A stretch of 64,000 bases of DNA. It comes from Halolamina pelagica. GTDB taxonomy: Archaea; Halobacteriota; Halobacteria; Halobacteriales; Haloferacaceae. The position numbers and the translations under genes were made by a program. Positions 1 through 64,000 of this stretch are shown here, piece by piece (position 1 is the first letter of the stretch; each line of letters begins with the position of its first letter). Below the pieces are notes generated by a model. It was not told where the DNA came from. It did no database searches and worked only from the letters and a program-made list of their open reading frames with translations. The stretch is taken from contig NZ_FOXI01000008.1 of NCBI RefSeq assembly GCF_900115675.1, positions 1 through 64,000 of the forward strand. The letters run 5' to 3'.

Positions 1-239
1 CGATCGTGCCGTGCCGGTGTCAGTGTCGCTCCGGTTCGTTTCGCCGTGTCGGCGCCGTCGTCGATGTGCCACTCTGGCCCGTGATCGATCGCTTGGTCGT
101 CGATGATGAGGCCACAGTCGTCACAGACCGTTTCAGCCGCATTCGTCCGGACGGTGCCGCCACATTCAGGGCAGGGATCAGTTGGACCGCACTGGACATC
201 CTCGTCGAAACCACGACCGTAGATGTCGCTTGTCGTCAT
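1..239 (-). CDS. tfb: Transcription initiation factor IIB (TFB), N-terminal part, cut by window edge
   Basis: Archaeal TFB bridges TBP-TATA DNA and RNA polymerase. The minus strand from the ATG at 239 reads MTTSDIYGRGFDEDVQCG and then a zinc ribbon with CPECGG near residue 23 and CDDCGLI near residue 40, followed by DDQAIDHGPEW, the typical TFB linker into the B-reader. The frame is open to base 1, so only about 79 residues are visible and the two cyclin-like core repeats lie outside. Haloarchaea carry many TFB paralogs and plasmid-borne ones are common. Shared upstream elements at 271-304 and 355-396 may control it. Confidence 0.85.
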   Translation of the reverse strand, partial: MTTSDIYGRGFDEDVQCGPTDPCPECGGTVRTNAAETVCDDCGLIIDDQAIDHGPEWHIDDGADTAKRTGATLTPARHD

Positions 240-270
240 CAGTCTCACCTACGCGAGGCGACGCCGATGC

Positions 271-304
271 AGCGCGCCCCGCATCCCTCTCGGGGGTGAC
301 AAAC
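271..304 (-). promoter_or_regulatory. GC-rich upstream element, copy 1 (also at 871-905)
   Basis: This stretch starts 32 nt upstream of the TFB start codon. It closely resembles 871-905, which lies upstream of the next minus-strand gene. On the minus strand both copies begin GTTTGTC, then CCCC, a purine-rich GAGGG run and a GC-rich end. The shared position before two minus-strand starts suggests a common control element; its function is inferred. Confidence 0.35.
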
Positions 305-354
305 TCGGCAGCGGGAGGCGCAAATCGGACTTCGACGCCGATGATGCCGAGGTG

Positions 355-396
355 TTAACCAACACTGTGTCGGTATCGGTCCGGTGTGTTGGTTAA
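355..396. repeat. Inverted repeat TTAACCAACA-N22-TGTTGGTTAA, copy 1
   Basis: Perfect 10-bp half sites (11 bp if the flanking C/G is counted) are separated by 22 bp. The same half sites with the same 22-bp spacing occur at 46105-46146. Here the repeat lies 116 nt upstream of the TFB start, between TFB and the 3' end of the next gene. It may be an operator for a dimeric regulator. Confidence 0.6.
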
Positions 397-423
397 GCCT
401 AACCGCTACGGCGTTCGGAGCTC

Positions 424-850
424 TCAAACTGGCTTCACGACGAAGGTGTCTGGCTCGCTGGTTGCTCCTTCACCTAATCGCTCCGCCGACATCGAGGACG
501 ACTGCGTGAGCTGGGTGATGAGCTCGTCGCGAACGGTTCGTCGAGGGACGGTGGTCTCGTGCCAGCCCAGTCGGTCGTCGAAGTGCCGTTTCTGGAACTG
601 CTCGCCGACGTCGTCGGCGGCGACGTACTGCGTCCGCGTCGACCGCCCGACCTGGTGGGCGACGAAGACGGCGCCCACGGCCTCGTGCGTGAGCTCGACG
701 AGAGCACACTCCACGAGCGCGACGACCGACGCGTGATCCCGGTCGGTCGGTCGGAACCGCCATCTCGAGGTCCGCCAACGGCGCCTCATCGTCGGTGGTA
801 GTTCCTACGTGATCCGCTGATCGTGACTTGCTGCGTCGTTCCGAAGCCAT
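424..850 (-). pseudogene. Hypothetical haloarchaeal protein, frameshifted at a GGTC repeat
   Basis: No family recognised. Coding sense is continuous over two frames: from ATG 850 (MASERRSKSR, later DDEAPLADLEMAVPTDR) and then, one frame over, DHASVVALVECALVELTH to the stop at 424. The junction is at 741-754, where GGTC is repeated three times; removing one 4-bp unit joins the frames into a protein of about 141 residues. An intact reading from ATG 789 exists but starts with an arginine-rich, non-haloarchaeal-looking stretch. The upstream element at 871-905 supports the start at 850. This is either a decayed gene, a slippage (phase-variable) site or a sequencing error. Confidence 0.55.
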
Positions 851-870
851 CGTTTCTCGAGGGCACGTGA

Positions 871-905
871 TACGCACCCCGCCACCCCCTCCCGGGGCGA
901 CAAAC
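871..905 (-). promoter_or_regulatory. GC-rich upstream element, copy 2
   Basis: Partner of 271-304, with the same order of a GTTTGTC block and a CCCC/GAGGG block read on the minus strand. It lies about 21-55 nt upstream of the ATG at 850 of the frameshifted gene. Confidence 0.35.
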
Positions 906-1451
906 ACCACCGAAACAAACCCCGCCAACCTATGCGCTAATTCTGATACTTCCGTAGTTCCGCTACCCCTGTGATGGCCCCTCGGCCTGAGAGAGCCGGC
1001 GGCCTTCGCACATTGCATATCGCCTCTTTCTTTGGACGAAAACCGCGATATGCATGGCAAAATAACGAACTCAAATTACAGAAGAGGCCCGTCGGGCCGA
1101 TTTGAGGGCGTACAAAGTACCTCGACGAGTTTGAGGATTGTTCCTAACGGACAGAATTTGCTCGACGACGGGGTAAGGAGGAAGATCTCGGCCGCACCTA
1201 ATCCGTTTCGAGACGATGCTCCATCGGTCCTCGGTAGCTTGAAACTACACCGTTAGCACTTCGAAACGTGAATTACCCCCCAATTCAAACGAATCTGGTC
1301 GGGAGAACTGCTGGAAATTGCTTGACGAAGATACTGAAGTAACTGATACTAGGCAGTAGCTTAGCTCTCGAAGTACTGATAGATACAAACCCTGTGAGCC
1401 ATTACAGTTTGGCTGCGGAAGTTATTTCGATTGAAACAGCAGTCATCAGAC
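906..1451. other. Intergenic stretch without a convincing gene
   Basis: Plus-strand frames contain short coding-like fragments (around 1080-1130 and 1170-1256) broken by stops, so this may be the remains of a decayed gene. No start, domain or RNA gene could be supported. Confidence 0.4.
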
Positions 1452-1673
1452 ATGGATAGGACGTTGCCCCGCCCCTGGACATTCGAGAGAGAAGCAATAT
1501 TGATTGGGTTGAGGAAACTCAATATTCATCTTCATTGTCCAGATATTTCATCTATAGATGATATATCTATTCTTGATAAATATGGTATTGATAGGTACCG
1601 ACCCAACGGTCACAGATGGGTTTACAAAGGCGATCCACAGCCGGATGGAACTGGACCCAAGATCACGGTGTGA
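1452..1673 (+). CDS. Small hypothetical protein
   Basis: A 73-residue reading starting at ATG 1452 (MDRTLPRPWTFEREAIL). It carries GIDRYRPNGHRWVYKGD near the C-terminus. No family is recognised. It is AT-richer than neighbouring genes and basic rather than acidic, which fits recent arrival or a non-gene. An in-frame TTG at 1431 could add seven residues. There is no clear operon partner, because both sides are AT-rich gaps. Confidence 0.4.
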   Translation: MDRTLPRPWTFEREAILIGLRKLNIHLHCPDISSIDDISILDKYGIDRYRPNGHRWVYKGDPQPDGTGPKITV

Positions 1674-2064
1674 TTGGAAAAGTTTTAATTAGACTTACTA
1701 TAGAATAGTATTGAATCTACGCTGCTGTCGAGTCTGATACGAACGATTCACCCAATACAAAGCTAGATTTCTAACTACTATTTTATATGCTGTGCTAAAT
1801 ACCGTAAAAGACGACGTTGATCGCGTCGTGTTCACTGACGGCGTCGCACGGCTGAAAGAGGTGTGCTCGTCACAACCTCGATGACAGATACGAGAACACG
1901 GCAATCGGACCGTACCGAATACATATTTTTAGAGGTAATAGTAAATACCTACCAATCTCTCGATATACCACAAACGTGGTTCGAAACTGCTGTCGAGTGG
2001 GCCGGAACTTCGCCTACCATAGACAAGCGTATCTGAACACTCTACTGTGTCGATCCGGAGGCGG
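1674..2064. other. AT-rich intergenic region with a coding-like remnant
   Basis: Mostly AT-rich. A short plus-strand reading around 1791-1880 (VLNTVKDDVDRVVFTDGV and onward, about 30 residues) has haloarchaeal composition but no plausible full gene, and looks like a gene remnant. Nothing else was seen. Confidence 0.35.
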
Positions 2065-2934
2065 TCAGGGCCACGCCGGATCAACGCCAACAAGTTCGGC
2101 GCTCCGGCGCCAGAGTCGCGCCCGGATTTCAGGGTCGACAGCCTCGTCGGCCGGTTGGACGACACCGTCGCCGGTCACGTATACGCCAGTCCGGTCACCG
2201 AACTCGGGTGCAGTCGCGAGACGGACCAGCCGTCGTCCGCCCGCCCGTTCGCTGGTCCCGACACCGGGAACGATCCCCGCAATACGGACAGCGAGCCGGG
2301 TAGTGAGGGCAGCATCGCGAAACAGGTTCGTCGACGGGACGAACCCAGGGTGGAAGCTGTTCGCAGTCACATCTTTCGGAACCCGGTCAGCGAGTTCGAG
2401 TGTGAACGCAATCAGCGCGTGTTTCGAGCGTGAGTAGGCCTGGAGGGCGTCGTAGTCGCGTTCGAACTGGAGGTCCTCGAAATCGATCGAGTCGCGGCGA
2501 TGCATTTCGGAACCGGTCGTGACGATCCGGGCCGGTGCCGACGCGAGTACGATGTCGAGCAATTCGTGTGTGAGAAGATAGGGGGCCAGATGGTTGACTG
2601 CGAGCGTGCGTTCGATCCCGTCGGCGGTCTCAGTGCGCTCGCTCACAGAGAGCCCGGCGTTGTGGGCGAGCACATCGAGGCGATCATACGTCTCTTGGAT
2701 CTCCGTCGCGAGTGAACGCACTGCCGACTGAGACCCCAGGTCGGCGCGGTGGAACCGGATCTCGCCCGGTAGCGTCGACGACTCAGCCGCCAGCGACTCT
2801 CCACGGGACCGATCGCGACCGACAACACCGACGGTCGCCCCACGTTTGGCCAGCTCCGTCGCCGCGATCCGCCCGATACCGCTCGTCCCGCCAGTGAGGA
2901 GCACGACGTGCTCGTCCATGTCGCTAGAGGACAT
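2065..2934 (-). CDS. Short-chain dehydrogenase/reductase (retinol dehydrogenase-like)
   Basis: NAD(P)-dependent SDR oxidoreductase of about 289 residues with a Rossmann fold. The cofactor motif TGGTSGIG lies near residue 15, NNAG is replaced by HNAG (VLAHNAGLS), and the active site shows YSRSKHAL (Y-x3-K) with an upstream Ser in VTTGSEM. The overall shape (long C-terminus, HLAPYLLTHELL) resembles the retinol-dehydrogenase/WW-oxidoreductase subgroup, and the substrate is unknown. I chose ATG 2934 (MSSSDMDEHVVLLTGG); ATG 2919 is also possible and a TTG at 2964 is unlikely. It stands alone, away from the mycofactocin-type SDRs, and lacks their sequence hallmarks. Confidence 0.85.
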   Translation of the reverse strand: MSSSDMDEHVVLLTGGTSGIGRIAATELAKRGATVGVVGRDRSRGESLAAESSTLPGEIRFHRADLGSQSAVRSLATEIQETYDRLDVLAHNAGLSVSERTETADGIERTLAVNHLAPYLLTHELLDIVLASAPARIVTTGSEMHRRDSIDFEDLQFERDYDALQAYSRSKHALIAFTLELADRVPKDVTANSFHPGFVPSTNLFRDAALTTRLAVRIAGIVPGVGTSERAGGRRLVRLATAPEFGDRTGVYVTGDGVVQPADEAVDPEIRARLWRRSAELVGVDPAWP

Positions 2935-3173
2935 TGGTAGATGTTTGCTCGCCGACGGGATCAAGTTTCGGGTCGATATCGGGGGTTCATGCTGACAAGA
3001 TGTCGGACGAGAGTTTACAGGCGGCCGAGGCGAATGCCACGGGGCTTGACTCCAAGGCGATTCACGACGAGTGAGATTCCCGACCAGTTCGCTATATCGA
3101 CTCCGGATAATAACGCCAGTACTGTTGTTATTTAATCCATACGCCTTTACGATCGGAGCCGGACCAGAGAGTA

Positions 3174-3791
3174 GTGAGTGATTCAGAACCTGGCCGGCGG
3201 GGTAAAGTAGAACAGCTGATCGAGAAGCACGATTTGGAGGGAATCGGTGATCGACTCGAACGTCGCTGGACTGCGAACGGTGAGGAACGGAAGAGTTTGC
3301 GGGACCTTGCCGACGAGTTCAACCGAGAACTCCTACGTGTCGCAATGATTGATGCAGAGATGCAGCCTCTCGATGGAGCTGTCGAAAACGTGTACCGACT
3401 TTTGACTGACGACGACGTTAGCACCGCCGACCGTAAAAGGGCCCAACGTCGCCTCGATCGTGAGGATGTCGACGTCGATCAACTTCAACAGGAGTTCGTT
3501 ACCTACCAAGCTATCCGAACCTACCTGAGGGAACACCGCGGCGCCTCGTACTCTGGTGAGACGAGAGACCGAACCGAATCCGAGAAGGAGCACATCCAGC
3601 GACTTCGTGGCCGCGTTCAGTCGGTTACCAACAGCAAACTGGCACAATTGCAACGGAACGGTGACATCGATCTCGGCTCGTTCCGCACGCTAGTAGAGGT
3701 TAACGTACTGTGTGAGGACTGTGGTACTCAGTACGCTGTTGAGACGCTACTCGACAACGGCGGCTGTGACTGCGTCGGTTCGGACGAGTAG
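3174..3791 (+). CDS. rdfA: RdfA-like protein (rod-determining factor A family)
   Basis: 205-residue haloarchaeal protein starting with GTG (MSDSEPGRRGKVEQLIEKH). It matches the family by the N-terminal GRRGKVEQLI, the segment RLLTDDDVSTADRKRAQ near residue 75, and a C-terminal zinc-knuckle-like CEDCG (near residue 183) with a later CDC. In Haloferax volcanii RdfA is required for rod shape and is encoded beside an SMC-like gene. The same pairing is seen here, with an SMC-related gene starting 95 bp downstream behind its own TATA box. Assignment as a paralog rather than the chromosomal copy is inference. Confidence 0.75.
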   Translation: MSDSEPGRRGKVEQLIEKHDLEGIGDRLERRWTANGEERKSLRDLADEFNRELLRVAMIDAEMQPLDGAVENVYRLLTDDDVSTADRKRAQRRLDREDVDVDQLQQEFVTYQAIRTYLREHRGASYSGETRDRTESEKEHIQRLRGRVQSVTNSKLAQLQRNGDIDLGSFRTLVEVNVLCEDCGTQYAVETLLDNGGCDCVGSDE

Positions 3792-3857
3792 CAACCTGTT
3801 CGAGGGGTGGCTGTACTCTCTCGAATGGGAGATGACATCGGGACTGGCGCCGACATG

Positions 3858-3863
3858 TTTATA
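3858..3863 (+). promoter_or_regulatory. TATA box (TTTATA) for the SMC-like gene
   Basis: TTTATA ends 23 nt before the ATG at 3887. This is the spacing expected for a leaderless haloarchaeal transcript and supports that start codon, giving the gene a promoter separate from rdfA. Confidence 0.55.
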
Positions 3864-3886
3864 CGATTTCCGCTGGCAGAATACCT

Positions 3887-5827
3887 ATGCAGCGACGACA
3901 GGCCTCCGCTCCCCGGGCTACGGTCCACGCCAACAATATCGGAGGGATTCAGGAGACGGAGGTTACGATCGAACCCGGAGTAACTATCCTTGTCGGCCGG
4001 AACGCCACAAACCGTACTTCGTTCCTTCAGGCCATCATGGCCGCGCTCGGGAGCGAGAACGTCGCGATGAAGGGGGACGCCGACAACGCCGAGGTCACGC
4101 TCGAACTAGGCGAGGAGACGTACACCCGGACGTTCACCCGGCGTGAAGGGGGCATCGAGCGGGGCGGCGATCCGTACCTCGACGATCCCGAGTTGGCGGA
4201 CCTGTTCGCCTTCCTGCTCGAGTCCAACGAGGCGCGACGGGCGGTCACGACGAACGCGGACCTCAGGGAGCTCATCATGCGCCCCGTTGACACCGAGGAG
4301 GTCCAGGCTGAGATCGACCGCCTCCAAGACCACCGTGACGATCTCGAGGGGGAGCTCGCCACCATCGACGACCGGAAGGGCGAGCTCCGCGGCCTCGAGG
4401 ATCGCCGCGAAACGCTCCGCGGGAAGATCGAGGAGACGAAAGCCGAACTCGAAGCCACGGAGGACGAACTCGACGCGGCCGACGCCGATGTCGAGGCCCG
4501 GCAGGAAGAACAGTCCGAACTCGAAGACCGGCTCGAAGAACTCCACGAGAAGCGTGCCGACCTCGAAGATGTGCGGTACGAACTCGAAACGGAACAGGAG
4601 AGCCTGCAGGCGCTCAAGACCGAACGCCGAGAGTACGAGTCCGAACTGGAGGACTTGGACGAAAAGCCCGACGCCGACGCCGACGAGATCGAAACTCAGC
4701 TCCGAGAGCTCCGGGAACGAAAAAGCGAGCTCGAAAGCCAGGTGAACGAACTCCAGAGCGTGATCCGGTTCAACGAAGGGATGCTCGACGAGGACGGGCC
4801 GGCGGCGCCGATCGACCTCGACGCGGGGGGTGACGGAGCTCTCACGGACCAGCTCGTCGACGATGCCGTTACCTGCTGGACCTGTGGAACCGCGGTCGAC
4901 CCGGACCAGATCGAGTCCACACTCGAGCAGCTCCGCGACCGCAGCCAGTCGAAAGTCAGCGAGGTCGACCGACTCGAACGCGAGATCGAGCAACTCCGGA
5001 GCGAGAAGCGAGAGATCGAACAGGTCCAAACGGAACGTGAGCGACTTGAACACCGGCTTGACGAACTTGAGACTGAGATCAGGCAGACGGAGGCGACAAT
5101 AGACGATCTTCGGGATCGACGTGAGCAGCTGACTGAGTCGATCGAAGAGGTCGAGGCCGCTGTCGACGAACTGGAGGGCGAGGAATACGACGAGGTGCTC
5201 GAGCTCCACCGGAACGCAAACGAACTCGAGTACGAACTGGGACGGCTAGAAGGTGAGTTGGAGGACCTTGAGTCCACTATCGCCGAGGCGGAGGCACGCA
5301 TTGAAGAAGAGGACGATATTCGTGCTGAACTTGACGACGTAAATGAGGATATCGAGCGCCTTCGCACGCGGATTGATCGAATCGAACGGGAGGCAGTTAA
5401 GGCGTTCAACGACCATATGGGCTCGTTGCTAGATCGGCTCGAGTACGAGAACCTCGATCGGATTTGGATCGAACGTGTTGAGCGCGAGGTCCGCGAGGGG
5501 CGTCACAAAGTGACTGAACGTGCCTTCGAACTTCACGTTGTCCGCACGACTGACTCGGGAGCGGCCTACGAGGACACTGTCGACCACCTATCCGAAAGCG
5601 AACGGGAGGTGACGGGATTGGTGTTTGCACTCGCCGGCTATCTCGTCCACGACGTGTCTGAGACGGTGCCGTTCATGCTGCTTGACTCCCTGGAAGCGAT
5701 CGATGCCCGGCGCATCGCTGCCTTGGTCGACTACTTCTCTACCCACGCCCGCTACGTAGTGGTTGCGCTCCTACCGGAGGATGCCGCTGTGCTGGACGAC
5801 GAGTACGAACGGATCACAGAGATCTGA
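3887..5827 (+). CDS. Archaea-specific SMC-related coiled-coil ATPase (Sph-like)
   Basis: 646 residues: N-terminal ATP-binding lobe, long coiled coil (about 135-530) interrupted by a hook-like CWTCG near residue 327, and a C-terminal lobe with MLLDSLEAID as Walker B. The P-loop is GRNATNRTSFLQAI, with Asn-Arg where most SMC/Rad50 proteins have Gly-Lys; this degenerate form is, from memory, usual for the haloarchaeal SMC-related family. A single visible CxxC in the coil suggests a zinc hook completed by dimerisation, as in Rad50. Paired with the RdfA-like gene, it may act in cell-shape or DNA-related organisation; the role is inferred. Minus-strand open frames across the coil are shadows of its repetitive codons. 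Confidence 0.85.
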   Translation: MQRRQASAPRATVHANNIGGIQETEVTIEPGVTILVGRNATNRTSFLQAIMAALGSENVAMKGDADNAEVTLELGEETYTRTFTRREGGIERGGDPYLDDPELADLFAFLLESNEARRAVTTNADLRELIMRPVDTEEVQAEIDRLQDHRDDLEGELATIDDRKGELRGLEDRRETLRGKIEETKAELEATEDELDAADADVEARQEEQSELEDRLEELHEKRADLEDVRYELETEQESLQALKTERREYESELEDLDEKPDADADEIETQLRELRERKSELESQVNELQSVIRFNEGMLDEDGPAAPIDLDAGGDGALTDQLVDDAVTCWTCGTAVDPDQIESTLEQLRDRSQSKVSEVDRLEREIEQLRSEKREIEQVQTERERLEHRLDELETEIRQTEATIDDLRDRREQLTESIEEVEAAVDELEGEEYDEVLELHRNANELEYELGRLEGELEDLESTIAEAEARIEEEDDIRAELDDVNEDIERLRTRIDRIEREAVKAFNDHMGSLLDRLEYENLDRIWIERVEREVREGRHKVTERAFELHVVRTTDSGAAYEDTVDHLSESEREVTGLVFALAGYLVHDVSETVPFMLLDSLEAIDARRIAALVDYFSTHARYVVVALLPEDAAVLDDEYERITEI

Positions 5828-6304
5828 TTCGAGCTGACGTGTGGGGCTTGGGACTGTGATTGAACCAGCCGGATTGACTTCACCGACCTCACTGATTCTA
5901 AATCGATTTGGGGAACTCTACTAACGGAGGCTCCGCAAATTCAAGGACCGGATCAAAGCAATTCCATATCGAACTCTAACAACCCCTGTTCTATAACAAA
6001 AGTACTAGTGTTATCTATAGAGCCCGGTGGCTGATCTGGACGATGTTTCTCGGTTGCGAACAGAACGACAGATTGAATCGAGGAGGAGCAACCGGAAAGG
6101 TTCTACAACGCCTTTACTACGTAATACGGACGGGTTCTGGAAACGATGCAAACCGTCAATAGATGCGTTCGCGCCGTAGTAGAGACGAGGCGCTTTCCGG
6201 ATATTCTGTGGCAGTTCGGTCCTCCATTACCCCGATTGACTTTCCGGGGAGATGATCGAATTTTCAGAGACTAGGGGGTCATTCGGAGCCTAGCGATGCT
6301 GATC
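5828..6304. other. Intergenic region between convergent genes
   Basis: The gap lies between the SMC-like gene and the iclR-type gene. It holds a short inverted repeat (ATAACA, 10-nt spacer, TGTTAT) near 5993-6014 and short broken plus-strand readings, with no supportable gene. Confidence 0.4.
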
Positions 6305-7072
6305 TCACACAGACATATTCTCCATCAGCTTTAGCTCGATAACGTTTGTCACATCTAAGACGGCATCTGGGAGTTCTTCCTCGAAGAACGGGCCTCGTAA
6401 CTCCCGTTCCGGGCCCGCAACACTGACTGCCCCGCGCACTTCACCATCCGGGCCTAAGACGGCGGCCCCAACGCCCCTAAGTCGCTTGACATGCTCCCCT
6501 CGGTCGAGAGCAAACCCCTGCTGGCGGATCTGCTCCAGTTCCTCGTCGAGTGCGTCCCGATCGACAATACTGGATTCGGTCATTCGGGGAAGGCCATGCT
6601 GATCGACGATTTCGTCGACGCGTTCTTTCGGTAGTTGTGCCAGGATCGCCTTCCCCATGGACGAGGTAGTCAGCGGCACTGTCGTTCCGATAGAGCCGAG
6701 GTCGATCTCGTTCTCTAGGTGGCGAAAAATCACGGTTGCTAGACCTCGCTCCTCGACAGACAGGTACGCGTTGGTCCCCATCTCACTGCCGAGTTGTTCG
6801 ATCTCGGTACGTGCAGCTCGGTATACGCTAAGCCGTTGTCTAGCGGCCTCACCGAGGGGAAGGAATTGGAGCCCTAGTTCGTACTCTCCGTCGTTTTTGA
6901 TGACGTACCCTTCGTTTTCCAGTGTCTCGAGATGGTTATATACTGAACTTTTCGGTAGTTCTGCTGACTTCGCGATTTTGGTCACCCCTGCAGGTTGCAG
7001 GTCACGAAGCGTTTCGAGGACTCGCAACGTTCGATTTACCGAGCTTACCTCCGTACTGTGTTCCTCTGCCAT
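6305..7072 (-). CDS. IclR-family transcriptional regulator
   Basis: 255-residue regulator. The N-terminal winged helix contains VNRTLRVLETL, the recognition segment SAELPKSSVYNHL and the wing ENEGYVIKNDGEYELG; the C-terminal ligand-binding domain carries SSMGKAILAQLP and VAGPERELRG. I chose ATG 7072 (MAEEHSTEVSSVNRTL), which gives the usual haloarchaeal IclR length; an upstream start would add 34 non-conserved residues. It lies at the edge of the mycofactocin region and is the only typical regulator there, so it is a candidate controller. Actinobacterial loci instead use a TetR-type MftR. Palindromes in its upstream gap are candidate operators. Confidence 0.9.
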   Translation of the reverse strand: MAEEHSTEVSSVNRTLRVLETLRDLQPAGVTKIAKSAELPKSSVYNHLETLENEGYVIKNDGEYELGLQFLPLGEAARQRLSVYRAARTEIEQLGSEMGTNAYLSVEERGLATVIFRHLENEIDLGSIGTTVPLTTSSMGKAILAQLPKERVDEIVDQHGLPRMTESSIVDRDALDEELEQIRQQGFALDRGEHVKRLRGVGAAVLGPDGEVRGAVSVAGPERELRGPFFEEELPDAVLDVTNVIELKLMENMSV

Positions 7073-7145
7073 AGTGTGTCGATAGTTATCCACTGACATA
7101 AATTGAATGGTCATATAGCTTTGTGGGATAGCTGTTTTCTTTTGT

Positions 7146-7159
7146 AGAACAGATGTTCT
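7146..7159. promoter_or_regulatory. Palindrome AGAACA-GA-TGTTCT, candidate operator
   Basis: Perfect 6-bp arms with a 2-bp spacer, located 74-87 nt upstream of the iclR-type ATG in the divergent gap. Dimeric IclR proteins bind such palindromes; binding here is inferred. Confidence 0.45.
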
Positions 7160-7181
7160 TACTCCTCGTGACAAAGGATTG

Positions 7182-7197
7182 GTCCTAACAGTAGGAC
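7182..7197. promoter_or_regulatory. Palindrome GTCCTA-ACAG-TAGGAC, candidate operator
   Basis: Second perfect inverted repeat (6-bp arms, 4-bp spacer) in the same gap, 22 bp beyond the first. The rest of 7198-7474 is AT-rich and without a gene. Confidence 0.4.
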
Positions 7198-7474
7198 GAG
7201 CCCTAAACTAGACACAAACTTCTGTGAACAATCATGATGATACCGCCCCGAACAGTCATCAATTACTGTTAATGATTTCTTGCTAATAGGTATGCTTGTT
7301 CTGTGTTAATGAACGGATATCGGCTCAAAGAGAACAAATATGATGTATAGCTAAAACTGATGCGGTGGGTGGAACCGAGCAGGCCTCTTAACACTGTACG
7401 ATACATGTAGCCGCAAAACACGATAGGTCCATCCATACACTTACGAAAGGAGCGATACAACAATAGAGAATAGT

Positions 7475-8194
7475 ATGGCGACAACTGCAGCGATCGTCTC
7501 TATTGGGGATGAACTACTGGCGGGCGACATTGAGAACACGAACGCGTCGTGGCTCGCGGCCCGGCTCACAGAGTTTGGTATCGACGTCCGTGAAATACGA
7601 GTCGTTCCTGACGAAGCTTCTCCGATCGAGACGACCGTCTCAGACCTCAGCCAGACACATACCCTTGTAATAACGACTGGAGGACTTGGATCGACGCCGG
7701 ACGATATCACGATCGAAGCTGTAGCTGACGCGCTGGGACTCCCACTCGAACCCAATTCTGAGGCACGAAAACACGTGGAAGCAGCTGTAACCGAAATTCG
7801 GGACGACCATCCCGACTTTCAACACGATATTGAGACAGCATCACGGTATCCGGCTTCTGCAGAGATCGTCCCAAACGACGTTGGGATCGCGCCGGGTTGC
7901 ATCTGTGGGAACGTATACGTACTACCGGGAATCCCAGCCGAAATGAAGGCCGTCTTCGATCACATCGAGAACGATTTGGAGGGGGGTATCACCTCTCGGA
8001 CTCTCTATACTGAGACGCCAGAAAGTCATTTGAACACGGTGCTTAGTGAGGTAAGTGAGCGGTTCGACGTACGCATCGGTTGCTATCCAACAGGCGAACT
8101 GAAGCGCATCAGACTCGCAGGGGAGGAAGAAACGGCAGTCGAAGATGCGGTTGCGTGGCTGGTCCGTCATCCAAACATCCGGCGGGACGTGTGA
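7475..8194 (+). CDS. CinA/MoaB-type molybdopterin-binding domain protein
   Basis: 239 residues of the molybdopterin-binding (MoCF biosynthesis) fold found at the N-terminus of CinA. Features are IVSIGDELLAGDIENTNA at the start, TTGGLGSTPDD near residue 68 and the CinA-type YVLPGIPAEM near residue 148. The C-terminal PncC deamidase domain is absent, so this is a stand-alone COG1058-type protein, probably in nucleotide or cofactor salvage. It is transcribed toward the OYE gene that begins 41 bp after its stop, so co-transcription is possible. A link to mycofactocin is only positional. Confidence 0.85.
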   Translation: MATTAAIVSIGDELLAGDIENTNASWLAARLTEFGIDVREIRVVPDEASPIETTVSDLSQTHTLVITTGGLGSTPDDITIEAVADALGLPLEPNSEARKHVEAAVTEIRDDHPDFQHDIETASRYPASAEIVPNDVGIAPGCICGNVYVLPGIPAEMKAVFDHIENDLEGGITSRTLYTETPESHLNTVLSEVSERFDVRIGCYPTGELKRIRLAGEEETAVEDAVAWLVRHPNIRRDV

Positions 8195-8235
8195 ACTGCG
8201 CTATCTTCAAGTACAACTAATTGATACCTGTTACC

Positions 8236-10146
8236 ATGGACCTCTCCGATTCCGCAACAGTTGGATCTCTCTCGGTTCCGAACCGTGGCGTCTTTCGGCC
8301 TGTACGCACCCGATTCGTCGACGATGGGCGGCCGACAGAGGAGCTCGCTGCCCATCTCGCTGCTCGCGCGGCCGGCGGTGCGGGGCTGGTGGTCGGCCCT
8401 GCTGAGATGCTCGTCCACTCCTCTGCTAGTGGCCCGGCGTTCATCGACGCGTACGACGACGAGGCAGTCCCGGCGCTGACGAGCGTCGCCGATGCTGTCC
8501 ACGATCAGGACGCGAAGATCGTCGGTCAGCTCACTCATACGGGTGCAGAATCCCGGGGTGACTGGGAGATGCAGCCGCAACTGGCTCCTTCGGCGTCGCC
8601 ATCCGACGCCGCCTACGAAATGCCCAAGACAATGACGCGGGACGACATCGAGGAGGTACTATCCGGGTTCGCCGAGGCGGCGGCGAACCTCGATGCAGCC
8701 GGCTTCGACGGCGTTGAACTGGCTGCAGGCCCGTTTTCGGTTCTCCGACAGTTCCTGTCTCCGCGGTACAACGCCCGGGACGACGAATACGGGGGCGATT
8801 GGTCGTCGAGGGCGCGGTTCGTGAACGAAGCACTCGATACGGTCGCCGGCCAGATCGAGGGACCGGTGGGACTCCATCTCTCGCTCGCGGAACTGGAGTA
8901 CGGCGGCTACGAGTTCGACGACGTGCCCGAGATCCTCAATGCGTTGGACGGATTCGACTATCTCTCCTGTACGGTTGGGAGCCACGCGACGTACAACCAG
9001 ACACACGCCGGAATTTCGTCCGATGCACCGGATCTGGTTGGTCCGATCGCTACGGCCGCCGAGACCGTCGACGTGCCCGTAATCGGTCGGTTGCCGTTCA
9101 CGACTGTGGATGACGCCGACACCTTGTTCGATGCGGGTGCCGAACTCGTGAGCTTCACTCGTCAGCTGCTCGCTGACGCCGAAACGCTCCGCAAAGACGA
9201 AGCCGGGGAGGGCTACGACCGCTGCATCCAGTGTAACCAGAAGTGCCTTGAAGCGGTGTACGGGCACGCCCACGGCGGTCACGTTGAGTGTGTAGTAAAC
9301 CCCCGAACCGGTCGTGAGTCCGAACTGAGCGCTCGTTCCGCCCTCGACGCCGCTGCTCTCCCTCAACGCGTCCTCGTCATCGGCGGCGGTCCGGCAGGAC
9401 TGCGATTTGCCGCGATCGCCGCCGAGCGCGGCCACGACGTGACGTTGCGCGAGGCGAGCGATAGCCTCGGTGGCCAACTCACGCTCGCCGCACAGGGGCC
9501 GCTCGCGCCGTTCGAGCGCGCAGCTGCTGATCTGGAGACCGCCGCTCGCGAAGCGGGGGTAACGGTCGAACTCGATTCTCCTGTCACAGCTGACGACGTT
9601 GGGCCTTCGTGGGACGCCGTCGTCGTCGCGACAGGGGCAACACGACCCGAGACTGGTGATCGGTTCGACGGTTCGGTGGTAAACGCGTTCGACGTGCTCG
9701 AGGGTGCCGATGTCGGGGAGGACGTGCTCCTGTTCGATGAGAACCGCTGGATCGTCACCGCCCAGACAGGGCTCGAACTCCTTGGCCGCGGGGCGTCGGT
9801 GGAGATGGTCAGCAGCGACCACTACCCCGCGTTCCGAACCGAGCAGCCGAACCTTCCCGGGTTCGTCGCCGCGCTGCAGGCCCAGGGGGCCGAGTTCACC
9901 GGCAACCACACTGTCGATTCGGTCGCCGAGGATGGCACAGCTACGCTCCGGAACACCCTCACTGGTGACACTGCGACTCGCGACCCGGACACTGTTGTCG
10001 TCGCCGGCCGCCGACAGGCTGACGAATCGCTCTACCTCGAGTTGGATGAGCGTCGCGACGACGTCTACCGGATTGGCGACGCCGTCTCACCTCGGAAGCT
10101 CGACCGCGCGTACTACGACGGCGAACTGCTCGCAAGACGGCTATAG
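8236..10146 (+). CDS. FadH/OYE-family iron-sulfur flavoprotein oxidoreductase
   Basis: 636 residues in the 2,4-dienoyl-CoA reductase layout: N-terminal Old-Yellow-Enzyme TIM barrel for FMN (GSLSVPNRG, later LRQFLSPRYNARDDEYGG), a 4Fe-4S motif CIQCNQKC near residue 334 with a fourth Cys after a long loop, then an FAD/NAD(P) Rossmann part starting VIGGGPAGLRFAA near residue 382. I used ATG 8236; the TTG at 8221 would add five residues. Families of FadH/OYE oxidoreductases are recurrent neighbours of mycofactocin genes, so it is a candidate for oxidising or reducing the cofactor or an enoyl substrate. It converges with the SDR at 10166. Confidence 0.88.
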   Translation: MDLSDSATVGSLSVPNRGVFRPVRTRFVDDGRPTEELAAHLAARAAGGAGLVVGPAEMLVHSSASGPAFIDAYDDEAVPALTSVADAVHDQDAKIVGQLTHTGAESRGDWEMQPQLAPSASPSDAAYEMPKTMTRDDIEEVLSGFAEAAANLDAAGFDGVELAAGPFSVLRQFLSPRYNARDDEYGGDWSSRARFVNEALDTVAGQIEGPVGLHLSLAELEYGGYEFDDVPEILNALDGFDYLSCTVGSHATYNQTHAGISSDAPDLVGPIATAAETVDVPVIGRLPFTTVDDADTLFDAGAELVSFTRQLLADAETLRKDEAGEGYDRCIQCNQKCLEAVYGHAHGGHVECVVNPRTGRESELSARSALDAAALPQRVLVIGGGPAGLRFAAIAAERGHDVTLREASDSLGGQLTLAAQGPLAPFERAAADLETAAREAGVTVELDSPVTADDVGPSWDAVVVATGATRPETGDRFDGSVVNAFDVLEGADVGEDVLLFDENRWIVTAQTGLELLGRGASVEMVSSDHYPAFRTEQPNLPGFVAALQAQGAEFTGNHTVDSVAEDGTATLRNTLTGDTATRDPDTVVVAGRRQADESLYLELDERRDDVYRIGDAVSPRKLDRAYYDGELLARRL

Positions 10147-10165
10147 TCGGCAGCCGACGGACCGG

Positions 10166-10993
10166 TCACGAGAGCGTCCGGTACAGCCAGTCAGTCAGCG
10201 CCGTCGGAATGACGCGGTCGGCAAGGATGGCGAGTCGTGCGTCCCACCCAACCACGTACCGTCGCTTCGGGGCATCAGCGGCCGCTGCACGGTAGATCAC
10301 GTCCGCGACATGGACCGGCGGCATGCCCCGTCGTTCGGCGAATCGTTGTGCCCTGTCGACGACCCGACGTAGCCGTGCGTACGCCGGTCGCTCGTCGAGT
10401 ACCGCTTCGGTCTCGCGCAGTCGATCCTCGAACCCCGTCCGTACGGTCCCGGGTTCGACCAGCACCACGTCGATGTCGAATCCCCCAACTTCGGCCCGGA
10501 GCGTGTCGCTCAGCGCTTCCAGCGCGTGTTTCGACCCCGCGTACGCTCCGCGGGTGGGGTACGTGACCCGTCCCATGAGGCTGGAGACGTTCACAATCGT
10601 CCCGCCGCCGGCGTTCCGCATATGTGGCAGAACGGTCTGGATGAGTCGGACGGGGCCGAACACGTTGACGTCGAACTGGGCCTGCAGCCGATTGATCGGA
10701 ATCTCTTCGATGGCGCCCGCCTGTCCGAAGCCAGCGTTGTTCACGAGGCAGTCGATGCGGCCGTCACGTTCGACGACGCGCTCGACGACGCGCTCGATCT
10801 GTGCCCCGTCAGTCACGTCCAGTGCGGCGGTTCGACAGCCAGCGTCGGCGAGATCGGTGATGTCGGTCGGGTCGCGTGCGGTCGCCCAGACCCGCCAGTC
10901 GGCGTCAAGGAACTGGTGTGCAGTCGCACGGCCGATCCCTGACGAACAGCCCGTGACGAGGACGACGGGGGTCGCTTCGGGAGCCATGGTCAT
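10166..10993 (-). CDS. Short-chain dehydrogenase/reductase (classical)
   Basis: 275-residue SDR. Cofactor loop TGCSSGIGRATA near residue 15, NNAGFGQAG near 87, catalytic Ser in NVSSLMG and YAGSKHALEAL (Y-x3-K) near 156. It lacks the mycofactocin-type insertion after the second strand, so it is an ordinary NAD(P)-linked SDR, with a C-terminal extension typical of the 17-beta-HSD/retinol group. Its ATG overlaps the stop of the upstream SDR as ATGA, showing one transcript with 10990-11814 and deciding the start at 10993 over the ATG at 10987. Substrate unknown. Confidence 0.85.
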   Translation of the reverse strand: MTMAPEATPVVLVTGCSSGIGRATAHQFLDADWRVWATARDPTDITDLADAGCRTAALDVTDGAQIERVVERVVERDGRIDCLVNNAGFGQAGAIEEIPINRLQAQFDVNVFGPVRLIQTVLPHMRNAGGGTIVNVSSLMGRVTYPTRGAYAGSKHALEALSDTLRAEVGGFDIDVVLVEPGTVRTGFEDRLRETEAVLDERPAYARLRRVVDRAQRFAERRGMPPVHVADVIYRAAAADAPKRRYVVGWDARLAILADRVIPTALTDWLYRTLS

Positions 10994-11814
10994 TTCGCCA
11001 GCATGCCGGCGTCGACGGGGAGAACGATCCCGGTGACGTAGCGTGCGGCGTCACTCGAGAGCCACATGTACGCTTCGCTCACGTCGCCCGGCTCGATAAG
11101 CTGTTCGTCCAACACGTTCATCGACCCGCTGGCATCGGAAACGGAGGCGAGCGCCGACTCCCCTACCGTCTCCAGGATGCCGTCGATCATCGGCGTGGCG
11201 ACGCCGGTTGGGGCGACACAGTTGACGTTCACGTCGTGGGGGGCGAGTTCGAGCGCGAGCGCCTTCGTCAGGCCAACGATGCCGTGTTTTGCGGCCGCGT
11301 AGTGGCCCGAGCCCTTCGCGCCGACGAGCCCGGCCGTCGATGCCGTGGAGACGATTTTCCCACCGCTGTCGCGCTCGATGAAGTGCTGGCCGACGTGTTT
11401 CGCACAGAGCCACGCCCCCTTGAGGTCGGAGTCAACCAGTTCGTCCCACCGCTGTTCGTCCATCTCCACGAGGTCGGTGACGTTCCAGATACCGGCGTTG
11501 TTCGCGAGGATGTCGATCTTCCCGAAGCGGTCGATTGCCTCCTCGACGGCGGCTTCGACTGCCGGCTCCCGGCGGACGTCGGCGCGTAGCGCCAGCGCTT
11601 CCTGTCCTTTGTCCTCCACGAGACTCGCGGTCTCGTCCAGCTGAGCCACAGAGGCGAGTGGGTACTGACTGGTCTCTATCCCGCGTGCACCGCCGGTTAC
11701 CACCACGTCGGCGCCGTGTTTCGCGTAGTACTGGGCGTGGGACCGGCCTTGGCCTCGGCCGGCACCGGTAACGAACGCGACCTGTCCGTCGAACTTGTAG
11801 CGCGGCACTGCCAT
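10990..11814 (-). CDS. Mycofactocin-type SDR oxidoreductase (divergent paralog)
   Basis: 274 residues starting at ATG 11814 (MAVPRYKFDGQVAFVTGAG); the long upstream reading is spurious. Cofactor loop TGAGRGQGRSHAQ, NNAGIWNV, catalytic Ser in STASTAG, HYAAAKHG (Y-x3-K), and the shared C-terminus YMWLSSDAARYVTG. Between strand 2 and helix 3 it carries the extra segment GIETSQYPLASVAQLDE, the place where mycofactocin-coupled SDRs have an insertion that helps retain NAD. It is the most divergent of the eight, notably in that insertion (no acidic D-I/V-G step). Translationally coupled to the next SDR by ATGA. Confidence 0.88.
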   Translation of the reverse strand: MAVPRYKFDGQVAFVTGAGRGQGRSHAQYYAKHGADVVVTGGARGIETSQYPLASVAQLDETASLVEDKGQEALALRADVRREPAVEAAVEEAIDRFGKIDILANNAGIWNVTDLVEMDEQRWDELVDSDLKGAWLCAKHVGQHFIERDSGGKIVSTASTAGLVGAKGSGHYAAAKHGIVGLTKALALELAPHDVNVNCVAPTGVATPMIDGILETVGESALASVSDASGSMNVLDEQLIEPGDVSEAYMWLSSDAARYVTGIVLPVDAGMLAK

Positions 11815-11927
11815 GTGTATTGGTGCCACAGCAGTTCTAGTTTGTGGTGTTCGCTTTCGAACAGATACACCGTGTCGCTGTTCCACCCAGAAACTACATT
11901 GTGTGGCACGTGCTAGCAAACGATGCA

Positions 11928-12233
11928 ATGATCGTACTCCACGCGTCGTTCCCGATTGACCCGGAGCGGCGAGACGAGGCGCTTGACCACGTAGAGACGC
12001 TCGTCGAACAGTCGAACCGGGAAGACGGGATGATCGAATACCGGGCTGCCGTCGACGTCGAAGACGAGAACACGATCCGGTTTTTCGAACAGTACGAGGA
12101 CGCGGAGGCTGTCGACGCACACAACCAGACGGAGCATTTCCAGGCGTTCGAGGAACGACTTCCCGAACTGCTCGCCGGTGAGCCGGAAGTCGTCCGGTTC
12201 GAGGTCAGCGACGCGACCACCCTCGAACTGTAG
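11928..12233 (+). CDS. ABM-domain monooxygenase-like protein
   Basis: 101-residue ferredoxin-like alpha/beta protein starting MIVLHASFPIDPERRDEAL, with the typical QSNREDGMIEYRAA and FFEQYEDAEAVDAHNQ segments of the antibiotic-biosynthesis-monooxygenase/YgiN group. Proteins of this type dimerise and act on quinol-like substrates or bind heme. ATG 11928 is chosen because the domain begins there; the upstream in-frame codons are non-conserved. It sits between two SDR groups and is divergent from the SDR at 10990. A role on a quinone or on the mycofactocin headgroup is speculation. Confidence 0.8.
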   Translation: MIVLHASFPIDPERRDEALDHVETLVEQSNREDGMIEYRAAVDVEDENTIRFFEQYEDAEAVDAHNQTEHFQAFEERLPELLAGEPEVVRFEVSDATTLEL

Positions 12234-12278
12234 GGAATTCCCCCGAGATACTATTAGCGAGTAGTCAAATACGGAGGT

Positions 12279-12584
12279 ATGGCAACGAGTGTTGAGTTCG
12301 TCGTGTTCGCCCTTATCGGCCTGTTCGGCACGAACGCGATCCCACACTTCGTCCGGGGAGTCACCGGACAGCGCCACATGACGCCGTTCGGCTCGGAGTC
12401 GAGCGCGGTGCTAAACGTCCTCTGGGGCAGCGCGAACGCGGCAGTCGCCGGATCGCTGGCGTGGGTGTACTACGACGCCATTGAGGCGAGTACGCTTGTT
12501 GTCGCCTTCGTCGCCGGCGTCGTGATGGCTGCCGGGCTCGCATCGTACTGGAGTGAAGAGAATCCGGAACTGCCCTGGGAGTGA
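12279..12584 (+). CDS. Small membrane protein (three predicted helices)
   Basis: 101 residues with hydrophobic stretches at about 5-25 (VEFVVFALIGLFG), 43-62 (VLNVLWGSANAAVAGSLAW) and 70-88 (LVVAFVAGVVMAAGLA), ending in an acidic tail. A conserved-looking HFVRGVTGQRHMTPFG loop follows helix 1. The family is not recognised with confidence. It follows the ABM gene by 45 bp on the same strand and converges on the SDR array, so co-transcription with the ABM gene is likely. Confidence 0.75.
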   Translation: MATSVEFVVFALIGLFGTNAIPHFVRGVTGQRHMTPFGSESSAVLNVLWGSANAAVAGSLAWVYYDAIEASTLVVAFVAGVVMAAGLASYWSEENPELPWE

Positions 12585-12605
12585 CCCAGAGCATCGGTTG
12601 GTTTA

Positions 12606-13433
12606 CTACTTCGCCGTGAATCCGGCGTCGACCGGCAGCGTGATCCCCGTGACGTAGCGTGCGGCGTCGCTGGAGAGCCACATGTACGCCTCAGTGATGT
12701 CCTGTGCGTCGACCATCTCGCCCGGTTCGAAAATGTTGTAGGGTCCTCCGAGCGCCGCGCCCCCCTCGTCAAGGACCTCCTCGCCGTAGGCCTCAATCAT
12801 CCCCGATAGCATTGGCGTGTCGACGCCGGTGGGGGCGACGGCGTTGACGTTGACGTCGTACTCAGCGAGCTCGAGCGCCAGCGTCTTCGTCAGCCCACGG
12901 ACCCCCCACTTTGTGGCGACGTAGTGCGCGTTCCCGATAGGAAGACCCGTCATGCCCGACACCGACGTGGTGTTGACGATCTTGCCGCCGTCGCCACGCT
13001 CGATAAAGTGCTGGCCAACGTGTTTCGCACAGAGCCAGACGCCTTTCAGGTTCGTGTCGACCAGCTCGTCCCACATCGCCTCGTCGAGCTCCGTCGCCTC
13101 AGCAATTGACTCGATACCGGCGTTGTTCGCGAGAATGTCGACGTGGCCGAAGTGGTCAATAGCTTCCTCGACGGCGGCCTGAACCTCGGCTTCCTTCGAG
13201 ACGTCTGCTTCGACGGTCAGCGCCTCGCTGCCGTGCTCCCGGACTTTTTCGGCGGTCGCCTCGAGCTCGTCCGCGGTTCCGAGATCGTAGGGAATCGTCT
13301 CCTTGTTCTCCCCGATATCGAGGCAGACGACATCGGCGCCGTGTTTCGCGTAGTCGATCGCGTGCGATTCGCCCTGGCCGTGTGCGGCCCCGGTGACGAA
13401 TGCCACTTGGCCGGTGAAGTCGTATTCTGGCAT
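12606..13433 (-). CDS. Mycofactocin-type SDR, array member 1 (last in array)
   Basis: 275 residues starting MPEYDFTGQVAFVTG. Cofactor loop TGAAHGQGESHA (the array norm is GQGRSHA), insertion DIGENKETIPYDLGTADE, NNAGIES, Ser in VNTTSVSG, HYVATKWG (Y-x3-K), and the C-terminus YMWLSSDAARYVTGITLP. It is the promoter-distal end of a seven-gene minus-strand array and lies 3 nt after member 2's stop codon side. The alcohol substrate is unknown; the family oxidises alcohols with tightly bound NAD whose electrons leave through mycofactocin. Confidence 0.9.
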   Translation of the reverse strand: MPEYDFTGQVAFVTGAAHGQGESHAIDYAKHGADVVCLDIGENKETIPYDLGTADELEATAEKVREHGSEALTVEADVSKEAEVQAAVEEAIDHFGHVDILANNAGIESIAEATELDEAMWDELVDTNLKGVWLCAKHVGQHFIERGDGGKIVNTTSVSGMTGLPIGNAHYVATKWGVRGLTKTLALELAEYDVNVNAVAPTGVDTPMLSGMIEAYGEEVLDEGGAALGGPYNIFEPGEMVDAQDITEAYMWLSSDAARYVTGITLPVDAGFTAK

Positions 13434-13436
13434 AGT

Positions 13437-14264
13437 TCACTTGATGGTGTGCCCCGTATCGACAGGGAGAGTAATGCCAGTGACGTAGCGTGCGGCGTCG
13501 CTGGAGAGCCACATGTACGCCTCACTAATGTCACCTGGATCGATTCCTGGGTTGTCCGGAGTAAAGATATTCATCGGCCCGGCTACCTCACCAATGGAAC
13601 CGAGTGCCTCCTCACCGTACGCCTCGGTTAATCCGGTTATCATCGGCGTGTTTACGACCGATGGAACGACTGCGTTGACGTTGACGTCGTACTCGGCGAG
13701 CTCAAGGGCCAGTGTTTTGGTCAGCCCACGGACGCCCCATTTCGAGGCAACGTAATGACCGATTCCTGGATTTCCGGTCATCCCTGCCTGTGAGGAAGTA
13801 GAGACGATTTTCCCACCGTCACCGCGTTCGACGAAGTGTTGGCCGACGTGTTTCGAGCAGAGCCAAACTCCCTTTAGATTTGTATCGAGAAGCTGATCCC
13901 ACATTTCTTCGTCGAGTTCAACTAGATCACTTACGGTGACCACAGCGGCATTGTTAGCGAGGATATCGATCCTGCCGAAGTGATCAACTGCCTCGGTAAC
14001 CGCGGCTTCAACCTCGTCCTCATTTCGCACGTCCATTTCGATAGCCAGTGCTTCTTGGCCTTCGTCCTCGACGAGTTGTGTGGTCTCTTCTAGTTCCTCG
14101 CTGGTACCGAGGTCATACGGTACTGATTCGACATCACTGCTACCGATGTCAGTAACGACAACGTCAGCACCGTGTTTGGCATAGTGCTGAGCGTGTGATC
14201 GCCCCTGTCCACGTGCGGCCCCGGTGACGAATGCCACCTTGCCGCTGAAATCGTAGCTGACCAT
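13437..14264 (-). CDS. Mycofactocin-type SDR, array member 2
   Basis: 275 residues starting at ATG 14264 (MVSYDFSGKVAFVTG), one nucleotide after the stop of member 3. TGAARGQGRSHA, insertion DIGSSDVESVPYDLGTSEE (one residue longer than in other members), NNAAVVT in place of NNAG, Ser in STSSQAG, HYVASKWG. NNAA and the altered insertion distinguish its cofactor and substrate face. Its codon use is AT-richer than the other array members, so it may have a different history or weaker selection. Confidence 0.9.
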   Translation of the reverse strand: MVSYDFSGKVAFVTGAARGQGRSHAQHYAKHGADVVVTDIGSSDVESVPYDLGTSEELEETTQLVEDEGQEALAIEMDVRNEDEVEAAVTEAVDHFGRIDILANNAAVVTVSDLVELDEEMWDQLLDTNLKGVWLCSKHVGQHFVERGDGGKIVSTSSQAGMTGNPGIGHYVASKWGVRGLTKTLALELAEYDVNVNAVVPSVVNTPMITGLTEAYGEEALGSIGEVAGPMNIFTPDNPGIDPGDISEAYMWLSSDAARYVTGITLPVDTGHTIK

Positions 14265-14265
14265 C

Positions 14266-15087
14266 TTACTTGGCTGTCGCGCCGGCGTCCACGGGCAATG
14301 CGATCCCGGTGACGTAGCGTGCGGCGTCACTCGAGAGCCACATGTACGCTTCGCTGATATCTCTCTCCTCGATCATCTCACCGGGTTCGAATACGTTCAT
14401 CGGTCCGGTCAGCTCGCCCATGTTCTCGAGCATCTCCGGCCCGTAGGCCTCCATATAGTTCTGCATCCCTGGACTGTCCAGTGCGGTGGGACAAACGGCG
14501 TTGACGTTGACGTCGTACTCTGCAAGTTCGAGCGCCAGTGTCTTGGTGAGACCGATCACGCCGTGTTTCCCAGCGACGTAGTGACCTGTCCCCGGCGCGC
14601 CGACGAGCCCAGCCGTCGATGAAGTCGAGACGATCTTGCCGCCGTCGCCGCGGTCGATGAAGTGTTGCCCAACATGCTTCGAACACAGCCAGACGCCTTT
14701 CAACAGCGTATCGATCACCACGTCCCACTGTTTCTCGTCCATCTCGGTCATGTCCGCAGCCGGCCAGAGGCCGGCGTTGTTCGCGAGGAAGTCGATGCGG
14801 CCGAACTCGTCGAGCGCCTCGTCGACGGCGGACTCGACCTGATCTTCCTCTCGAACATCCATCTGGACAGCGAGCGCGTCCTGCCCTTCGTCCTTGACGA
14901 GGCTTGCTGTCTCATGTAGCTCGTCAGTAGTCCCCATGTCGTAGGGAACCGAATCGATGTTGTGGCCTACGTCGGTGACCACAACGTCAGCACCGTGTTT
15001 CGCGTAGTACTTGGCGTGTGATCGTCCTTGGCCGTGTGCGGCCCCGGTGACAAACGCCACCTTGCCGCTGAAGTCGTACTCTGGCAT
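14266..15087 (-). CDS. Mycofactocin-type SDR, array member 3
   Basis: 273 residues starting MPEYDFSGKVAFVTG. TGAAHGQGRSHAKYYAKHG, insertion DVGHNIDSVPYDMGTTDE, NNAGLWPAAD, Ser in STSSTAG, HYVAGKHG (Y-x3-K), common C-terminus. The substrate-loop region ALDSPGMQNYMEAYGPE differs from the VDTPMISG form of its neighbours, which points to a different alcohol substrate. The stop lies 1 nt before member 2's ATG. Confidence 0.9.
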   Translation of the reverse strand: MPEYDFSGKVAFVTGAAHGQGRSHAKYYAKHGADVVVTDVGHNIDSVPYDMGTTDELHETASLVKDEGQDALAVQMDVREEDQVESAVDEALDEFGRIDFLANNAGLWPAADMTEMDEKQWDVVIDTLLKGVWLCSKHVGQHFIDRGDGGKIVSTSSTAGLVGAPGTGHYVAGKHGVIGLTKTLALELAEYDVNVNAVCPTALDSPGMQNYMEAYGPEMLENMGELTGPMNVFEPGEMIEERDISEAYMWLSSDAARYVTGIALPVDAGATAK

Positions 15088-15105
15088 GGTTGTCGTGTCT
15101 CCTAG

Positions 15106-15927
15106 TTATTTCGCGAGCATTCCCGCATCGACGGGGAGTCCGATCCCGGTGACGTACCGGGCGGCATCACTCGAAAGCCACATGTACGCCTCGCTGATGT
15201 CCTTCGACTCGATCATCCCCCCCTCGTCGAAGATGTTCCACGGACCGGTCATCTCCGTTGCCTCCTCGAGGGCTTCCTCGCCGTACGATTCCAGCACTCC
15301 CGAGATCATCGGCGTGTCGACGCCAGTGGGACAGACGGCGTTGACGTTGACGTCGTACTCGGCGAGTTCGAGCGCCAGCGTCTTCGTCAGTCCCAGCACG
15401 CCGTGCTTGGCGGCGATGTAGTGTCCGGACCCAGGCCCGGCGACTTTCCCGTAGATGGAGGATGTGGAGACGATTTTGCCGCCGCCGCCGCGCTCGATGA
15501 AGTGCTGGCCGACATGCTTGCTGCAGAGCCAGACGCCCTTCAGGTTCGTGTCGAGCATCTCGTCCCACATCGCCTCGTCCATCTCGACCAGATCGCCGAA
15601 GTGGGCGATACCGGCGTTGTTGGCGAGGACGTCGATTTTGCCGAAGTGGTCGACCGCCTCGTCGACGGCCGACTCGACGGCCGACTCATCGCGGACGTCC
15701 ATCTCGATAGCCAGTGCCTCTTGTCCCTCGTCTTCGACGAGGCTCACCGTCTCCTCGAGCTCGTCGGGGGTGCCGAGGTCGTACGGCACCGTGTCCATGT
15801 TCTGATTGATGTCGGTGACGACGACGTCGGCGCCGTGTTTCGCGTAGTGCTGTGCGTGCGAGCGTCCCTGTCCGTGTGCGGCCCCGGTGACGAACGCCAC
15901 CTTGCCGCTGAAGTCGTAGCTAACCAT
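15106..15927 (-). CDS. Mycofactocin-type SDR, array member 4
   Basis: 273 residues starting MVSYDFSGKVAFVTG. TGAAHGQGRSHAQHYAKHG, insertion DINQNMDTVPYDLGTPDE, NNAGIAHFGD, Ser in STSSIYG, HYIAAKHG (Y-x3-K). Separated by 18 nt from member 3 and 9 nt from member 5. Dinucleotide insertion and substrate loop (VDTPMISGVLESYGEE) are typical of the array. Expected reaction: alcohol to aldehyde or ketone with non-exchanging NAD. Confidence 0.9.
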   Translation of the reverse strand: MVSYDFSGKVAFVTGAAHGQGRSHAQHYAKHGADVVVTDINQNMDTVPYDLGTPDELEETVSLVEDEGQEALAIEMDVRDESAVESAVDEAVDHFGKIDVLANNAGIAHFGDLVEMDEAMWDEMLDTNLKGVWLCSKHVGQHFIERGGGGKIVSTSSIYGKVAGPGSGHYIAAKHGVLGLTKTLALELAEYDVNVNAVCPTGVDTPMISGVLESYGEEALEEATEMTGPWNIFDEGGMIESKDISEAYMWLSSDAARYVTGIGLPVDAGMLAK

Positions 15928-15936
15928 CGTTCTGTG

Positions 15937-16758
15937 TTACTTGGAAGTCATCCCCGCGTCGACTGGGAGTCCGATCCCGGTGACGTACCGGGCGGCATCA
16001 CTCGACAGCCACATGTACGCCTCGCTGATGTCCTCCGCCTCGATCATCTCCACACCGTCGAAGACGCTCCAAGGGCCACTGAACTCTCCCATCTGATCCA
16101 TCATCTCCTCGCCGTAGGCTTCGGAAAACCCCGCGATCATCGGCGTGTCGACGCCCGTGGGGCAGACGGCGTTGACGTTGACGTCGTACTCGGCGAGCTC
16201 GAGCGCCAGCGTCTTCGTCAGGCCGAGCACGCCGTGTTTCGTCGCGACGTAGTGGCCCGCGGAGGGACTGCCGACCAGCCCCGCTGCGGAGGATGTGGAG
16301 ACGATCTTCCCCCCGTCCCCCCGGTCGATGAAGTGCTGCCCGACGTGCTTCGAACACAGCCAGACGCCTTTCAGGTTCGTGTCGATCATGTCATCCCACT
16401 GCTGCTCGGGCATCTCCGTCATATCGGCGGCGTTGAAGATGCCAGCGTTGTTCGCGAGGATGTCGATGTGGCCGAAATGATCGACTGCTTGCTCGACAGC
16501 TGCCTCGACCTCGTCCTCCTCGCGGACGTCCATTTGGATCGCGAGTGCCTCCTGCCCCTCGTCCTTGACGAGGCTCGCTGTCTCCTCCAGTTCGTCAGGG
16601 GTACTGAGGTCGTAGGGGTTGGTGTCGATGTTCTCACAGATATCGGTGACGACGACATCGGCACCGTGCTTTGCGTAGTGCTGTGCGTGTGACTGTCCCT
16701 GGCCATGCCCGGCGCCAGTGACGAACGCGACCTTTCCGTCGAAGTCGTATTCTACCAT
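15937..16758 (-). CDS. Mycofactocin-type SDR, array member 5
   Basis: 273 residues starting at ATG 16758 (MVEYDFDGKVAFVTGAGHG), 2 nt after the stop of member 6. Insertion DICENIDTNPYDLSTPDE is nearly the same as in member 6, showing a recent duplication. NNAGIFNAAD, Ser in STSSAAG, HYVATKHG. The substrate loop VDTPMIAGFSEAYGEE differs from member 6, so the pair has diverged mainly on the substrate side. Confidence 0.9.
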   Translation of the reverse strand: MVEYDFDGKVAFVTGAGHGQGQSHAQHYAKHGADVVVTDICENIDTNPYDLSTPDELEETASLVKDEGQEALAIQMDVREEDEVEAAVEQAVDHFGHIDILANNAGIFNAADMTEMPEQQWDDMIDTNLKGVWLCSKHVGQHFIDRGDGGKIVSTSSAAGLVGSPSAGHYVATKHGVLGLTKTLALELAEYDVNVNAVCPTGVDTPMIAGFSEAYGEEMMDQMGEFSGPWSVFDGVEMIEAEDISEAYMWLSSDAARYVTGIGLPVDAGMTSK

Positions 16759-16760
16759 TG

Positions 16761-17582
16761 TTATTTCGCCGTCATTCCCGCGTCTACTTTCAGCGTTGTG
16801 CCAGTGACGTAGCGTGCGGCGTCGCTGGAGAGCCACATGTACGCCTCGCTGATCTCCTTGGGTTGGAGCATCCCGCCGTCATCGAAGATATTGGCCGGAC
16901 CGGTCATCGCCATCGTCTCCTCGAGGAGTTCCTCGCCGTAGGCCTCGAGGTACCCCGAAATCATCGGGGTGTCCATCCCCGTTGGTGCGACGGCGTTGAC
17001 GTTGACGTCGTACTCGGCGAGTTCGAGCGCCAGCGTCTTCGTCAGGCCACGGACACCGTGCTTGGCGGCCACATAGTGGCCGTTCCCCGGCGACGCGGTA
17101 AACGCGGCCGTCGAGGCAGTGGAGATGATCTTGCCGCCGCCGCCACGCTCGATGAAGTGCTGCCCGACGTGCTTCGAACACAGCCAGACGCCTTTCAGGT
17201 TCGTGTCGATCATCTCGTCCCACTGCTGTTCACTCATCTCCGTCGCGTCAGCAGCGTTGAAGATGCCAGCGTTGTTGGCGAGGATGTCGATTTTGCCGAA
17301 GTGGTCGACTGCCTCCTCGACTGCGGCTTTGACCTCATCCTCCTCACGGACATCCATCTCGATCGCGAGCGCCTCCTGTCCCTCGTCCTCGACTAAACTC
17401 GCTGTCTCCTCGAGTTCGTCGGACGTGCTGAGGTCGTAGGGGTTGGTGTCGATGTTCTCGCAGATGTCGGTGACAACAACGTCGGCACCGTGTTTGGCGT
17501 AGTGCTGTGCGTGTGAACGCCCCTGACCGTGACCGGCGCCAGTGACGAATGCGACCTTTCCGTCGAAATCGTATTCGACCAT
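16761..17582 (-). CDS. Mycofactocin-type SDR, array member 6
   Basis: 273 residues starting MVEYDFDGKVAFVTGAGHG. Insertion DICENIDTNPYDLSTSDE, NNAGIFNAADA, Ser in STASTAA, HYVAAKHG, C-terminus VTGTTLKVDAGMTAK (a Lys where the other members have Leu). Closest paralog of member 5. The MDTPMISGYLEAYGEE loop is its likely substrate determinant. 32 nt follow the stop of member 7. Confidence 0.9.
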   Translation of the reverse strand: MVEYDFDGKVAFVTGAGHGQGRSHAQHYAKHGADVVVTDICENIDTNPYDLSTSDELEETASLVEDEGQEALAIEMDVREEDEVKAAVEEAVDHFGKIDILANNAGIFNAADATEMSEQQWDEMIDTNLKGVWLCSKHVGQHFIERGGGGKIISTASTAAFTASPGNGHYVAAKHGVRGLTKTLALELAEYDVNVNAVAPTGMDTPMISGYLEAYGEELLEETMAMTGPANIFDDGGMLQPKEISEAYMWLSSDAARYVTGTTLKVDAGMTAK

Positions 17583-17614
17583 TGTGTGTAGTTGGTAGTG
17601 GGAGGGTGGTTAGC

Positions 17615-18436
17615 TCACTTTGCGAGGAAACCAGCGTCGACTGGGAGGAAGACGCCAGTGACGTAGCGTGCAGCGTCGCTGGAGAGCCACATGTACGCCT
17701 CGCTGATGTCGCTCGGTTCGATCATGTCGGTGTCCGGGAAGACGCTCATTGGCCCCGCGACAGCGCCCATTTCGTTCATGAACTCTTCGCCGTACCCCTC
17801 GAGCATCCCTGCGACCATCGGGGTATCGACAGCTGTCGGCCCGATGCAGTTGGCGTTGACGTCGTACTCGGCAAGTTCGAGTGCGAGCGTCTTCGTGAGT
17901 CCGATGACACCGTGTTTCGCCGCGACGTAATGGCCGTTACTCGGAATGCCAACTTGGCCGGCAGTGGACGCGGTGGAGACGATTTTGCCGCCGTCACCAC
18001 GGTCGATGAAGTGCTGCCCGACGTGTTTAGAGCAGAGCCATACCCCCTTGAGATTCACATCGACGAGTTCGTCCCACATCGCCTCGTCCATTTCCGTCAG
18101 GTCGGCGATCGACTCGATGCCGGCGTTGTTGGCGAGGATGTCGATGTGACCGAACTCTTCGAGAGCCTCGTCGACGGCGGCCTCGACTTCGGCCTCGTCG
18201 GAGACGTCGGCTTCGACAGTGAGTGCCCGCTGCCCTTCGTCCTCGACGAGGCTTGCCGTTTCGTCGAGTTCGTCCGCTGTACCGAGGTCATACGGGACCG
18301 TGTCCTTGTTGTGGCCGATGTCGACGGCGACGACGTCGGCGCCGTGTTTCGCGTAGTGTTGTGCGTGCGAGCGTCCCTGTCCGTGTGCGGCCCCGGTGAC
18401 GAACGCCACCTTACCGCTGAAGTCGTACTCTGGCAT
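17615..18436 (-). CDS. Mycofactocin-type SDR, array member 7 (promoter-proximal)
   Basis: 273 residues starting MPEYDFSGKVAFVTG. TGAAHGQGRSHAQHYAKHG, insertion DIGHNKDTVPYDLGTADE, NNAGIES, Ser in STASTAG, HYVAAKHG. It is most like member 1 (shared GHNK/GENK and IESIA segments), so the array may have grown outward from such a pair. The promoter of the array should lie in 18437-18604, where GGGAACG (18449-18455) and CGTTCCC (18484-18490) form an inverted repeat with a TTAATC-like TATA between them about 30 nt before the ATG. Confidence 0.9.
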   Translation of the reverse strand: MPEYDFSGKVAFVTGAAHGQGRSHAQHYAKHGADVVAVDIGHNKDTVPYDLGTADELDETASLVEDEGQRALTVEADVSDEAEVEAAVDEALEEFGHIDILANNAGIESIADLTEMDEAMWDELVDVNLKGVWLCSKHVGQHFIDRGDGGKIVSTASTAGQVGIPSNGHYVAAKHGVIGLTKTLALELAEYDVNANCIGPTAVDTPMVAGMLEGYGEEFMNEMGAVAGPMSVFPDTDMIEPSDISEAYMWLSSDAARYVTGVFLPVDAGFLAK

Positions 18437-18604
18437 GGCTCTGTCTCCGGGAACGACCTTGCGTCAAAGATTAACGCGGTGTGCGTTCCCACATTACCAT
18501 GTTCTATCATCCACAATAAGTGTACTCCAAATAATCAATAGTTGGAACCCTGTTAGAATCAATGAGTCCCACGAACAAGGGAAGAACCGTTTCAGCGGGG
18601 CGAA

Positions 18605-19696
18605 TCAGTCTTCGAGTCCAAGTTCACGACGTACGTCGTGGAAGACACTCAAGACGTCCTGCTCTTCTTCCTCGAATGGGAGGCGCTGGAGACGGTGTTC
18701 AAGCGCCATCCGTGCGACACGGCGAACAGTTCGAGGGGTGACCTCGTCAGCTCCCTCGTAAGCGGCCAGCGTCCGGGCGGCCCGGCGGAGCGTGATGTCA
18801 CCCCGGTGGCCGTCGACGTCGAGTTCGATGTTCATCCCCGCGATCAGCCGTGCGATATCGTCGTCGAGCTCTACCTCGTCGAGTCGCTCCCTGGCTGTCG
18901 CGATGTCGTTCCGTAGCGCCGCCTGCTCCTCAGCGTATTCGGCGCGGAACGCTTCGGGGTCGGCCTCGAATTCGGCACGGCGGCGGCTGATCTCGACACG
19001 ATCGTCCACTTCGTTGACCCCCTCCACGTCGACGACGAGGCCGAAGCGGTCGAGGAGTTGCGGTCGGAGGTCACCCTCTTCGGGGTTCATCGTGCCGACG
19101 AGGATGAACTCGGACGGGTGGCGGAACGAGACGCCCTCGCGTTCGACGATGTTCTCGCCCATCGCGGCGGCGTCGAGCAACACGTCGACGATGTGGTCGT
19201 CGAGCAGGTTCACCTCGTCGACGTAGAGGATGTTACGGTTGGCCTCGGCCAGTATCCCGGGTTCGAAATCCCGTTCCCCCGCCTGGACCGCGCGTTCGAG
19301 GTCGATGCTGCCGACAACACGATCTTCAGAGGCGTTTAGCGGTAGGTCAACCACCCGCATCGGCCGCGTCTCGATCGGCAGGTCCTCGCCAGCATCGTAT
19401 CGCTCGCGGCACTCATCGCACATCCGGTCTGGATCGGTCGGCGGACAGCTGTAGGGACAGTCTGCCACGGCCTCGATGTCTGGGAGCACTTCCGCCAGCG
19501 CCCGAACCGCTGTCGACTTGGCCGTCCCCCGCTCGCCCCGGATCAACACACCGCCCACGTCGCGGTTGACGGCGTTCAGCACGAGCGCACGCTTCATTTC
19601 AGTTTGGTCGACGATGGCCGAGAACGGGAACGTCCCGCCAGCCCGTGATTCGTCTTCGATCGTCTCGGTGTCGTGTGTGATGTCGTGGTCGGTCAT
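18605..19696 (-). CDS. AAA+ chelatase-like ATPase (Mg/cobalt-chelatase subunit I family)
   Basis: 363 residues starting at ATG 19696 ([17 protein letters not shown]). Walker A is [20 protein letters not shown], the ChlI/BchI form; there is a Cys-rich insertion CPYSC with CDEC near residues 90-110, sensor segments [15 protein letters not shown] and [19 protein letters not shown], and a lid domain. The partner with a VWA domain is 43 nt upstream. No CobN/ChlH-type catalytic subunit is in the window, so classical porphyrin metal insertion is not supported locally; a MoxR-like metal-insertion or activation role for a neighbouring enzyme is possible. The extension upstream of 19696 is not conserved. 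Confidence 0.85.
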
Positions 19697-19739
19697 CGAT
19701 TGGATTCGATCGTTTTCCCGCCAACTTCGTCGCGTTGTA

Positions 19740-21731
19740 TCATGCTGTCCCCTCTTCCCAGTCGAGTGCTTCGAGATCGACGTCACGCGGCAGGTCGATC
19801 AGGGGCAGGTAGTCGGCGCCCATCGTCGCCGCGAACTCTCGATTGCGCTCGTGGCGCTTCCGTTTCATTCGCTTGGCCTTCCGATCGGTCCAGATCTCGT
19901 CGGGCGTCGTGTCGAGTTTGTGCCCGGTGTCGACGAACACTCCCGGGATGTCGTCCTCGTCGAACAGCGCCGCAGCACGGAGCGCGTCCTCTCTGGCGTC
20001 ACTGTCCTCGCGGTACTCGACGTTCGACTGTCCGTCCGAGAGCACTACGACCAGCGGATAGAGATCTTGATCGCGACGTTTCTCACGTTCCACGAGCTGG
20101 TAGGCCTCGATCAAGCCGTGGGCCAGTGGCGTATTGCCCCCGACGGTCAATCGCGAGACAGCGTCGCGGGCTCGCCGATGGTTCCGAGTGGGTTCGACCA
20201 GCGTGAAGGCACTCTCGCCGCGGAAGACCACAACGGCGACGCGGTTTCGGGCGCGATAAGCGTCCTCGATCAGCGAGAGCAGCCCGCGTTTGGTCTCCAT
20301 CATCTGCCGGCCGCTCATCACGCTACCACTGGCGTCGACGACGAACACCACCAGCGCACGAGCGGTGCGCTCGCGGAGTTTCTGCCGGAGATCTCGTGGT
20401 TCGATCACTAAGTCGTCCCCCTCTCGCCCACGCTGTCGTTGGTGAGGTGCAGCCGCCCGAAGCGTCGCGTCGATAGCCACGTCGTCCACGTCTTCCTGTA
20501 TGCGCGATCGGACGTATCGACCGCTACGCACGTCAACGCGTGAGGGGGTGCGCCGTGCGAGCGCGCTCCGCATCGTCCGGTCCTTCTCCGGGTCGATAGC
20601 GGTCCGATCAACTGTGTAGGACTCCTCGCCTTCGGCGATCGGGATACCGCCGCCTTGCTGGTCGGCCGAGTCGTCGCCTTCGGGATCGTCCTCGTCGTCC
20701 TCACCCTCTTCAGGTTCGTCGTCATCGTTCCCGGTCGAGAGTACTGCCTCGCCGAAGCTCATCTCGGCGACGCCTTCCACCCGGTGCGGGAACGCGAAGT
20801 ATTGAGCCTCCGCGACGTGAGCGTCAGTCACCTCGTCCTCGCCATCGAGTGCCGCGAGAGCGCGTGCAACCCGGGAGACAGCGATGTCCGCGCGCATCCC
20901 GTGAGCGCGCTGCCGGAGCGCCTCGTAGGAGGCTTCGCGCTGCAGTTCCTCGGTCATTTCGACATCGGTGAGCCGTTCGCGCGCATCCCGCACTTGCTCG
21001 CGAAGCGCGTCCTGTTCGGCTGCGTATTCGGTGCGGAACCCCTCGGGATCGGCATCGAACGCCTCTCGACGTTCGGCGATTTCGACGCGCTCGGCTGGGT
21101 CGTCGCTGGCTTCGACGTCGACAATGATGTCAAAGCGGTCGAGAAGTTGGGGCCTGAGTCCGCCTTCCTCCGGGTTCATCGTCCCAACGAGGATGAACTC
21201 CGCCGGGTGGCGGAAGGAGACGCCCTCCCGCTCGACGATGTTCTCGCCCATCGCTGCTGCATCGAGCAGCACGTCGACGATGTGGTCGTCGAGTAGGTTC
21301 ACCTCGTCGACGTAGAGGATGTTACGGTTGGCCTCTGCAAGGATTCCCGGTTCGAACGTCGCCTCGCCAGCACCGACGGCTCGCTGCAGATCGATACTGC
21401 CGACGACGCGGTCCTCGGATGCGTTTAGCGGCAGGTCCACCACCTGCATCTGTCGTCGTTCGACCGGGAGATCAGTGTCAGCTGCGTGCCGCTGCCGGCA
21501 CTCGCTGCACATCCGGTCGGGGTCATCGGGTGGACAGCCGTAGGGACAGTCCGCGACGACATCGATCTCGGGAAGGACTTCCGCGAGCGCACGGACCCCG
21601 GTTGACTTGGCAGTCCCGCGCTCACCACGGAGCAGTACACCGTTCACCTCAGGGTTGACAGCGTTGATTAGTAACGCACGCTTCATCGCTTGCTGATCGA
21701 CTATCCCGGCAAACGGGTACGGTGCTTCCAT
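19740..21731 (-). CDS. AAA+ / VWA fusion, chelatase subunit D-like
   Basis: 663 residues starting at ATG 21731 ([16 protein letters not shown]); the TTG at 21746 would add five. N-terminal AAA+ module with [25 protein letters not shown] and CSEC cysteines, [11 protein letters not shown]; a central acidic linker (about 330-375); and a C-terminal VWA domain with the MIDAS DASGS (near residue 475), NTPLAHGL and VLSDGQSN. The VWA domain binds a target protein through a divalent cation. With the downstream AAA+ gene it forms a ring motor in an operon read away from the OYE gene. Its place inside a mycofactocin locus is unusual. Confidence 0.85.
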
Positions 21732-21842
21732 GCCAGTGCTTCCCAATGGGATATAAGGTTATAAACAAGTTCCGGACATCACACCGGCGGTACATCTTTA
21801 TCCTCGTCCGAACTACACGTGATAGAGAACCACATACAACCT

Positions 21843-23780
21843 ATGCCGGACATGCTTTTCACACCGAGACGCATCGGATCGGTGACTATCCCGAATCGGA
21901 CGGTGTTCTTGGCACACGAGACGGGGTTCGCGGAGGACGGGCTGCCGACGGAACGCGACGCGGCGTACTACGAGGCCCGGGCCCGCGGCGGCGTTGGTCT
22001 CATCATCGGCCCGTCGAGCATGCTCGTCCACCCGAGCGCGTCGAATCCGATGTACGCCTCGGGGTACGACCCTGACGTCGTCCCGCGTCTCCAGATGATT
22101 GCGGACGCAGTCCACGACTACGGGACTAAGGTGTTCGCCCAACTCCAGCACACCGGCGGGGAAGATACCGGCGAGCACGCGATGCGGGAGACATGGGCAC
22201 CTTCGGCGGTTCCGTCAGAGTACGGCTACGAGATGCCAAAGCGAATGGAGAAGGAGGATATCGAGGAGATCAAACTCGGCTTCGCCAAAACCGCTGAACA
22301 CGTCAAACGGGGCAATCTCGACGGGATCGAACTCAAAGCCGGCCACGACGGGATTCTTCGACAGTTCCTCTCGCCGAAGTACAACCACCGTGACGACGAG
22401 TACGGCGGGTCACTGGACAATCGTGTTCGGCTCGTGAACGAGGTAGTCGAGGCCATCCGGGACCGCGTCGGGGACGAGTTCCCCGTCGGCATCCGGCTCA
22501 CGCTGGACGAGATGGAGGACGGCGGTTACGACTACGACTACGCGGTCGAGGTGATGCGGCGCCTCCACCCGAGCCTGGACTTCATCGACTCCGACATCGC
22601 AACCATCTCGAAGCTGCACATCACTGATGCGCCGATGCACGCGCCGCTCGGCTACACCTCCGAGTACTACGGCGCGGCCAGGGAGGAAGTCGACATCCCA
22701 GTCATTGCGGCCGGTCGGATTAACGACCTCACGAAGGCCAACGACGTACTGGAGGAGGGCCGCGCGGACTTCGTCGGAATGTGCCGTCAGCTCATCGCCG
22801 ATGCCGACACGGTCCGGAAGGTCCGGCGCGGCGAGGACGAGGAGGTCACTCACTGTATTGCGTGCAACCAGAACTGTCTGGGCGGTATCCACACGAACGG
22901 TCACGTCGGCTGTATCCAGACGCCTCGATCGGGACGGGAGACGAAGATTCCCCACCTCGAGGACCGCGATCCGGCGTCGACGCCCCGGGACGTACTCGTC
23001 GTCGGCGGCGGACCCGCGGGCCTCTCTTTCGCGGTGACGGCCGCCGACCTCGGCCATCAGGTGACCATCCGTGAGCGAGAGGGACAACTCGGCGGCCAGT
23101 CAAACATCGCGACACAGGTCGACTCCAGACAGGAGTTCGGCGATGCCGTCCGGAACCTCAAGAACCAGCTGGGCAATCGTGACGTGACCGTCGAAACGAA
23201 CACCGAAGTCGTCCCCGAAGACGTCAGCTCCGACGCATGGGATGATGTGGTTGTCGCCATCGGCGCTAGTGAGAGCCAACCCGATCTGCAGGGACCGGAC
23301 GTTCACCGCTCGTGGGATGTCCTACGCGGCGAAGATGTCGGGGACTCGGTGATCGTCTTCGACAACAACAAGCACGCTGCAGGAGTCAGCGTCGCGGAGC
23401 ACCTCGTGGCCGACCACGACGTGACCTTCGTGACCACTTCCTACCATCCGGGTGATCAGCTAGAGGGGACGAACGTTCCGCCGTTTCTCGAAACACTGTA
23501 CGAGCATGGCGTCGACATCGAAACCCACGCCACCATCATCGGCTTCGAGGATAACACCGCCCAGTTGCTCAACGTCTACTCCGAGGACGTGAACACAGTC
23601 TCTGCTGACTCGCTCGTTGTTGCGGAACGTCGGGAAGCCCGGACTGGCCTCGCCGATGCGCTGGAAGAACAGGGATTCGCGGCCGATTCGATCCATCGTA
23701 TCGGTGACTGTGTCGCCCCGCGACTGATCGACAAAGCCATCTACGACGGCGAACTACTCGCCCGGGAGCTATCCGCATGA
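21843..23780 (+). CDS. FadH/OYE-family iron-sulfur flavoprotein oxidoreductase, second copy
   Basis: 645 residues starting MPDMLFTPRRIGSVTIPNR. FMN TIM barrel with HDGILRQFLSPKYNHRDDEY near residue 176, 4Fe-4S motif CIACNQNC near residue 340 with a fourth Cys 12 residues on (VGC), FAD/NAD Rossmann part with VVGGGPAGLSFAV. Similar in layout to the gene at 8236. It heads a plus-strand operon: FixB follows after 16 nt, then FixC, FixX, an SDR and FixA. ATG 21852 is an alternative start. In this setting it could link enoyl or quinone substrates to the ETF. AT-rich TTTATC at about 21796 is a possible TATA box. Confidence 0.88.
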   Translation: MPDMLFTPRRIGSVTIPNRTVFLAHETGFAEDGLPTERDAAYYEARARGGVGLIIGPSSMLVHPSASNPMYASGYDPDVVPRLQMIADAVHDYGTKVFAQLQHTGGEDTGEHAMRETWAPSAVPSEYGYEMPKRMEKEDIEEIKLGFAKTAEHVKRGNLDGIELKAGHDGILRQFLSPKYNHRDDEYGGSLDNRVRLVNEVVEAIRDRVGDEFPVGIRLTLDEMEDGGYDYDYAVEVMRRLHPSLDFIDSDIATISKLHITDAPMHAPLGYTSEYYGAAREEVDIPVIAAGRINDLTKANDVLEEGRADFVGMCRQLIADADTVRKVRRGEDEEVTHCIACNQNCLGGIHTNGHVGCIQTPRSGRETKIPHLEDRDPASTPRDVLVVGGGPAGLSFAVTAADLGHQVTIREREGQLGGQSNIATQVDSRQEFGDAVRNLKNQLGNRDVTVETNTEVVPEDVSSDAWDDVVVAIGASESQPDLQGPDVHRSWDVLRGEDVGDSVIVFDNNKHAAGVSVAEHLVADHDVTFVTTSYHPGDQLEGTNVPPFLETLYEHGVDIETHATIIGFEDNTAQLLNVYSEDVNTVSADSLVVAERREARTGLADALEEQGFAADSIHRIGDCVAPRLIDKAIYDGELLARELSA

Positions 23781-23784
23781 CTGT

Positions 23785-23790
23785 GAGGTG
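23785..23790 (+). promoter_or_regulatory. Shine-Dalgarno GAGGTG for fixB-like gene
   Basis: GAGGTG lies 6 nt before the ATG at 23797 and decides that start over the in-frame GTG at 23788, which forms part of the site itself. Confidence 0.6.
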
Positions 23791-23796
23791 CTACCA

Positions 23797-24801
23797 ATGA
23801 GTCAGATCGTGGCCGTGCCCGACGCCGACGATGTCGCGCTGCTCGACGAGGCCCACCGACTCGCCGAGGCGATCGGCGATGCGGGGCCGGCGTCCGAACC
23901 ACCCACCGTCGTCGCTGTCACGTTCGACGGCCTCGTCACACCGGACGAAGCCGCAGCGGGGGCTCCCGACGAGGTACTCCACGTGACCTCCGAGGAGGGG
24001 ACGTTCACATCGGGCGCAGCGGGGATCCGTCCCCGTTCACAGGCGCTCGCGGAACTCACCGACGACGCACGAGCAGTCCTGCTTCCCGATACCGCAGACG
24101 GCGTCGACCTCGCGGCTGCGACGGCGCGGCGACGACGGGGTGCCTGTGTCACCGACTGCCTACTGCGGGTCCGGGACGGCAAACTGCGGGCCGGTCGACC
24201 CGCGTACGGCGGCCGTGCGTACGCCGAGTTCGATTTCGAACGGGAGCCTCCTGTGGTGACGCTCAACACCGAATCACTCGGGACACCCGACCAGCAGCCC
24301 GAAGGTGAACCAACCCAACGAACCGTCGAGGTCGATGTGGACGACGACGACCGCATCCGGCACGTTGAGACGTTCGAGGTGCCGGAGGACGACCTCTCGA
24401 AGGCGCGCCGCATCGTCGCGGGTGGCTTCGGGTTGGGTAGTCCGGACGGTTTCGACCTGATCGAAGACCTCGCAGACGCATTCGGCGCCGCCATCGGCGC
24501 CTCGCGTCCCCCGTCGGATGAAGGCTGGGTGCCTTACGACCGCCAGATCGGCGTGACAGGCAAGGAAATCGACGTCGAGGTCTACGTCCCCTGCGCAATC
24601 TCGGGTGACTCCTACCACATGCGTTCGGTGAACGCCGACCATCTGATCCCGATCAATTCGGATCCCGAAGCGCGCGTCTTCAACTTCGCCGACATCGGTA
24701 TCGTCGGCGATGTGTACGAGTACGGACCTGCATTGGCCGAGGCAGTTCGCCGGGCGAGAACGGACAACGAGTCCGCAGCGGCCGAGGAGGTGGTCGAATG
24801 A
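23797..24801 (+). CDS. fixB: Electron transfer flavoprotein alpha subunit (FixB-like)
   Basis: 334 residues starting MSQIVAVPDADDVAL. The C-terminal FAD domain is clear: KARRIVAGGFGLGSPDGFDL, GASRPPSDEGWVPYDRQIG, then VPCAISGDSYHMRSVNADHL and FNFADIGIVGDVYEYGPAL. The N-terminal domain is divergent and acidic. With the FixA-like gene at 27265 it should form an ETF heterodimer receiving electrons from dehydrogenases and passing them to FixC. The ATGA overlap with FixC shows translational coupling. ETF-type subunits are known neighbours of mycofactocin genes in Actinobacteria. Confidence 0.9.
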   Translation: MSQIVAVPDADDVALLDEAHRLAEAIGDAGPASEPPTVVAVTFDGLVTPDEAAAGAPDEVLHVTSEEGTFTSGAAGIRPRSQALAELTDDARAVLLPDTADGVDLAAATARRRRGACVTDCLLRVRDGKLRAGRPAYGGRAYAEFDFEREPPVVTLNTESLGTPDQQPEGEPTQRTVEVDVDDDDRIRHVETFEVPEDDLSKARRIVAGGFGLGSPDGFDLIEDLADAFGAAIGASRPPSDEGWVPYDRQIGVTGKEIDVEVYVPCAISGDSYHMRSVNADHLIPINSDPEARVFNFADIGIVGDVYEYGPALAEAVRRARTDNESAAAEEVVE

Positions 24802-26111
24802 CCGACGTCTCCTTCGACGTGGTTGTCGTCGGCGCCGGTCGGGCCGGCGTCGCCGCCGCCTACAAACTCGCCGACGAGGGGTTCGAGGTGGCACTGGTCG
24901 AACGCGCCAAACAGCCGGGGATGAAGAACGTCACCGGTGGCGTACTCTACGGCAGTATCTTGGACGATCTCGTGCCGGAGTTCCCGGAAGAAGCACCGCT
25001 TGAACGCCACGTAGTCGAGCATAACATCAAACTGCTCCACGGCGATGCAGAGGTCTCCATCGGTTACCGCGACCTCGAGCTCCGGGAGGAACCAAACTAC
25101 ACGCTGATGCTCGGGAAGTTCGACCGGTGGTTTGTCGACCGCGCGGTCGACCAAGGGGTGACGTTCCTCTCGGAAACGGCCGTCCGAGACGTCACACAGG
25201 AGGAGAGCCGTGCAGTGGTCCACACCGATCGCGAGGACGGCGATATCGCTTGCGACGTTGTGATCGGCGCCGATGGTGTGAATACGACGGTCGGTCGGAA
25301 GACGGGGATCCAGCGAACGATGCGCAACGAGGACATGGCGCTGTCGGTCAAGAAGGTAATCGACGTCGGCCGGGAGACGATCGACCAGCGCTTCAACCTC
25401 GATAGTGACGAGGGCGCCGCATACATCTACACGGGATTCCCCGAAGGCGCACCCACCATCGGCTACTTCATCTACACGTTCGACGAGTACATCTCCGTCG
25501 GCGCGGTCGGTGGTCTCGAAACCCTCCGGTGGCTTGGCGACGAGGGGTACGGCGAGACCGGTACCCCGCTGTACTCGCTACTGGAGGATTTCATGGAACT
25601 CGACACCGTCCGTCCATACGTTCAGGGCGACGCCGTGGAGGAGTACCAGGGAATCCTCGTCCCCGAGCACTCCTACGATACACTCCCAGACCGCCAGGAT
25701 CGCCGGGTCGCACTCGTCGGCGACGCTGCGGGGCTCGTACTCAACAAGGGGTACACGTTCCGGGGACTCGACTACGGGATCAAGAGCGGTCTCGTTGCCG
25801 CCGAGGCCGCAGTAAAGTGTGCCGAAGACGGGGACTGGGACGCATTCGGCCGACGGTACGACACGAGTCTGGAGGACTCGTACGTCCTCCAAGACATGAA
25901 GCAGCACCGTCACCTCCCGAAGTTCCTGAAAAACGAACGGATGTACGATGCGTATCCGGGTATCGCGACGGAGACGCTCAGGGGGATGTACTCAGCTGAA
26001 ACCGACGCATCCGGGCTGACGTGGCGACAGGCGTACCGCGCGTTCCGGCGGAGTGATGCCGGGTTCCTCGACCTGCTCAAGGACGGGTATCGGGGACTCA
26101 GATCACTGTGA
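24798..26111 (+). CDS. fixC: ETF-quinone oxidoreductase-type flavoprotein (FixC-like)
   Basis: 437 residues. N-terminal dinucleotide motif VVVVGAGRAGVAAAYKLADE, a NVTGGVLYG loop, GADGVNTTVGRKTG near residue 155, and GDAAGLVLNKGYTFRGLDYG near residue 305, as in FixC and ETF-QO. It has no iron-sulfur domain of its own; this is supplied by FixX downstream. Expected role: membrane-associated transfer of electrons from ETF to menaquinone. The ATG overlaps the FixB stop (ATGA). Confidence 0.92.
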   Translation: MTDVSFDVVVVGAGRAGVAAAYKLADEGFEVALVERAKQPGMKNVTGGVLYGSILDDLVPEFPEEAPLERHVVEHNIKLLHGDAEVSIGYRDLELREEPNYTLMLGKFDRWFVDRAVDQGVTFLSETAVRDVTQEESRAVVHTDREDGDIACDVVIGADGVNTTVGRKTGIQRTMRNEDMALSVKKVIDVGRETIDQRFNLDSDEGAAYIYTGFPEGAPTIGYFIYTFDEYISVGAVGGLETLRWLGDEGYGETGTPLYSLLEDFMELDTVRPYVQGDAVEEYQGILVPEHSYDTLPDRQDRRVALVGDAAGLVLNKGYTFRGLDYGIKSGLVAAEAAVKCAEDGDWDAFGRRYDTSLEDSYVLQDMKQHRHLPKFLKNERMYDAYPGIATETLRGMYSAETDASGLTWRQAYRAFRRSDAGFLDLLKDGYRGLRSL

Positions 26112-26148
26112 CCAAAAGAGCAATACCTATCGACACCAACACATAGCT

Positions 26149-26199
26149 ATGAGTTCACACACACCACGAACTGACACCGATGGAGAGACAGAGCGATGA
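26149..26199 (+). CDS. Micro-ORF coupled to fixX (16 codons)
   Basis: ATG 26149 opens MSSHTPRTDTDGETER, whose stop TGA overlaps the FixX start as ATGA. The arrangement equals the coupled starts elsewhere in this operon, so it may be a translated leader in the only sizeable gap of the operon (26112-26195). It could also be chance. Confidence 0.3.
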   Translation: MSSHTPRTDTDGETER

Positions 26200-26486
26200 G
26201 TGTCCAGGACGATCTGGAGACGGTTGAGTGGGATGTGAGCGAGGACGCCCACATCACCGTCGACAACGAGCAGTGTATCACCTGCGAGGACAAGCCCTGC
26301 CTACACCTGTGCCCTGCGGAGTGCTTCGATTACCAGGAGGACCAGGAGGGCGGTATCTACTTCGCGTACGAACCGTGCGTGGAGTGTGGCGCCTGTATGG
26401 TCTTCTGTGCGAACGACCCCGACAAGGGCGCCGTCTCGTGGTCGAAGGCGGAGGGCGGCAAGGGCGTGGAGTTTGACTTCGGCTGA
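26196..26486 (+). CDS. fixX: Ferredoxin-like protein (FixX-like)
   Basis: 96 residues with cysteines CITCEDKPCLHLC (from about residue 28) and CVECGACMVFC (from about residue 62), the pattern of the FixX/ETF-QO ferredoxin domain. It completes FixC by carrying electrons to quinone. Placed between FixC (gap 84 nt) and the SDR (gap 2 nt). Confidence 0.92.
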   Translation: MSVQDDLETVEWDVSEDAHITVDNEQCITCEDKPCLHLCPAECFDYQEDQEGGIYFAYEPCVECGACMVFCANDPDKGAVSWSKAEGGKGVEFDFG

Positions 26487-26488
26487 CC

Positions 26489-27268
26489 ATGTACCTCGAT
26501 GACCAGACGGCTATCGTGACCGGCGGTGCAAGCGGGATCGGTGCGGCGACGTGTCGCATACTCGCTGAACGCGGCGCTGATGTCGTCGTCGCAGACCTCT
26601 CCGCCGAGGAGGGTGAGGGGTTGGCCGAGTCTATTGCTGGCGCAGACGGTGGCGACGCCTCGTTCGTCGAGGCCGACGTCAGCGACGAGGATGCCGTCGC
26701 AGGGATGGTTGAGCATGCCGAGAAGACGTTCGGGAGCGTAGACGTCCTCGTGAACAACGCTGCTGTCGCCTCACAGGAAGCTGATAGCCGGATCACGGAG
26801 TTCGATGACGACGCCTACGAGTTTCTGACCGGCGTGAACCTCAAGGGGCCGATGTATGCCGCGAAGCATGCGATCCCGGCGATGCTCGATACCGGCGATG
26901 GAACCGGTGTCGTGGTCAACAACGCCTCGATTGCCGCACTGATCGCGGAATCCGGGATGGACATCTACACTGCGACAAAGGGGGCGCTCGTCTCGCTGAC
27001 TCGATCGATCGCCGTCGAGTACGCACCCGATATCCGGGCGAACACAATCTGCCCTGGTGTCGTCGAGACGCCGATGCTCGAAGCCGCCATGGAATCGGAG
27101 GGAGACAGCGACATACCCGACACGATGGCGTCGATGATCGAGGAGACGCCGCTGGGGATCGCTGAGCCCGAAGACATCGGTCGTGCAATCGCGTTCCTCG
27201 CGTCCGACGACGCGGCATTCGTTACCGGGTCAACGATCCCCGTTGACGGAGGGTACACCGCACAATGA
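26489..27268 (+). CDS. Classical SDR oxidoreductase (FabG-like) inside the fix operon
   Basis: 259 residues. TGGASGIGAATC near residue 12, NNAAVAS, catalytic Ser in NNASIAAL, YTATKGALVSL (Y-x3-K), and the C-terminal PVDGGYTAQ typical of FabG-like SDRs. It lacks the mycofactocin-type insertion, so it likely uses exchangeable NAD(P). Its position between FixX and FixA, with stop and start overlapping (ATGA) at 27265, indicates joint expression with the ETF module. Substrate unknown. Confidence 0.9.
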   Translation: MYLDDQTAIVTGGASGIGAATCRILAERGADVVVADLSAEEGEGLAESIAGADGGDASFVEADVSDEDAVAGMVEHAEKTFGSVDVLVNNAAVASQEADSRITEFDDDAYEFLTGVNLKGPMYAAKHAIPAMLDTGDGTGVVVNNASIAALIAESGMDIYTATKGALVSLTRSIAVEYAPDIRANTICPGVVETPMLEAAMESEGDSDIPDTMASMIEETPLGIAEPEDIGRAIAFLASDDAAFVTGSTIPVDGGYTAQ

Positions 27269-28122
27269 AGGCGATCGTCGCCACGCGGCCCGAGCCGCAC
27301 CGGGTCGTCGACGATGATGGAAACGCAGAGCCGTACCGGCCCCAGCTGAGCATCGACGACCGGGTCGCGCTGGCAGCCGCCCATGACGTTGCCGAGGAGG
27401 TGACAGCGGTCGGCATCGGCGGTGATCCGGCAAAGCGCTGTGTTCGTGCGGCGCTCGAACGTGGCGCCGACGAGGGGCTTCATGTGGCCTACGATCCCAT
27501 CGAGGAGGCTGCCGGGGACAAGTACGCGACCGTACTGGCCCGCGTCGCCGCCCGCGAATCACCAGACGTCGTCGTCGTGGGACAGTCGTCATCGTTCGCG
27601 GGATCTGAGATCGCGACGTTTGTCGGCGAACAGCTGGACTGGCCCGCTGCGACGCGGGTAACACGACTCGGCACGCCGAATATCGACACCGAGGTTACGG
27701 TCGATCAGGGCGAGCTCGCCGTCCAGCGGAAACTGGCGATCGGCCGGCAAGAGGCAGTCGTTGTCGAGTCACCGACAGTACTGGGGATCGACGCCGGGTA
27801 TACGGACCCTGACCGTGCACCGCTCTCGACGATCGTCGCCGGCCAGCAAGCCGAAATCGAAACAGTACCCTTGGAAGATGTCGCGCCGGGAGAGTCCCGG
27901 TTCTCGATGAGTGTCGGCGCTGCAACGATGGAAGACGTGACCCCAAACGAACGCTGGGGGCGCGGGCGCCCACCGAGAACCGGCACCGTCGAGCAACGCA
28001 TCTACCGGATGCTCGGCCGCGGGACCGACGAGGGGACGAGCGCCGGCGAGCGCATCGATGCTCCGCCCGAGGAAGCGGCCGAGCAGGTCGTCGACTATCT
28101 CCGACGGAACGAACTGCTCTAG
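27265..28122 (+). CDS. fixA: Electron transfer flavoprotein beta subunit (FixA-like)
   Basis: 285 residues. IDDRVALAAAHDVAEEVTAV near residue 30, GGDPAKRCVRAALERGADEG, the adenine-nucleotide-binding VVVGQSSSFAGSEIATFVGE near residue 110, and ALERGADE-type helix. Partner of the FixB-like gene. It ends the plus-strand operon; its TAG stop overlaps the TAG stop of mftF on the other strand at the shared CTAG (28119-28122). Because FixA is split from FixB by three genes, the order B-C-X-SDR-A differs from bacterial fixABCX. Confidence 0.9.
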   Translation: MKAIVATRPEPHRVVDDDGNAEPYRPQLSIDDRVALAAAHDVAEEVTAVGIGGDPAKRCVRAALERGADEGLHVAYDPIEEAAGDKYATVLARVAARESPDVVVVGQSSSFAGSEIATFVGEQLDWPAATRVTRLGTPNIDTEVTVDQGELAVQRKLAIGRQEAVVVESPTVLGIDAGYTDPDRAPLSTIVAGQQAEIETVPLEDVAPGESRFSMSVGAATMEDVTPNERWGRGRPPRTGTVEQRIYRMLGRGTDEGTSAGERIDAPPEEAAEQVVDYLRRNELL

Positions 28123-29669
28123 GAAACGAGGCGGAAGCGTGCGCTCGGTCGGAGGTGGGCGAGCGTCCCGTGGACGAGTGCACCACGGTAGACGCCGAGC
28201 TGGTAGCCGAGGTGGTCGGCAAGGTAGTAGCCAGCGTAGGCAGTTCTTGACGTCTCGGGATCGTGGACGCGGTATTCGACGATCGCCGGGAGGGCGACCG
28301 TAACACTGAGAGCGGTGGCAATACTCGGCCCAAGCCACGACGGCCCGACGACCCAAGAGATTCCACCGAGCACCGCGATGGGGAGCACGTAGTAGCGTGT
28401 CACCTCCTGTGAGAGTGCGTACGCCGACGATAGTCGCTTGCGGCCCCAGCTCTCCACGAGGTCGCTCAGCGAAACTGCTGGTGTGAGCCGACGGGCACGC
28501 CGCCAGCCGCGCCAGCCACGAACGCCAGCAGTAAGTCCGAGTACAGCCCCAGCGAATACGACTGCGCCAGTCGCGACCGTTCCGGTGCCGACGACACCAG
28601 TCACCGCGAGTGCGAGGACCAGCAGTACGGCAACCGGGACGTCGACGCTACTGTCCTCACGGTCGTGTTCGCTCGCCAGGAGCGCTTCGGAAGCACCATA
28701 GGTTCCTCGCCGGGCGGCGAATTCCCGGGGGCTGTCACGGTATGTATGCTCCACCACGCCGGTCGGGGTGTACACCACCGTGTACCCGGCGTCCAGTGCA
28801 CCCCAGCAGACATCCACGTCTTCGGCAATGTTTCGCTCGGGAAATGCGACCGTTTCGAACACTGCACGACGGCCGACGAGGTTTGCGGTTGGGAGGTACG
28901 GTGTGGTTCCGGCGGGGTCGACGCGGGCAGCGTACCCCCCCATGTCGAGCGAAGAGTTCACGCCCTCGTAGACGCTCGCAGCGCTCTTCCCTGCCGGCCG
29001 GACGCGGCCACCGACGAGGTCCGCGGCTGCGAGACACGGGACGAGATCGGCGAGCCACGGAGGCCGCGGTCGACAGTCGGCGTCGGTAAATGCGATCACA
29101 TCGTGGTGCGCGGCGTCGACGCCACGATTCCGGGCGGCACCGATACCGATCGGGTCGTCCGGTTCGCCGACTCGAACTAGGTGGATATCGCTATCGTCCT
29201 TCGCCCGGTCCTCGACTAATTCTCGCGTTCCATCGGTCGAGCCGTCGTCGACGACGACAATCTCGTAATCAGGGTAATTCAGTTCGGCCAGCGCATCGAG
29301 GCAGTGGACGAGGTTTTCGCGGTCGTTCCGAACCGTGACGACGACCGACGTCGGCGGACGATGCTGGAGGTCACGTGCCGGTCGCCACTCGAGGAAGTCC
29401 CGTGTGGCGAGCCGTTCGAAAAGTCGGTCGACGGTCTCACGGTCGTGACCTGTCTCTGCCGCGATGCTCGCGGGTGAACGGAATTCGGACGTAGAGAGCG
29501 CCTCAATAAGCGGCACAGCGGCATTGTTGAGCCGTGTCGCAGTCAGCGGCTGTCGCGAGACCACCACGTTGTCGGCGATCGAGACGGTGTCCCGGCGCCG
29601 ATACTCGCCCGCGTTGCTAGTGGTTCCGTCGTCGGTCCGTTCGGCAGAAGCGGCAGCGGGGGGCGACAC
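28119..29669 (-). CDS. mftF: Mycofactocin glycosyltransferase MftF
   Basis: 516 residues. The N-terminal part (about 25-100, DNVVVSRQPLTATRLNNAA) looks like a PqqD/RRE-type winged module; then a family-2 glycosyltransferase with SVVVTVRNDRENLVHCLDAL, VVVDDGSTDGT, FTDADCRPRPPW and RNIAEDVDVCW; then three to four membrane segments near the C-terminus. In Actinobacteria MftF adds glucose units to (pre)mycofactocin. No ATG fits; the GTG at 29669 (VSPPAAASAER) lies 4 nt after the mftC stop and is chosen as the coupled start. Sugar donor and product in archaea are unknown. Confidence 0.88.
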   Translation of the reverse strand: MSPPAAASAERTDDGTTSNAGEYRRRDTVSIADNVVVSRQPLTATRLNNAAVPLIEALSTSEFRSPASIAAETGHDRETVDRLFERLATRDFLEWRPARDLQHRPPTSVVVTVRNDRENLVHCLDALAELNYPDYEIVVVDDGSTDGTRELVEDRAKDDSDIHLVRVGEPDDPIGIGAARNRGVDAAHHDVIAFTDADCRPRPPWLADLVPCLAAADLVGGRVRPAGKSAASVYEGVNSSLDMGGYAARVDPAGTTPYLPTANLVGRRAVFETVAFPERNIAEDVDVCWGALDAGYTVVYTPTGVVEHTYRDSPREFAARRGTYGASEALLASEHDREDSSVDVPVAVLLVLALAVTGVVGTGTVATGAVVFAGAVLGLTAGVRGWRGWRRARRLTPAVSLSDLVESWGRKRLSSAYALSQEVTRYYVLPIAVLGGISWVVGPSWLGPSIATALSVTVALPAIVEYRVHDPETSRTAYAGYYLADHLGYQLGVYRGALVHGTLAHLRPSARFRLVS

Positions 29670-29673
29670 GGTC

Positions 29674-30633
29674 TCAGTCGCCCGAGAGAATTGCCCGCAG
29701 CTGGGGGTCCTCGCCGTCGGGGTCGGAACTCCCCATCGCGACCGCTGGACAGCCTTCGTGATCGTCGATCTGATTGCGAAGGTTGGCGATTTCGTCCCAC
29801 GCAGTCTGGAAGCCGTCCTCGACGACGTTCCCCGAAGCGAGGTGGTCCCACTGCGTGAACGCACACGGGAACACGTCGCCCGCGGGGTCGACCAAACAGG
29901 TCATCGAGCCCGCACCGCATTGCTTGAGCGTGTTGTTGCGCACCTCGCCCAGCGCATTGAGGTAGAAGAAGGAGTCTCCCGTCCGTACGTCAGGGTGGTC
30001 CTCGATCCAGCCGTGGAGCCAGCGAATCTGTTCCTCGGTCAGGCGGAACTCGTCCCAGGTATCCTCGCCACGGCCGCTGGGGCGGAAGCGGTTCAGTCGC
30101 AGGCCGGCGCCGTGGGCCTCGGCGAGCTCGTAAATCTCCGGGAGGTCATCGACGTTCTGTCGAGTAACCACGGTGTTGACGGTCGTCCCGATGTCGCGAT
30201 CCTCCAAGCGCTCCAGCGCGTCGACGACCTGCTCGTACACACCCTCACCGCGGATCGCGTCGTTTTCGGCCTGCAGTCCGTCCATACTCACTTGCAGGAA
30301 CAGAGGATCCATCGCCTCGACCCGGTCGAGCGTCTCCTCGTCGAGTTGAGTCCCGTTCGTACTCACGCACGTCGAGATGTTCCGATCGGTGAGTTCCTCG
30401 AGCAGTTCCAGCATGTCGGGACGGACGAACGGCTCGCCGCCGCCGATGTTGACCTGGAAGACGTCCATCTCATCGAGTTCGGCGATGAACTGGTGAGCCT
30501 GCTCGGTGGTGAGTTCGTTCGGAAGCTGGTGGCCGGGGCCGCTCCCCGAGAGACAGTGGTCGCAGTGGAGGTTACACCCCAACGTCACTTCCCAAGTGAT
30601 AGTGACCGGCGCCGAGAGCGGTTCACTCGACAT
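29674..30633 (-). CDS. mftC: Mycofactocin radical SAM maturase MftC, short form
   Basis: 319 residues starting MSSEPLSAPVTITWEVTLG. Radical SAM motif C20-x3-C24-x2-C27 (CNLHCDHC), NIGGGEPFVRPD, VSTNGTQLDEE. In known systems MftC decarboxylates the C-terminal Tyr of MftA and cross-links it to Val. The C-terminal SPASM part keeps CGAGSMTCLVDPAGDVFPC but the later CX2CX5CX3C run is reduced to a single Cys (EGCPAVAMG), and the protein is some 70 residues shorter than actinobacterial MftC (about 390). ATG 30633 overlaps the end of mftB by 11 nt. Confidence 0.92.
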   Translation of the reverse strand: MSSEPLSAPVTITWEVTLGCNLHCDHCLSGSGPGHQLPNELTTEQAHQFIAELDEMDVFQVNIGGGEPFVRPDMLELLEELTDRNISTCVSTNGTQLDEETLDRVEAMDPLFLQVSMDGLQAENDAIRGEGVYEQVVDALERLEDRDIGTTVNTVVTRQNVDDLPEIYELAEAHGAGLRLNRFRPSGRGEDTWDEFRLTEEQIRWLHGWIEDHPDVRTGDSFFYLNALGEVRNNTLKQCGAGSMTCLVDPAGDVFPCAFTQWDHLASGNVVEDGFQTAWDEIANLRNQIDDHEGCPAVAMGSSDPDGEDPQLRAILSGD

Positions 30634-30865
30634 CCGCAAGCACCCCACGGGAGATGAGCGTCTCGACGATGGCCGGCGAGAACTCACGTTCGACAGCCTC
30701 ACGCGACCGCGGCTGGTCGTCAACGAACTCCAGCACGTCGATGACGGTGTCACTCACTTCGTACATCGACGCGTCTTCATAGCCGTAGTTCTCGTGGTCG
30801 TACACCAGTCCTCCGTCGGCCTCGCGGCGGAACTTGACGTAGTCGGGTCTGGCGACGGCCGCCAT
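30623..30865 (-). CDS. mftB: Mycofactocin RRE chaperone MftB (PqqD-like)
   Basis: 80 residues starting at ATG 30865 (MAAVARPDYVKFRREADGG), 1 nt after the mftA stop. PqqD-like features are VYDHENYGYEDASMYEVSD and the C-terminal helix segment REFSPAIVETLISRGVL. MftB binds the MftA leader and delivers it to MftC. The size fits the family (about 80-110 aa). Its end overlaps mftC, indicating coupled expression. Confidence 0.9.
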   Translation of the reverse strand: MAAVARPDYVKFRREADGGLVYDHENYGYEDASMYEVSDTVIDVLEFVDDQPRSREAVEREFSPAIVETLISRGVLADVE

Positions 30866-30866
30866 C

Positions 30867-31007
30867 TCAGTAGACGCCGCAGATCCCGTCGATTCGGAGC
30901 TCCTCCTCGAAGAGGTCTTCCTCGATGTCCGGTTCTTCGGGGGTAGACTGGTCGGTATCCGAGGTAGACTTGTCGGTGTCAGGACTCGAATCCGCTGATT
31001 GTGACAT
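30867..31007 (-). CDS. mftA: Mycofactocin precursor peptide MftA
   Basis: 46 residues from ATG 31007: an acidic Ser/Thr/Asp leader (MSQSADSSPDTDKSTSDTDQ), then EEDLFEEELRIDGICGVY at the C-terminus. The terminal IDGICGVY matches the MftA core IDGMCGVY with Ile for Met; the last Val-Tyr is the part turned into the redox cofactor. Gene order mftA-mftB-mftC-mftF with spacings of 1, -11 and 4 nt is a tight operon. The leader is more acidic than bacterial ones, consistent with halophily. Confidence 0.95.
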   Translation of the reverse strand: MSQSADSSPDTDKSTSDTDQSTPEEPDIEEDLFEEELRIDGICGVY

Positions 31008-31031
31008 GCGGTAAGCATACACAATGGGTTG

Positions 31032-31039
31032 GTAAATAG
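31032..31039 (-). promoter_or_regulatory. TATA box (CTATTTAC) for mftABCF
   Basis: Read on the minus strand, CTATTTAC ends 24 nt upstream of the mftA ATG, the spacing for a leaderless transcript. The divergent mftE side has AATATA at 31080-31085. The region 31008-31107 thus holds both promoters. Confidence 0.5.
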
Positions 31040-31107
31040 ATTTTGATGCCTGTGGTACTTTCCTCATAGAGGGATTCGGAATATACGCTATCCGGGAGAA
31101 TTGTCTT

Positions 31108-31920
31108 GTGTCGTCCACCCAGGGTTCCCGTATGGAAGATAACGAACTGGAACGGGTGGCCCTGTCTGAGCTGAAGTGGCCGGAAATTGAAGCGACACTC
31201 GAAGCGGGAACTGATACGATTATCCTCCCACTCGGGGCGACAGAACAACACGGACCGCATCTACCGCTTGATACGGATACACGGCTCGCGGCAGCGCTCG
31301 CAAAGCGCATTGCTCACCGTCTCGGAGAGACACTCGTTGCACCGACAGTACCCGTCGGTCCCTCTGAAGAACACACAGGGTTTCCCGGCACCATCTCTAT
31401 CTCTCCGGACACACTCACCGATCTCCTCCGGGACTACGTCTCATCGTTCGGGGCGCAAGGGTTCGAACGTGTTGTGCTCCTCCCCGGCCACGGTGGTTGG
31501 TTCCCCGTTGTTGAGGCCGCTTACCCAGAACTTTCGCAAGCGGAAGGGATCGAGGTAGTCGCTGTGACAAGGTTACAACGGTATCTAGATCTGCTCCAAG
31601 AGGGGTTAACGACCGCCGGAATCAACGTGAACGAACCCGTCGTCCACGCAGGTGCCAGTGAAACCTCGATACTCCTCGCAATTGATCCGTCCCTGGTTGA
31701 CGACCAATTACCGGAGGGGCACACAGGAACAGTATCTGCAGCCAACTTATTTACTGAAGGAATTGGGGCGTATGATGAGAATGGCGTGCTCGGCGATGCC
31801 CGGCCAGCAACTGCCGATGCTGGGGAGATTATACTTGAACACGTAGCTATCGCCTATACCGAGTACATTCGTGAGGAATTTCGCGAGCTGGACATCAATA
31901 ATTCGGAGAAGAATTTGTAA
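31108..31920 (+). CDS. mftE: Mycofactocin peptidase MftE (creatininase family)
   Basis: 270 residues. Metal-binding creatininase motifs: LPLGATEQHGPHLPLDTDT (near residue 41), PSEEHTGFPGTISIS, LLPGHGGW (usual NGHGGN) and VHAGASETS. MftE releases the modified Val-Tyr dipeptide from MftA. The start is uncertain: a GTG at 31108 lies 22 nt after an AATATA box (leaderless), whereas ATG 31132 (MEDNELERVALSELKW) is 46 nt away and has no visible Shine-Dalgarno. It is divergent from mftA, and lower in GC than its neighbours. Confidence 0.92.
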   Translation: MSSTQGSRMEDNELERVALSELKWPEIEATLEAGTDTIILPLGATEQHGPHLPLDTDTRLAAALAKRIAHRLGETLVAPTVPVGPSEEHTGFPGTISISPDTLTDLLRDYVSSFGAQGFERVVLLPGHGGWFPVVEAAYPELSQAEGIEVVAVTRLQRYLDLLQEGLTTAGINVNEPVVHAGASETSILLAIDPSLVDDQLPEGHTGTVSAANLFTEGIGAYDENGVLGDARPATADAGEIILEHVAIAYTEYIREEFRELDINNSEKNL

Positions 31921-31955
31921 CTCATCGGTCTGATACCGAATCAGCCACTCCTCCA

Positions 31956-33479
31956 TTAGAATTGCTCGGTGGGGCCGTCAAATTCCTCGTCGACTTGCTC
32001 GTACATCTCATCCGGAAACGGGAGACTTCCCCAGATCGAGTAGGGACACTGGTCCTGGCCGATACAGTAGCGCTGTAGATCGTCGTTATCGCAGTTCATC
32101 GGTAACGGCGTGTCGCCGTCGATTGTGTTCGAGAATTCGTAGCGAACCTGGTATTCGGTCTCCTGCTCGTCGTACCACGGCCACCTGGAGAAGACGTCCT
32201 TGAGGTCCGCGACAATCTCGTCGAGGCTGCTGTCTTGGTACTGCGGCAGCCACATCACCATCCGCGCGAAGTTGTAGAGGTCCTTCCGGACGGGCTTCTT
32301 CTCGTGTAGTCGCTCCTCCATATTCGCCATACAGGGGAGCTCGAAGAGGTCCTCGATCTCCCGGACCTCGATCTGTTCGGCGCCGGTTCCGGCTCGTCCG
32401 ATTCGGTACGTATTGACGCGCCCGTCGCGGTCGATGGTGACGGCCGAGTGGGACTCGTGGTCGGCCAGCGTCTTCGCGAGACTGCTGGGACTCGAGATCC
32501 AGTCCGTCACGGAGGATTCCCACTCATCCTCGGAGTCGTACGCCGTAACCGCTCGATAGAGCTCCTTCGCCGTGTGGAACTCACCCTTTTGCGCCACGTC
32601 ATCGGACGCGTCACTCAGGGCTCGTCGGAGGACGCGGATCGTCCGTTCCCCACGGTCCCAGTTCCGCCAGATGCGCTCGTGGTGGCCGGTCTCGAGGGAG
32701 CGGTCGATCCGCTCCGTGATCGCCGACTCGTTCGTGGTCAGCCACGTCAGCTGGTCGTCGGAAAGCCCGTCTTCTTGCACCCGCAGGAGCTTCTTGAACG
32801 CCCGCTCTGCGTAGTTCCGATACTTGCTGTCGAAATCACCGACCGGGACGTACAGCTTGTTGTCTTTCACTCGCGTCAGTATCTCCCCGCCACCGTCACT
32901 CCTCGTCGACGCCTCGTCCTCCCGAACAAGGCATTTGCGTGACGCCGCAGCCATCGGGATTTCGAGATAGAGGCCATCCCCGAACTCCGGCATCTCCGTG
33001 ATGCCTGTACAGACCCGACCCGGATGCGGGCCATCCTCACCTGGCTCCTTGCTGTACAGTACGTCGGCGATGTCCTGCTGGAGCGACCCATCGCCGTGGG
33101 CGCGGATGAGGGAGGCGAGATTGTTGACGTACAGCTCTCGGATGTCGTAGAGCACCTGGATATTCCGGGGCGACGCGTGCTTAAACTTCGGGTGCTCTTT
33201 CACACAGATCGCACTCAACGTCGCGAGCACAGCGAGCGTCCCCGGCTCGTCGACAAACGACTCTTCGGCGGCGTCGGCACGAACCTGCTCTTTGAACGCC
33301 GCCGTCCCGAACCGCTCGACGTCGTTCACGAGGTCCTCGGGCTGGTCCTCGCCGTCGACGACGTATCGATTGTACCCACGCGTAAACAGCTGGTTGATGC
33401 GGGTCTCACCGTACTCCAGCGGGAGTGCCGCAACCCGATACGCCATGTCCTCGTCGTCGGTGGGGGTACTCGGACTCAT
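31956..33479 (-). CDS. PriL-like primase large subunit with Fe-S domain (element-encoded)
   Basis: 507 residues. The C-terminal third resembles the iron-sulfur domain of archaeal PriL: LPCMANMEERLHEKKPVR near residue 382, a EYQVRYEFSNTI strand, and then MNC, RYC and QDQCPYS near residues 465-485, giving four cysteines in the PriL order. The N-terminal part (YGETRINQLFTRGYNRYVV) is PriL-like in size. ATGA overlap with the PriS-like gene indicates a primase complex for plasmid or transferred-strand replication. Distinct from the host primase by its divergence. Confidence 0.72.
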   Translation of the reverse strand: MSPSTPTDDEDMAYRVAALPLEYGETRINQLFTRGYNRYVVDGEDQPEDLVNDVERFGTAAFKEQVRADAAEESFVDEPGTLAVLATLSAICVKEHPKFKHASPRNIQVLYDIRELYVNNLASLIRAHGDGSLQQDIADVLYSKEPGEDGPHPGRVCTGITEMPEFGDGLYLEIPMAAASRKCLVREDEASTRSDGGGEILTRVKDNKLYVPVGDFDSKYRNYAERAFKKLLRVQEDGLSDDQLTWLTTNESAITERIDRSLETGHHERIWRNWDRGERTIRVLRRALSDASDDVAQKGEFHTAKELYRAVTAYDSEDEWESSVTDWISSPSSLAKTLADHESHSAVTIDRDGRVNTYRIGRAGTGAEQIEVREIEDLFELPCMANMEERLHEKKPVRKDLYNFARMVMWLPQYQDSSLDEIVADLKDVFSRWPWYDEQETEYQVRYEFSNTIDGDTPLPMNCDNDDLQRYCIGQDQCPYSIWGSLPFPDEMYEQVDEEFDGPTEQF

Positions 33480-34360
33480 TCGTCGATCACCTCGGGTGTC
33501 GTCGACCGAACGTCGAACGCCGGGCTCTCGATTGGTTGAACGATGCTACAGACGTCGGCGTGCAGCGAGTAAGGCAGGCGAGCGACACGTCGACGGTCGG
33601 CCGTCACGACGGGGTCGATCGGGATGTCGTACGTCTCGAGAAGGAGGTCGTTCAACACCTCGCGACTCTGCTCGTCGTATCGGTGCGCCGGGTCGGTATC
33701 CAGCAGGTAGACGTGGACACCCTGCCCGCTGTACACGACCATCGTCTCCTCGGCGTCGAAATTGTCCTCGAAGATGTCGCGCACCTCGAACCCGTACTCG
33801 ATGGCGCGGTCGACGTCTTCGAAGGCGTACGGATACCCCTCGGGAGCGGCGTCAAGGATACCCGCAGTGTCGAGGAGCGCATCGTCGTCCCGATTCTCGA
33901 TGTCTGCCGAGACCATCTCGTCCGCTCGGTCTCGGGCGATCTCTTTGGCGTCAATATCGACGAGGAGGACCCACGGCCGTTCCCAGTGATCCAGCGCGTA
34001 GTAGACGGCGTCGGACCGTGGGTCCGGTTGCTCCAATACCTCCGGATCAGCAAGCGCGAACTTGCTCCGCCCCAGCGGGTCGTTGCGAGCGGGGTGTCGA
34101 ATGAACTCGACGACGTCCTCGAAGTCGTCGAACTCGGGCGTCGTTCGGTCGCCCGACGCATCTGTTTGCCACGTATCCCGCCGGATGAAGTCCTTGTCCG
34201 GCACCTCGTCTTTGCGCACCGGGTGGGACTCGCGGAAGGCGACGGCGTACTGTTTCGGGCCGGTCGCCGTGATGAATCCCGGCAGGTCATCCAGATAGCG
34301 GGGGAATTCTTCAGCGTAGTAAGCGTAAATCTCCTCGCGGGTCGCCTGTCGCCAGGTCAT
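33476..34360 (-). CDS. PriS-like archaeo-eukaryotic primase catalytic subunit
   Basis: 294 residues with AEP motifs in order: LLVDIDAKE (catalytic DxD, near residue 130), VYSGQGVHVYLLD (near 208) and RRRVARLPYSLHAD (near 258). These are the three signature motifs of PriS. Overlaps by ATGA with the coupling-protein gene upstream and with the PriL-like gene downstream, so it belongs to the end of the conjugation operon and may make primers on the incoming single strand. Confidence 0.85.
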   Translation of the reverse strand: MTWRQATREEIYAYYAEEFPRYLDDLPGFITATGPKQYAVAFRESHPVRKDEVPDKDFIRRDTWQTDASGDRTTPEFDDFEDVVEFIRHPARNDPLGRSKFALADPEVLEQPDPRSDAVYYALDHWERPWVLLVDIDAKEIARDRADEMVSADIENRDDDALLDTAGILDAAPEGYPYAFEDVDRAIEYGFEVRDIFEDNFDAEETMVVYSGQGVHVYLLDTDPAHRYDEQSREVLNDLLLETYDIPIDPVVTADRRRVARLPYSLHADVCSIVQPIESPAFDVRSTTPEVIDE

Positions 34361-37300
34361 TGGTTGAGTTCTTGATCGAGATTTTTGAAGCCCCGAACGG
34401 TGGTTAGGCCCGCAGCATCGAACTCATCGACGGCGTCTCTGATGGTCGCGAACGACCGTGCCGCCCGCCCGCTGACCCGCTCGCCGATCCGATCGGCGTC
34501 GGCAAGGCTATCCAGGACGTCGAGCGCCGTCTCGCGATTGTTGAAGGCCCAGATTGCGTCGGCGTCCACCGCGCTGAGTTTGTCGTAATCCTCGACCGGG
34601 GCGTGCCGGTTGTTACTCGCGAGCTCTGCTTCGCCGGCCCAGACGAGATCGCCGTCCGCGTCGAAGCCGGCCACGTCCAGTACCGTGCCGTCGTCGGTTT
34701 CGTAGTACGGCTCCACGCGACCGACGTCGTCCCGCTGCTGGAGCCACAGCTCGAGGAGCCGGACGCCAACCTTGTGTGGCGTTTTCTCGCCGAGATCCCC
34801 CGCTCCTGGCCCCGCCTTCAATTCTTTCCCGAGGAGGTCTCGACCGTCTGGGAGGACGGTGTAGTACTTGCGCCCCGCCGCGGAGTCCGCTTCCAGGAGG
34901 TCCTGCTCCGTGAGCCGCTCCACATGGAGGTCGTCGTATTCGTCTCGAAGCTGGCTCATTCTGTCCAGTAGCGTGTACTCGTTGTCCTCTCGGTTCATCA
35001 CGTCGAGGACCCGGTTCAGGAACCGGACGTCGTCACGGCTGAGCCCGCGTTGTCGGAGTTCGTCATCGGGGACGGGTACGCTGCTTTCCTGAACGGGCGT
35101 TGCCCCGTTCTCCGGCTGCGTTGCTTGGTCATCAGCTGGTTCCTCGTCCGTCTCGGTAGTCTGTCCGAACAGGGGACTCATCTCGGACTCGTCTGCATCT
35201 GGGTCGCTGTCCGTTGCGGGCTGGGTGGTCGACGTCGACGCGTCCTCGGTCGTCGATTCGCTGATGAACGCGGATTGCGTCGGGTCGGTTGCTGCATCGC
35301 CGTCGGCAGCCGAGCCCGTCGTTTCGGCCCCCGAACTCCCCCAGCCAGTCTCCTCTGGGGCAGTGCTCGACTCAGTTGGCTCTGTCAGCCCGTACTGGGC
35401 CTGTGTCCGTTCGACCATCCGTGGCCGGGACACGGACTCGAAATGGTCTTCCTGGGGCTCTGTGAGCGGCTGGTCGCTTTCTGGATGCCCCGGCGCAATC
35501 GGGAGCGGCTTCAGCGAAAACGGTGGCGGACCAGTCTCCCCGAACGACGGACTCGGGAGTTGCGCAATCCACTCGCCGCTCGGCAGCGTGTTGATCCGGT
35601 TGCGGAGTTCGGTCGGAGAGAGGTCCTCGTGCGCGAGCGACTCCGCGAGGTCGCGCTCGATCGAGATGTTCCCGATGAGCTTCGTCTTGATGTTGTTCAG
35701 CACCTCGTCGTAGGCCCGCTCATTCCGGTTCCGAACCTGTTCAGGGAACTGCATCACAAGCCCCATACTCAGCCCGAACGACCGGCCCTGCGGCAGTAGC
35801 TGCTCGGAGACCAGCTTCGTCGACGCGACCGGCGCCGCCTCCTCGATGATGAGGTTCGTGAGCTTCTCGTAGTCGGTCTGACCGTCGCGCCGGCGCACCT
35901 GGACGGCATCCCAGAGGTTGCTCAACAGCAGGAGTGTGATTGCGCGCTGTGCCTCCGGCCGGAGGTCGCCGAGGTCGAAGATGATGGTAGCGTCTTCGTC
36001 GAGGAACTCGCGGAAGTCGAAGCGGTTGTCGACGTACTCGCCGGCGTCATTCTGCTCGGGGACGTGGCTGAAGATCCGCCGTAGATGCGCGTCCTCTTTG
36101 AGCTTGTCGAGGCGGTTCCCGACGGCGTCCATCGACACTTGGAACTGGTGGTTGTCCTTCGCGAAGTGGCGCGTCAGCGATTCCTCGATGTTCTGGTTGT
36201 CCGCCGAGACCGGGGGAATCGTCTGATCGCGCTGCATCCGGAGCGCGGCGGCGAAGAGGTCGTCCAGCCCGAACACGTCGTTCCCGTACTCCTCGTCGAA
36301 CAGCGCCTTGATCAGATAGCTCAGAATCTCGTTCGCGACGAACGCCTGCCCGTACTGTTCACGACCCATAATCATCCGGAGGATGTCGTGGAAGTGGTCG
36401 ACCTTGTCCTGAATCGCGTCCTCACGGTTGCGACCGGCCTCGAGCGCGGGCCGGATGTCGAAGAAGGAGAACGCGGGGATGGTCTCCGGGACGCGGAAGT
36501 GGTAGACGTCGTCGAGACCACCGAACCGCTCGTAGTGGCAGCGCAGGTAGTTCTCACACATCCCGTCTCCCTTCGGGTCGACGAGGACGACGGGGCCACC
36601 CGTCGACTCGCGAAGCGAGAGGGCGTCGTTGATGATGGCCTTCGACTTCCCGCCACCAGTCGAGGCGAACCGCCCGTAATGCGTCGGCAACAGATCTGGC
36701 GGGATCCGGATGGGGTCCGGCCGTGGCTCACCATTCTCGTCGAGCGCGTAGCCGATGGCCATCCCGTCCTGGAACTGCTGGATCAGATCCGGATTGGGCC
36801 ACGGAAGCGGGTTCCGACTCTGCTGTTCGGCCCTCGTTCCCCGCGTCCCTTCGACGGTCAACTGTTCGGAGGAGGGGACGAGGACGAAGTTCGCGAGCTC
36901 CGTCCCGCTGAGGACCAGCTCGGGACGGGTCTTCCCTCGTCCCGTCGTCAACTCGCGATTGAGGAGTCGCTGGAGAGCGGCCCGTGCCTTCTTCTCCTTC
37001 GTTTTCTCCCGGAAGCCGCTGTCCCGGAGGCGTTGCCCCTCGACCTCATAGAACGGCCCATCAAGCGGGTCGAACACGGGGAGGAGCGAGTCCATCCGGC
37101 CATCGAGGTCGTCGCGGGTGTTGTCGGTGGGGACGCCGACGGCCCGGATGTTGACCGTGAACGACCGTTTGGCGTTCTTCGCGTCGATGTACTCGATCCG
37201 CTTCTCGACGGCCTCGCTGAGCTGCCGGTCGTCCTGGTCGCTCCGCTGCTCCTCGACCTCGAGCAACGAACCGACGACTTCCTGGAAGAACGTATCCCGG

Positions 37301-38181
37301 CCGTCGACGAGGTCCTCTTTCCGCACCTCCGCGTCGGACTGCCAGCTGGCACGCCGTTGGAAGACGACTTGGAACGCTGTCGGCGCTGTCGCCTCCATCA
37401 GGTGGTCGATTAGCGACGCCAGCGCCGCGCCGGGCTCGTCGACGGACGAGAGATCGCCGTTCGTTTCCTCTGCCGTGAACGGCGTCAGCGAGGTCATCCA
37501 GTCCTGCTTCCGCGACGCGGCGCCACACCACCGAACCCCGAGCGGCGAGACAGCGTCTTGTGCCGGGCGAGCCAGAATCGTTCCCGCCGGTGTCATCGTC
37601 GGCTTCTCGATGGCCCGTCGTTCTTCCTCGTCGTCTGGAAGTGCATCGGGCGGCGCTAGTTCGAGGGCTGAGTCCCCGACAGTAACGTGATGATCGGGGA
37701 CGCTCGTGGCTGCTGTACCGCCGTCGACAACGGGGTCCGCTTCGGCTGGCTCGGAGTCCGCTGATTCCTCGTCGACGATGTCGTACTGTTCTGCCGGGCC
37801 AAACTCGTACTGCAGCCGCCCGGCCTCGTAGTGGTCGACGAATTCCTGCGGTGTGAACTCGACTGGCTGAATGAGCCGAGAGGCGACGTCGACGTCGACG
37901 CGCTCGATGTCGAACGTGCTTGGATAGATGGAGCGGAGACGCTTCTCAAGCGTATCGAGGTGCGCATCGGCCCCGTAGAAGAACTCTACCGGGTCGTCCG
38001 GGCCATCACTGATCGCGAGGAACTCGAATCGGGGTGGTGTCTCACTGTGGAGTGGGTTCAGCTTCGCCCCGAGGCCCGACGAGCCGGGCGTGGTCAGTTT
38101 GTGGAGGCTGTCGAGGACTCGGGGGATGCTCTCCGGGTCAAGCCGCTCGGATGTCGGCGTGACGCGCAGGTACTCAGCCAT
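34357..38181 (-). CDS. VirD4/TraG-type coupling ATPase with nuclease-like C-terminus
   Basis: 1274 residues. Divergent N-terminal part; central RecA-like motor with YGRFASTGGGKSKAIIND (Walker A, near residue 508), VLVDPKGDGMCENYLRCHYE and LIIEEAAPVAS (Walker B-like, near residue 785); then a Ser/Thr/Asp-rich linker (about 910-1040). The tail (about 1050-1274) has a winged-helix-like part and LDVAGFDADGDLVWAGEAEL, resembling the acidic core of PD-(D/E)xK nucleases. Coupling proteins recruit DNA to a type IV secretion channel. No separate relaxase is visible, so this tail could process DNA. Overlaps virB4 by 8 nt and the PriS-like gene by ATGA. Confidence 0.85.
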   Translation of the reverse strand: MAEYLRVTPTSERLDPESIPRVLDSLHKLTTPGSSGLGAKLNPLHSETPPRFEFLAISDGPDDPVEFFYGADAHLDTLEKRLRSIYPSTFDIERVDVDVASRLIQPVEFTPQEFVDHYEAGRLQYEFGPAEQYDIVDEESADSEPAEADPVVDGGTAATSVPDHHVTVGDSALELAPPDALPDDEEERRAIEKPTMTPAGTILARPAQDAVSPLGVRWCGAASRKQDWMTSLTPFTAEETNGDLSSVDEPGAALASLIDHLMEATAPTAFQVVFQRRASWQSDAEVRKEDLVDGRDTFFQEVVGSLLEVEEQRSDQDDRQLSEAVEKRIEYIDAKNAKRSFTVNIRAVGVPTDNTRDDLDGRMDSLLPVFDPLDGPFYEVEGQRLRDSGFREKTKEKKARAALQRLLNRELTTGRGKTRPELVLSGTELANFVLVPSSEQLTVEGTRGTRAEQQSRNPLPWPNPDLIQQFQDGMAIGYALDENGEPRPDPIRIPPDLLPTHYGRFASTGGGKSKAIINDALSLRESTGGPVVLVDPKGDGMCENYLRCHYERFGGLDDVYHFRVPETIPAFSFFDIRPALEAGRNREDAIQDKVDHFHDILRMIMGREQYGQAFVANEILSYLIKALFDEEYGNDVFGLDDLFAAALRMQRDQTIPPVSADNQNIEESLTRHFAKDNHQFQVSMDAVGNRLDKLKEDAHLRRIFSHVPEQNDAGEYVDNRFDFREFLDEDATIIFDLGDLRPEAQRAITLLLLSNLWDAVQVRRRDGQTDYEKLTNLIIEEAAPVASTKLVSEQLLPQGRSFGLSMGLVMQFPEQVRNRNERAYDEVLNNIKTKLIGNISIERDLAESLAHEDLSPTELRNRINTLPSGEWIAQLPSPSFGETGPPPFSLKPLPIAPGHPESDQPLTEPQEDHFESVSRPRMVERTQAQYGLTEPTESSTAPEETGWGSSGAETTGSAADGDAATDPTQSAFISESTTEDASTSTTQPATDSDPDADESEMSPLFGQTTETDEEPADDQATQPENGATPVQESSVPVPDDELRQRGLSRDDVRFLNRVLDVMNREDNEYTLLDRMSQLRDEYDDLHVERLTEQDLLEADSAAGRKYYTVLPDGRDLLGKELKAGPGAGDLGEKTPHKVGVRLLELWLQQRDDVGRVEPYYETDDGTVLDVAGFDADGDLVWAGEAELASNNRHAPVEDYDKLSAVDADAIWAFNNRETALDVLDSLADADRIGERVSGRAARSFATIRDAVDEFDAAGLTTVRGFKNLDQELNQ

Positions 38182-40399
38182 CGTTGGTGTCCTCCGTTGA
38201 CCCGCCGTCTGGCTCAGCTTCGACGGCGTCTGATTCCTCGTTCAGTTCGCTCGTTTCGTTCGTTCCGTTCGTTGCTCGGTGTTCGAGCTCTTCCTGGAAC
38301 TCCTGCATCTCGGTCTCGACGGCGTCGTCGCCGGCGCCGGGCAGCGAGGACCGGATCTGTGAGGTCGGGTCGAAGTCGATGACCTGCTTCTCCTTGGGCA
38401 TCGCTTTGACCTGGATACCGCGCCACTCGCCGTCGACGCCCACGAGGGCCTCGGAGAAGCCGGCGTCCTCGTTGCCCGGCACGGCGTCCTGGACGAACCG
38501 CATCTGCGCGTAGTTCAGCCCGAACTCGTCGGCCCACTCCTCGTCCATCCCGTCGAGGCGGTGGAACTGCTTGACTGCACACTGATCCAGGATCGCCTCG
38601 GATTCGGCGTGCTCGAAGAACTCGTCGACCGTCTGCGTGACCAGCCGGATCGAGAGGTCGTGGTGGCGGTGGTGACGGAACACCGTTTCAAGAAACGCCA
38701 GGCTCGCGGCGTCCTGCATGATGTACCGCGCCTCGTCGATGTAGAACACGACCTCCTTCTCCGAGACTTTCGCCCGCTCGTAGACGAGCGAGATGAGCAA
38801 CTGCATCGTCAGCGCCGTGCTGCTGTCGACGCTGCCCTCCTGCTGGGCGAGATCGAGGTAGATAACCTTCTCGTCCCGAATGTCGAAGTCGGACTCTTGG
38901 CCGAGGTTGGCGTGCCGACCGTCGTCCTCGAAGGGGCGGAGCTGGTCGAGTAGCCACGTCGCGTCTTCCTTGATCTTCCCCGCCTCCTCGTCGGACCGGA
39001 CGACGAACTCCTCGGGGTCGTCAACCATGTCCTCGAAGACGTCCATCATATCCTGAATCGTCGGGCTCGGGTTGCCGTGCGTCGAGATGTCGTCGGTAAT
39101 CCCGTTTCGCTTGTACGCCCGCTTGAGCCCGAGTTCGAGTGTCGTCCGGCGGTCGCCCAGCGAGATGCCGCGGAGGGCGAAGAAGTTCGTCAGGAAGCTC
39201 ATCGCGTCGTCGAGCTTCTCGTTGAACGGGCTGGCGTCCTCGCCCATCGCCCGCTGGACGTGCTCGGGCGTCTCCCGAATCTCCAAGGGGTTCAGCCCGA
39301 GTGTCCCGCCGACAGTGATGCGTTTGGCATCGAGCGCTTCGGCGACGCCGGCCCAGTTATTCAGCGGCTCGAGGATGATGCCGATACGGTCCTTACTCTG
39401 CTCGATCGACCGGATGAAGTTCTGCTTCGAACTGAACGACTTCCCCGAACCCGTGTCGCCGACGGTGAACATCGCGTACCCGTTGTCCCGCGCGAACGGG
39501 TCGATGACCACGGGACTCTGGTTGTCCTTGTGAATCCCGAACTCGACGCCACCCTCCTCGAGAATCGTCGCGTTGTGCGGCGAGGACAGCAGCGCGCCGA
39601 CGGCGCCGCCGAGCGCAATCGACGTCCGCCCGAACTCGTTGTCGCCGATGGGCGCGGCGGACTGAAGGGCGAGGTCCTGCCGACAGATTGCCGTCTTCGG
39701 CGTGAGGTTCGCCGGGTCGTCGCGGAGCGCGCTCTTGACCTTCTGGACGGCGTCGCGGAGGTCCTCCTTCTCGTCGGCCCGGACCGTGATGAACATCCCC
39801 TGGTCGAAGACATTCGCGCCGTTCTCGACGGCCTTGTACGTCGCTGCGGCCTCGTTGGCGCGTTCCTGTAGGTAGGCACTCCGCACGCTCTGTTCAAGGT
39901 CAGCGTCCACCTGAAGGTCGTCAGCGATATCCTGCAGTTCGTTCCGCGCCCGCTCCTGGTTCTTCGGCGTGATGTGGGCCGTCAAATCGAACTGCACGTC
40001 CGTCATCTCGAAGAGCTCGGAGAGGTAGCCGTCGTTGGGGTAGTCCGGGTAGTCAGCGATGTACAGCGTCGTCGTCCACTGCTCGCCGACCCGTGCGGCT
40101 CGCGTTTCCCACTCGGCGGCAGCCGGCGCGGTCACCGTCTTGTGTGATTCGGCGATGTCGTCGAGGAGCTGGCGTTCGGCCTCGCCCTGTTCGAGTGTCT
40201 CCTCGTCGAGTACGTCGGAGAACTCGACTTCTTCCGTGTCGTCTTCGGTGTACCAGTCCCAGAGGAGTTTCCCACCGATACCGAGCAGGCCAACGATGAG
40301 GAGATAGAGCGCTGCGCCCTCCGTAGAGGTCGGACTGGAGAGCCACCTGACGAGCTGACTGCCCACGCCGCCTCCCGCTTGAAGGATCGCGCTACGCAT
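38174..40399 (-). CDS. VirB4-type conjugation ATPase
   Basis: About 741 residues from ATG 40399. One hydrophobic helix near the N-terminus (LYLLIVGLLGIGGKLLW), then a VirB4/TraC-like domain with Walker A TVGDTGSGKSFSSKQNF near residue 320, RIGIILEPLNNWAGVAEAL, Walker B VVFYIDEARYIMQDA near residue 566 and RLVTQTVDEFFEHAESEAIL. VirB4 powers assembly of the T4SS. A Shine-Dalgarno GGGAGG at 40409-40414 spaced 9 nt supports ATG 40399 over ATG 40408. The end codes an Asn/Thr/Glu-rich tail made of a 9-bp repeat. Confidence 0.87.
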   Translation of the reverse strand: MRSAILQAGGGVGSQLVRWLSSPTSTEGAALYLLIVGLLGIGGKLLWDWYTEDDTEEVEFSDVLDEETLEQGEAERQLLDDIAESHKTVTAPAAAEWETRAARVGEQWTTTLYIADYPDYPNDGYLSELFEMTDVQFDLTAHITPKNQERARNELQDIADDLQVDADLEQSVRSAYLQERANEAAATYKAVENGANVFDQGMFITVRADEKEDLRDAVQKVKSALRDDPANLTPKTAICRQDLALQSAAPIGDNEFGRTSIALGGAVGALLSSPHNATILEEGGVEFGIHKDNQSPVVIDPFARDNGYAMFTVGDTGSGKSFSSKQNFIRSIEQSKDRIGIILEPLNNWAGVAEALDAKRITVGGTLGLNPLEIRETPEHVQRAMGEDASPFNEKLDDAMSFLTNFFALRGISLGDRRTTLELGLKRAYKRNGITDDISTHGNPSPTIQDMMDVFEDMVDDPEEFVVRSDEEAGKIKEDATWLLDQLRPFEDDGRHANLGQESDFDIRDEKVIYLDLAQQEGSVDSSTALTMQLLISLVYERAKVSEKEVVFYIDEARYIMQDAASLAFLETVFRHHRHHDLSIRLVTQTVDEFFEHAESEAILDQCAVKQFHRLDGMDEEWADEFGLNYAQMRFVQDAVPGNEDAGFSEALVGVDGEWRGIQVKAMPKEKQVIDFDPTSQIRSSLPGAGDDAVETEMQEFQEELEHRATNGTNETSELNEESDAVEAEPDGGSTEDTNDG
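38239..38273. repeat. 9-bp-periodic CGTT array inside the virB4 3' end
   Basis: CGTT or CGCT recurs at 38239, 38248, 38257 and 38266 and, in a second phase, at 38252, 38261 and 38270. On the coding strand this gives the tail ATNGTNETSELNEE. The same 9-bp rhythm marks the partition region at 55.5-56.8 kb. Confidence 0.5.
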
Positions 40400-41513
40400 C
40401 GAACGCATCCTCCCGGCGCGACTGGCCGATGATCGGCTGTTCGCGAACGACACGCTCTGCCTCGTCGTAGTCGTGTTCGCGACCGTTCCAGAAGTCCATA
40501 TTCAGGACGAACAGTTCGACCGTGCTGAGCCGCCGTGCGGACCATCCGGACGCCTGCTGGATGAACTCGGATCGCACGTCGTTCACCCGACTGTCGAGCT
40601 TCTCGAACATCTGTGCGCGACGTTCGACGTCGGTGAGGTCCTCGCGACGGGTGACGAACGGGTTGAACAGGAAGCCGATGACGGGAAACTGCGTCAGCTT
40701 CTCGGCGGGCGTGCCCTCGTCGCGGAAGCGGTCGTAGACCTCCAACGGGCTGACCTGGACGCCGATGTAGTATCGCACCTGCTGGATGCCGCGCTCCCGC
40801 ATCTCCTTCGGCCGGGTCTCCCGGTACTCCTCGAGGAGTTCCTTGAAGATCGGATTCTCCGTGACGTCCTCGTCGTTGAGGCGGTCCTCGATGTTCTCCG
40901 TGATCTGCTCCACCGGGAATGAGCGGGTTGTGGCGTGGAGTTTGAGCTTCGAATCCAGCTCTTTGTTGGCGAAGTCCTCGCCGGCGTCTTGGAGCTGTGC
41001 CCAGTCGTCGGACATCGCGAAGTCCATGTTGTCCGGGTCGATCTCGATGAACGCCTCCATCGTCCCGTCGGCCCGCTGAATGGCTCTTGCGCCCGGCCAC
41101 GCTCGCTCGATGTTCGTGAGGTCCTGCGTACGTTCGTCCGGCTTGAAGGGCGTGTAGTTCGCCAGACCGCCCTCATTCCGCTCTGTCTCGTTGGTACTCC
41201 CATCAGCGTCTTCGGGAGCACTGAAGGTAATCTGCGGCCGTTTGACGTACCGATAGACGTCCTTGGTCCACGTCCACGCGTTCAGGTGATCGGGAGAGAC
41301 GTAGACGATGGCAACGCCAAAGCCGAAGCCGCCGGCGACGAACGGAAGTGCGAGCGATTCGATCCCCGTGAGGCCGGCGATGAATAGGCCGACGATCGGA
41401 AAGGCGATCAGGACGCCGACGTCACCCTCCTCAATGTTGAGGTAGGGGATGCGACTCTCCTCGCCGAACTGGTCCATGATGCGCCGTGCGGCTGCGTCTT
41501 GATCTATCGACAT
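40392..41513 (-). CDS. Conjugation membrane protein (haloarchaeal T4SS component)
   Basis: 373 residues with two hydrophobic segments near the N-terminus (GVLIAFPIVGLFIAGLTG and LALPFVAGGFGFGVAIVYV at about 33-72), the rest cytoplasmic and acidic. It overlaps virB4 by 8 nt and sits next to the VirB6-like gene, the position of VirB3/PrgI-like proteins in other systems; the large C-terminal domain (SPLEVYDRFRDEGTPAEKL) may be a VirB4-associated platform. No named family is certain. Confidence 0.8.
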   Translation of the reverse strand: MSIDQDAAARRIMDQFGEESRIPYLNIEEGDVGVLIAFPIVGLFIAGLTGIESLALPFVAGGFGFGVAIVYVSPDHLNAWTWTKDVYRYVKRPQITFSAPEDADGSTNETERNEGGLANYTPFKPDERTQDLTNIERAWPGARAIQRADGTMEAFIEIDPDNMDFAMSDDWAQLQDAGEDFANKELDSKLKLHATTRSFPVEQITENIEDRLNDEDVTENPIFKELLEEYRETRPKEMRERGIQQVRYYIGVQVSPLEVYDRFRDEGTPAEKLTQFPVIGFLFNPFVTRREDLTDVERRAQMFEKLDSRVNDVRSEFIQQASGWSARRLSTVELFVLNMDFWNGREHDYDEAERVVREQPIIGQSRREDAFDA

Positions 41514-41515
41514 TG

Positions 41516-42631
41516 TTAGTGGATACCTCTATCAAAGTCCATTCCGCGTTCCTCACCCGCTGTATCCGACGTAGTACCACCAGGGTCGTTCTCGGTCCGT
41601 CGGTATGAGGGCGTACTATCTCCACCCTCACCATGACCGCCTTGGGCCGCAGCTTTCTGTGCAACGGCATGGCCGGCTGCGGCTTTCGGCCCCCACCGAG
41701 CAGCGGTTGTCGCGACGCCGGCACCCCCAACATACGCACCGGCAGCTACGCCGCCGATGAGGGCTGCGCCCTTGGTGGCGCCGCCGATAACTTTCGCCGT
41801 CAGCGGGGTTGCGTATTTGAACGTCTTCCAAGTGATATAGAGCGCGATAAGCGGCAGTGACGCGGCAACCAGGTACTTCAGAAACGCACTATTTGGCGTG
41901 AGGGCCCCTTCCGAATACAGCAAATCGTATCCTTTGAACACGACTGCTGCTGGGAGGGGTAGAACCGCCAAAGGAACAAACCGCTTGGAGAATCCCATCG
42001 CGATGTCCGAAAGGACTGGGACATTACCATAGGCGAGAGCAAACGCTATCGGCATCCCGTAGACATACACGTAAAGCAATACCTCTCGAATATAGTAGAG
42101 GGCCTCAAGTGCCCACATCGAGAGGCCACCAACAATTGCGAACACGAATGCAAGCCCGGGATTGGTCAGAGATTCTTTGAGAAAATTCAGCATCGCATCA
42201 CCCAGGGTTTCGAGACTCGGCATCAATGCGATGGTGAACCCGTCGACGATGTAGAGACCAAGAACACTGACCCAGTACCAGCTGATGATAAGAAACGCGC
42301 CAACCCACGCAGTCTTCTTTGTCCGTCTCGCTTCGTATACACTTCCGATATTGAATATCCGAACTGTGTGTCGCCCTTGAATACACATCACCAGAAGGAG
42401 TAATGAGATGAGCATAATCTCACCTCCGACCAACGCATCCCGAATTGCAGGCCAGGGTCCGTTTGTTGGCGCACCAAAGACAAATGCACCGTCGGTTTCG
42501 GGCGTTGGAGTCCCGAACATCTCCTCAGTGAGGGTTTCATAACCAGTGTTCAATCCCTCCATGAAGAGGGAGATCACCCAATCGACGACGTCTTTGAACC
42601 CCTCTAGGACGACATCAATCAGGTCCACCAT
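41516..42631 (-). CDS. VirB6/TrbL-like polytopic channel protein
   Basis: 371 residues with about six to seven membrane segments between residues 60 and 270 (LISLLLLVMCIQG, AWVGAFLIISWYWVSVLGLY, LAFVFAIVGGLSMWALEAL, YLVAASLPLIALYITW), a Gly/Ala-rich ATKGAALIGGVAAGAYVGGA part, and a polar tail. Size, topology and the C-terminal Gly/Ala-rich tail match VirB6/TrbL inner-channel proteins. GC is lower than in the ATPases. Two nt separate it from the next gene on each side of the operon. Confidence 0.8.
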   Translation of the reverse strand: MVDLIDVVLEGFKDVVDWVISLFMEGLNTGYETLTEEMFGTPTPETDGAFVFGAPTNGPWPAIRDALVGGEIMLISLLLLVMCIQGRHTVRIFNIGSVYEARRTKKTAWVGAFLIISWYWVSVLGLYIVDGFTIALMPSLETLGDAMLNFLKESLTNPGLAFVFAIVGGLSMWALEALYYIREVLLYVYVYGMPIAFALAYGNVPVLSDIAMGFSKRFVPLAVLPLPAAVVFKGYDLLYSEGALTPNSAFLKYLVAASLPLIALYITWKTFKYATPLTAKVIGGATKGAALIGGVAAGAYVGGAGVATTAARWGPKAAAGHAVAQKAAAQGGHGEGGDSTPSYRRTENDPGGTTSDTAGEERGMDFDRGIH

Positions 42632-42633
42632 AG

Positions 42634-43494
42634 TTAGTCCTCACTAATCGTAATCTCGCAATTATCGAATTCCTCTGACGCGGAGTAGTGGATACTGTAA
42701 GTATTGGAAACTCGGTTTGTCCCCACTCGTGTTTCTATAATGACTTCGAAGCTCCCGGTTTGTTCTTCGCTCTCACACGAAGTCCCCTCACCTCGAACGA
42801 ACGCAAACGGTGAACGGTAACTGTACAGTGTGAGCTGCTCTCCCGGTTCTATGACTACCTCGTCAACCTCTGTATCTTCTTCTGGATCGTATATGCCACT
42901 GACATCATCGTTTTCATCATAGTTCGTCCCTTCCTCATCCGAGGGATATGGAACATCTCCAATAAAGAGGAGCTGCGTGATCGCATCCGGGCCATTCCCT
43001 TGGTTTTCAACAGATACGAAGGCCTCTTTTGAGATTTTATCACTCGAGCTATTCCACATCTTTTCAGGCTGATTCTTCCCGATCCCCATCTCCACGATGC
43101 TAAGATTCGGCTGAACGGACAGAGCGGACTCTTGCACAGTTTCTTCGCCCTCTAGTGCGAGAACGCGATACTCGCCTGGAGCGTATGACGTTCCAATCTC
43201 AAACGAAACCTGCTGTGCTCCTGTCGCTACGTCACGTTGACCGAACAATTCTCCATTCGGCTGGATGAGATTGACTTGGCTGACATCGGTGTCTTCCGAG
43301 AGTTCCACCACGACCGTTGTCCCATCAACAGCAACGCGCTGAAGTGGACCTTGGTCATTTTGAGATGGAGACCCATTACTGGGTGTTCCGGAGCTCTCAT
43401 TTGTATTCATACACCCAGCAAGGGTTGTGAGTGCGGCGCCGGCGACTGTTCGGAGGGCGGTTCGCCTACTGATGGGTGGGGTATCTCGTGTCAT
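42634..43494 (-). CDS. Tat-exported lipoprotein of the conjugation operon
   Basis: 286 residues with a twin-arginine signal SRRTALRTVAGAALTTLAGC (residues about 9-28) ending in a lipobox Cys, then a Ser/Asn/Gly-rich linker, and a beta-rich domain with GEYRVLALEGEE and PGEQLTLYSYRSPFA. Outward-facing and anchored by lipid. No family is recognised. Its ATGA overlap with the gene upstream and 2-nt gap to the channel gene place it among the surface parts of the transfer apparatus. Confidence 0.8.
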   Translation of the reverse strand: MTRDTPPISRRTALRTVAGAALTTLAGCMNTNESSGTPSNGSPSQNDQGPLQRVAVDGTTVVVELSEDTDVSQVNLIQPNGELFGQRDVATGAQQVSFEIGTSYAPGEYRVLALEGEETVQESALSVQPNLSIVEMGIGKNQPEKMWNSSSDKISKEAFVSVENQGNGPDAITQLLFIGDVPYPSDEEGTNYDENDDVSGIYDPEEDTEVDEVVIEPGEQLTLYSYRSPFAFVRGEGTSCESEEQTGSFEVIIETRVGTNRVSNTYSIHYSASEEFDNCEITISED

Positions 43495-45224
43495 GAATTG
43501 CGTTGGAAGATGTCTGCTGGACCGAGCATCCGCAGGAGGCGCTTGCCAGCGTAGAACATCACGAAGAACGGCAGGAGCTGCCAGCCGACCTCGAACACCA
43601 GCGCAAACCAGCCGTCGATCGTTCCTAGAGGGTGCCAGCGGGCCGTCGCGGTATCACTCACGTACGCCGGGTCGTGACCGAGCCACGAGCCAGAGTGGTA
43701 CCGAGCCGTGTAGATGCCCGGTTCGTCGATGGTCACGATCGCCACCCCCGAGGCGTTGGTCTCGACGCGCTGATCTGCGACCGTGATGTACCCGTTCCGG
43801 GTGGTGCCGCCGATTGGATACTGACGGCTATCGTCAAGCGCAATCGGCGCACCAGTTTGATTGTCCCGCAGTTCGACCCTGAGCGTCGCTTGCGACTGAT
43901 TCTGCTGGATAACCTTAACAGTAAGATTGCTGCGGTGGAGTTGTCGCTCGGAGCCGGCATCCGACTCGACGATTGACGCATTCACGCCCCGGACGATTCC
44001 CGCAACATGGAGCGCCTCTCGATCGACGTTCTCAGCTCGAACGGCGACGCCGTACGTCGTCGTGTACGATTGGTTGACGATGTCGATATTGATGTTCTCA
44101 CCGATGGTGCCGACCGGAGACGGGCGGTCAGTCCCCCAGGTCTCGATGAGTTCCGGCCCGTCTCGAACCGGCTCGGCACGCGGCCCGATCCGCGAGGGAT
44201 AGGCGTGGACGTACACCGGAATCGCGTCCGACTCGACGGTGGCGCTATCCGTGCGATTCGACCGGACGAGCGTGTCCCAGTTGGTGTTCCGAGCGGTGTA
44301 GAACCGCCAGATGCCACGGACCCGTGCCTCACCGTCCTCCGTGAGCGTGTACCCCTGCCACGGCCGCGACTGGAAGATGGCCACGCCGGCTTCGCCGTTC
44401 GGATACTCGGCGTAGTAGGGGTACGCCGAGAGGTCGTAGATCTCGACGGCGATCGAATCGGAGACGTTGTGTGATTCCGTCCGATAGGTGACGTCGACGT
44501 CCGTCCGGTCACCCAGGTCGGTCCTGACGGTTTTCTTCAGCCGGACGCTAATCTCCGCTTCCAGCGTGAGATTCGCACTCCAGTCGTCCTCGATCTGGTA
44601 GTCGAGGACAGGCGTATGGGCTCCGTCACGCTCGGCGATGGTCTCGCCGTCCTTCTTCAACCGGACTTCTTCGATCTCGTGCTCCGTGAGCGACCATGAG
44701 ATAGTTGTGTTGCCGGAGGAACTCCCGTTGGGGACGCGAACGCGGTAATCAACGAACCCGCGCATCGTCCCATTCGGTGCGATATAGAGTGGGGTTTCAC
44801 CGGACTCGAGGTGTCCACGAGTGGAGGGCTGGACCGCGAAGATCGTTGCGTGAGCATCTTCGATGAAGACGCCGTCCTCAAGGTCCGCGTGCGGCGGATG
44901 CACGGACGTATCTGGGCCGCCGGCGTCGAGGTCCTCAAAGTCGTTCCGCGTCCACGTCGCCGCAGTCGCCGGCGGTCGTTTGAACGTAACGTCCGTCCCG
45001 TTGGCGACCTGATGGACGGCGGAGCGGTTCTCGCCGTAGCGCTGGCGGTACTCTTCTTGGCTGATGTAGTTGTCCGCATCACGTGACCACAGCGTTGCCG
45101 ACTCGTTTTCCGTGAGCCCATTCCCCTCCGTACCTGGTCGTGGCGGGTCAGCGGCGACGATACCCGTGACTAGGCTCGTCGCGAGCAAGCCGGCCATGAG
45201 CACGGAGAGCTCTCGGTGGTTCAT
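43491..45224 (-). CDS. Large exported surface protein of the conjugation operon
   Basis: 577 residues. A Sec-type signal (VLMAGLLATSLVTGIVAA) precedes a long extracellular beta-rich part with many N-glycosylation sequons (NESAT, NGSSSGNTT, NVSDS, NQSQA) and an Ig-like segment near the C-terminus (NASGVAIVTIDEPGIYTARY), then a final membrane helix (WFALVFEVGWQLLPFFVMFY). It probably contacts recipient cells or forms the surface part of the pore. No named family. Coupled by ATGA to the lipoprotein gene. Confidence 0.8.
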   Translation of the reverse strand: MNHRELSVLMAGLLATSLVTGIVAADPPRPGTEGNGLTENESATLWSRDADNYISQEEYRQRYGENRSAVHQVANGTDVTFKRPPATAATWTRNDFEDLDAGGPDTSVHPPHADLEDGVFIEDAHATIFAVQPSTRGHLESGETPLYIAPNGTMRGFVDYRVRVPNGSSSGNTTISWSLTEHEIEEVRLKKDGETIAERDGAHTPVLDYQIEDDWSANLTLEAEISVRLKKTVRTDLGDRTDVDVTYRTESHNVSDSIAVEIYDLSAYPYYAEYPNGEAGVAIFQSRPWQGYTLTEDGEARVRGIWRFYTARNTNWDTLVRSNRTDSATVESDAIPVYVHAYPSRIGPRAEPVRDGPELIETWGTDRPSPVGTIGENINIDIVNQSYTTTYGVAVRAENVDREALHVAGIVRGVNASIVESDAGSERQLHRSNLTVKVIQQNQSQATLRVELRDNQTGAPIALDDSRQYPIGGTTRNGYITVADQRVETNASGVAIVTIDEPGIYTARYHSGSWLGHDPAYVSDTATARWHPLGTIDGWFALVFEVGWQLLPFFVMFYAGKRLLRMLGPADIFQRNS

Positions 45225-45251
45225 AGGGCTCGCAACGGTGCTGTGGAGTGC

Positions 45252-45671
45252 TTACCAGGGGACGAGGTCGACGCACTGCGCCAGCGGGAGGCCCATCATT
45301 GACCCGGCGACGGTGTAGAGCGGGCCGAGGACGACGAGGACGACCGCGGACTTCATCGCCGAACGCTTGTGGCGCTTGAGCCCCTTCTTCTGCTCGGGAT
45401 TGAGGGTGAACATCTCGATAAGGGAGTCAGCCTGCCAAACGATTGCGAGGCCGACGATCCCCAGCGCGGTGGTCAGCTGGAAGAACCCCTCAATCATACT
45501 CGGGAGGTTGTCTGCGCTACAGACCGCGTTACTCTGGGCTGCAACCGGTTGAACGGCAAACAGGCTCAGGAGGACGATGGTGAGCGCTGCCTGCCGAGGG
45601 ATTTTCCCAGTCAGCGGTGACTCGGTGTCAGTGCTACGCTCAGGGTCGGAGGGAGTCTGGTCCTGTGACAT
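45252..45671 (-). CDS. VirB2/TrbC-like pilin candidate
   Basis: 139 residues: polar N-terminus, a signal-like helix (ALTIVLLSLFAVQPVAAQSNA) with an AQS cleavage-type end, then two further helices (FFQLTTALGIVGLAIVWQ and SAVVLVVLGPLYTVAGSMM) separated by a basic loop KKGLKRHKR. A cleaved signal plus two helices with a short basic loop is the plan of VirB2/TrbC pilins. First of the membrane genes in the operon. The assignment rests on topology and place, not on a conserved motif. Confidence 0.65.
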   Translation of the reverse strand: MSQDQTPSDPERSTDTESPLTGKIPRQAALTIVLLSLFAVQPVAAQSNAVCSADNLPSMIEGFFQLTTALGIVGLAIVWQADSLIEMFTLNPEQKKGLKRHKRSAMKSAVVLVVLGPLYTVAGSMMGLPLAQCVDLVPW

Positions 45672-45677
45672 AGCGGG

Positions 45678-45956
45678 TCAATCATCGGTGGCGTCTCCAG
45701 CCGTTGGCTGGTTCTGCTGCTCTTCGACGAGCGACTGGAGGTCGTCGAATCGGTTGGTGTCCTCTGCGATCTCTTCGAGGGTGTAGCCCTGCTCGCGGGC
45801 CCGTTCGAGGAGGTCGCGGAGCTCATCGGGGTCAACACCGCGGACTTCCATTTCCTCGCGGAGGGCGCGGCGATAGAGGGCGGAGGCGTTGATGTGGTCG
45901 TTCCACATCAGGTACAGGTCATCGATGTCCTCGATGGTGACTGACCTCGTAATCAT
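45678..45956 (-). CDS. Small RHH-like protein, first gene of the conjugation operon
   Basis: 92 residues from ATG 45956 (MITRSVTIEDIDDLYLMWN). The N-terminal strand RSVTIED and following helices (SALYRRALREEMEVRGV) resemble a ribbon-helix-helix DNA-binding fold, with an acidic helical tail (EEIAEDTNRFDDLQSLVEE). As first gene of the minus-strand operon, with 6 nt to the pilin-like gene, it may be an autoregulator. The inverted repeat at 46105-46146 lies upstream. Confidence 0.7.
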   Translation of the reverse strand: MITRSVTIEDIDDLYLMWNDHINASALYRRALREEMEVRGVDPDELRDLLERAREQGYTLEEIAEDTNRFDDLQSLVEEQQNQPTAGDATDD

Positions 45957-46104
45957 ACATGCGGGTATGGGTATGCACCGGCTGAGTCCCGGTACATATT
46001 GGCACGGTAGCTGGATGAGGAATAAATGCTTTCTGGCTGCCAAGTGGTGCAAATTTATCCGATAAATTATAACCAAATCACTTGTTGACCTAGTAGAAAA
46101 AGTC

Positions 46105-46146
46105 TTAACCAACATCCACTGAGAAAGTTGGGCATCTGTTGGTTAA
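46105..46146. repeat. Inverted repeat TTAACCAACA-N22-TGTTGGTTAA, copy 2
   Basis: Identical half sites and identical 22-bp spacing to 355-396. It is located 149 nt upstream of the first gene of the conjugation operon, in an AT-rich gap of 474 bp (45957-46430). Probably an operator. Confidence 0.6.
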
Positions 46147-46148
46147 GA

Positions 46149-46278
46149 ATGAGAATCAGCTCGCTTACTCGAGCTCTACAACCTCGCCGTTTCCGTCGTC
46201 GAGGAGCCCCTTCTCGCCTACGCCCGCGGAGAACTGACTCACGATGAACATGAACAACGTCGAGAGACGCACGAATGA
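46149..46278 (+). pseudogene. Remnant of a small gene without a usable start
   Basis: From 46153 one frame reads ESARLLELYNLAVSVVEEPL and continues about 20 residues to the TGA at 46276, with clear haloarchaeal coding character. The only ATG, at 46149, is one nucleotide out of frame, so a single-base change may have broken the start. Otherwise the gap 45957-46430 contains only the inverted repeat. Confidence 0.4.
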
Positions 46279-46430
46279 GACACCTGAATTCAGACCACGG
46301 ACGGCCATAACTGGAGAAATAGGTATTCGGCATGCTTAGCAGTATAAAAAAGCAGTCCACCGACTTTTCGAAGAGAATCTCGCTCGTGAACTTGATTAAG
46401 AAGCACAGATGAGTAGTAATACGCACGCAG

Positions 46431-47305
46431 ATGGGCCACGTCTACTACCACCACCCCGGCGACAAGCAGTTCTCCCTTGACTTCGTCCATCCAGCTCCTG
46501 CCAAAATCGTCTCGAAGATCGTCGACTACGGCGACGACGTCGCTGTGAAGGTCCAGAAATACGATATCGACGAACCGTTCTACGTCATCTACACATCCCG
46601 CGTCGGCGGTGGGCCTGTTCAAGAGATTGATTTTAACCTGAACGAGTCGCTCTCAGAGATGAGTGCCGACAACAGTACCATCATCGTTCGTCTTCTCGAG
46701 ATTTACCGCGCACTTATCGCTCAGAACGAAGAAGAAGAGGGAACTCCCGTTGAGGCGTACAAGAATATCGACGTCGATGCACTGCCGGACGTTCTCGACC
46801 GGACGTCGTGGGAAGGATCAGCAACAGACGTAGCGGGCCGACTCGCCTCGAACCTGATCCTCAAGCACGCGCTTCCAAATGCCAACCATCGAACCGCTGT
46901 TGCGCTGATTCAGTTCTACCTCCGGCGACTGAATCCGGATTTCGCTATGCCGGAAACCTCTGTAGAGACCGATCCAGAATCCTACGACTGGCGAGAGTGG
47001 GTGAACGAGTACATCAACGAATCGAAGCGACTGTTGACCGTTCGACGGAAGAACGTCCTCTTCAAGCACTGTATAGCTTCGGTGCGCGGACGCTTGAGCG
47101 AAAACACGCAGTCGAGATCGATCTGACTGAATACGAGTTGGATATGTACCCAAGTGAGGCGAAAATCGCCTACGCGGAGAAGCACGAAGATCTCTGGGTA
47201 ACGTTTGTTGAGGAGGCTGTCGAACGTGCCGGCTATCCGGAGCTAAAAGAGACGTCTGGCCTCTCGAAAGCAGAATTCGCCGAAAAAATCCGAGACCTCA
47301 ACTAA
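46431..47305 (+). pseudogene. Fic/Doc-like protein gene with a frameshift
   Basis: The first frame (to 47126) starts MGHVYYHHPGDKQFSLDFV and includes the Fic/Doc-like core HALPNANHRTAVALIQFYL near residue 148. Near 47070-47085 the coding sense moves to another frame, which continues FGARTLERKHAVEIDLTEYE to the stop at 47305 (about 75 further residues). One missing base (or two extra) joins them, giving a protein of about 290 aa. Fic/Doc proteins modify target proteins and are often toxins. The first frame alone still contains the whole active motif, so partial function is possible. Confidence 0.65.
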
Positions 47306-47314
47306 GCGGTTCTA

Positions 47315-47419
47315 CTAGTCTTGAAGCGTGGCGACTGTTCGGCCCGTTTCCTCGGCCTCTTCGCTGCGCGACATATTGTACGTCGCGAGCGCTTCGTCAA
47401 CCGCTTGGTCAAGGCTCAT
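47315..47419 (-). CDS. Small protein (34 aa) next to the integrase
   Basis: ATG 47419 opens MSLDQAVDEALATYNMSRSE and ends after 34 residues at 47315. Acidic, helical, with a SEEAEETGRTVAT tail. Upstream (minus strand) are a TTTATA box about 35 nt before the ATG and a palindrome between box and start. The presence of a promoter supports a real gene. It may be a short regulator, and is convergent with the Fic/Doc pseudogene. Confidence 0.5.
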   Translation of the reverse strand: MSLDQAVDEALATYNMSRSEEAEETGRTVATLQD

Positions 47420-47424
47420 TGGTT

Positions 47425-47439
47425 AACCTAATCTAGGTT
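47425..47439. promoter_or_regulatory. Palindrome AACCTA-ATC-TAGGTT between TATA box and start
   Basis: Perfect 6-bp arms with a 3-bp spacer. It overlaps the GGTTAACC palindrome at 47421-47428 and sits where a repressor would block the 34-aa gene's promoter. Confidence 0.5.
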
Positions 47440-47462
47440 CTCCTCCCGTATAAACGCTTGCG

Positions 47463-48701
47463 TCAATCGATCTGTTCGAGTGCTTCAGTTGCGACATCAC
47501 CCAATTCACCGGCTTCAATATGCGAATACCGTTCACGAACCATCTCCTCCGAGTTATCGAGATAGCGAGCCGCAACAGTGTACCCGAACGCGCGGACTAG
47601 CACCTCGCCCATTCCACGTCGACCACCGTGGGGCGCGAGATAGTCGTGTTTCGGATGGTCGATGTCGATCTCTGCAGCCTCTGAGAGCCGTTGGAGAATC
47701 GACCGTGCGCCGTCCGTCGTGATCGATGGAGGCCGAATGTCCTCATCGAGCGCCAGCAGCAGGTCGCGAGCGTACTCCGCACGGCGTTCAGTGATTGCTT
47801 CTGGGCGTTCCCCTCGATCGGCGAGGTCATCCTGGACGAGCTCTGCGAGCGTCCGTTGGTCGAACGTCGGAAACACCGGCCACTGCTCCGTCGGCGGGTC
47901 CATCAGCTGGCGATAGCTTCGCAGCGGAGAAATCACTGGATCGGGGAGACTCGCGGCGTCCCACTGCTGTTTCTTCCGGTAGACGTCCATACTCCCGTCG
48001 TCGAGGGAGAGATCCTCCCAGCGGACGCCGCGCCGGCGCGGGTCGTTTGGATCTCGGAGGAGTTCGCCAACGCGGACAGCGGTGTACGCGAGGACGAACA
48101 CCAGAGCCCGGTCACGAGTCGCCTTCAGCGCTACGTAGCGCGCTCGCTGCTTGTCGAGGGGGTCAGTATCCTCTGGGAGTGTCGTGTACGCCTCGACAGC
48201 GTCGCGGGCCCGTTCGTCGACGTGGCGGGTGAGAGCGTGGCGCTGTTCAGACGTCCAGGCCTGCTGGTCGCCGGGCTTGCGGCCGTCGTCCTCCGGCAGC
48301 GGCGCCATCGCACTCGCCCGCTGGGCGTAATGCGCTTCGAGATATCCCTCGTTGACACACCACCCGCACCACGCAGAGATATAGCGATAATAGGTTTGTA
48401 CCGTGTTCTGTTTGAGTCCTCGATCGCCGGCGAGATGCCGGGCGTACTCCCGGAACACGCGTTCGTCGAGGTCCTCGAAGGTGGGGTCGCGGTCGACGTC
48501 GTCGGGGACGATCCCGGTCCAGTCGTCGCCCCCGCGGTCGCCGGCGGCCCACTCGGCGAACCGTTCGAGTTCGCGGGCGGCGTTGCGTCGATAATTCCCG
48601 CCGTCGCCTCCACGGCCTTTCCCCTTGTCCTGGAGGTAGCGCTCGAACGACTCGGAGAGTGAGGTCAATGGCGTCCGTTCCGTCGGTGTATTCCGGTCCA
48701 T
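47463..48701 (-). CDS. Tyrosine recombinase / integrase
   Basis: 412 residues. N-terminal SAM-like core-binding part with LKQNTVQTYYRYISAWCGWC near residue 95; catalytic domain with Arg in AYTAVRVGELL (near 210), H-x2-R in PHGGRRGMGE (near 362) and the nucleophile Tyr in VRERYSHIE (near 392). Only one catalytic His-x-x-Arg is seen and the second Arg is in the same box, as usual. It probably integrates or resolves the element. Attachment sites were not identified. Confidence 0.9.
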   Translation of the reverse strand: MDRNTPTERTPLTSLSESFERYLQDKGKGRGGDGGNYRRNAARELERFAEWAAGDRGGDDWTGIVPDDVDRDPTFEDLDERVFREYARHLAGDRGLKQNTVQTYYRYISAWCGWCVNEGYLEAHYAQRASAMAPLPEDDGRKPGDQQAWTSEQRHALTRHVDERARDAVEAYTTLPEDTDPLDKQRARYVALKATRDRALVFVLAYTAVRVGELLRDPNDPRRRGVRWEDLSLDDGSMDVYRKKQQWDAASLPDPVISPLRSYRQLMDPPTEQWPVFPTFDQRTLAELVQDDLADRGERPEAITERRAEYARDLLLALDEDIRPPSITTDGARSILQRLSEAAEIDIDHPKHDYLAPHGGRRGMGEVLVRAFGYTVAARYLDNSEEMVRERYSHIEAGELGDVATEALEQID

Positions 48702-48728
48702 AGTGCTCTCCTGAACTGTTGAACGTAG

Positions 48729-49238
48729 TCAGTCACACAGACAGACGCCGCCTTCCCGAATCTGGCTCACTGCGAACTGATGGACAGCGCCGGCGAGGTC
48801 AGTCATTGCTTCCGCCTGCTCTTCGGTTGGACGCCCCCCGCCGTAATAACTCTCTGTCCGGTTCTCGCTGTAGAGGTCCTTCATCGCCTCTGCAGTCTCC
48901 CGCTCAAACAGCCCGATCTGGTGGGCACGCTCGTAGCTGAACTGGTGGTCCTGAAAGTCCTGAAGCGTATCGTTCGTCATCGCGAGTGCGTACGCCTCGA
49001 TCGACCGTTCGATCGCGCCGAAACAGACCTCGATGACGGCCGTGTAGTACCCATCCTGTGACTGGAGAGTGTCGACGACCTCGAGGAGGCGGCACGCTTT
49101 CGTCAACTGTGTCTTCCAGTCTTCGTCGGCACTAATCCCGTCCTCGAACGCTGTTCGACCGCGTCCGACCATCTCGAAGGCATCCTGTGCACGGTCGAGT
49201 GCTGTGAGCACAGCGGTCGGGTCCGAGCCGTTACTCAT
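48729..49238 (-). CDS. HEPN-domain protein (toxin partner)
   Basis: 169 all-helical residues from ATG 49238 (MSNGSDPTAVLTALDRAQD), with IEVCFGAIERSIEAYAL and the C-terminal YSENRTESYYGGG in place of the common R-x4-6-H HEPN motif. It overlaps the nucleotidyltransferase gene by 8 nt, the classic MNT/HEPN toxin-antitoxin pair, in which the nucleotidyltransferase restrains the HEPN RNase. The variant catalytic box (RTESYY) makes its RNase activity uncertain. Confidence 0.8.
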   Translation of the reverse strand: MSNGSDPTAVLTALDRAQDAFEMVGRGRTAFEDGISADEDWKTQLTKACRLLEVVDTLQSQDGYYTAVIEVCFGAIERSIEAYALAMTNDTLQDFQDHQFSYERAHQIGLFERETAEAMKDLYSENRTESYYGGGRPTEEQAEAMTDLAGAVHQFAVSQIREGGVCLCD

Positions 49239-49926
49239 CAGAGGCTCCTTCCTCCAAGAGGAGGTTCTCGACGGTTTCGAAGTCATTCGTCTTGTAGACC
49301 GGAATCCCTGAAACGACGATTTCTCGGATGTCTTCGGTGTACGCCGGGATCGCCTGGACGGCCTCGACATCGATATCGTAGGCGTATCGGTCACCATCGA
49401 ACTCCGTGTCTTCGAGGTCACGGGCAATGGTGTTCGCTTCTCGTTGGCTTTCGGCCCGCCCAGACCGGGTTAGCACCCAGAGATCGATATCGCTCCGTCG
49501 GTCAGCCTCGCCCCGAGCCACACTCCCATAGAGGATGATGCCGACGACGTCGTTGATGTTCTCACGAAGCTCCGTAACCGCAGCTTTGACGGGTTGATGA
49601 TACTCTGGTTGGGGGATCCGAAGGATCGGATCGTCTGGAATCGACAGGCGCTGTCTGTTGATCTGGACGAGTCGCTGGTTGCTTTCGGCCGATTCGATGA
49701 CCAAGTTGTTCGCGCTGAGAACGTTTACTGCCCGTCGGACGGACTGGTGTGAGTGACCGATCTGTGTCGCGAGTTCTCGCAGTGAGAAGTCACTGAATCG
49801 GTGGTTTGTTAAAAAGAGAAGGACGTCGCTCGTCGCCTTGTGTTTGAATAAAGTCGGATCTGAAGGGGGTATTGAAAGAGAAATAGCTGCCCCAGACGAA
49901 TTCGTACTATTCGTCTCGCGGTTCAT
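49231..49926 (-). CDS. Nucleotidyltransferase with N-terminal winged helix (MNT antitoxin)
   Basis: 231 residues from ATG 49926. N-terminal winged helix (FSDFSLRELATQIGHSHQSV) and a polymerase-beta-type nucleotidyltransferase with LYGSVARGEADRRSDIDLWV near residue 135. MNT proteins paired with HEPN partners act as antitoxins by modifying the partner. The fused helix suggests it also represses its own operon. TTTATATA at 49949-49956 gives a leaderless start. Confidence 0.88.
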   Translation of the reverse strand: MNRETNSTNSSGAAISLSIPPSDPTLFKHKATSDVLLFLTNHRFSDFSLRELATQIGHSHQSVRRAVNVLSANNLVIESAESNQRLVQINRQRLSIPDDPILRIPQPEYHQPVKAAVTELRENINDVVGIILYGSVARGEADRRSDIDLWVLTRSGRAESQREANTIARDLEDTEFDGDRYAYDIDVEAVQAIPAYTEDIREIVVSGIPVYKTNDFETVENLLLEEGASDE

Positions 49927-49948
49927 GTGCCGTATCACGGACCACTAC

Positions 49949-49956
49949 TATATAAA
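49949..49956 (-). promoter_or_regulatory. TATA box (TTTATATA) for the MNT/HEPN pair
   Basis: Minus-strand TTTATATA lies 22 nt upstream of the ATG at 49926, fitting a leaderless transcript and supporting this start. Confidence 0.6.
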
Positions 49957-50026
49957 CATTATACGTGAGTCGGAATCAGCCTAAATATTCCTCTGCCAGC
50001 AATGGACGTGCGGAGAACGAGGTCCG

Positions 50027-50566
50027 TCACCTCCGGGCCTCACCACGTTCGGTCGCTGGGGCTAGAAAGTCCCACTCTCGGATGGCAAAACCCACAATTT
50101 CGATTCGCCGTTGGAGCTGTTCCCACTCACGCGCGATCTCTCGGCGACGATCCTCTTCGGTGACTTCGAGTACCTGGTCAGCGATCGTCTCGCGAAGTTG
50201 GTTCGGTGACTCGACATCGAACTCGTCCTTCCATCCTCGGATCTGAGCGTTCATCTCGGTGAGCCGTTCGGTGAGGTCTTCGACGCTGTGGTCGCTGTCC
50301 CGAAGGCGTATGGCCTCCGTGAGTGCTTGACGACGATAATCGGGGAAGTATGTCGTGTGGCCCCCGGTGTCGTCACGGTGGAGGATGCCGTCGTCGACGA
50401 GATGTTCGAGGACGCGCTTGGTCGGCCCGTGTGACCAGTCTGCTTCGGAGGCGATCCAGTTTGCTGTCCGCGGCTCTGAAACCTGTCGGGCGACCATCCG
50501 CACCCGGTCTTCACCCGTGGGTTGGCGTTCCATCGGGCCCTCTGAAATCGATTCACCTCCAGTCAT
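50027..50566 (-). CDS. Haloarchaeal winged-helix protein (DUF7342-like)
   Basis: 179 residues from ATG 50566 (MTGGESISEGPMERQPTGED). Winged helix with EPRTANWIASEADWSHGPTK and HLVDDGILHRDDTGGHTTYF, then a helical dimerisation part. This matches a haloarchaeal family I recall as DUF7342, commonly found on plasmids and near MNT/HEPN-type genes. ATG 50530 (MERQPTGEDRVRMV) is an alternative start. Likely a DNA-binding regulator. Confidence 0.75.
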   Translation of the reverse strand: MTGGESISEGPMERQPTGEDRVRMVARQVSEPRTANWIASEADWSHGPTKRVLEHLVDDGILHRDDTGGHTTYFPDYRRQALTEAIRLRDSDHSVEDLTERLTEMNAQIRGWKDEFDVESPNQLRETIADQVLEVTEEDRRREIAREWEQLQRRIEIVGFAIREWDFLAPATERGEARR

Positions 50567-51110
50567 AGAACACCGTTCGTACTTTGTCGTAATATAGATC
50601 ACAGGCATCTAGTCTATCACGAAAACGGCCCTCGCCATCTCCACGGACTCGGCTGAGGAGACCCAGAGCTATCTCGAACCCCGTTCTTGGCGGTGCTACC
50701 CCGGGGAAGCACCGTTCTGAGCCGGTTGCAGCATTCATGCTTCACCGACGGCGTCGGGGTACTTCAAAGTGGTCGTGATTACCGGCGTAATCAGGACCAC
50801 TTGTAGTATTTGGCTCATCGGGAGAATTCGGAGGTCTAGAGTCTCTTAACGCCGTAAATCCGTAATACAGTAGAATGTATATCGTATATCGCTATACAAA
50901 ATTTTACGCCTCGCGCAGTGTGCAGTTTCGGAGGATAGGCCAGTTCCAAGTCGAATCTCCGCCGGTTCGTGGTCTATTTCCCAACGAATCGCTCGATTCC
51001 TGTTCATTCAGAACGAGATAATCGGACGAGCATGGGAAATTGCGCGGATTTTTGTGCTCCTACAGAGCGTCGCCACTCCCAAGCGGTGACCCCGGTGGAG
51101 AATCGGTCAC
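50567..51110. other. Gene-free region next to the IS transposase
   Basis: No supportable gene in 544 bp. It contains a strong hairpin at 50767-50802 and a run of short TATA-like repeats near 50870-50900. Together with 52734-52858 it should hold the ends of the IS, but no terminal inverted repeats could be matched by eye. Confidence 0.45.
50767..50802. terminator. 36-nt near-perfect hairpin
   Basis: Arms AAGTGGTC and GACCACTT, then TGATTAC and GTAATCA with one mismatch (G775/G794) and a CGGC loop. This could be a terminator, a cruciform or part of an IS end. The function cannot be decided from sequence. Confidence 0.45.
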
Positions 51111-52733
51111 TCAGTCGGGCGGAATCAATGCCGAAACGACGATCTCGACACACTCACCCGCAGTCAGGACCGGCGCATAGTCCATTTCGCCATCGACGCC
51201 CGCTTTCAGCAGGAAATCCGTGAGTCGCCAGATATTGTAGAGGAGTACGGCGAACACGAAGTAGAACAGCCGGACGCGGTAGTCTTTTGAGGAGGTCTTC
51301 GCGAGGAAATCGCCCTTGATAGACTTGTACTCGTTTTCGATCTGCCAGCGGCGGCTGTAGCGGCGACAGAACGACTCGGCCTCATCGGGGCCGACTCGGA
51401 GATTCGTGGCGAAGACAGTCGTCCCCTCACCACTCGTCGACGGCACGTACAGAAACTGCATCGAGTGACTTCCCGATTCGACGTGAACGGACGCTGATTC
51501 GACCGCTACGTTTTGTCCATCGGCATCCATTGTTTCGATGACCTCCCGCTCAGTGCTATTGATCCGTGTGGGAACGAGGTAGTTCACGCCGAGATTCGAG
51601 AGTGTCTGGTAGACTCGCTTAGAATCGAACTCCCGGTCACAAAGCACCGTCTCTACGGGGACGTGTTCTTTCGCTCGTTGAACGAGCCGCCGAACTACAC
51701 GGTGAACCTGATTCGGCGGATTCCTATCCCACGCTGAGCTCTCCCGAATCGGCTCCACAGCGAGCACGAGCGGGATGTTCTCGCCGACAATCGAGAGCGT
51801 CGCGAACTTGAAAACCCGTTCTTCTTCACCTTTTGTACCGCTGACCATCGGCATCGCCTCGACCTCGCCGTAGTAAGGAACTGTCGTGACGTCGATCGCG
51901 GCCGTCACGGGTCGTCGGAACGAGGCTTCCTCCCCGATTACCGAGAGTAGTCGGTCGCTGGCCCGGTCGAACCCCTCGATCAGCGCTTCCGGCTCAAATT
52001 GCTTGACCGCCCGCAAGTGCGTGTCCCCGTGTGGACCATATTCTTCGCCACGCCTGTACTGGAAGCGAGCAGCTCCCTGCGCAGTGCCACAACCAACCAT
52101 CCCCATGAACGTCTGTAGCTCGAAGAACTGCGTATCCTCGTAGGAGGCGTTCTGCGCTCGATCAGAATCGAATCCGTCAAATCCGTGGTCCCGTGCGAGG
52201 CGTGTCGTCCGGTGAACCTGCTCGTCCGAAAACTCAGTGCCTGTAGAGTGGGTTTGCTCATCGTCGTCGGCCGACTCTGGGTTCGAGTCAGTGACCTCCT
52301 CTTTCGGACGCACCACGGGGACAGGAGGTCCGTAGTCGTGGACCTCTTTGACGACGAAGTGAGCGGCGACGGTCACGTATTCGCGGACCCCATCGTCGAA
52401 GCGCTTGCGCCAAGTGCGCGAGAGAACCGACTCGTCAGGAACGTGGTCTAGCCCGAACGGTTCGGCGAGCTCCTGATGCGTTTCGAGAGTCCGATAGCTG
52501 TCGCCGGTAATCTCCCGATACATAAACAGCCGGAGCATCCCCTGGAACGAATCGGATGCCGGGTGCCAGTCCGGGTAGCCGTCTTGGAGATGTTTTGTGT
52601 AGAGCGTGACGCCGCTCACCGCAGCTCGGAGACACGCTCGATCTCGCAGTGTTTCGCTGAGCTCGATTCCGGTTTTATAGGCGTGGGTCAGCCGGCGGGC
52701 ACGGTCCGACAGCGGGTCCAAGATCTCTGACAT
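51111..52733 (-). mobile_element. DDE transposase (IS4-like)
   Basis: 540 residues. The DDE features are AIDVTTVPYYGEVE (first Asp, near residue 280), VLCDREFDSKRVY (second Asp, near 365) and YSRRWQIENEYKSIK (near 460), which fits the Y-x2-R-x3-E-x6-K signature of IS4-type transposases. N-terminal residues 75-130 resemble the helical DNA-binding part of haloarchaeal ISH transposases. It appears intact. Its terminal repeats and target duplications were not found by eye, so the exact IS boundaries are unknown. Confidence 0.85.
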
Positions 52734-52858
52734 CGTTTTTCAGTTGTATAGATGTTACAAAAATATGCGAATATGTTATTTATGTAGTCTAGTCTGGCTC
52801 AAATAGTCGGCCCAGTTGTCTCAGGTTGAGTATATTACCATATCATACACGGATACAG

Positions 52859-53161
52859 CTATTCATCCAAATCAATATCGGACCCGGTGTCCGGGTGTCC
52901 TACCAGTAATAAATAAAAACCGGCAGCAAGGAATACGAGCATACCGATTTCAATAACCGTTCTCGCTGTCCCACTCGGATTTCCTAACAAGACAAATAAT
53001 TGTGGAGCGTACGTTTGAAATAATAACCCAACCAGCAACAGGACACTACCAATCCGTGTAGGTTGACTCATCCGGGACCAACGGTATGCCCAAGCAACAC
53101 CGGCACCGAGTAATAAAATCGTTCCGAGTACCGTCCGGAGGGTAAGTTCGAGCGGGGCCAT
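52859..53161 (-). CDS. Small membrane protein (three helices), candidate immunity partner
   Basis: 100 residues with hydrophobic segments LGTILLLGAGVAWAY, IGSVLLLVGLLFQTYA and TVIEIGMLVFLAAGFYLLL, acidic C-terminus. It lies 38 nt downstream of the halocin-like gene on the same strand and so is likely co-transcribed. The combination of a bacteriocin gene and a small membrane protein suggests immunity or export; no family was recognised. Confidence 0.65.
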   Translation of the reverse strand: MAPLELTLRTVLGTILLLGAGVAWAYRWSRMSQPTRIGSVLLLVGLLFQTYAPQLFVLLGNPSGTARTVIEIGMLVFLAAGFYLLLVGHPDTGSDIDLDE

Positions 53162-53199
53162 TATATCTGAATTTGCGAGGAGATCATAAATCAGTTAGG

Positions 53200-54165
53200 T
53201 CAACAGAGCGGCTTCGGACCAAGGCATGGGTCGCAGAGAAAGCCCAGCTTTGGGGCTGAAATAATCGCTCCCAAACAAGTCGTACAGGTCTTGAATTCTT
53301 TGAAAACGCCACACAGGGAGCAGGCCGCAAAAATACCTCCATATGCGCGTGCCAACCGGTACCAACAATTCAAGTCTGGCACACATGGGCCGCATGGTAG
53401 GAGAGCGGCGGTTTGGACGCCGTCATTAACCGAGAAGGTGGATACAGCCCCAGAATCATCAGTTTCGTCCTCTATTTCATCAAGTAAGTCACGGTATTCT
53501 TCAGTCGTCAGTGAGGTCTCTTGAGTGTTCAATTCACCACTTTCTGCTGAAGTTGAAACAACATCTGCACGTGCAGTATCTTCTCCAGTGTCAATATAGG
53601 TGACCGTAGTATAGGTCGGTGGGGAGTCGTCTCGATCGTCCCACCCGAGGAAAGCGTCGGGGATTCGTTCCACATCCTCGTCGGTTTGAAGAGATACGCC
53701 CGTATCGAAAGGAAGATCGACGGTCCGATAATCGATATCTACATCCCCGACGCCCCGTATTCGAAAGGCAACGGCGTCCTCAGGTTGTTTGTTATAACTA
53801 TGTTCAGAGGCGGCATCATTCAGGAGCTGCTGAACATCGCTGTTACCCAGCGCGTCGTCAACTGCTTCTCTACGACGTTTCCCGGCCAGTCGTTGAATGA
53901 CAACCTCTCGTTCGCCGTTAGTGCTATCGCTTCCATCACCAAGATCCTTTTTATTGTCTGCAGTGGCAACTCCCGGCACGAGCGTTGTAGCGATTCCCAG
54001 AGATCCAATCTTTAGAACTGTCCGGCGGTCAACACCTGGGCGCGGATCGGGACTACTCCGTATATCCGACAATTTTTCCCACGTCTCGGTACAACCACCA
54101 CCATCATCGACAGCGTCGTTCAGTTCGGCTTGGTACTGGTCTGGGTCGGAGTCTGGTTTTTCCAT
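53200..54165 (-). CDS. Halocin C8-like precursor protein
   Basis: 321 residues: a twin-arginine signal DRRTVLKIGSLGIATTLVPG near residue 46, an acidic middle (about 70-255) and a Cys-rich tail of about 65 residues starting near PCGPCVPDLNC and ending GPKPLC. The tail has ten cysteines, as mature halocin C8 does. In ProC8 the N-terminal part is the immunity protein HalI and the C-terminus is the halocin. Whether the same split applies here is inferred. The long tail (AYGGIFAACSLCGVF) is hydrophobic, as in HalC8. AT-rich compared with neighbouring genes, suggesting transfer. Confidence 0.75.
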   Translation of the reverse strand: MEKPDSDPDQYQAELNDAVDDGGGCTETWEKLSDIRSSPDPRPGVDRRTVLKIGSLGIATTLVPGVATADNKKDLGDGSDSTNGEREVVIQRLAGKRRREAVDDALGNSDVQQLLNDAASEHSYNKQPEDAVAFRIRGVGDVDIDYRTVDLPFDTGVSLQTDEDVERIPDAFLGWDDRDDSPPTYTTVTYIDTGEDTARADVVSTSAESGELNTQETSLTTEEYRDLLDEIEDETDDSGAVSTFSVNDGVQTAALLPCGPCVPDLNCWYRLARAYGGIFAACSLCGVFKEFKTCTTCLGAIISAPKLGFLCDPCLGPKPLC

Positions 54166-54356
54166 GGTAACACACCACTTGCCATTCTTTCGCGGTTTGT
54201 ATTCATGTTAATTGATGAGTACCCCTCCCAGACTACTCCCACCCCCCTCACTTGCTGAGGGTCCCCCTCAAGCTGTACACATACCATTGACATAGTTCGT
54301 GTACAGCCAATTAACCTCCCCAGAACTGAATACGCTCACGCTACTAGAACCCGCTA

Positions 54357-55151
54357 ATGAAACAACCCGATCCCGCCGATTTTGAAGCGCTCATCGCAGA
54401 CCGGTCGGGTTTTCTCCGTGTCCTCACCGCGGCGCCACGCTCAAAACGCGACCTTACCGAATTGTTCGACTGTTCGCGCTCGACGATTGATCGAGTGTTA
54501 CGCTCGCTCGCTGACGCATACCTCGTTGAGTACCAGGACGGTGAATGGCACGCAACCGCCGCCGGGGTGTGTGCATATCGCAAACACGACGAGTACGCAT
54601 CGTTCCTCACCGACCTCGCCGACGCAGCACCGATCCTCGCTGCGCTCCCCACCGAGACCCCCATCGGTGAAGCGTTTCTTCCGGGATCAACTGCGCATAT
54701 TGCCGAGAGCAGTGTTCCCGATGCAGTCCTCGATGTAATGCTTTGCTCAGTCCGCGGAGCATCTGTCGTCCGAGGGCTAGTCCCGAAGGCGCTCGCAGGC
54801 TCAGCGACTGAGTTCTACGAGGCAGCAGTCACAGATGATTCTGCTACACTGGAGTTGGTGCTCGATGGAGACGTATTCGACCGATTATACGAACTGAATC
54901 CACAGGAGACGAAAGATGCGTTAGACAAACCGAGCGTTACGTTGTTTCGCGGGACGATTCCGTGGACGTTTGGGCTATGGATAGCGGATGAAACGGAGGT
55001 CGGTGTCGTCGTTTACACGGAACAAGGAATTCAGGGCTGTATGCTGAATGATACTAAGACTGCGGTTGAGTGGGCGACAGAACAGTATGATTCGGTTGAG
55101 CGAGATGCAGAGGAAATTTTCCTTCGTGGAGGTCCCAAAGGGATACGGTAA
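54357..55151 (+). CDS. Winged-helix regulator with FilR1-like C-terminus
   Basis: 264 residues. The N-terminal winged helix contains LTAAPRSKRDLTELFDCSRS and DRVLRSLADAYLVEY; the C-terminal half (LVPKALAGSATEFYEAAVTD, FRGTIPWTFGLWIADETEVG) has the layout of haloarchaeal regulators with a FilR1/DUF1724-type domain. It is divergent from the halocin-like gene (gap 191 nt), so it is a candidate regulator of it. No signal peptide or membrane segment. Confidence 0.8.
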   Translation: MKQPDPADFEALIADRSGFLRVLTAAPRSKRDLTELFDCSRSTIDRVLRSLADAYLVEYQDGEWHATAAGVCAYRKHDEYASFLTDLADAAPILAALPTETPIGEAFLPGSTAHIAESSVPDAVLDVMLCSVRGASVVRGLVPKALAGSATEFYEAAVTDDSATLELVLDGDVFDRLYELNPQETKDALDKPSVTLFRGTIPWTFGLWIADETEVGVVVYTEQGIQGCMLNDTKTAVEWATEQYDSVERDAEEIFLRGGPKGIR

Positions 55152-55294
55152 CGGGAAATCCCGTAGTCACACTTAGTGTTCGCTGAAACGGATTACTAAG
55201 AAAAAAATCAATTTCCAATTTCTATTCGTTTTCTATATCTCTGTATAGAAGGCACGCATCAATTCCATCCTCCGAGATTGTGCGCAGAGCGAGG

Positions 55295-55702
55295 TCATTC
55301 GTCGCCGAGTTCCGAGAGACGAGCCTTGATTTCCTCGGCATCCGCCTCAGAGAGCGCCTCAACACCGAACTGAACGAGTAGCGGGTAGAAGTGGCGGTTC
55401 TTCTTAAACTCGTCCTGACCCGCCTTGCGGAGCTTCAGCTGGGACTCGAGGTAGGTGTCCTCCATCTCGTCAAGGACATCGTCGGGAATGTAGATCGTCC
55501 GCCCGTTCCACTCGTCCTTGATGTTCGTCTTCGTTTTGCTCGTTTCGTTCGTTTCACTCGTTGAAGTCGGTTCGGTCGTTTCGGTCGATGAACTGGTTTC
55601 CACCGGTTCACTCACCTCACTCGTTTCGCTGGATTCGGCCTCATCGTCCTCCTCTTCGTAGTTGCCCTCGATGCCGGAAGCATCGCCCCAGCCGTCGGTC
55701 AT
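55295..55702 (-). CDS. RHH-like partition protein with Ser/Thr/Glu-rich N-terminus
   Basis: 135 residues. Residues 20-60 are Ser/Thr/Glu-rich (SSTETTEPTSTSETNETSKT); the C-terminal part begins WNGRTIYIPDDVLDEMED, a strand-then-helices pattern like ParG/omega-type ribbon-helix-helix proteins. Its ATG overlaps the ParA stop by ATGA, the usual ParA-ParB order. The repeat-coded N-terminus is itself built of the 9-bp motif found upstream of parA. Assignment as the centromere-binding partner is inferred. Confidence 0.7.
   Translation of the reverse strand: MTDGWGDASGIEGNYEEEDDEAESSETSEVSEPVETSSSTETTEPTSTSETNETSKTKTNIKDEWNGRTIYIPDDVLDEMEDTYLESQLKLRKAGQDEFKKNRHFYPLLVQFGVEALSEADAEEIKARLSELGDE
55530..55630. 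repeat. 9-bp-periodic CGTT array inside the RHH-like gene
   Basis: CGTT recurs at 55532, 55541, 55550, 55559 and 55577, with CGGT at 55568 and CGAT at 55586 in phase, and again CGTT at 55622 (four steps on). It codes the acidic Ser/Thr/Glu stretch. The rhythm matches the array upstream of parA. Confidence 0.55.
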
Positions 55703-56517
55703 GCTTCCACCTCCTCAGGTGCGGTCTTCTCAAACGTCTCGTCGAACAGGTCGGCAATCTCGTTGAACAGGTCGCGTGCATCCTCGACACGCTGGTTCTC
55801 CTTGCCGAAGCCGAAGACGGACACACCCTCGCCAATCGACTGAGAGAGGTCGGTCCGCTTCGGGATCTCGAACACTGGGAGGGAGTACGCCGACTTGATC
55901 TCCTCGATAGTGTCACGGTGTTCGGCGTTCTGCTCGACACGGTTACAGACTATCGCGAGCCGATTGATGTCTCCGTACGCCTGTTCGAGGGAACTCAGCT
56001 GCTTTGCGAAAATTTGGAGGCTGTTGGCGTTGAGCTTCTCGGGAATGACGGGGATGACGACGTTGCCGGTCGCGACCAGGGCGTTGTCGGTGAGGACGTT
56101 CAGGGATGGCGGCGTGTCGACGATGATGTAGTCGTAGTCCTTGTCGAGCTCGTCGAGTGTCATCTCCAGCCGCTCGCGACTCTTCGGCGCCTCAAGCAGC
56201 GTCTGGATGTTCTTGTTGTTCGCGAGCTTCTCGCTGGCGGGAAGGATGTCGAATTCTTCGTGCTCGACGATGATGTCGTTCACCGACTCCATCTGGTCGA
56301 AGTCGAGGACGTCGAACAGCGTCGTACGGTCGGTATCGTAGTACAGATCGTTGTAGCCAAGCGAGCAGGTGAGCCCTCCGTGATAGTCGATATCGACCAG
56401 GAGGACGTCGTGGCCTCTGGCGGAGAGTGCGCCGCCAGTATGAATGACGTCGGTTGTTTTCCCCGCGCCTCCTTTCTGATTCGCCACCGTGATTCGTGCG
56501 GTATTGGTGTCGGTCAT
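55699..56517 (-). CDS. parA: ParA-family partition ATPase
   Basis: 272 residues. Deviant Walker A NQKGGAGKTTDVIHTGGAL at residue 13, LLVDIDYHGGLTCSLG (A' motif), IIVDTPPSLNVLTDNALVAT (Walker B). This is a ParA/Soj-type ATPase that moves plasmids with a centromere-binding partner. It is first in a two-gene operon with the RHH-like gene; upstream lies the CGTT array. No HTH is fused, so it probably depends on the partner for DNA specificity. Confidence 0.93.
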   Translation of the reverse strand: MTDTNTARITVANQKGGAGKTTDVIHTGGALSARGHDVLLVDIDYHGGLTCSLGYNDLYYDTDRTTLFDVLDFDQMESVNDIIVEHEEFDILPASEKLANNKNIQTLLEAPKSRERLEMTLDELDKDYDYIIVDTPPSLNVLTDNALVATGNVVIPVIPEKLNANSLQIFAKQLSSLEQAYGDINRLAIVCNRVEQNAEHRDTIEEIKSAYSLPVFEIPKRTDLSQSIGEGVSVFGFGKENQRVEDARDLFNEIADLFDETFEKTAPEEVEA

Positions 56518-56521
56518 TATC

Positions 56522-56813
56522 TTCGTTTCTCTCGTTATGTTCGTTTCGTTCGTTTTGGTCGTTTAGTTCAGTGCGTTCGGTGAGGGTGTTTCACTCGGTG
56601 AGAGGATTACTACGGTGTTAAAACCAACTGTTCGTTCCACTCGTTGAAGCAAACACACTCGTTGCCATCAACTCATTCGTTCTGTTCGTTACTTTCGTTT
56701 TCTTCGTTTTGTTCATCGAGTAGAGGGCGCCAGTTCGTTCCTCAGAATGCGTTCAACACATTCGTTTTTCTCGTTCAGTTCGTTTTGTTCGTTGAATTCG
56801 TTATAGTCGTTCC
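56522..56813. repeat. 9-bp-periodic TTCGTTNNN array upstream of parA (centromere-like)
   Basis: Three blocks with CGTT at strict 9-bp steps: 56524, 533, 542, 551, 560; then 56633, 642, 660, 678, 687, 696, 705 (all multiples of 9 apart); then 56763, 772, 781, 790, 799, 808. The rest of 56518-56923 is gene-free. Such arrays suit a cooperatively binding RHH protein, as the heptad arrays of omega do; binding is inferred. Confidence 0.7.
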
Positions 56814-56923
56814 ACGTGTTTTCAGCGGGAATCAGGACTACCTTCGAGAGTATGGAGAGATAGTGGCTTCATGGCCATTCGAGTAAGACTTTTAACTGTT
56901 ACCGGATTATTGGTAACCACCAG

Positions 56924-57598
56924 ATGTACGAGGTACTCGACGACACGGCGGCACAGACTATCCTCACCATCGAGAGTGGTGACTCCATCCGCCGTGTCGC
57001 CCAACACCTCCACACGCCCTACGAGACAGTGAGACAGGCCGTCAATCGGCTGGAAGACGCAGGCTACGTTTCCTATGACGACGGCCTCACTGTCGTCGAC
57101 GAGCGCGTACACGACGCAGCGCTCGAGCTCGTCGCTGCCAGCGCCGGCGTCAGTCCACCCTCCATCGAGGAAACATACGTCATCCCACAATTCGGTGACT
57201 GGCCGTTCGCATTCACACGGATCGACGCCGTCTACGTGTGGACTCAGGGCGGCTACCAGGTCGGTCGCGAGCCCGACGACTATCCACTGTTCCTGGCTGT
57301 TCGTGAGCAGGACGTCGACGCCTGGGAGACATTTTTCGAGTGGTTCGACCTCCCCACCGGATTCGAACGACAGCCCCGAGACGAGTTGGACGGACCGCTG
57401 CAGATCGTCCTCGAGCCAGGGCCGTCCCTCGGCATCGAGCACGTCGAGGGGTACCCGGTGATCCCGAGAGCAGAGACGATCGAGTATATGCGTGAGAACT
57501 ACGCCCAGTTCCAGTCGGCGCTCGCGATGCTCGACCGGATGTACGAGGACCTCGACCTCAGCGTCACGTATCGAGAGACCGAACGGGCACAGCCATGA
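56924..57598 (+). CDS. Winged-helix protein, antitoxin-like (AbiEi-like position)
   Basis: 224 residues. N-terminal winged helix (VAQHLHTPYETVRQAVNRLE, near residues 25-44) followed by a helical/beta part (ADAVYVWTQGG-like YVWTQGGYQVGREPDDY). Its stop overlaps the ATG of the nucleotidyltransferase gene (ATGA). An HTH protein followed by a nucleotidyltransferase is the arrangement of AbiE-type toxin-antitoxin pairs. The specific family is not certain. Confidence 0.75.
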   Translation: MYEVLDDTAAQTILTIESGDSIRRVAQHLHTPYETVRQAVNRLEDAGYVSYDDGLTVVDERVHDAALELVAASAGVSPPSIEETYVIPQFGDWPFAFTRIDAVYVWTQGGYQVGREPDDYPLFLAVREQDVDAWETFFEWFDLPTGFERQPRDELDGPLQIVLEPGPSLGIEHVEGYPVIPRAETIEYMRENYAQFQSALAMLDRMYEDLDLSVTYRETERAQP

Positions 57599-58272
57599 GT
57601 TTCCACAACCGGAGTGACGCGCTCATCGATCTGCTCGAGGAGCTCACCCAAGAGGGCCACGAGTACGTTCTTGTCGGCGGCTACGCTGTCTCAGCGTTCA
57701 ACGCACGCTTCTCTACGGACCTCGATATCGTCGTCGCACCAGACTCCAAGGCCGAGTTCGGCGAATTCCTCGAACATCGGGAGTTCGAAGAAACGGATAG
57801 CCACGCCAAAGAGTGGTTCTACGACACCGAAGTGATCGAATACGAGAAGCGGCTCACGCCACAGCAGCCGATAGGCTTCGATCTGCTAGTGAATGGACTC
57901 GGCTGCCGCCAGACGGAGGCACAGTAGTCGTTTGACTACCTGTACGACCATAGCCACCAGCAGGAGGTGAGCGGGGGCACAGTAACGACGACGGCCAGAG
58001 TGATCGATGGTGCTGTCCTCGTGGCGGCAAAGCTCCACAGCGGCCGCGAAACAGATCTTCGGGACATCCTGGCAGTGGCGGAAGAGATCGACCTCGACGC
58101 TGTCACGCCCCACCTGCGGCGGGGGGACGACGATGCGCTACGGGAGCAGCTAGAGCGTGGACTGGAGATATTGGGGAGCGACGAACTCAAGCACGGGTAT
58201 CGGAGTGACTTCGGGGCCTCGGCTGTCTCAGAAGAGACAGCCACCGCCCTCCAAGATTATCTGGCAGAGTAA
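57595..58272 (+). pseudogene. AbiEii-like nucleotidyltransferase, interrupted by an in-frame amber codon
   Basis: The frame opens MSFHNRSDALIDLLEELTQ and contains GGYAVSAFNARFSTDLDIVV (nucleotidyltransferase core, near residue 28). TAG at 57925-57927 stops it after 110 residues. The same frame continues in register for another 114 codons (RVIDGAVLVAAKLHSGRETD and HLRRGDDDALREQLERGLE) to TAA-type stop at 58272, giving a natural full length of 225. The lost residue was probably Trp (TGG to TAG). With the preceding HTH gene it forms a toxin-antitoxin pair whose toxin seems inactivated. Confidence 0.8.
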
Positions 58273-58348
58273 GTAAATAGGTTGGATTGAGAATCAGTCG
58301 TGGCTACAAACCATTCTGCGAACAGCTGATTGTCGAATAGCCGTGTGA

Positions 58349-61300
58349 CTACTTGATTAGGTCCATCATCGGTCGAAGTTCAGATTCAATTTCCGCCATC
58401 TGATCCGATACCCAATTGAACCGTTCCTCAACGCCCGTATCAGTAAACCGGAGTGAAGCTCGTACGTCACGATTCCGATCATGTTGGAGGAGTGCGAGAG
58501 CGTACGCGAGCATCTGCGGCCGATAGTGTTCCGCGAGCTCACCCGACGTCGTAGCAGAGAGGTCGTTGGTCTTGTAGTCGATAATGTGGAAGGCATCCGG
58601 TGTGACGAGCAGCCGGTCGATATCTCCGACAATTTGCGACTCATCAATCCGGGCGACAACAGAATACTCGTCGTAAACCGCTTGGAGCTGGGAATCAGCC
58701 TCAACCTGGTCCACAAATTCGACCGCATCAGCGGTATGATCGACAGCATCGCGGAGGTCAGGTTCTGTCGGCTCCTCACCGGACATTCGACTCAGACGGC
58801 GGATCAGGGTAGGCCACTCGTCTCTCGAAGGGCGGAGTTCGTTGATGCGGTGGACAACCGTCCCGAACGTCGTTGGACTCAGGCCGTCCGACTCCTCACG
58901 TTGAGAGTAACTGTGACCGTCTGAAGACGCATCCGCCACCGCATTCACGAGCGTCGTGGTCGCGATCCGTTTCGCCGGCGCTAGCGACGGTGGTGACGGA
59001 ATCGATATCTCCGGCGCTGAATCAACAGCGTCGTCGTCGGTGTGCCAGTCTACTGGGCGCGGCGGCCTGCGAACAGTATAGCTGGCTCCATCTATCTCGC
59101 CACGGGCCTGTCCGTCACGAACCGCCTTGGCGACGAGTGTTCCGTCGAGGAGGGCTGGCTGTAACCAGTCGCGCCACCGGTCTGCGTCGTCGAAAGCTGC
59201 AGGCTCGCCGAGTTCGATTGTCCCGGACTCGTCGACGTCGATGTCGTGCGTGCCGCAGAGAAGGAGGTGATCGCGCGTTCGTGTACACGCTACGTAGAGG
59301 AGGCGTTTCGACTCCGCACGCTCCTGTGGACGCGACCGTCGGTCAGCGTACTCGTGGACAGCCGTCTTCTCGATGGAGAACGCATCGCCCGGATTCGGCC
59401 CGCCGACCGCCGGCACCGGCGGCGCGTCATCAGTTCCGTCCACGAGTCGAACGTACCCATAGTCGTCGACAGAGCGACCGAAGTTGAGGTCACTCCCGAG
59501 ATCGGGGACGGTGACGATCGGGAACTCGAGTCCCTTCGCGGAATGGATCGTCATAATCCGGACGCCCTCGGCGTCACCCGGAATATCTGCCTCCCCCTCA
59601 CGAGGGTCGATCTCGGCTTGGCGGTCGATCCGGTGGAGCAACCCGGCAGCTGTGTGAACACCGTTCTCGCTCCAAGTACGGACCTGGTCGCGGAAATTCT
59701 CGACGTTCGCGACGGCCTGTCGACCGCGTTCGTCAGCACTCACACTCGCCAGATACCCCGTGTCGTCGATCACTCGGGACAGCAGCCGGTTCCACGGAAG
59801 GACGCCATCTTCGGACGGCGTCGCACAGCCGCTAAGTGTCCGCCACGTCGTGAGGAGGTCGAACGCGTCCGCGAGTTGTGGATCGTCCGCCTCGGCGAGC
59901 CCATCCCATACTGAATCAGCTTCTGCGACAGCCGGTGCGAGGCGATCATCCGCGAATCCGAACAGCGGCGACCGAAGCACCCCGTAGAGAGAGACGTCGT
60001 CCTGTGGATCACCGAGTACTCGAAGCAGGTTCGTAAGCGCCTGGACCTCAGGCGTATCGTAGAACCCGACGCCACCGACGACAGTGTAGGGGATGTCGTA
60101 CTCCTCAAGAGCGCGCTGATACCGATCCAGATGAGTTCGCCGGCGGAGGAGGATTGCCGTGTCGTCCGGCGTAGCGTCACGATGAGCACCTGTGTCGGGG
60201 TCTTGGACTTGCGGCGGATCGTCGAACAGGTGGGTCAGTCGAGCAGCAAGCGCTTGCGCCTCGGCCTCGATGGTGTGGTCCAGCGCACCTTCGGCGACCG
60301 GATGGTCGTCGCCGAAGAGTTCCGCTGCAGTATCGGCATCGTCGGGCACAGCGAGATACTCGACACTCCCGGTCAGTCCCTCGATGTCCTCGATACGGTC
60401 GCGTTGTGTGGTCAACTCCTGCGGTGGGGCTTCGTGGGGTTCGTGGCTGTCACCCTCCGGCTGGAACAGGTATTCGAAGAGCTCGTTCAGGAACGACAGC
60501 GGCTCATCCAGCGTCCGGAAGTTCCCGGAGAGTTCGAGTGCCGTCGGACTCTCGGCCTCGCTGTCGGGGACATCGTCGACCTCACGGGCTTCATTAACGG
60601 CCTGAAGTTCCGCTCTTGCCGCCCCGAACGTCGTCACGTCGGCCCCACGGAATCCGTAGATACTCTGTTTCTCGTCGCCGACCAGGAAGACGTTCGACGC
60701 CGTCTGTCCGTCGACGCCCGTGAGGAGATTGACTAACTCCCACTGTCGCGGGTCCGTGTCCTGGAACTCGTCGACCATCACGGCCGCAAACTGCTCTCGT
60801 AGCCGCTCCGTGACGGCATCGTTCGTTCGCAAGAACTCAAGGGTGGTCTCGATCACGTCGGGAAAGTCGAGCGTATCGCGGCGCTCCTTCTCGTCGGTGT
60901 AGGTTGCGAGGACGTCGTCGAAGACCCGCATCAGAGCCAGCGCGTAGTGAGCGCTATTCTCTTCCAGTTCCCCCGGTGTCGTCTCGACCGCATCCGCATG
61001 CGGTTCGACGGCATCGATGACCGTGTCGATGGCGTCTTTCAGATCGTCGTAGACGTCACCGTACTCACCCCAATCGTCCCGGTCACCGACGACGTACCCC
61101 GAACTGCTGTACAGGCCGCCGTTCTTCTTCTCACAGGCCTCGTAGAGCTCGAGGATTGCCCGTTGACAGTCGCGAGGATCGCTTTCCTCCGGGTCGGCCG
61201 AGAGTGTGGTCGCGACTTCGGTGAAGGTCCGGTAGGCTCGAAGACCGTCTTCGTCGGCGATAGCGCCCTCGTGGTCGACGCGGCCCGCGACTGTGCGTAG

Positions 61301-61984
61301 CCGCTCAAGGAGTCCGTCCGCATACAGCGTCTGTCGGGCGTCGACGACGTCGAGATCACAAACGACCTCCCAGCAGATATCGAGGTAGTCGTCGACCTCG
61401 GCGTCACGCCACTCCTCGAGGACCGCCTCGCTCTGTGGGCGCTCATCGAGTAGTCCAGTGAGTACATCGACCAGCTGGTCACGACTCCAAAGCTGAGCAA
61501 GGAGCTCCACGTCGTCATCGTCCTGGTTGCGTTCGAGGAACTCCGTCACGACTTCGCGTTGGAGTGTCGCGGCACCGTCTTCATCGAGCACGTCGAAGCC
61601 GAGCGGGACCGGAGCCTCGACGGCCCGTTCTCGCAAGAGCCGCGTACAGAACGCGTGAATGGTGTGGACGTAGCCATCCTCCAGGTCGTCGAGGACGTTT
61701 CGCCAGCGGTGGTAGGCCTTTGGTGAGTCGACAGCCTCGAGCCGGTCGTACACCTCCTCCCGAACGCGCTCAGTCAGTTCGGCAGCGGCCTTTCGCGTGA
61801 AGGTGATCGTGACGATATTCTCCGGGGTGAGCGACGGGTTCTGGGCCAGTATCGTCACGTACCGCTCGGTGAGCGTTGTCGTCTTCCCCGTCCCGGCGCC
61901 GGCAGTGATCGCGACGTTCCGGCCCTGGACGAGCGCGTCCTCCTGTTCCTCCGTGAGCTGAATCTCCTCGGGGTCCTCAGTCAT
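58349..61984 (-). CDS. UvrD/AddA-like helicase with C-terminal nuclease
   Basis: 1211 residues. UvrD motifs in order: AITAGAGTGKTTTLTERY (I, near residue 30), ITFTRKAAAELTERV, VDEFQDTDPRQWELV (II), LVGDEKQSIYGFRGADV (III), IMTIHSAKGLEFPIV (V-type). Residues near 1120 carry DIDRLLVTPDAFHIIDYKTN, the PD-(D/E)xK RecB nuclease core. This is the layout of AddA/RecB-type subunits in end processing. It overlaps the AddB-like gene by 8 nt, giving an AddAB-like complex for recombination repair or DNA degradation. Confidence 0.9.
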   Translation of the reverse strand: MTEDPEEIQLTEEQEDALVQGRNVAITAGAGTGKTTTLTERYVTILAQNPSLTPENIVTITFTRKAAAELTERVREEVYDRLEAVDSPKAYHRWRNVLDDLEDGYVHTIHAFCTRLLRERAVEAPVPLGFDVLDEDGAATLQREVVTEFLERNQDDDDVELLAQLWSRDQLVDVLTGLLDERPQSEAVLEEWRDAEVDDYLDICWEVVCDLDVVDARQTLYADGLLERLRTVAGRVDHEGAIADEDGLRAYRTFTEVATTLSADPEESDPRDCQRAILELYEACEKKNGGLYSSSGYVVGDRDDWGEYGDVYDDLKDAIDTVIDAVEPHADAVETTPGELEENSAHYALALMRVFDDVLATYTDEKERRDTLDFPDVIETTLEFLRTNDAVTERLREQFAAVMVDEFQDTDPRQWELVNLLTGVDGQTASNVFLVGDEKQSIYGFRGADVTTFGAARAELQAVNEAREVDDVPDSEAESPTALELSGNFRTLDEPLSFLNELFEYLFQPEGDSHEPHEAPPQELTTQRDRIEDIEGLTGSVEYLAVPDDADTAAELFGDDHPVAEGALDHTIEAEAQALAARLTHLFDDPPQVQDPDTGAHRDATPDDTAILLRRRTHLDRYQRALEEYDIPYTVVGGVGFYDTPEVQALTNLLRVLGDPQDDVSLYGVLRSPLFGFADDRLAPAVAEADSVWDGLAEADDPQLADAFDLLTTWRTLSGCATPSEDGVLPWNRLLSRVIDDTGYLASVSADERGRQAVANVENFRDQVRTWSENGVHTAAGLLHRIDRQAEIDPREGEADIPGDAEGVRIMTIHSAKGLEFPIVTVPDLGSDLNFGRSVDDYGYVRLVDGTDDAPPVPAVGGPNPGDAFSIEKTAVHEYADRRSRPQERAESKRLLYVACTRTRDHLLLCGTHDIDVDESGTIELGEPAAFDDADRWRDWLQPALLDGTLVAKAVRDGQARGEIDGASYTVRRPPRPVDWHTDDDAVDSAPEISIPSPPSLAPAKRIATTTLVNAVADASSDGHSYSQREESDGLSPTTFGTVVHRINELRPSRDEWPTLIRRLSRMSGEEPTEPDLRDAVDHTADAVEFVDQVEADSQLQAVYDEYSVVARIDESQIVGDIDRLLVTPDAFHIIDYKTNDLSATTSGELAEHYRPQMLAYALALLQHDRNRDVRASLRFTDTGVEERFNWVSDQMAEIESELRPMMDLIK

Positions 61985-64000
61985 CGCTCATCACCGCCTC
62001 GATGTCCTCGTCGTCGCGAACACGGAGGGGAACGTACGCAGCGTCGTCCTCGTGCACCTCGTCGACAAACTCCCGCTTGCGGTGATGGCGGACATCGCAC
62101 GCCCGACGGTAGTCACAGTATCGGCAGTTCGCACCCCGAGCGGACAGGAGGGTCGTGTGGAACCGACCGTTGCCGATCGCCTCGTCGATCTGGCCCAACC
62201 ACTCCGGAACGACATCGTTCAGGAACCGGCGGAGTTCGGCCTCTGAACCGAACTTCGATTCGACGCCGCGTGGAACCTTGAGGTCGTTTGGCGGTCGAAC
62301 CTGATAGTACGTCGCTGAAAGCGATCCCTGCTCGAATAGATCACTGTCGACGACGTTGGCCGCAGCAAGCAGATAGATAGGGAGCTGGAACTTCGTGCCG
62401 CCGGTCGTCTTCGTCATATACGGTGCTCGACCAGTCTTGTAGTCGTAGAGCGTGAGCGTCGGTTGTTCGCCATCCCGACCCACGTCAACGCGGTCTATGT
62501 ATCCCCGAATCGAGACAGTCGAGCCGTCCGGTCGCTCAACCGTGAACGGCCCAGCATCCGAGTCGGGCAGCCCCTCACCGAACGGAGCCTCGAACAGGTG
62601 TGGGCGGGCGGCGCCGTCACGCGCGAGTTCGTTGTCAAGGAAGGTAGCGAACAATCCCTGTTCCGGTGCGTCGTGGGGTTTGCTCCCGGCCTCGTACGGA
62701 GCGCTCTCGCCCTCACCCAGGCCCGCGAATAGCTCCGCCTTCCACCGTTCGTAGAACAGGCCGTCGTACTCGAAGTCAGCATCTCGGAGTCCCTCGACGG
62801 CAATCTCGCGAAGATGCGTCGCCAGGTCGTCCCGGTCGAAGTCTGTGAGATCGACACCATCCTCGGTCTCGTCCTGCAGCTCCGCGAAAAACCGTTCGAG
62901 AACGTCGTGAACGTACGATCCGGTTTCGAGGGGCGTAGGAACGACCTCAACGTCGTTGGGATCCTCGATTCCGAGCACTTTCTCGGCGTAGAACTTGAAC
63001 CCGCACTCGACGTATCGCTCGATCCGACTCGCGCTGTAGGGTTCTCGTTCCGACGGAGGATAGACCTCAGCGACGGTCTCGGGTTCTAACACGCCGTCGT
63101 GTTCGGAGAGGCCAGCCGTTCCCCTGTTGTCCGCACAGTGGAGTCCCCGATCCATGTGCTTGGTTTGCTCGGGGGAGAGATCACCTCGGTCGCCGGCGTA
63201 GCTGACTGCCGCACGCCGGTCGGTTGTTGCGGCGACGTGCCGCTGGAGGTCTTCGCGGGAGCCTACGCGGTCGTCGACGCCATCTTCGGGTTCGATGCCG
63301 GTCACGCGCTGGAATTCATCGAGGACCGGCGACCGGACGACTGCGGACTCGTCGTCGCCCGTCTCTGGTGTGGTAATCGTGAGTTCATCGACGTTCGCGA
63401 GGAGCGTCGCGAAGAGATAGCGCCCCCGGAGGCGCTCGTCGCCAGTGTCGAACCGCGGATGGGCGTCGGTCATCTCTTCGAAGAAGGCCGGGCGTTCCGG
63501 CGTCACCGGGAAGTGCTCGCTCGTCAGTCCCACGAGGAACACCTTCTCGAACGAGCGCATCCGGGCGTCGAGCAACCCCATCACTTCGACGTGACCGCCA
63601 GCAGCGCGCTGCGGAACCCGGATCGGAACACCATCGAACGCACGAGTGAACAGTGCCAACGGAGAGAGATCGCTATTGACCGCCGCCAGCGACTCGAACG
63701 AGGAGAGGACCTCGTCTACGAGGTCGTAGGCTCGCTGTTCGACGGCTTGCTCGGCGCCGCTGGCGTAGTCCTCCGTCGCCCCCTCCAGGTCGAACCGTTC
63801 GTCCAACAGTCGTCGGAGCGTCTCGGTTGCGCCCTCGATGTCCTCCGTTCGGAGCGGCTCCAAGGTGGCCAGCAACTCCTCGATCAGCGCCGCCGCTTCG
63901 TCGTCGACGTCCTCGAGCAGGGGTGACACAGAAACAGTATCACGCCGGCGAGCAGCTGCCGTGACGGCGTTGGCTTGGTCGGTGTCGACGACGTCGACCA
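61977..64000 (-). CDS. AddB-like nuclease subunit, cut by window edge
   Basis: The frame is open to the right edge; the GTG at 63929 is probably not the true start because VDDVDTDQANAVTAA continues upstream. Visible features are RIERYVECGFKFYAEKVLG (first Cys), YIDRVDVGRDGEQPTLTLYD (D in the nuclease core, followed by YKTGR) and CRYCDYRRAC near the C-terminus, as in the 4Fe-4S nuclease of AddB/RecB-like and Cas4-like proteins. Pairs with the AddA-like gene (8-nt overlap). The upstream half is missing from the window, including any helicase-like N-terminal part. Confidence 0.85.
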   Translation of the reverse strand, partial: VDVVDTDQANAVTAAARRRDTVSVSPLLEDVDDEAAALIEELLATLEPLRTEDIEGATETLRRLLDERFDLEGATEDYASGAEQAVEQRAYDLVDEVLSSFESLAAVNSDLSPLALFTRAFDGVPIRVPQRAAGGHVEVMGLLDARMRSFEKVFLVGLTSEHFPVTPERPAFFEEMTDAHPRFDTGDERLRGRYLFATLLANVDELTITTPETGDDESAVVRSPVLDEFQRVTGIEPEDGVDDRVGSREDLQRHVAATTDRRAAVSYAGDRGDLSPEQTKHMDRGLHCADNRGTAGLSEHDGVLEPETVAEVYPPSEREPYSASRIERYVECGFKFYAEKVLGIEDPNDVEVVPTPLETGSYVHDVLERFFAELQDETEDGVDLTDFDRDDLATHLREIAVEGLRDADFEYDGLFYERWKAELFAGLGEGESAPYEAGSKPHDAPEQGLFATFLDNELARDGAARPHLFEAPFGEGLPDSDAGPFTVERPDGSTVSIRGYIDRVDVGRDGEQPTLTLYDYKTGRAPYMTKTTGGTKFQLPIYLLAAANVVDSDLFEQGSLSATYYQVRPPNDLKVPRGVESKFGSEAELRRFLNDVVPEWLGQIDEAIGNGRFHTTLLSARGANCRYCDYRRACDVRHHRKREFVDEVHEDDAAYVPLRVRDDEDIEAVMSDD

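Follow-up and report, generated by a model that had tools for sequence, protein, structure and literature searches.

A mycofactocin locus of Halolamina pelagica accompanied by OYE, ETF and FixCX genes and without MftD

The core genes and their wider neighbourhood

This study analysed a window of 64,000 nucleotides from Halolamina pelagica (NZ_FOXI01000008.1, positions 1 to 64,000), which contains five mycofactocin (mft) core genes, none missing and none broken. The core genes were scored with NCBIfam profiles and their curated cut-offs, as follows.

28119..29669 (-), mftF, glycosyltransferase family 2, 516 aa; TIGR03965, 277.8 bits (cut-off 280)
29674..30633 (-), mftC radical SAM maturase, 319 aa; TIGR03962, 308.7 bits (cut-off 265)
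30623..30865 (-), mftB2, RiPP-recognition chaperone variant, 80 aa; NF043018, 139.6 bits (cut-off 62)
30867..31007 (-), mftA precursor, 46 aa; TIGR03969, 33.5 bits (cut-off 25)
31132..31920 (+), mftE, creatininase-family peptidase, divergent, 262 aa; TIGR03964, 160.4 bits (cut-off 172)

The gene calls agree with the first-pass annotation, which had placed mftA-mftB-mftC-mftF and a divergent mftE at 28119-31920, with 1 nt between mftA and mftB2, an 11-nt overlap of mftB2 and mftC, and 4 nt between mftC and mftF. Its reading of a haloarchaeal mycofactocin locus was supported by the profiles of MftA, MftB2 and MftC, all above cut-off. The refutation test that it had proposed was for the most part passed, with MftC above cut-off; MftB was matched solely as the variant MftB2, the classic MftB model having no match at E <= 0.01. 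MftF and MftE fell just under their cut-offs. TIGR03965 is the best family by far for MftF and TIGR03964 the best for MftE, and both genes are in syntenic positions; mftF corresponds in synteny to the annotated mftF of Haloterrigena turkmenica, mftE is 58% identical to the annotated mftE of that species, and MftE is not universal in mycofactocin systems.

The C-terminus of MftA is ELRIDGICGVY. Exactly one peptide ending in [RK]IDGICGVY was found per haloarchaeal locus, adjoining mftB2 and mftC, in 15 of 15 loci. When the motif was written as a degenerate DNA pattern, the window gave one match, where 0.03 would be expected. These data rule out a chance origin of the motif, as had been argued earlier from gene order and spacing.

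The functional unit extends past 28119-31920. To it also belong the OYE2-EtfA-FixC-FixX-SDR-EtfB operon, which is convergent with the mft genes, another OYE gene and mycofactocin-coupled SDR genes, at least seven in number; this wider unit had been missed in the first-pass annotation.

8221..10146 (+), second OYE-family flavoprotein (paralogue); TIGR03997, 443.8 bits (cut-off 793)
10990..11784 (-), further mycofactocin-coupled SDR dehydrogenase; TIGR03971, 306.7 bits (cut-off 300)
12606..18436 (-), tandem array of seven mycofactocin-coupled SDR dehydrogenases; TIGR03971, 299-335 bits, six of the seven above the cut-off of 300
18605..19786 (-), AAA+ chelatase-I-like ATPase; TIGR02030, 452.3 bits (below the cut-off of 467)
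19740..21746 (-), AAA+/VWA chelatase-D-like protein; TIGR02442, 670.4 bits (below the cut-off of 779)
21819..23780 (+), OYE2, FadH/OYE-family flavoprotein; TIGR03997 best family, 622.7 bits (cut-off 793)
23797..24801 (+), EtfA-like, ETF alpha; mft_etfA NF038209 best, 123.7 bits (cut-off 240); PF00766, PF01012
24798..26111 (+), FixC-like FAD protein, ETF:quinone oxidoreductase type; 7koe_C, E 3.5e-57
26196..26486 (+), FixX-like ferredoxin; ferredoxin-like FixX NF011993 among the matches
26489..27268 (+), SDR dehydrogenase within the ETF operon; TIGR03971, 164.9 bits (cut-off 300)
27265..28122 (+), EtfB-like, ETF beta; mft_etfB TIGR04503 best, 76 bits (cut-off 200); PF01012

The etfB gene overlaps mftF convergently by 4 nt, and the best solved relative of the FixC-like protein is the ETF-quinone oxidoreductase FixC (7koe_C). 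The operon-internal SDR lies outside the mycofactocin-coupled family (164.9 against 300 bits). The neighbourhood of the mft genes is plasmid-type, and the chelatase-D-like gene was also found in 9 of the 12 other MftC genomes.

MftC and the Aux II cysteines

The mycofactocin MftC family supplies the M of SPASM, the domain with the seven-cysteine motif CX9-15GX4C-gap-CX2CX5CX3C-gap-C, which H. pelagica MftC does not satisfy. The alignment of TIGR03962 to this protein spans only profile positions 7-288 of 339. The radical-SAM cysteines C20, C24 and C27 and the Aux I cysteines C239, C246, C257 and C295 are kept; of the SPASM motif with its CX2CX5CX3C, the first two and the last cysteine remain (C239, C257 and C295), plus C246. 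All four Aux II cysteines are absent from archaeal MftC in the alignments of 15 of 15 loci and retained in all ten bacterial MftCs compared. Judged by its sequence, archaeal MftC is thus a form without the Aux II half of the SPASM domain, another point that had escaped the earlier reading.

A frameshift or assembly error that shortened MftC was ruled out, since the protein ends identically in 15 independent loci and mftF begins 4 nt on. Across haloarchaeal genera MftC is intact and 75-98% identical, with invariant catalytic cysteines. What Aux II does in SPASM enzymes has been described as unclear (PMC9012708). An AlphaFold2 model of MftC, built with only nine close sequences, reached a mean pLDDT of 47, with the C-terminal domain below 50, and this low-confidence model was left out of any reasoning on cluster geometry.

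Absence of MftD and co-occurrence of the OYE and ETF genes

MftD produces the redox-active ketone of mycofactocin. A genome-wide search for it in H. pelagica returned only a 25-bit fragment match, and nothing exceeded the cut-off in any of the 13 MftC-bearing haloarchaeal genomes (H. pelagica and 12 others), so that the core, previously described as complete, is canonically incomplete. A distantly related FMN-dependent dehydrogenase, which might in principle take on the role, was found in 5 of these 13 genomes, H. pelagica not among them. Because MftD is listed as common and not universal among mycofactocin systems, its absence does not exclude membership (PMC3023750). An mftD deletion mutant of M. 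smegmatis makes no mycofactocin and accumulates AHDP (PMC7491314), and therefore the MftD-less haloarchaea need a substitute.

The two H. pelagica OYE paralogues are 42% identical to each other; both score under the TIGR03997 cut-off, yet this family is the best for each, and the genes are linked to mft genes. OYE2 has the FMN barrel, the 4Fe-4S cysteines and the first dinucleotide motif; the second GxGxxG motif is absent from the H. pelagica OYEs. Histamine and trimethylamine dehydrogenases deliver electrons to ETF. With these enzymes and with 2,4-dienoyl-CoA reductase the OYEs share the FMN barrel, 4Fe-4S site and dinucleotide domains, resembling histamine dehydrogenase across most of their length, although they are remote in sequence. 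OYE2 is nearest to 2,4-dienoyl-CoA reductase (2.4e-75, compared with 3e-48 for histamine and 3e-41 for trimethylamine dehydrogenase), and its 4Fe-4S spacing is reductase-like. Both points count against the model proposed below, as does the finding that archaeal EtfA, EtfB and OYE2 are all under the cut-offs of the bacterial mycofactocin-associated models.

MftC exceeded the TIGR03962 cut-off in 13 of 391 Halobacteria, and a scan of the genome collection with the archaeal MftC alignment returned haloarchaea only, plus two remote radical SAM proteins (28% and 20% identity). OYE2 has a copy in all 12 other MftC genomes at 73-96% identity, the best identity among the 378 Halobacteria without MftC being 39%, and the second OYE paralogue occurs in 13 of 13. 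EtfAB, FixC and FixX lie near mftC in all 13, FixX showing 70-100% identity in the other MftC genomes and the etfB gene being kept in every MftC locus with enough sequence. TIGR03971 SDRs are present in 13 of 13 MftC genomes, mostly in 5-6 or more copies, and in 6 of the 378 other Halobacteria, as a single copy each. In a few MftC haloarchaea mftE was not found near mftC.

Archaeal mycofactocin as such is not new: a cluster in Haloterrigena turkmenica was reported by Haft in 2011 (PMC3023750), and mycofactocin annotation already stands on the haloarchaeal plasmids NZ_CP054588 and NC_013744, precedents that the first-pass annotation had not noted. H. turkmenica pHTUR01 and the Halolamina sp. 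CBA1230 plasmid (MftC 86% and 98% identical to H. pelagica, respectively) have the same gene order, no MftD and no Aux II cysteines; H. turkmenica has no SDR between FixX and EtfB, and other differences are minor.

The canonical mftABCDEF(G) cluster of Mycobacterium and relatives has in common with the archaeal set the MftA core IDG[MI]CGVY, MftC, MftF, MftE and the SDR clients. Unlike that cluster, the archaeal set is without MftD, shows no MftG in the island, has the variant MftB2 instead of MftB, an MftC devoid of Aux II cysteines and a divergent mftE, and carries ETF/FixCX and two OYE genes. Among ten bacterial plasmid clusters, seven of them from Streptomyces and with mftD counted on plasmid records, four have mftD without OYE2/ETF, six are of the OYE/ETF type without mftD and none has both; checks of the whole record for nine of the ten gave the same split. 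In the six OYE-type clusters, OYE1, OYE2, mft_etfA, FixC, FixX and mft_etfB follow directly after mftC. For Saccharopolyspora, a 2024 paper (PMC11162802) describes clusters without mftD and with a TIGR03997 OYE, and cites its ref. 98 for methylated mycofactocin made by S. erythraea.

The archaeal set thus resembles the Saccharopolyspora and Streptomyces plasmid clusters in having FadH/OYE flavoproteins and no mftD, and the Streptomyces plasmid clusters also in EtfA, FixC, FixX and EtfB. These bacterial clusters differ in forming one operon, whereas the archaeal genes form two convergent operons, and in having a classic MftB and an MftC with all Aux II cysteines. MftB2 matches in plasmids were haloarchaeal only, with no bacterial plasmid match. 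The archaeal OYEs are about 38% identical to the bacterial ones and duplicated separately in the tree.

A proposed route and its alternatives

Gene content and order, the matches to profiles, the pattern of cysteines, the lack of MftD-family proteins in the whole genome and the co-occurrence of the genes are observed. From them we consider with moderate confidence that the locus represents a variant type of mycofactocin system in a haloarchaeon, in which the OYEs would oxidise the amine precursor, the reduced cofactor or both, with ETF/FixCX carrying the electrons on to quinone. MftB2 would hold MftA, and MftC, with radical-SAM and Aux I clusters only, would decarboxylate and cyclise its C-terminal Val-Tyr. 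The core would be freed by MftE, and sugars would be added by MftF. One or both OYEs may then turn the amine intermediate AHDP into the redox-active ketone by oxidative deamination, return the reduced cofactor to its oxidised state, or do both; their electrons would flow to EtfAB, FixC/FixX and the quinone pool. The probable cofactor users are the mycofactocin-coupled SDR dehydrogenases encoded nearby. All the enzyme roles, and which way the electrons flow, are inferred. No biochemistry was found in the literature for any archaeal mycofactocin component, which counts against the model.

MftG passes mycofactocin electrons back to respiration, and the OYE-ETF-FixCX module might only reoxidise reduced mycofactocin in its place, AHDP being deaminated by an unlinked enzyme. 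This is unlikely in our view, although ETF and quinone oxidoreductases of the FixC type serve as electron outlets and no MftG was seen in the H. pelagica island or in the OYE-type clusters examined. MftG is missing from a quarter of MftC genomes, its replacement being an open question (PMC11778925). The function of MftD would be left unexplained, with no MftD-family protein in the H. pelagica genome, and in Streptomyces the mftD position directly behind mftC is taken by the OYE genes.

It is less probable still that the archaeal product ends at AHDP or another non-deaminated form, giving a cofactor chemically unlike mycofactocin, with the OYEs acting as catabolic enzymes of the island. The lack of MftD in 13 of 13 genomes and an MftC and MftB2 unlike the bacterial forms would agree with such an end point. 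At least seven H. pelagica SDRs, however, score above or close to the cut-off of the mycofactocin-coupled model and co-occur with MftC, implying a redox-active cofactor, and one MftD-less Saccharopolyspora produces mycofactocin, according to PMC11162802. A functionless cluster with damaged MftC, decaying after plasmid acquisition, is hardly credible: patchy occurrence (13 of 391 Halobacteria), plasmid-type surroundings, the lost C-terminal cysteines of MftC and the absence of mftE near mftC in a few genomes would fit it, but MftC is intact and conserved with one common end, the MftA core is invariant and the gene set is co-inherited.

A functional cofactor pathway in H. pelagica, as the earlier reading had supposed, is likely. 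More tentatively, and short of an even chance, there may be a second, MftD-independent mycofactocin route in haloarchaea and some Actinobacteria, in which OYE-ETF-FixCX replaces MftD and MftG, together with one-auxiliary-cluster MftC chemistry. If so, Aux II would be dispensable for mycofactocin formation, as judged from a haloarchaeal MftC with one auxiliary cluster. A natural MftC clade minus exactly the Aux II ligands, with Aux I kept, makes the question of the Aux II role testable. A module that stands in for MftD and for MftG in both archaea and bacteria would be a direct candidate for the MftG substitute.

The mycofactocin locus and its setting

The gene set proposed by the first-pass annotation was confirmed at its place, with mftA, mftB2, mftC and mftF packed tightly on the minus strand at gaps of 1, -11 and 4 nt. 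The NCBIfam profile check held for MftA, MftB2 and MftC, and MftF and MftE scored just under their cut-offs:

30867-31007, minus strand: mftA, above cut-off
30623-30865, minus strand: mftB2, above cut-off
29674-30633, minus strand: mftC, above cut-off
28119-29669, minus strand: mftF, 277.8 versus 280
31132-31920, divergent from the mftA-mftB2-mftC-mftF run: mftE, 160.4 versus 172

A chance origin of the peptide motif was ruled out, since the C-terminus [RK]IDGICGVY occurs exactly once per locus in 15 haloarchaeal loci, beside mftB2 and mftC, and 0.03 occurrences of its DNA pattern are expected in the window. In two genomes, G094 and G216 (loci L019 and L020), no close mftE was found, the best creatininase-family matches being 38% and 36% identical and located on other contigs; therefore, MftE may be replaced there by a general peptidase.

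The claim that a haloarchaeon makes a related cofactor stands as an existing inference rather than a new one, since all components were described on the Haloterrigena turkmenica plasmid pHTUR01 by Haft 2011 (PMC3023750), with five SDR clients and one zinc-dependent client, and mftA, mftB2 and mftC are named in the public annotations of pHTUR01 and Halolamina sp. CBA1230, whose MftCs are 86% and 98% identical, respectively, to that of H. pelagica. Within Halobacteria, the system is uncommon and scattered, occurring in 13 of 391 genomes and 7 of 86 genera. Positions 31956-35900, starting approximately 36 nt past the mftE end, share 90-95% identity with primase-associated modules of many haloarchaeal plasmids, and genes for a TrbL/VirB6-like conjugation protein, a phage-type integrase and a DDE transposase follow (41516-42631, 47463-48701 and 51111-52733, respectively), a sign of either a plasmid or an integrative element. 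Thus, the mycofactocin island lies directly beside a mobile backbone that is widespread, in keeping with the scattered occurrence of the system.

The OYE/ETF/FixCX operon and the absence of MftD

The MftD model (cut-off 471 bits) gave only a 25-bit fragment in the H. pelagica genome, and the profile search found no MftD over cut-off in the 13 genomes carrying MftC; five of them carry, away from the island, a distant FMN-dependent dehydrogenase that matches the model in pieces scoring no more than 154 bits. As loss of mftD abolished mycofactocin in M. smegmatis (PMC7491314), a substitute would be needed in archaea if the pathway works.

Convergent with mftF lies an operon of OYE2 (a FadH/OYE-family flavoprotein, 21819-23780), EtfA, FixC, FixX, an SDR and EtfB (to 28122), followed by a chelatase-like pair and seven tandem SDR dehydrogenases, six of which pass the mycofactocin-coupled cut-off and one barely misses it (299.2); beyond them lie one more SDR above cut-off and a second OYE (8221-10146). 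OYE2, EtfA, FixC, FixX and EtfB are located near mftC in the other 12 MftC genomes. In counts that ignore shared ancestry, OYE2 is 73-100% identical in 13/13 MftC genomes versus a top match of 39% in the 378 others, and TIGR03971 client SDRs exceed threshold in 13/13 versus 6/378, the latter in single copy each. The chelatase-like AAA+ ATPase and AAA+/VWA protein (18605-21746, minus strand; ChlI/ChlD, putative cobaltochelatase type), positioned between OYE2 and the SDR array, are retained in nine of the 12 other MftC haloarchaea.

Ten bacterial plasmid clusters, nine of them checked over whole plasmid records, split into two mutually exclusive groups. Four have mftD (Thermomicrobium, Mycolicibacterium, Tsukamurella and Streptomyces NBC_00080); the other six, all from Streptomyces, lack it and carry OYE1, OYE2, mft_etfA, FixC, FixX and mft_etfB directly after mftC. 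Saccharopolyspora clusters lacking mftD but carrying TIGR03997 were already noted in BGCFlow (PMC11162802), which cites mycofactocin production by S. erythraea. In the open-licence literature, no paper was found that joined the OYE, ETF and FixCX genes as a replacement module or extended the pattern to archaea. On three Streptomyces plasmids (L037, L038 and L063), type I polyketide synthase genes adjoin the MftD-less clusters, a hint that mycofactocin is used by a polyketide pathway in these hosts.

Archaeal MftC lacks the Aux II ligands

In the alignment, bacterial MftC shows the cysteine pattern CGAG...C...C...CxxCxxxxxCxxxC...C, whereas archaeal MftC reads CGAGSMTC...PC...EGC and ends about 24 residues further. 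The Aux I set of anSMEcpe, residues 255, 261, 276 and 330, has invariant archaeal counterparts (C239, C246, C257 and C295). Exactly the Aux II set, Cys317, 320, 326 and 348 in anSMEcpe (PMC5715301), is missing in 15/15 loci. The remaining cysteines match a Twitch domain, a shortened form of SPASM in which a single auxiliary cluster is bound (PMC6231123). As MftCs of the OYE-type Streptomyces clusters retain Aux II, its loss goes with the archaeal lineage rather than with the loss of MftD; a review describes the role of Aux II as unclear (PMC9012708).

A proposed electron route

The two archaeal OYEs share their architecture (FMN barrel, 4Fe-4S site and dinucleotide domains) with 2,4-dienoyl-CoA reductase, histamine dehydrogenase and trimethylamine dehydrogenase, and OYE2 is overall nearer the first than the amine dehydrogenases. 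The first GxGxxG is retained. In place of the second, where the reductases bind NADPH, the archaeal and Streptomyces proteins have a (V/L)xD-type stretch resembling the one that histamine dehydrogenase shows in the alignment. All four 4Fe-4S cysteines are retained except in the second OYE of one archaeon (G371, locus L030), where two are gone (RSIQSNQKCL). Trimethylamine and histamine dehydrogenases oxidize amines, and trimethylamine dehydrogenase uses ETF as its electron acceptor. FixC-type proteins in turn transfer electrons from ETF to quinone; among solved structures, 7koe is the nearest relative of FixC. Taken together, the architecture, the lost motif and this background suggest that electrons may flow from OYE through EtfAB and FixC/FixX to quinone.

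This is a true mycofactocin locus, of a variant type; archaeal mycofactocin genes as such were already known. As far as the searched literature shows, three points are new: archaea with a co-inherited OYE/ETF/FixCX module consistently lack MftD, the bacterial clusters sampled here show the same exclusive MftD-or-OYE split, and archaeal MftC has cleanly lost its Aux II ligands. Our analysis suggests that ETF-coupled oxidation by OYE, with electrons passed on through FixCX, may stand in for MftD, MftG or both.
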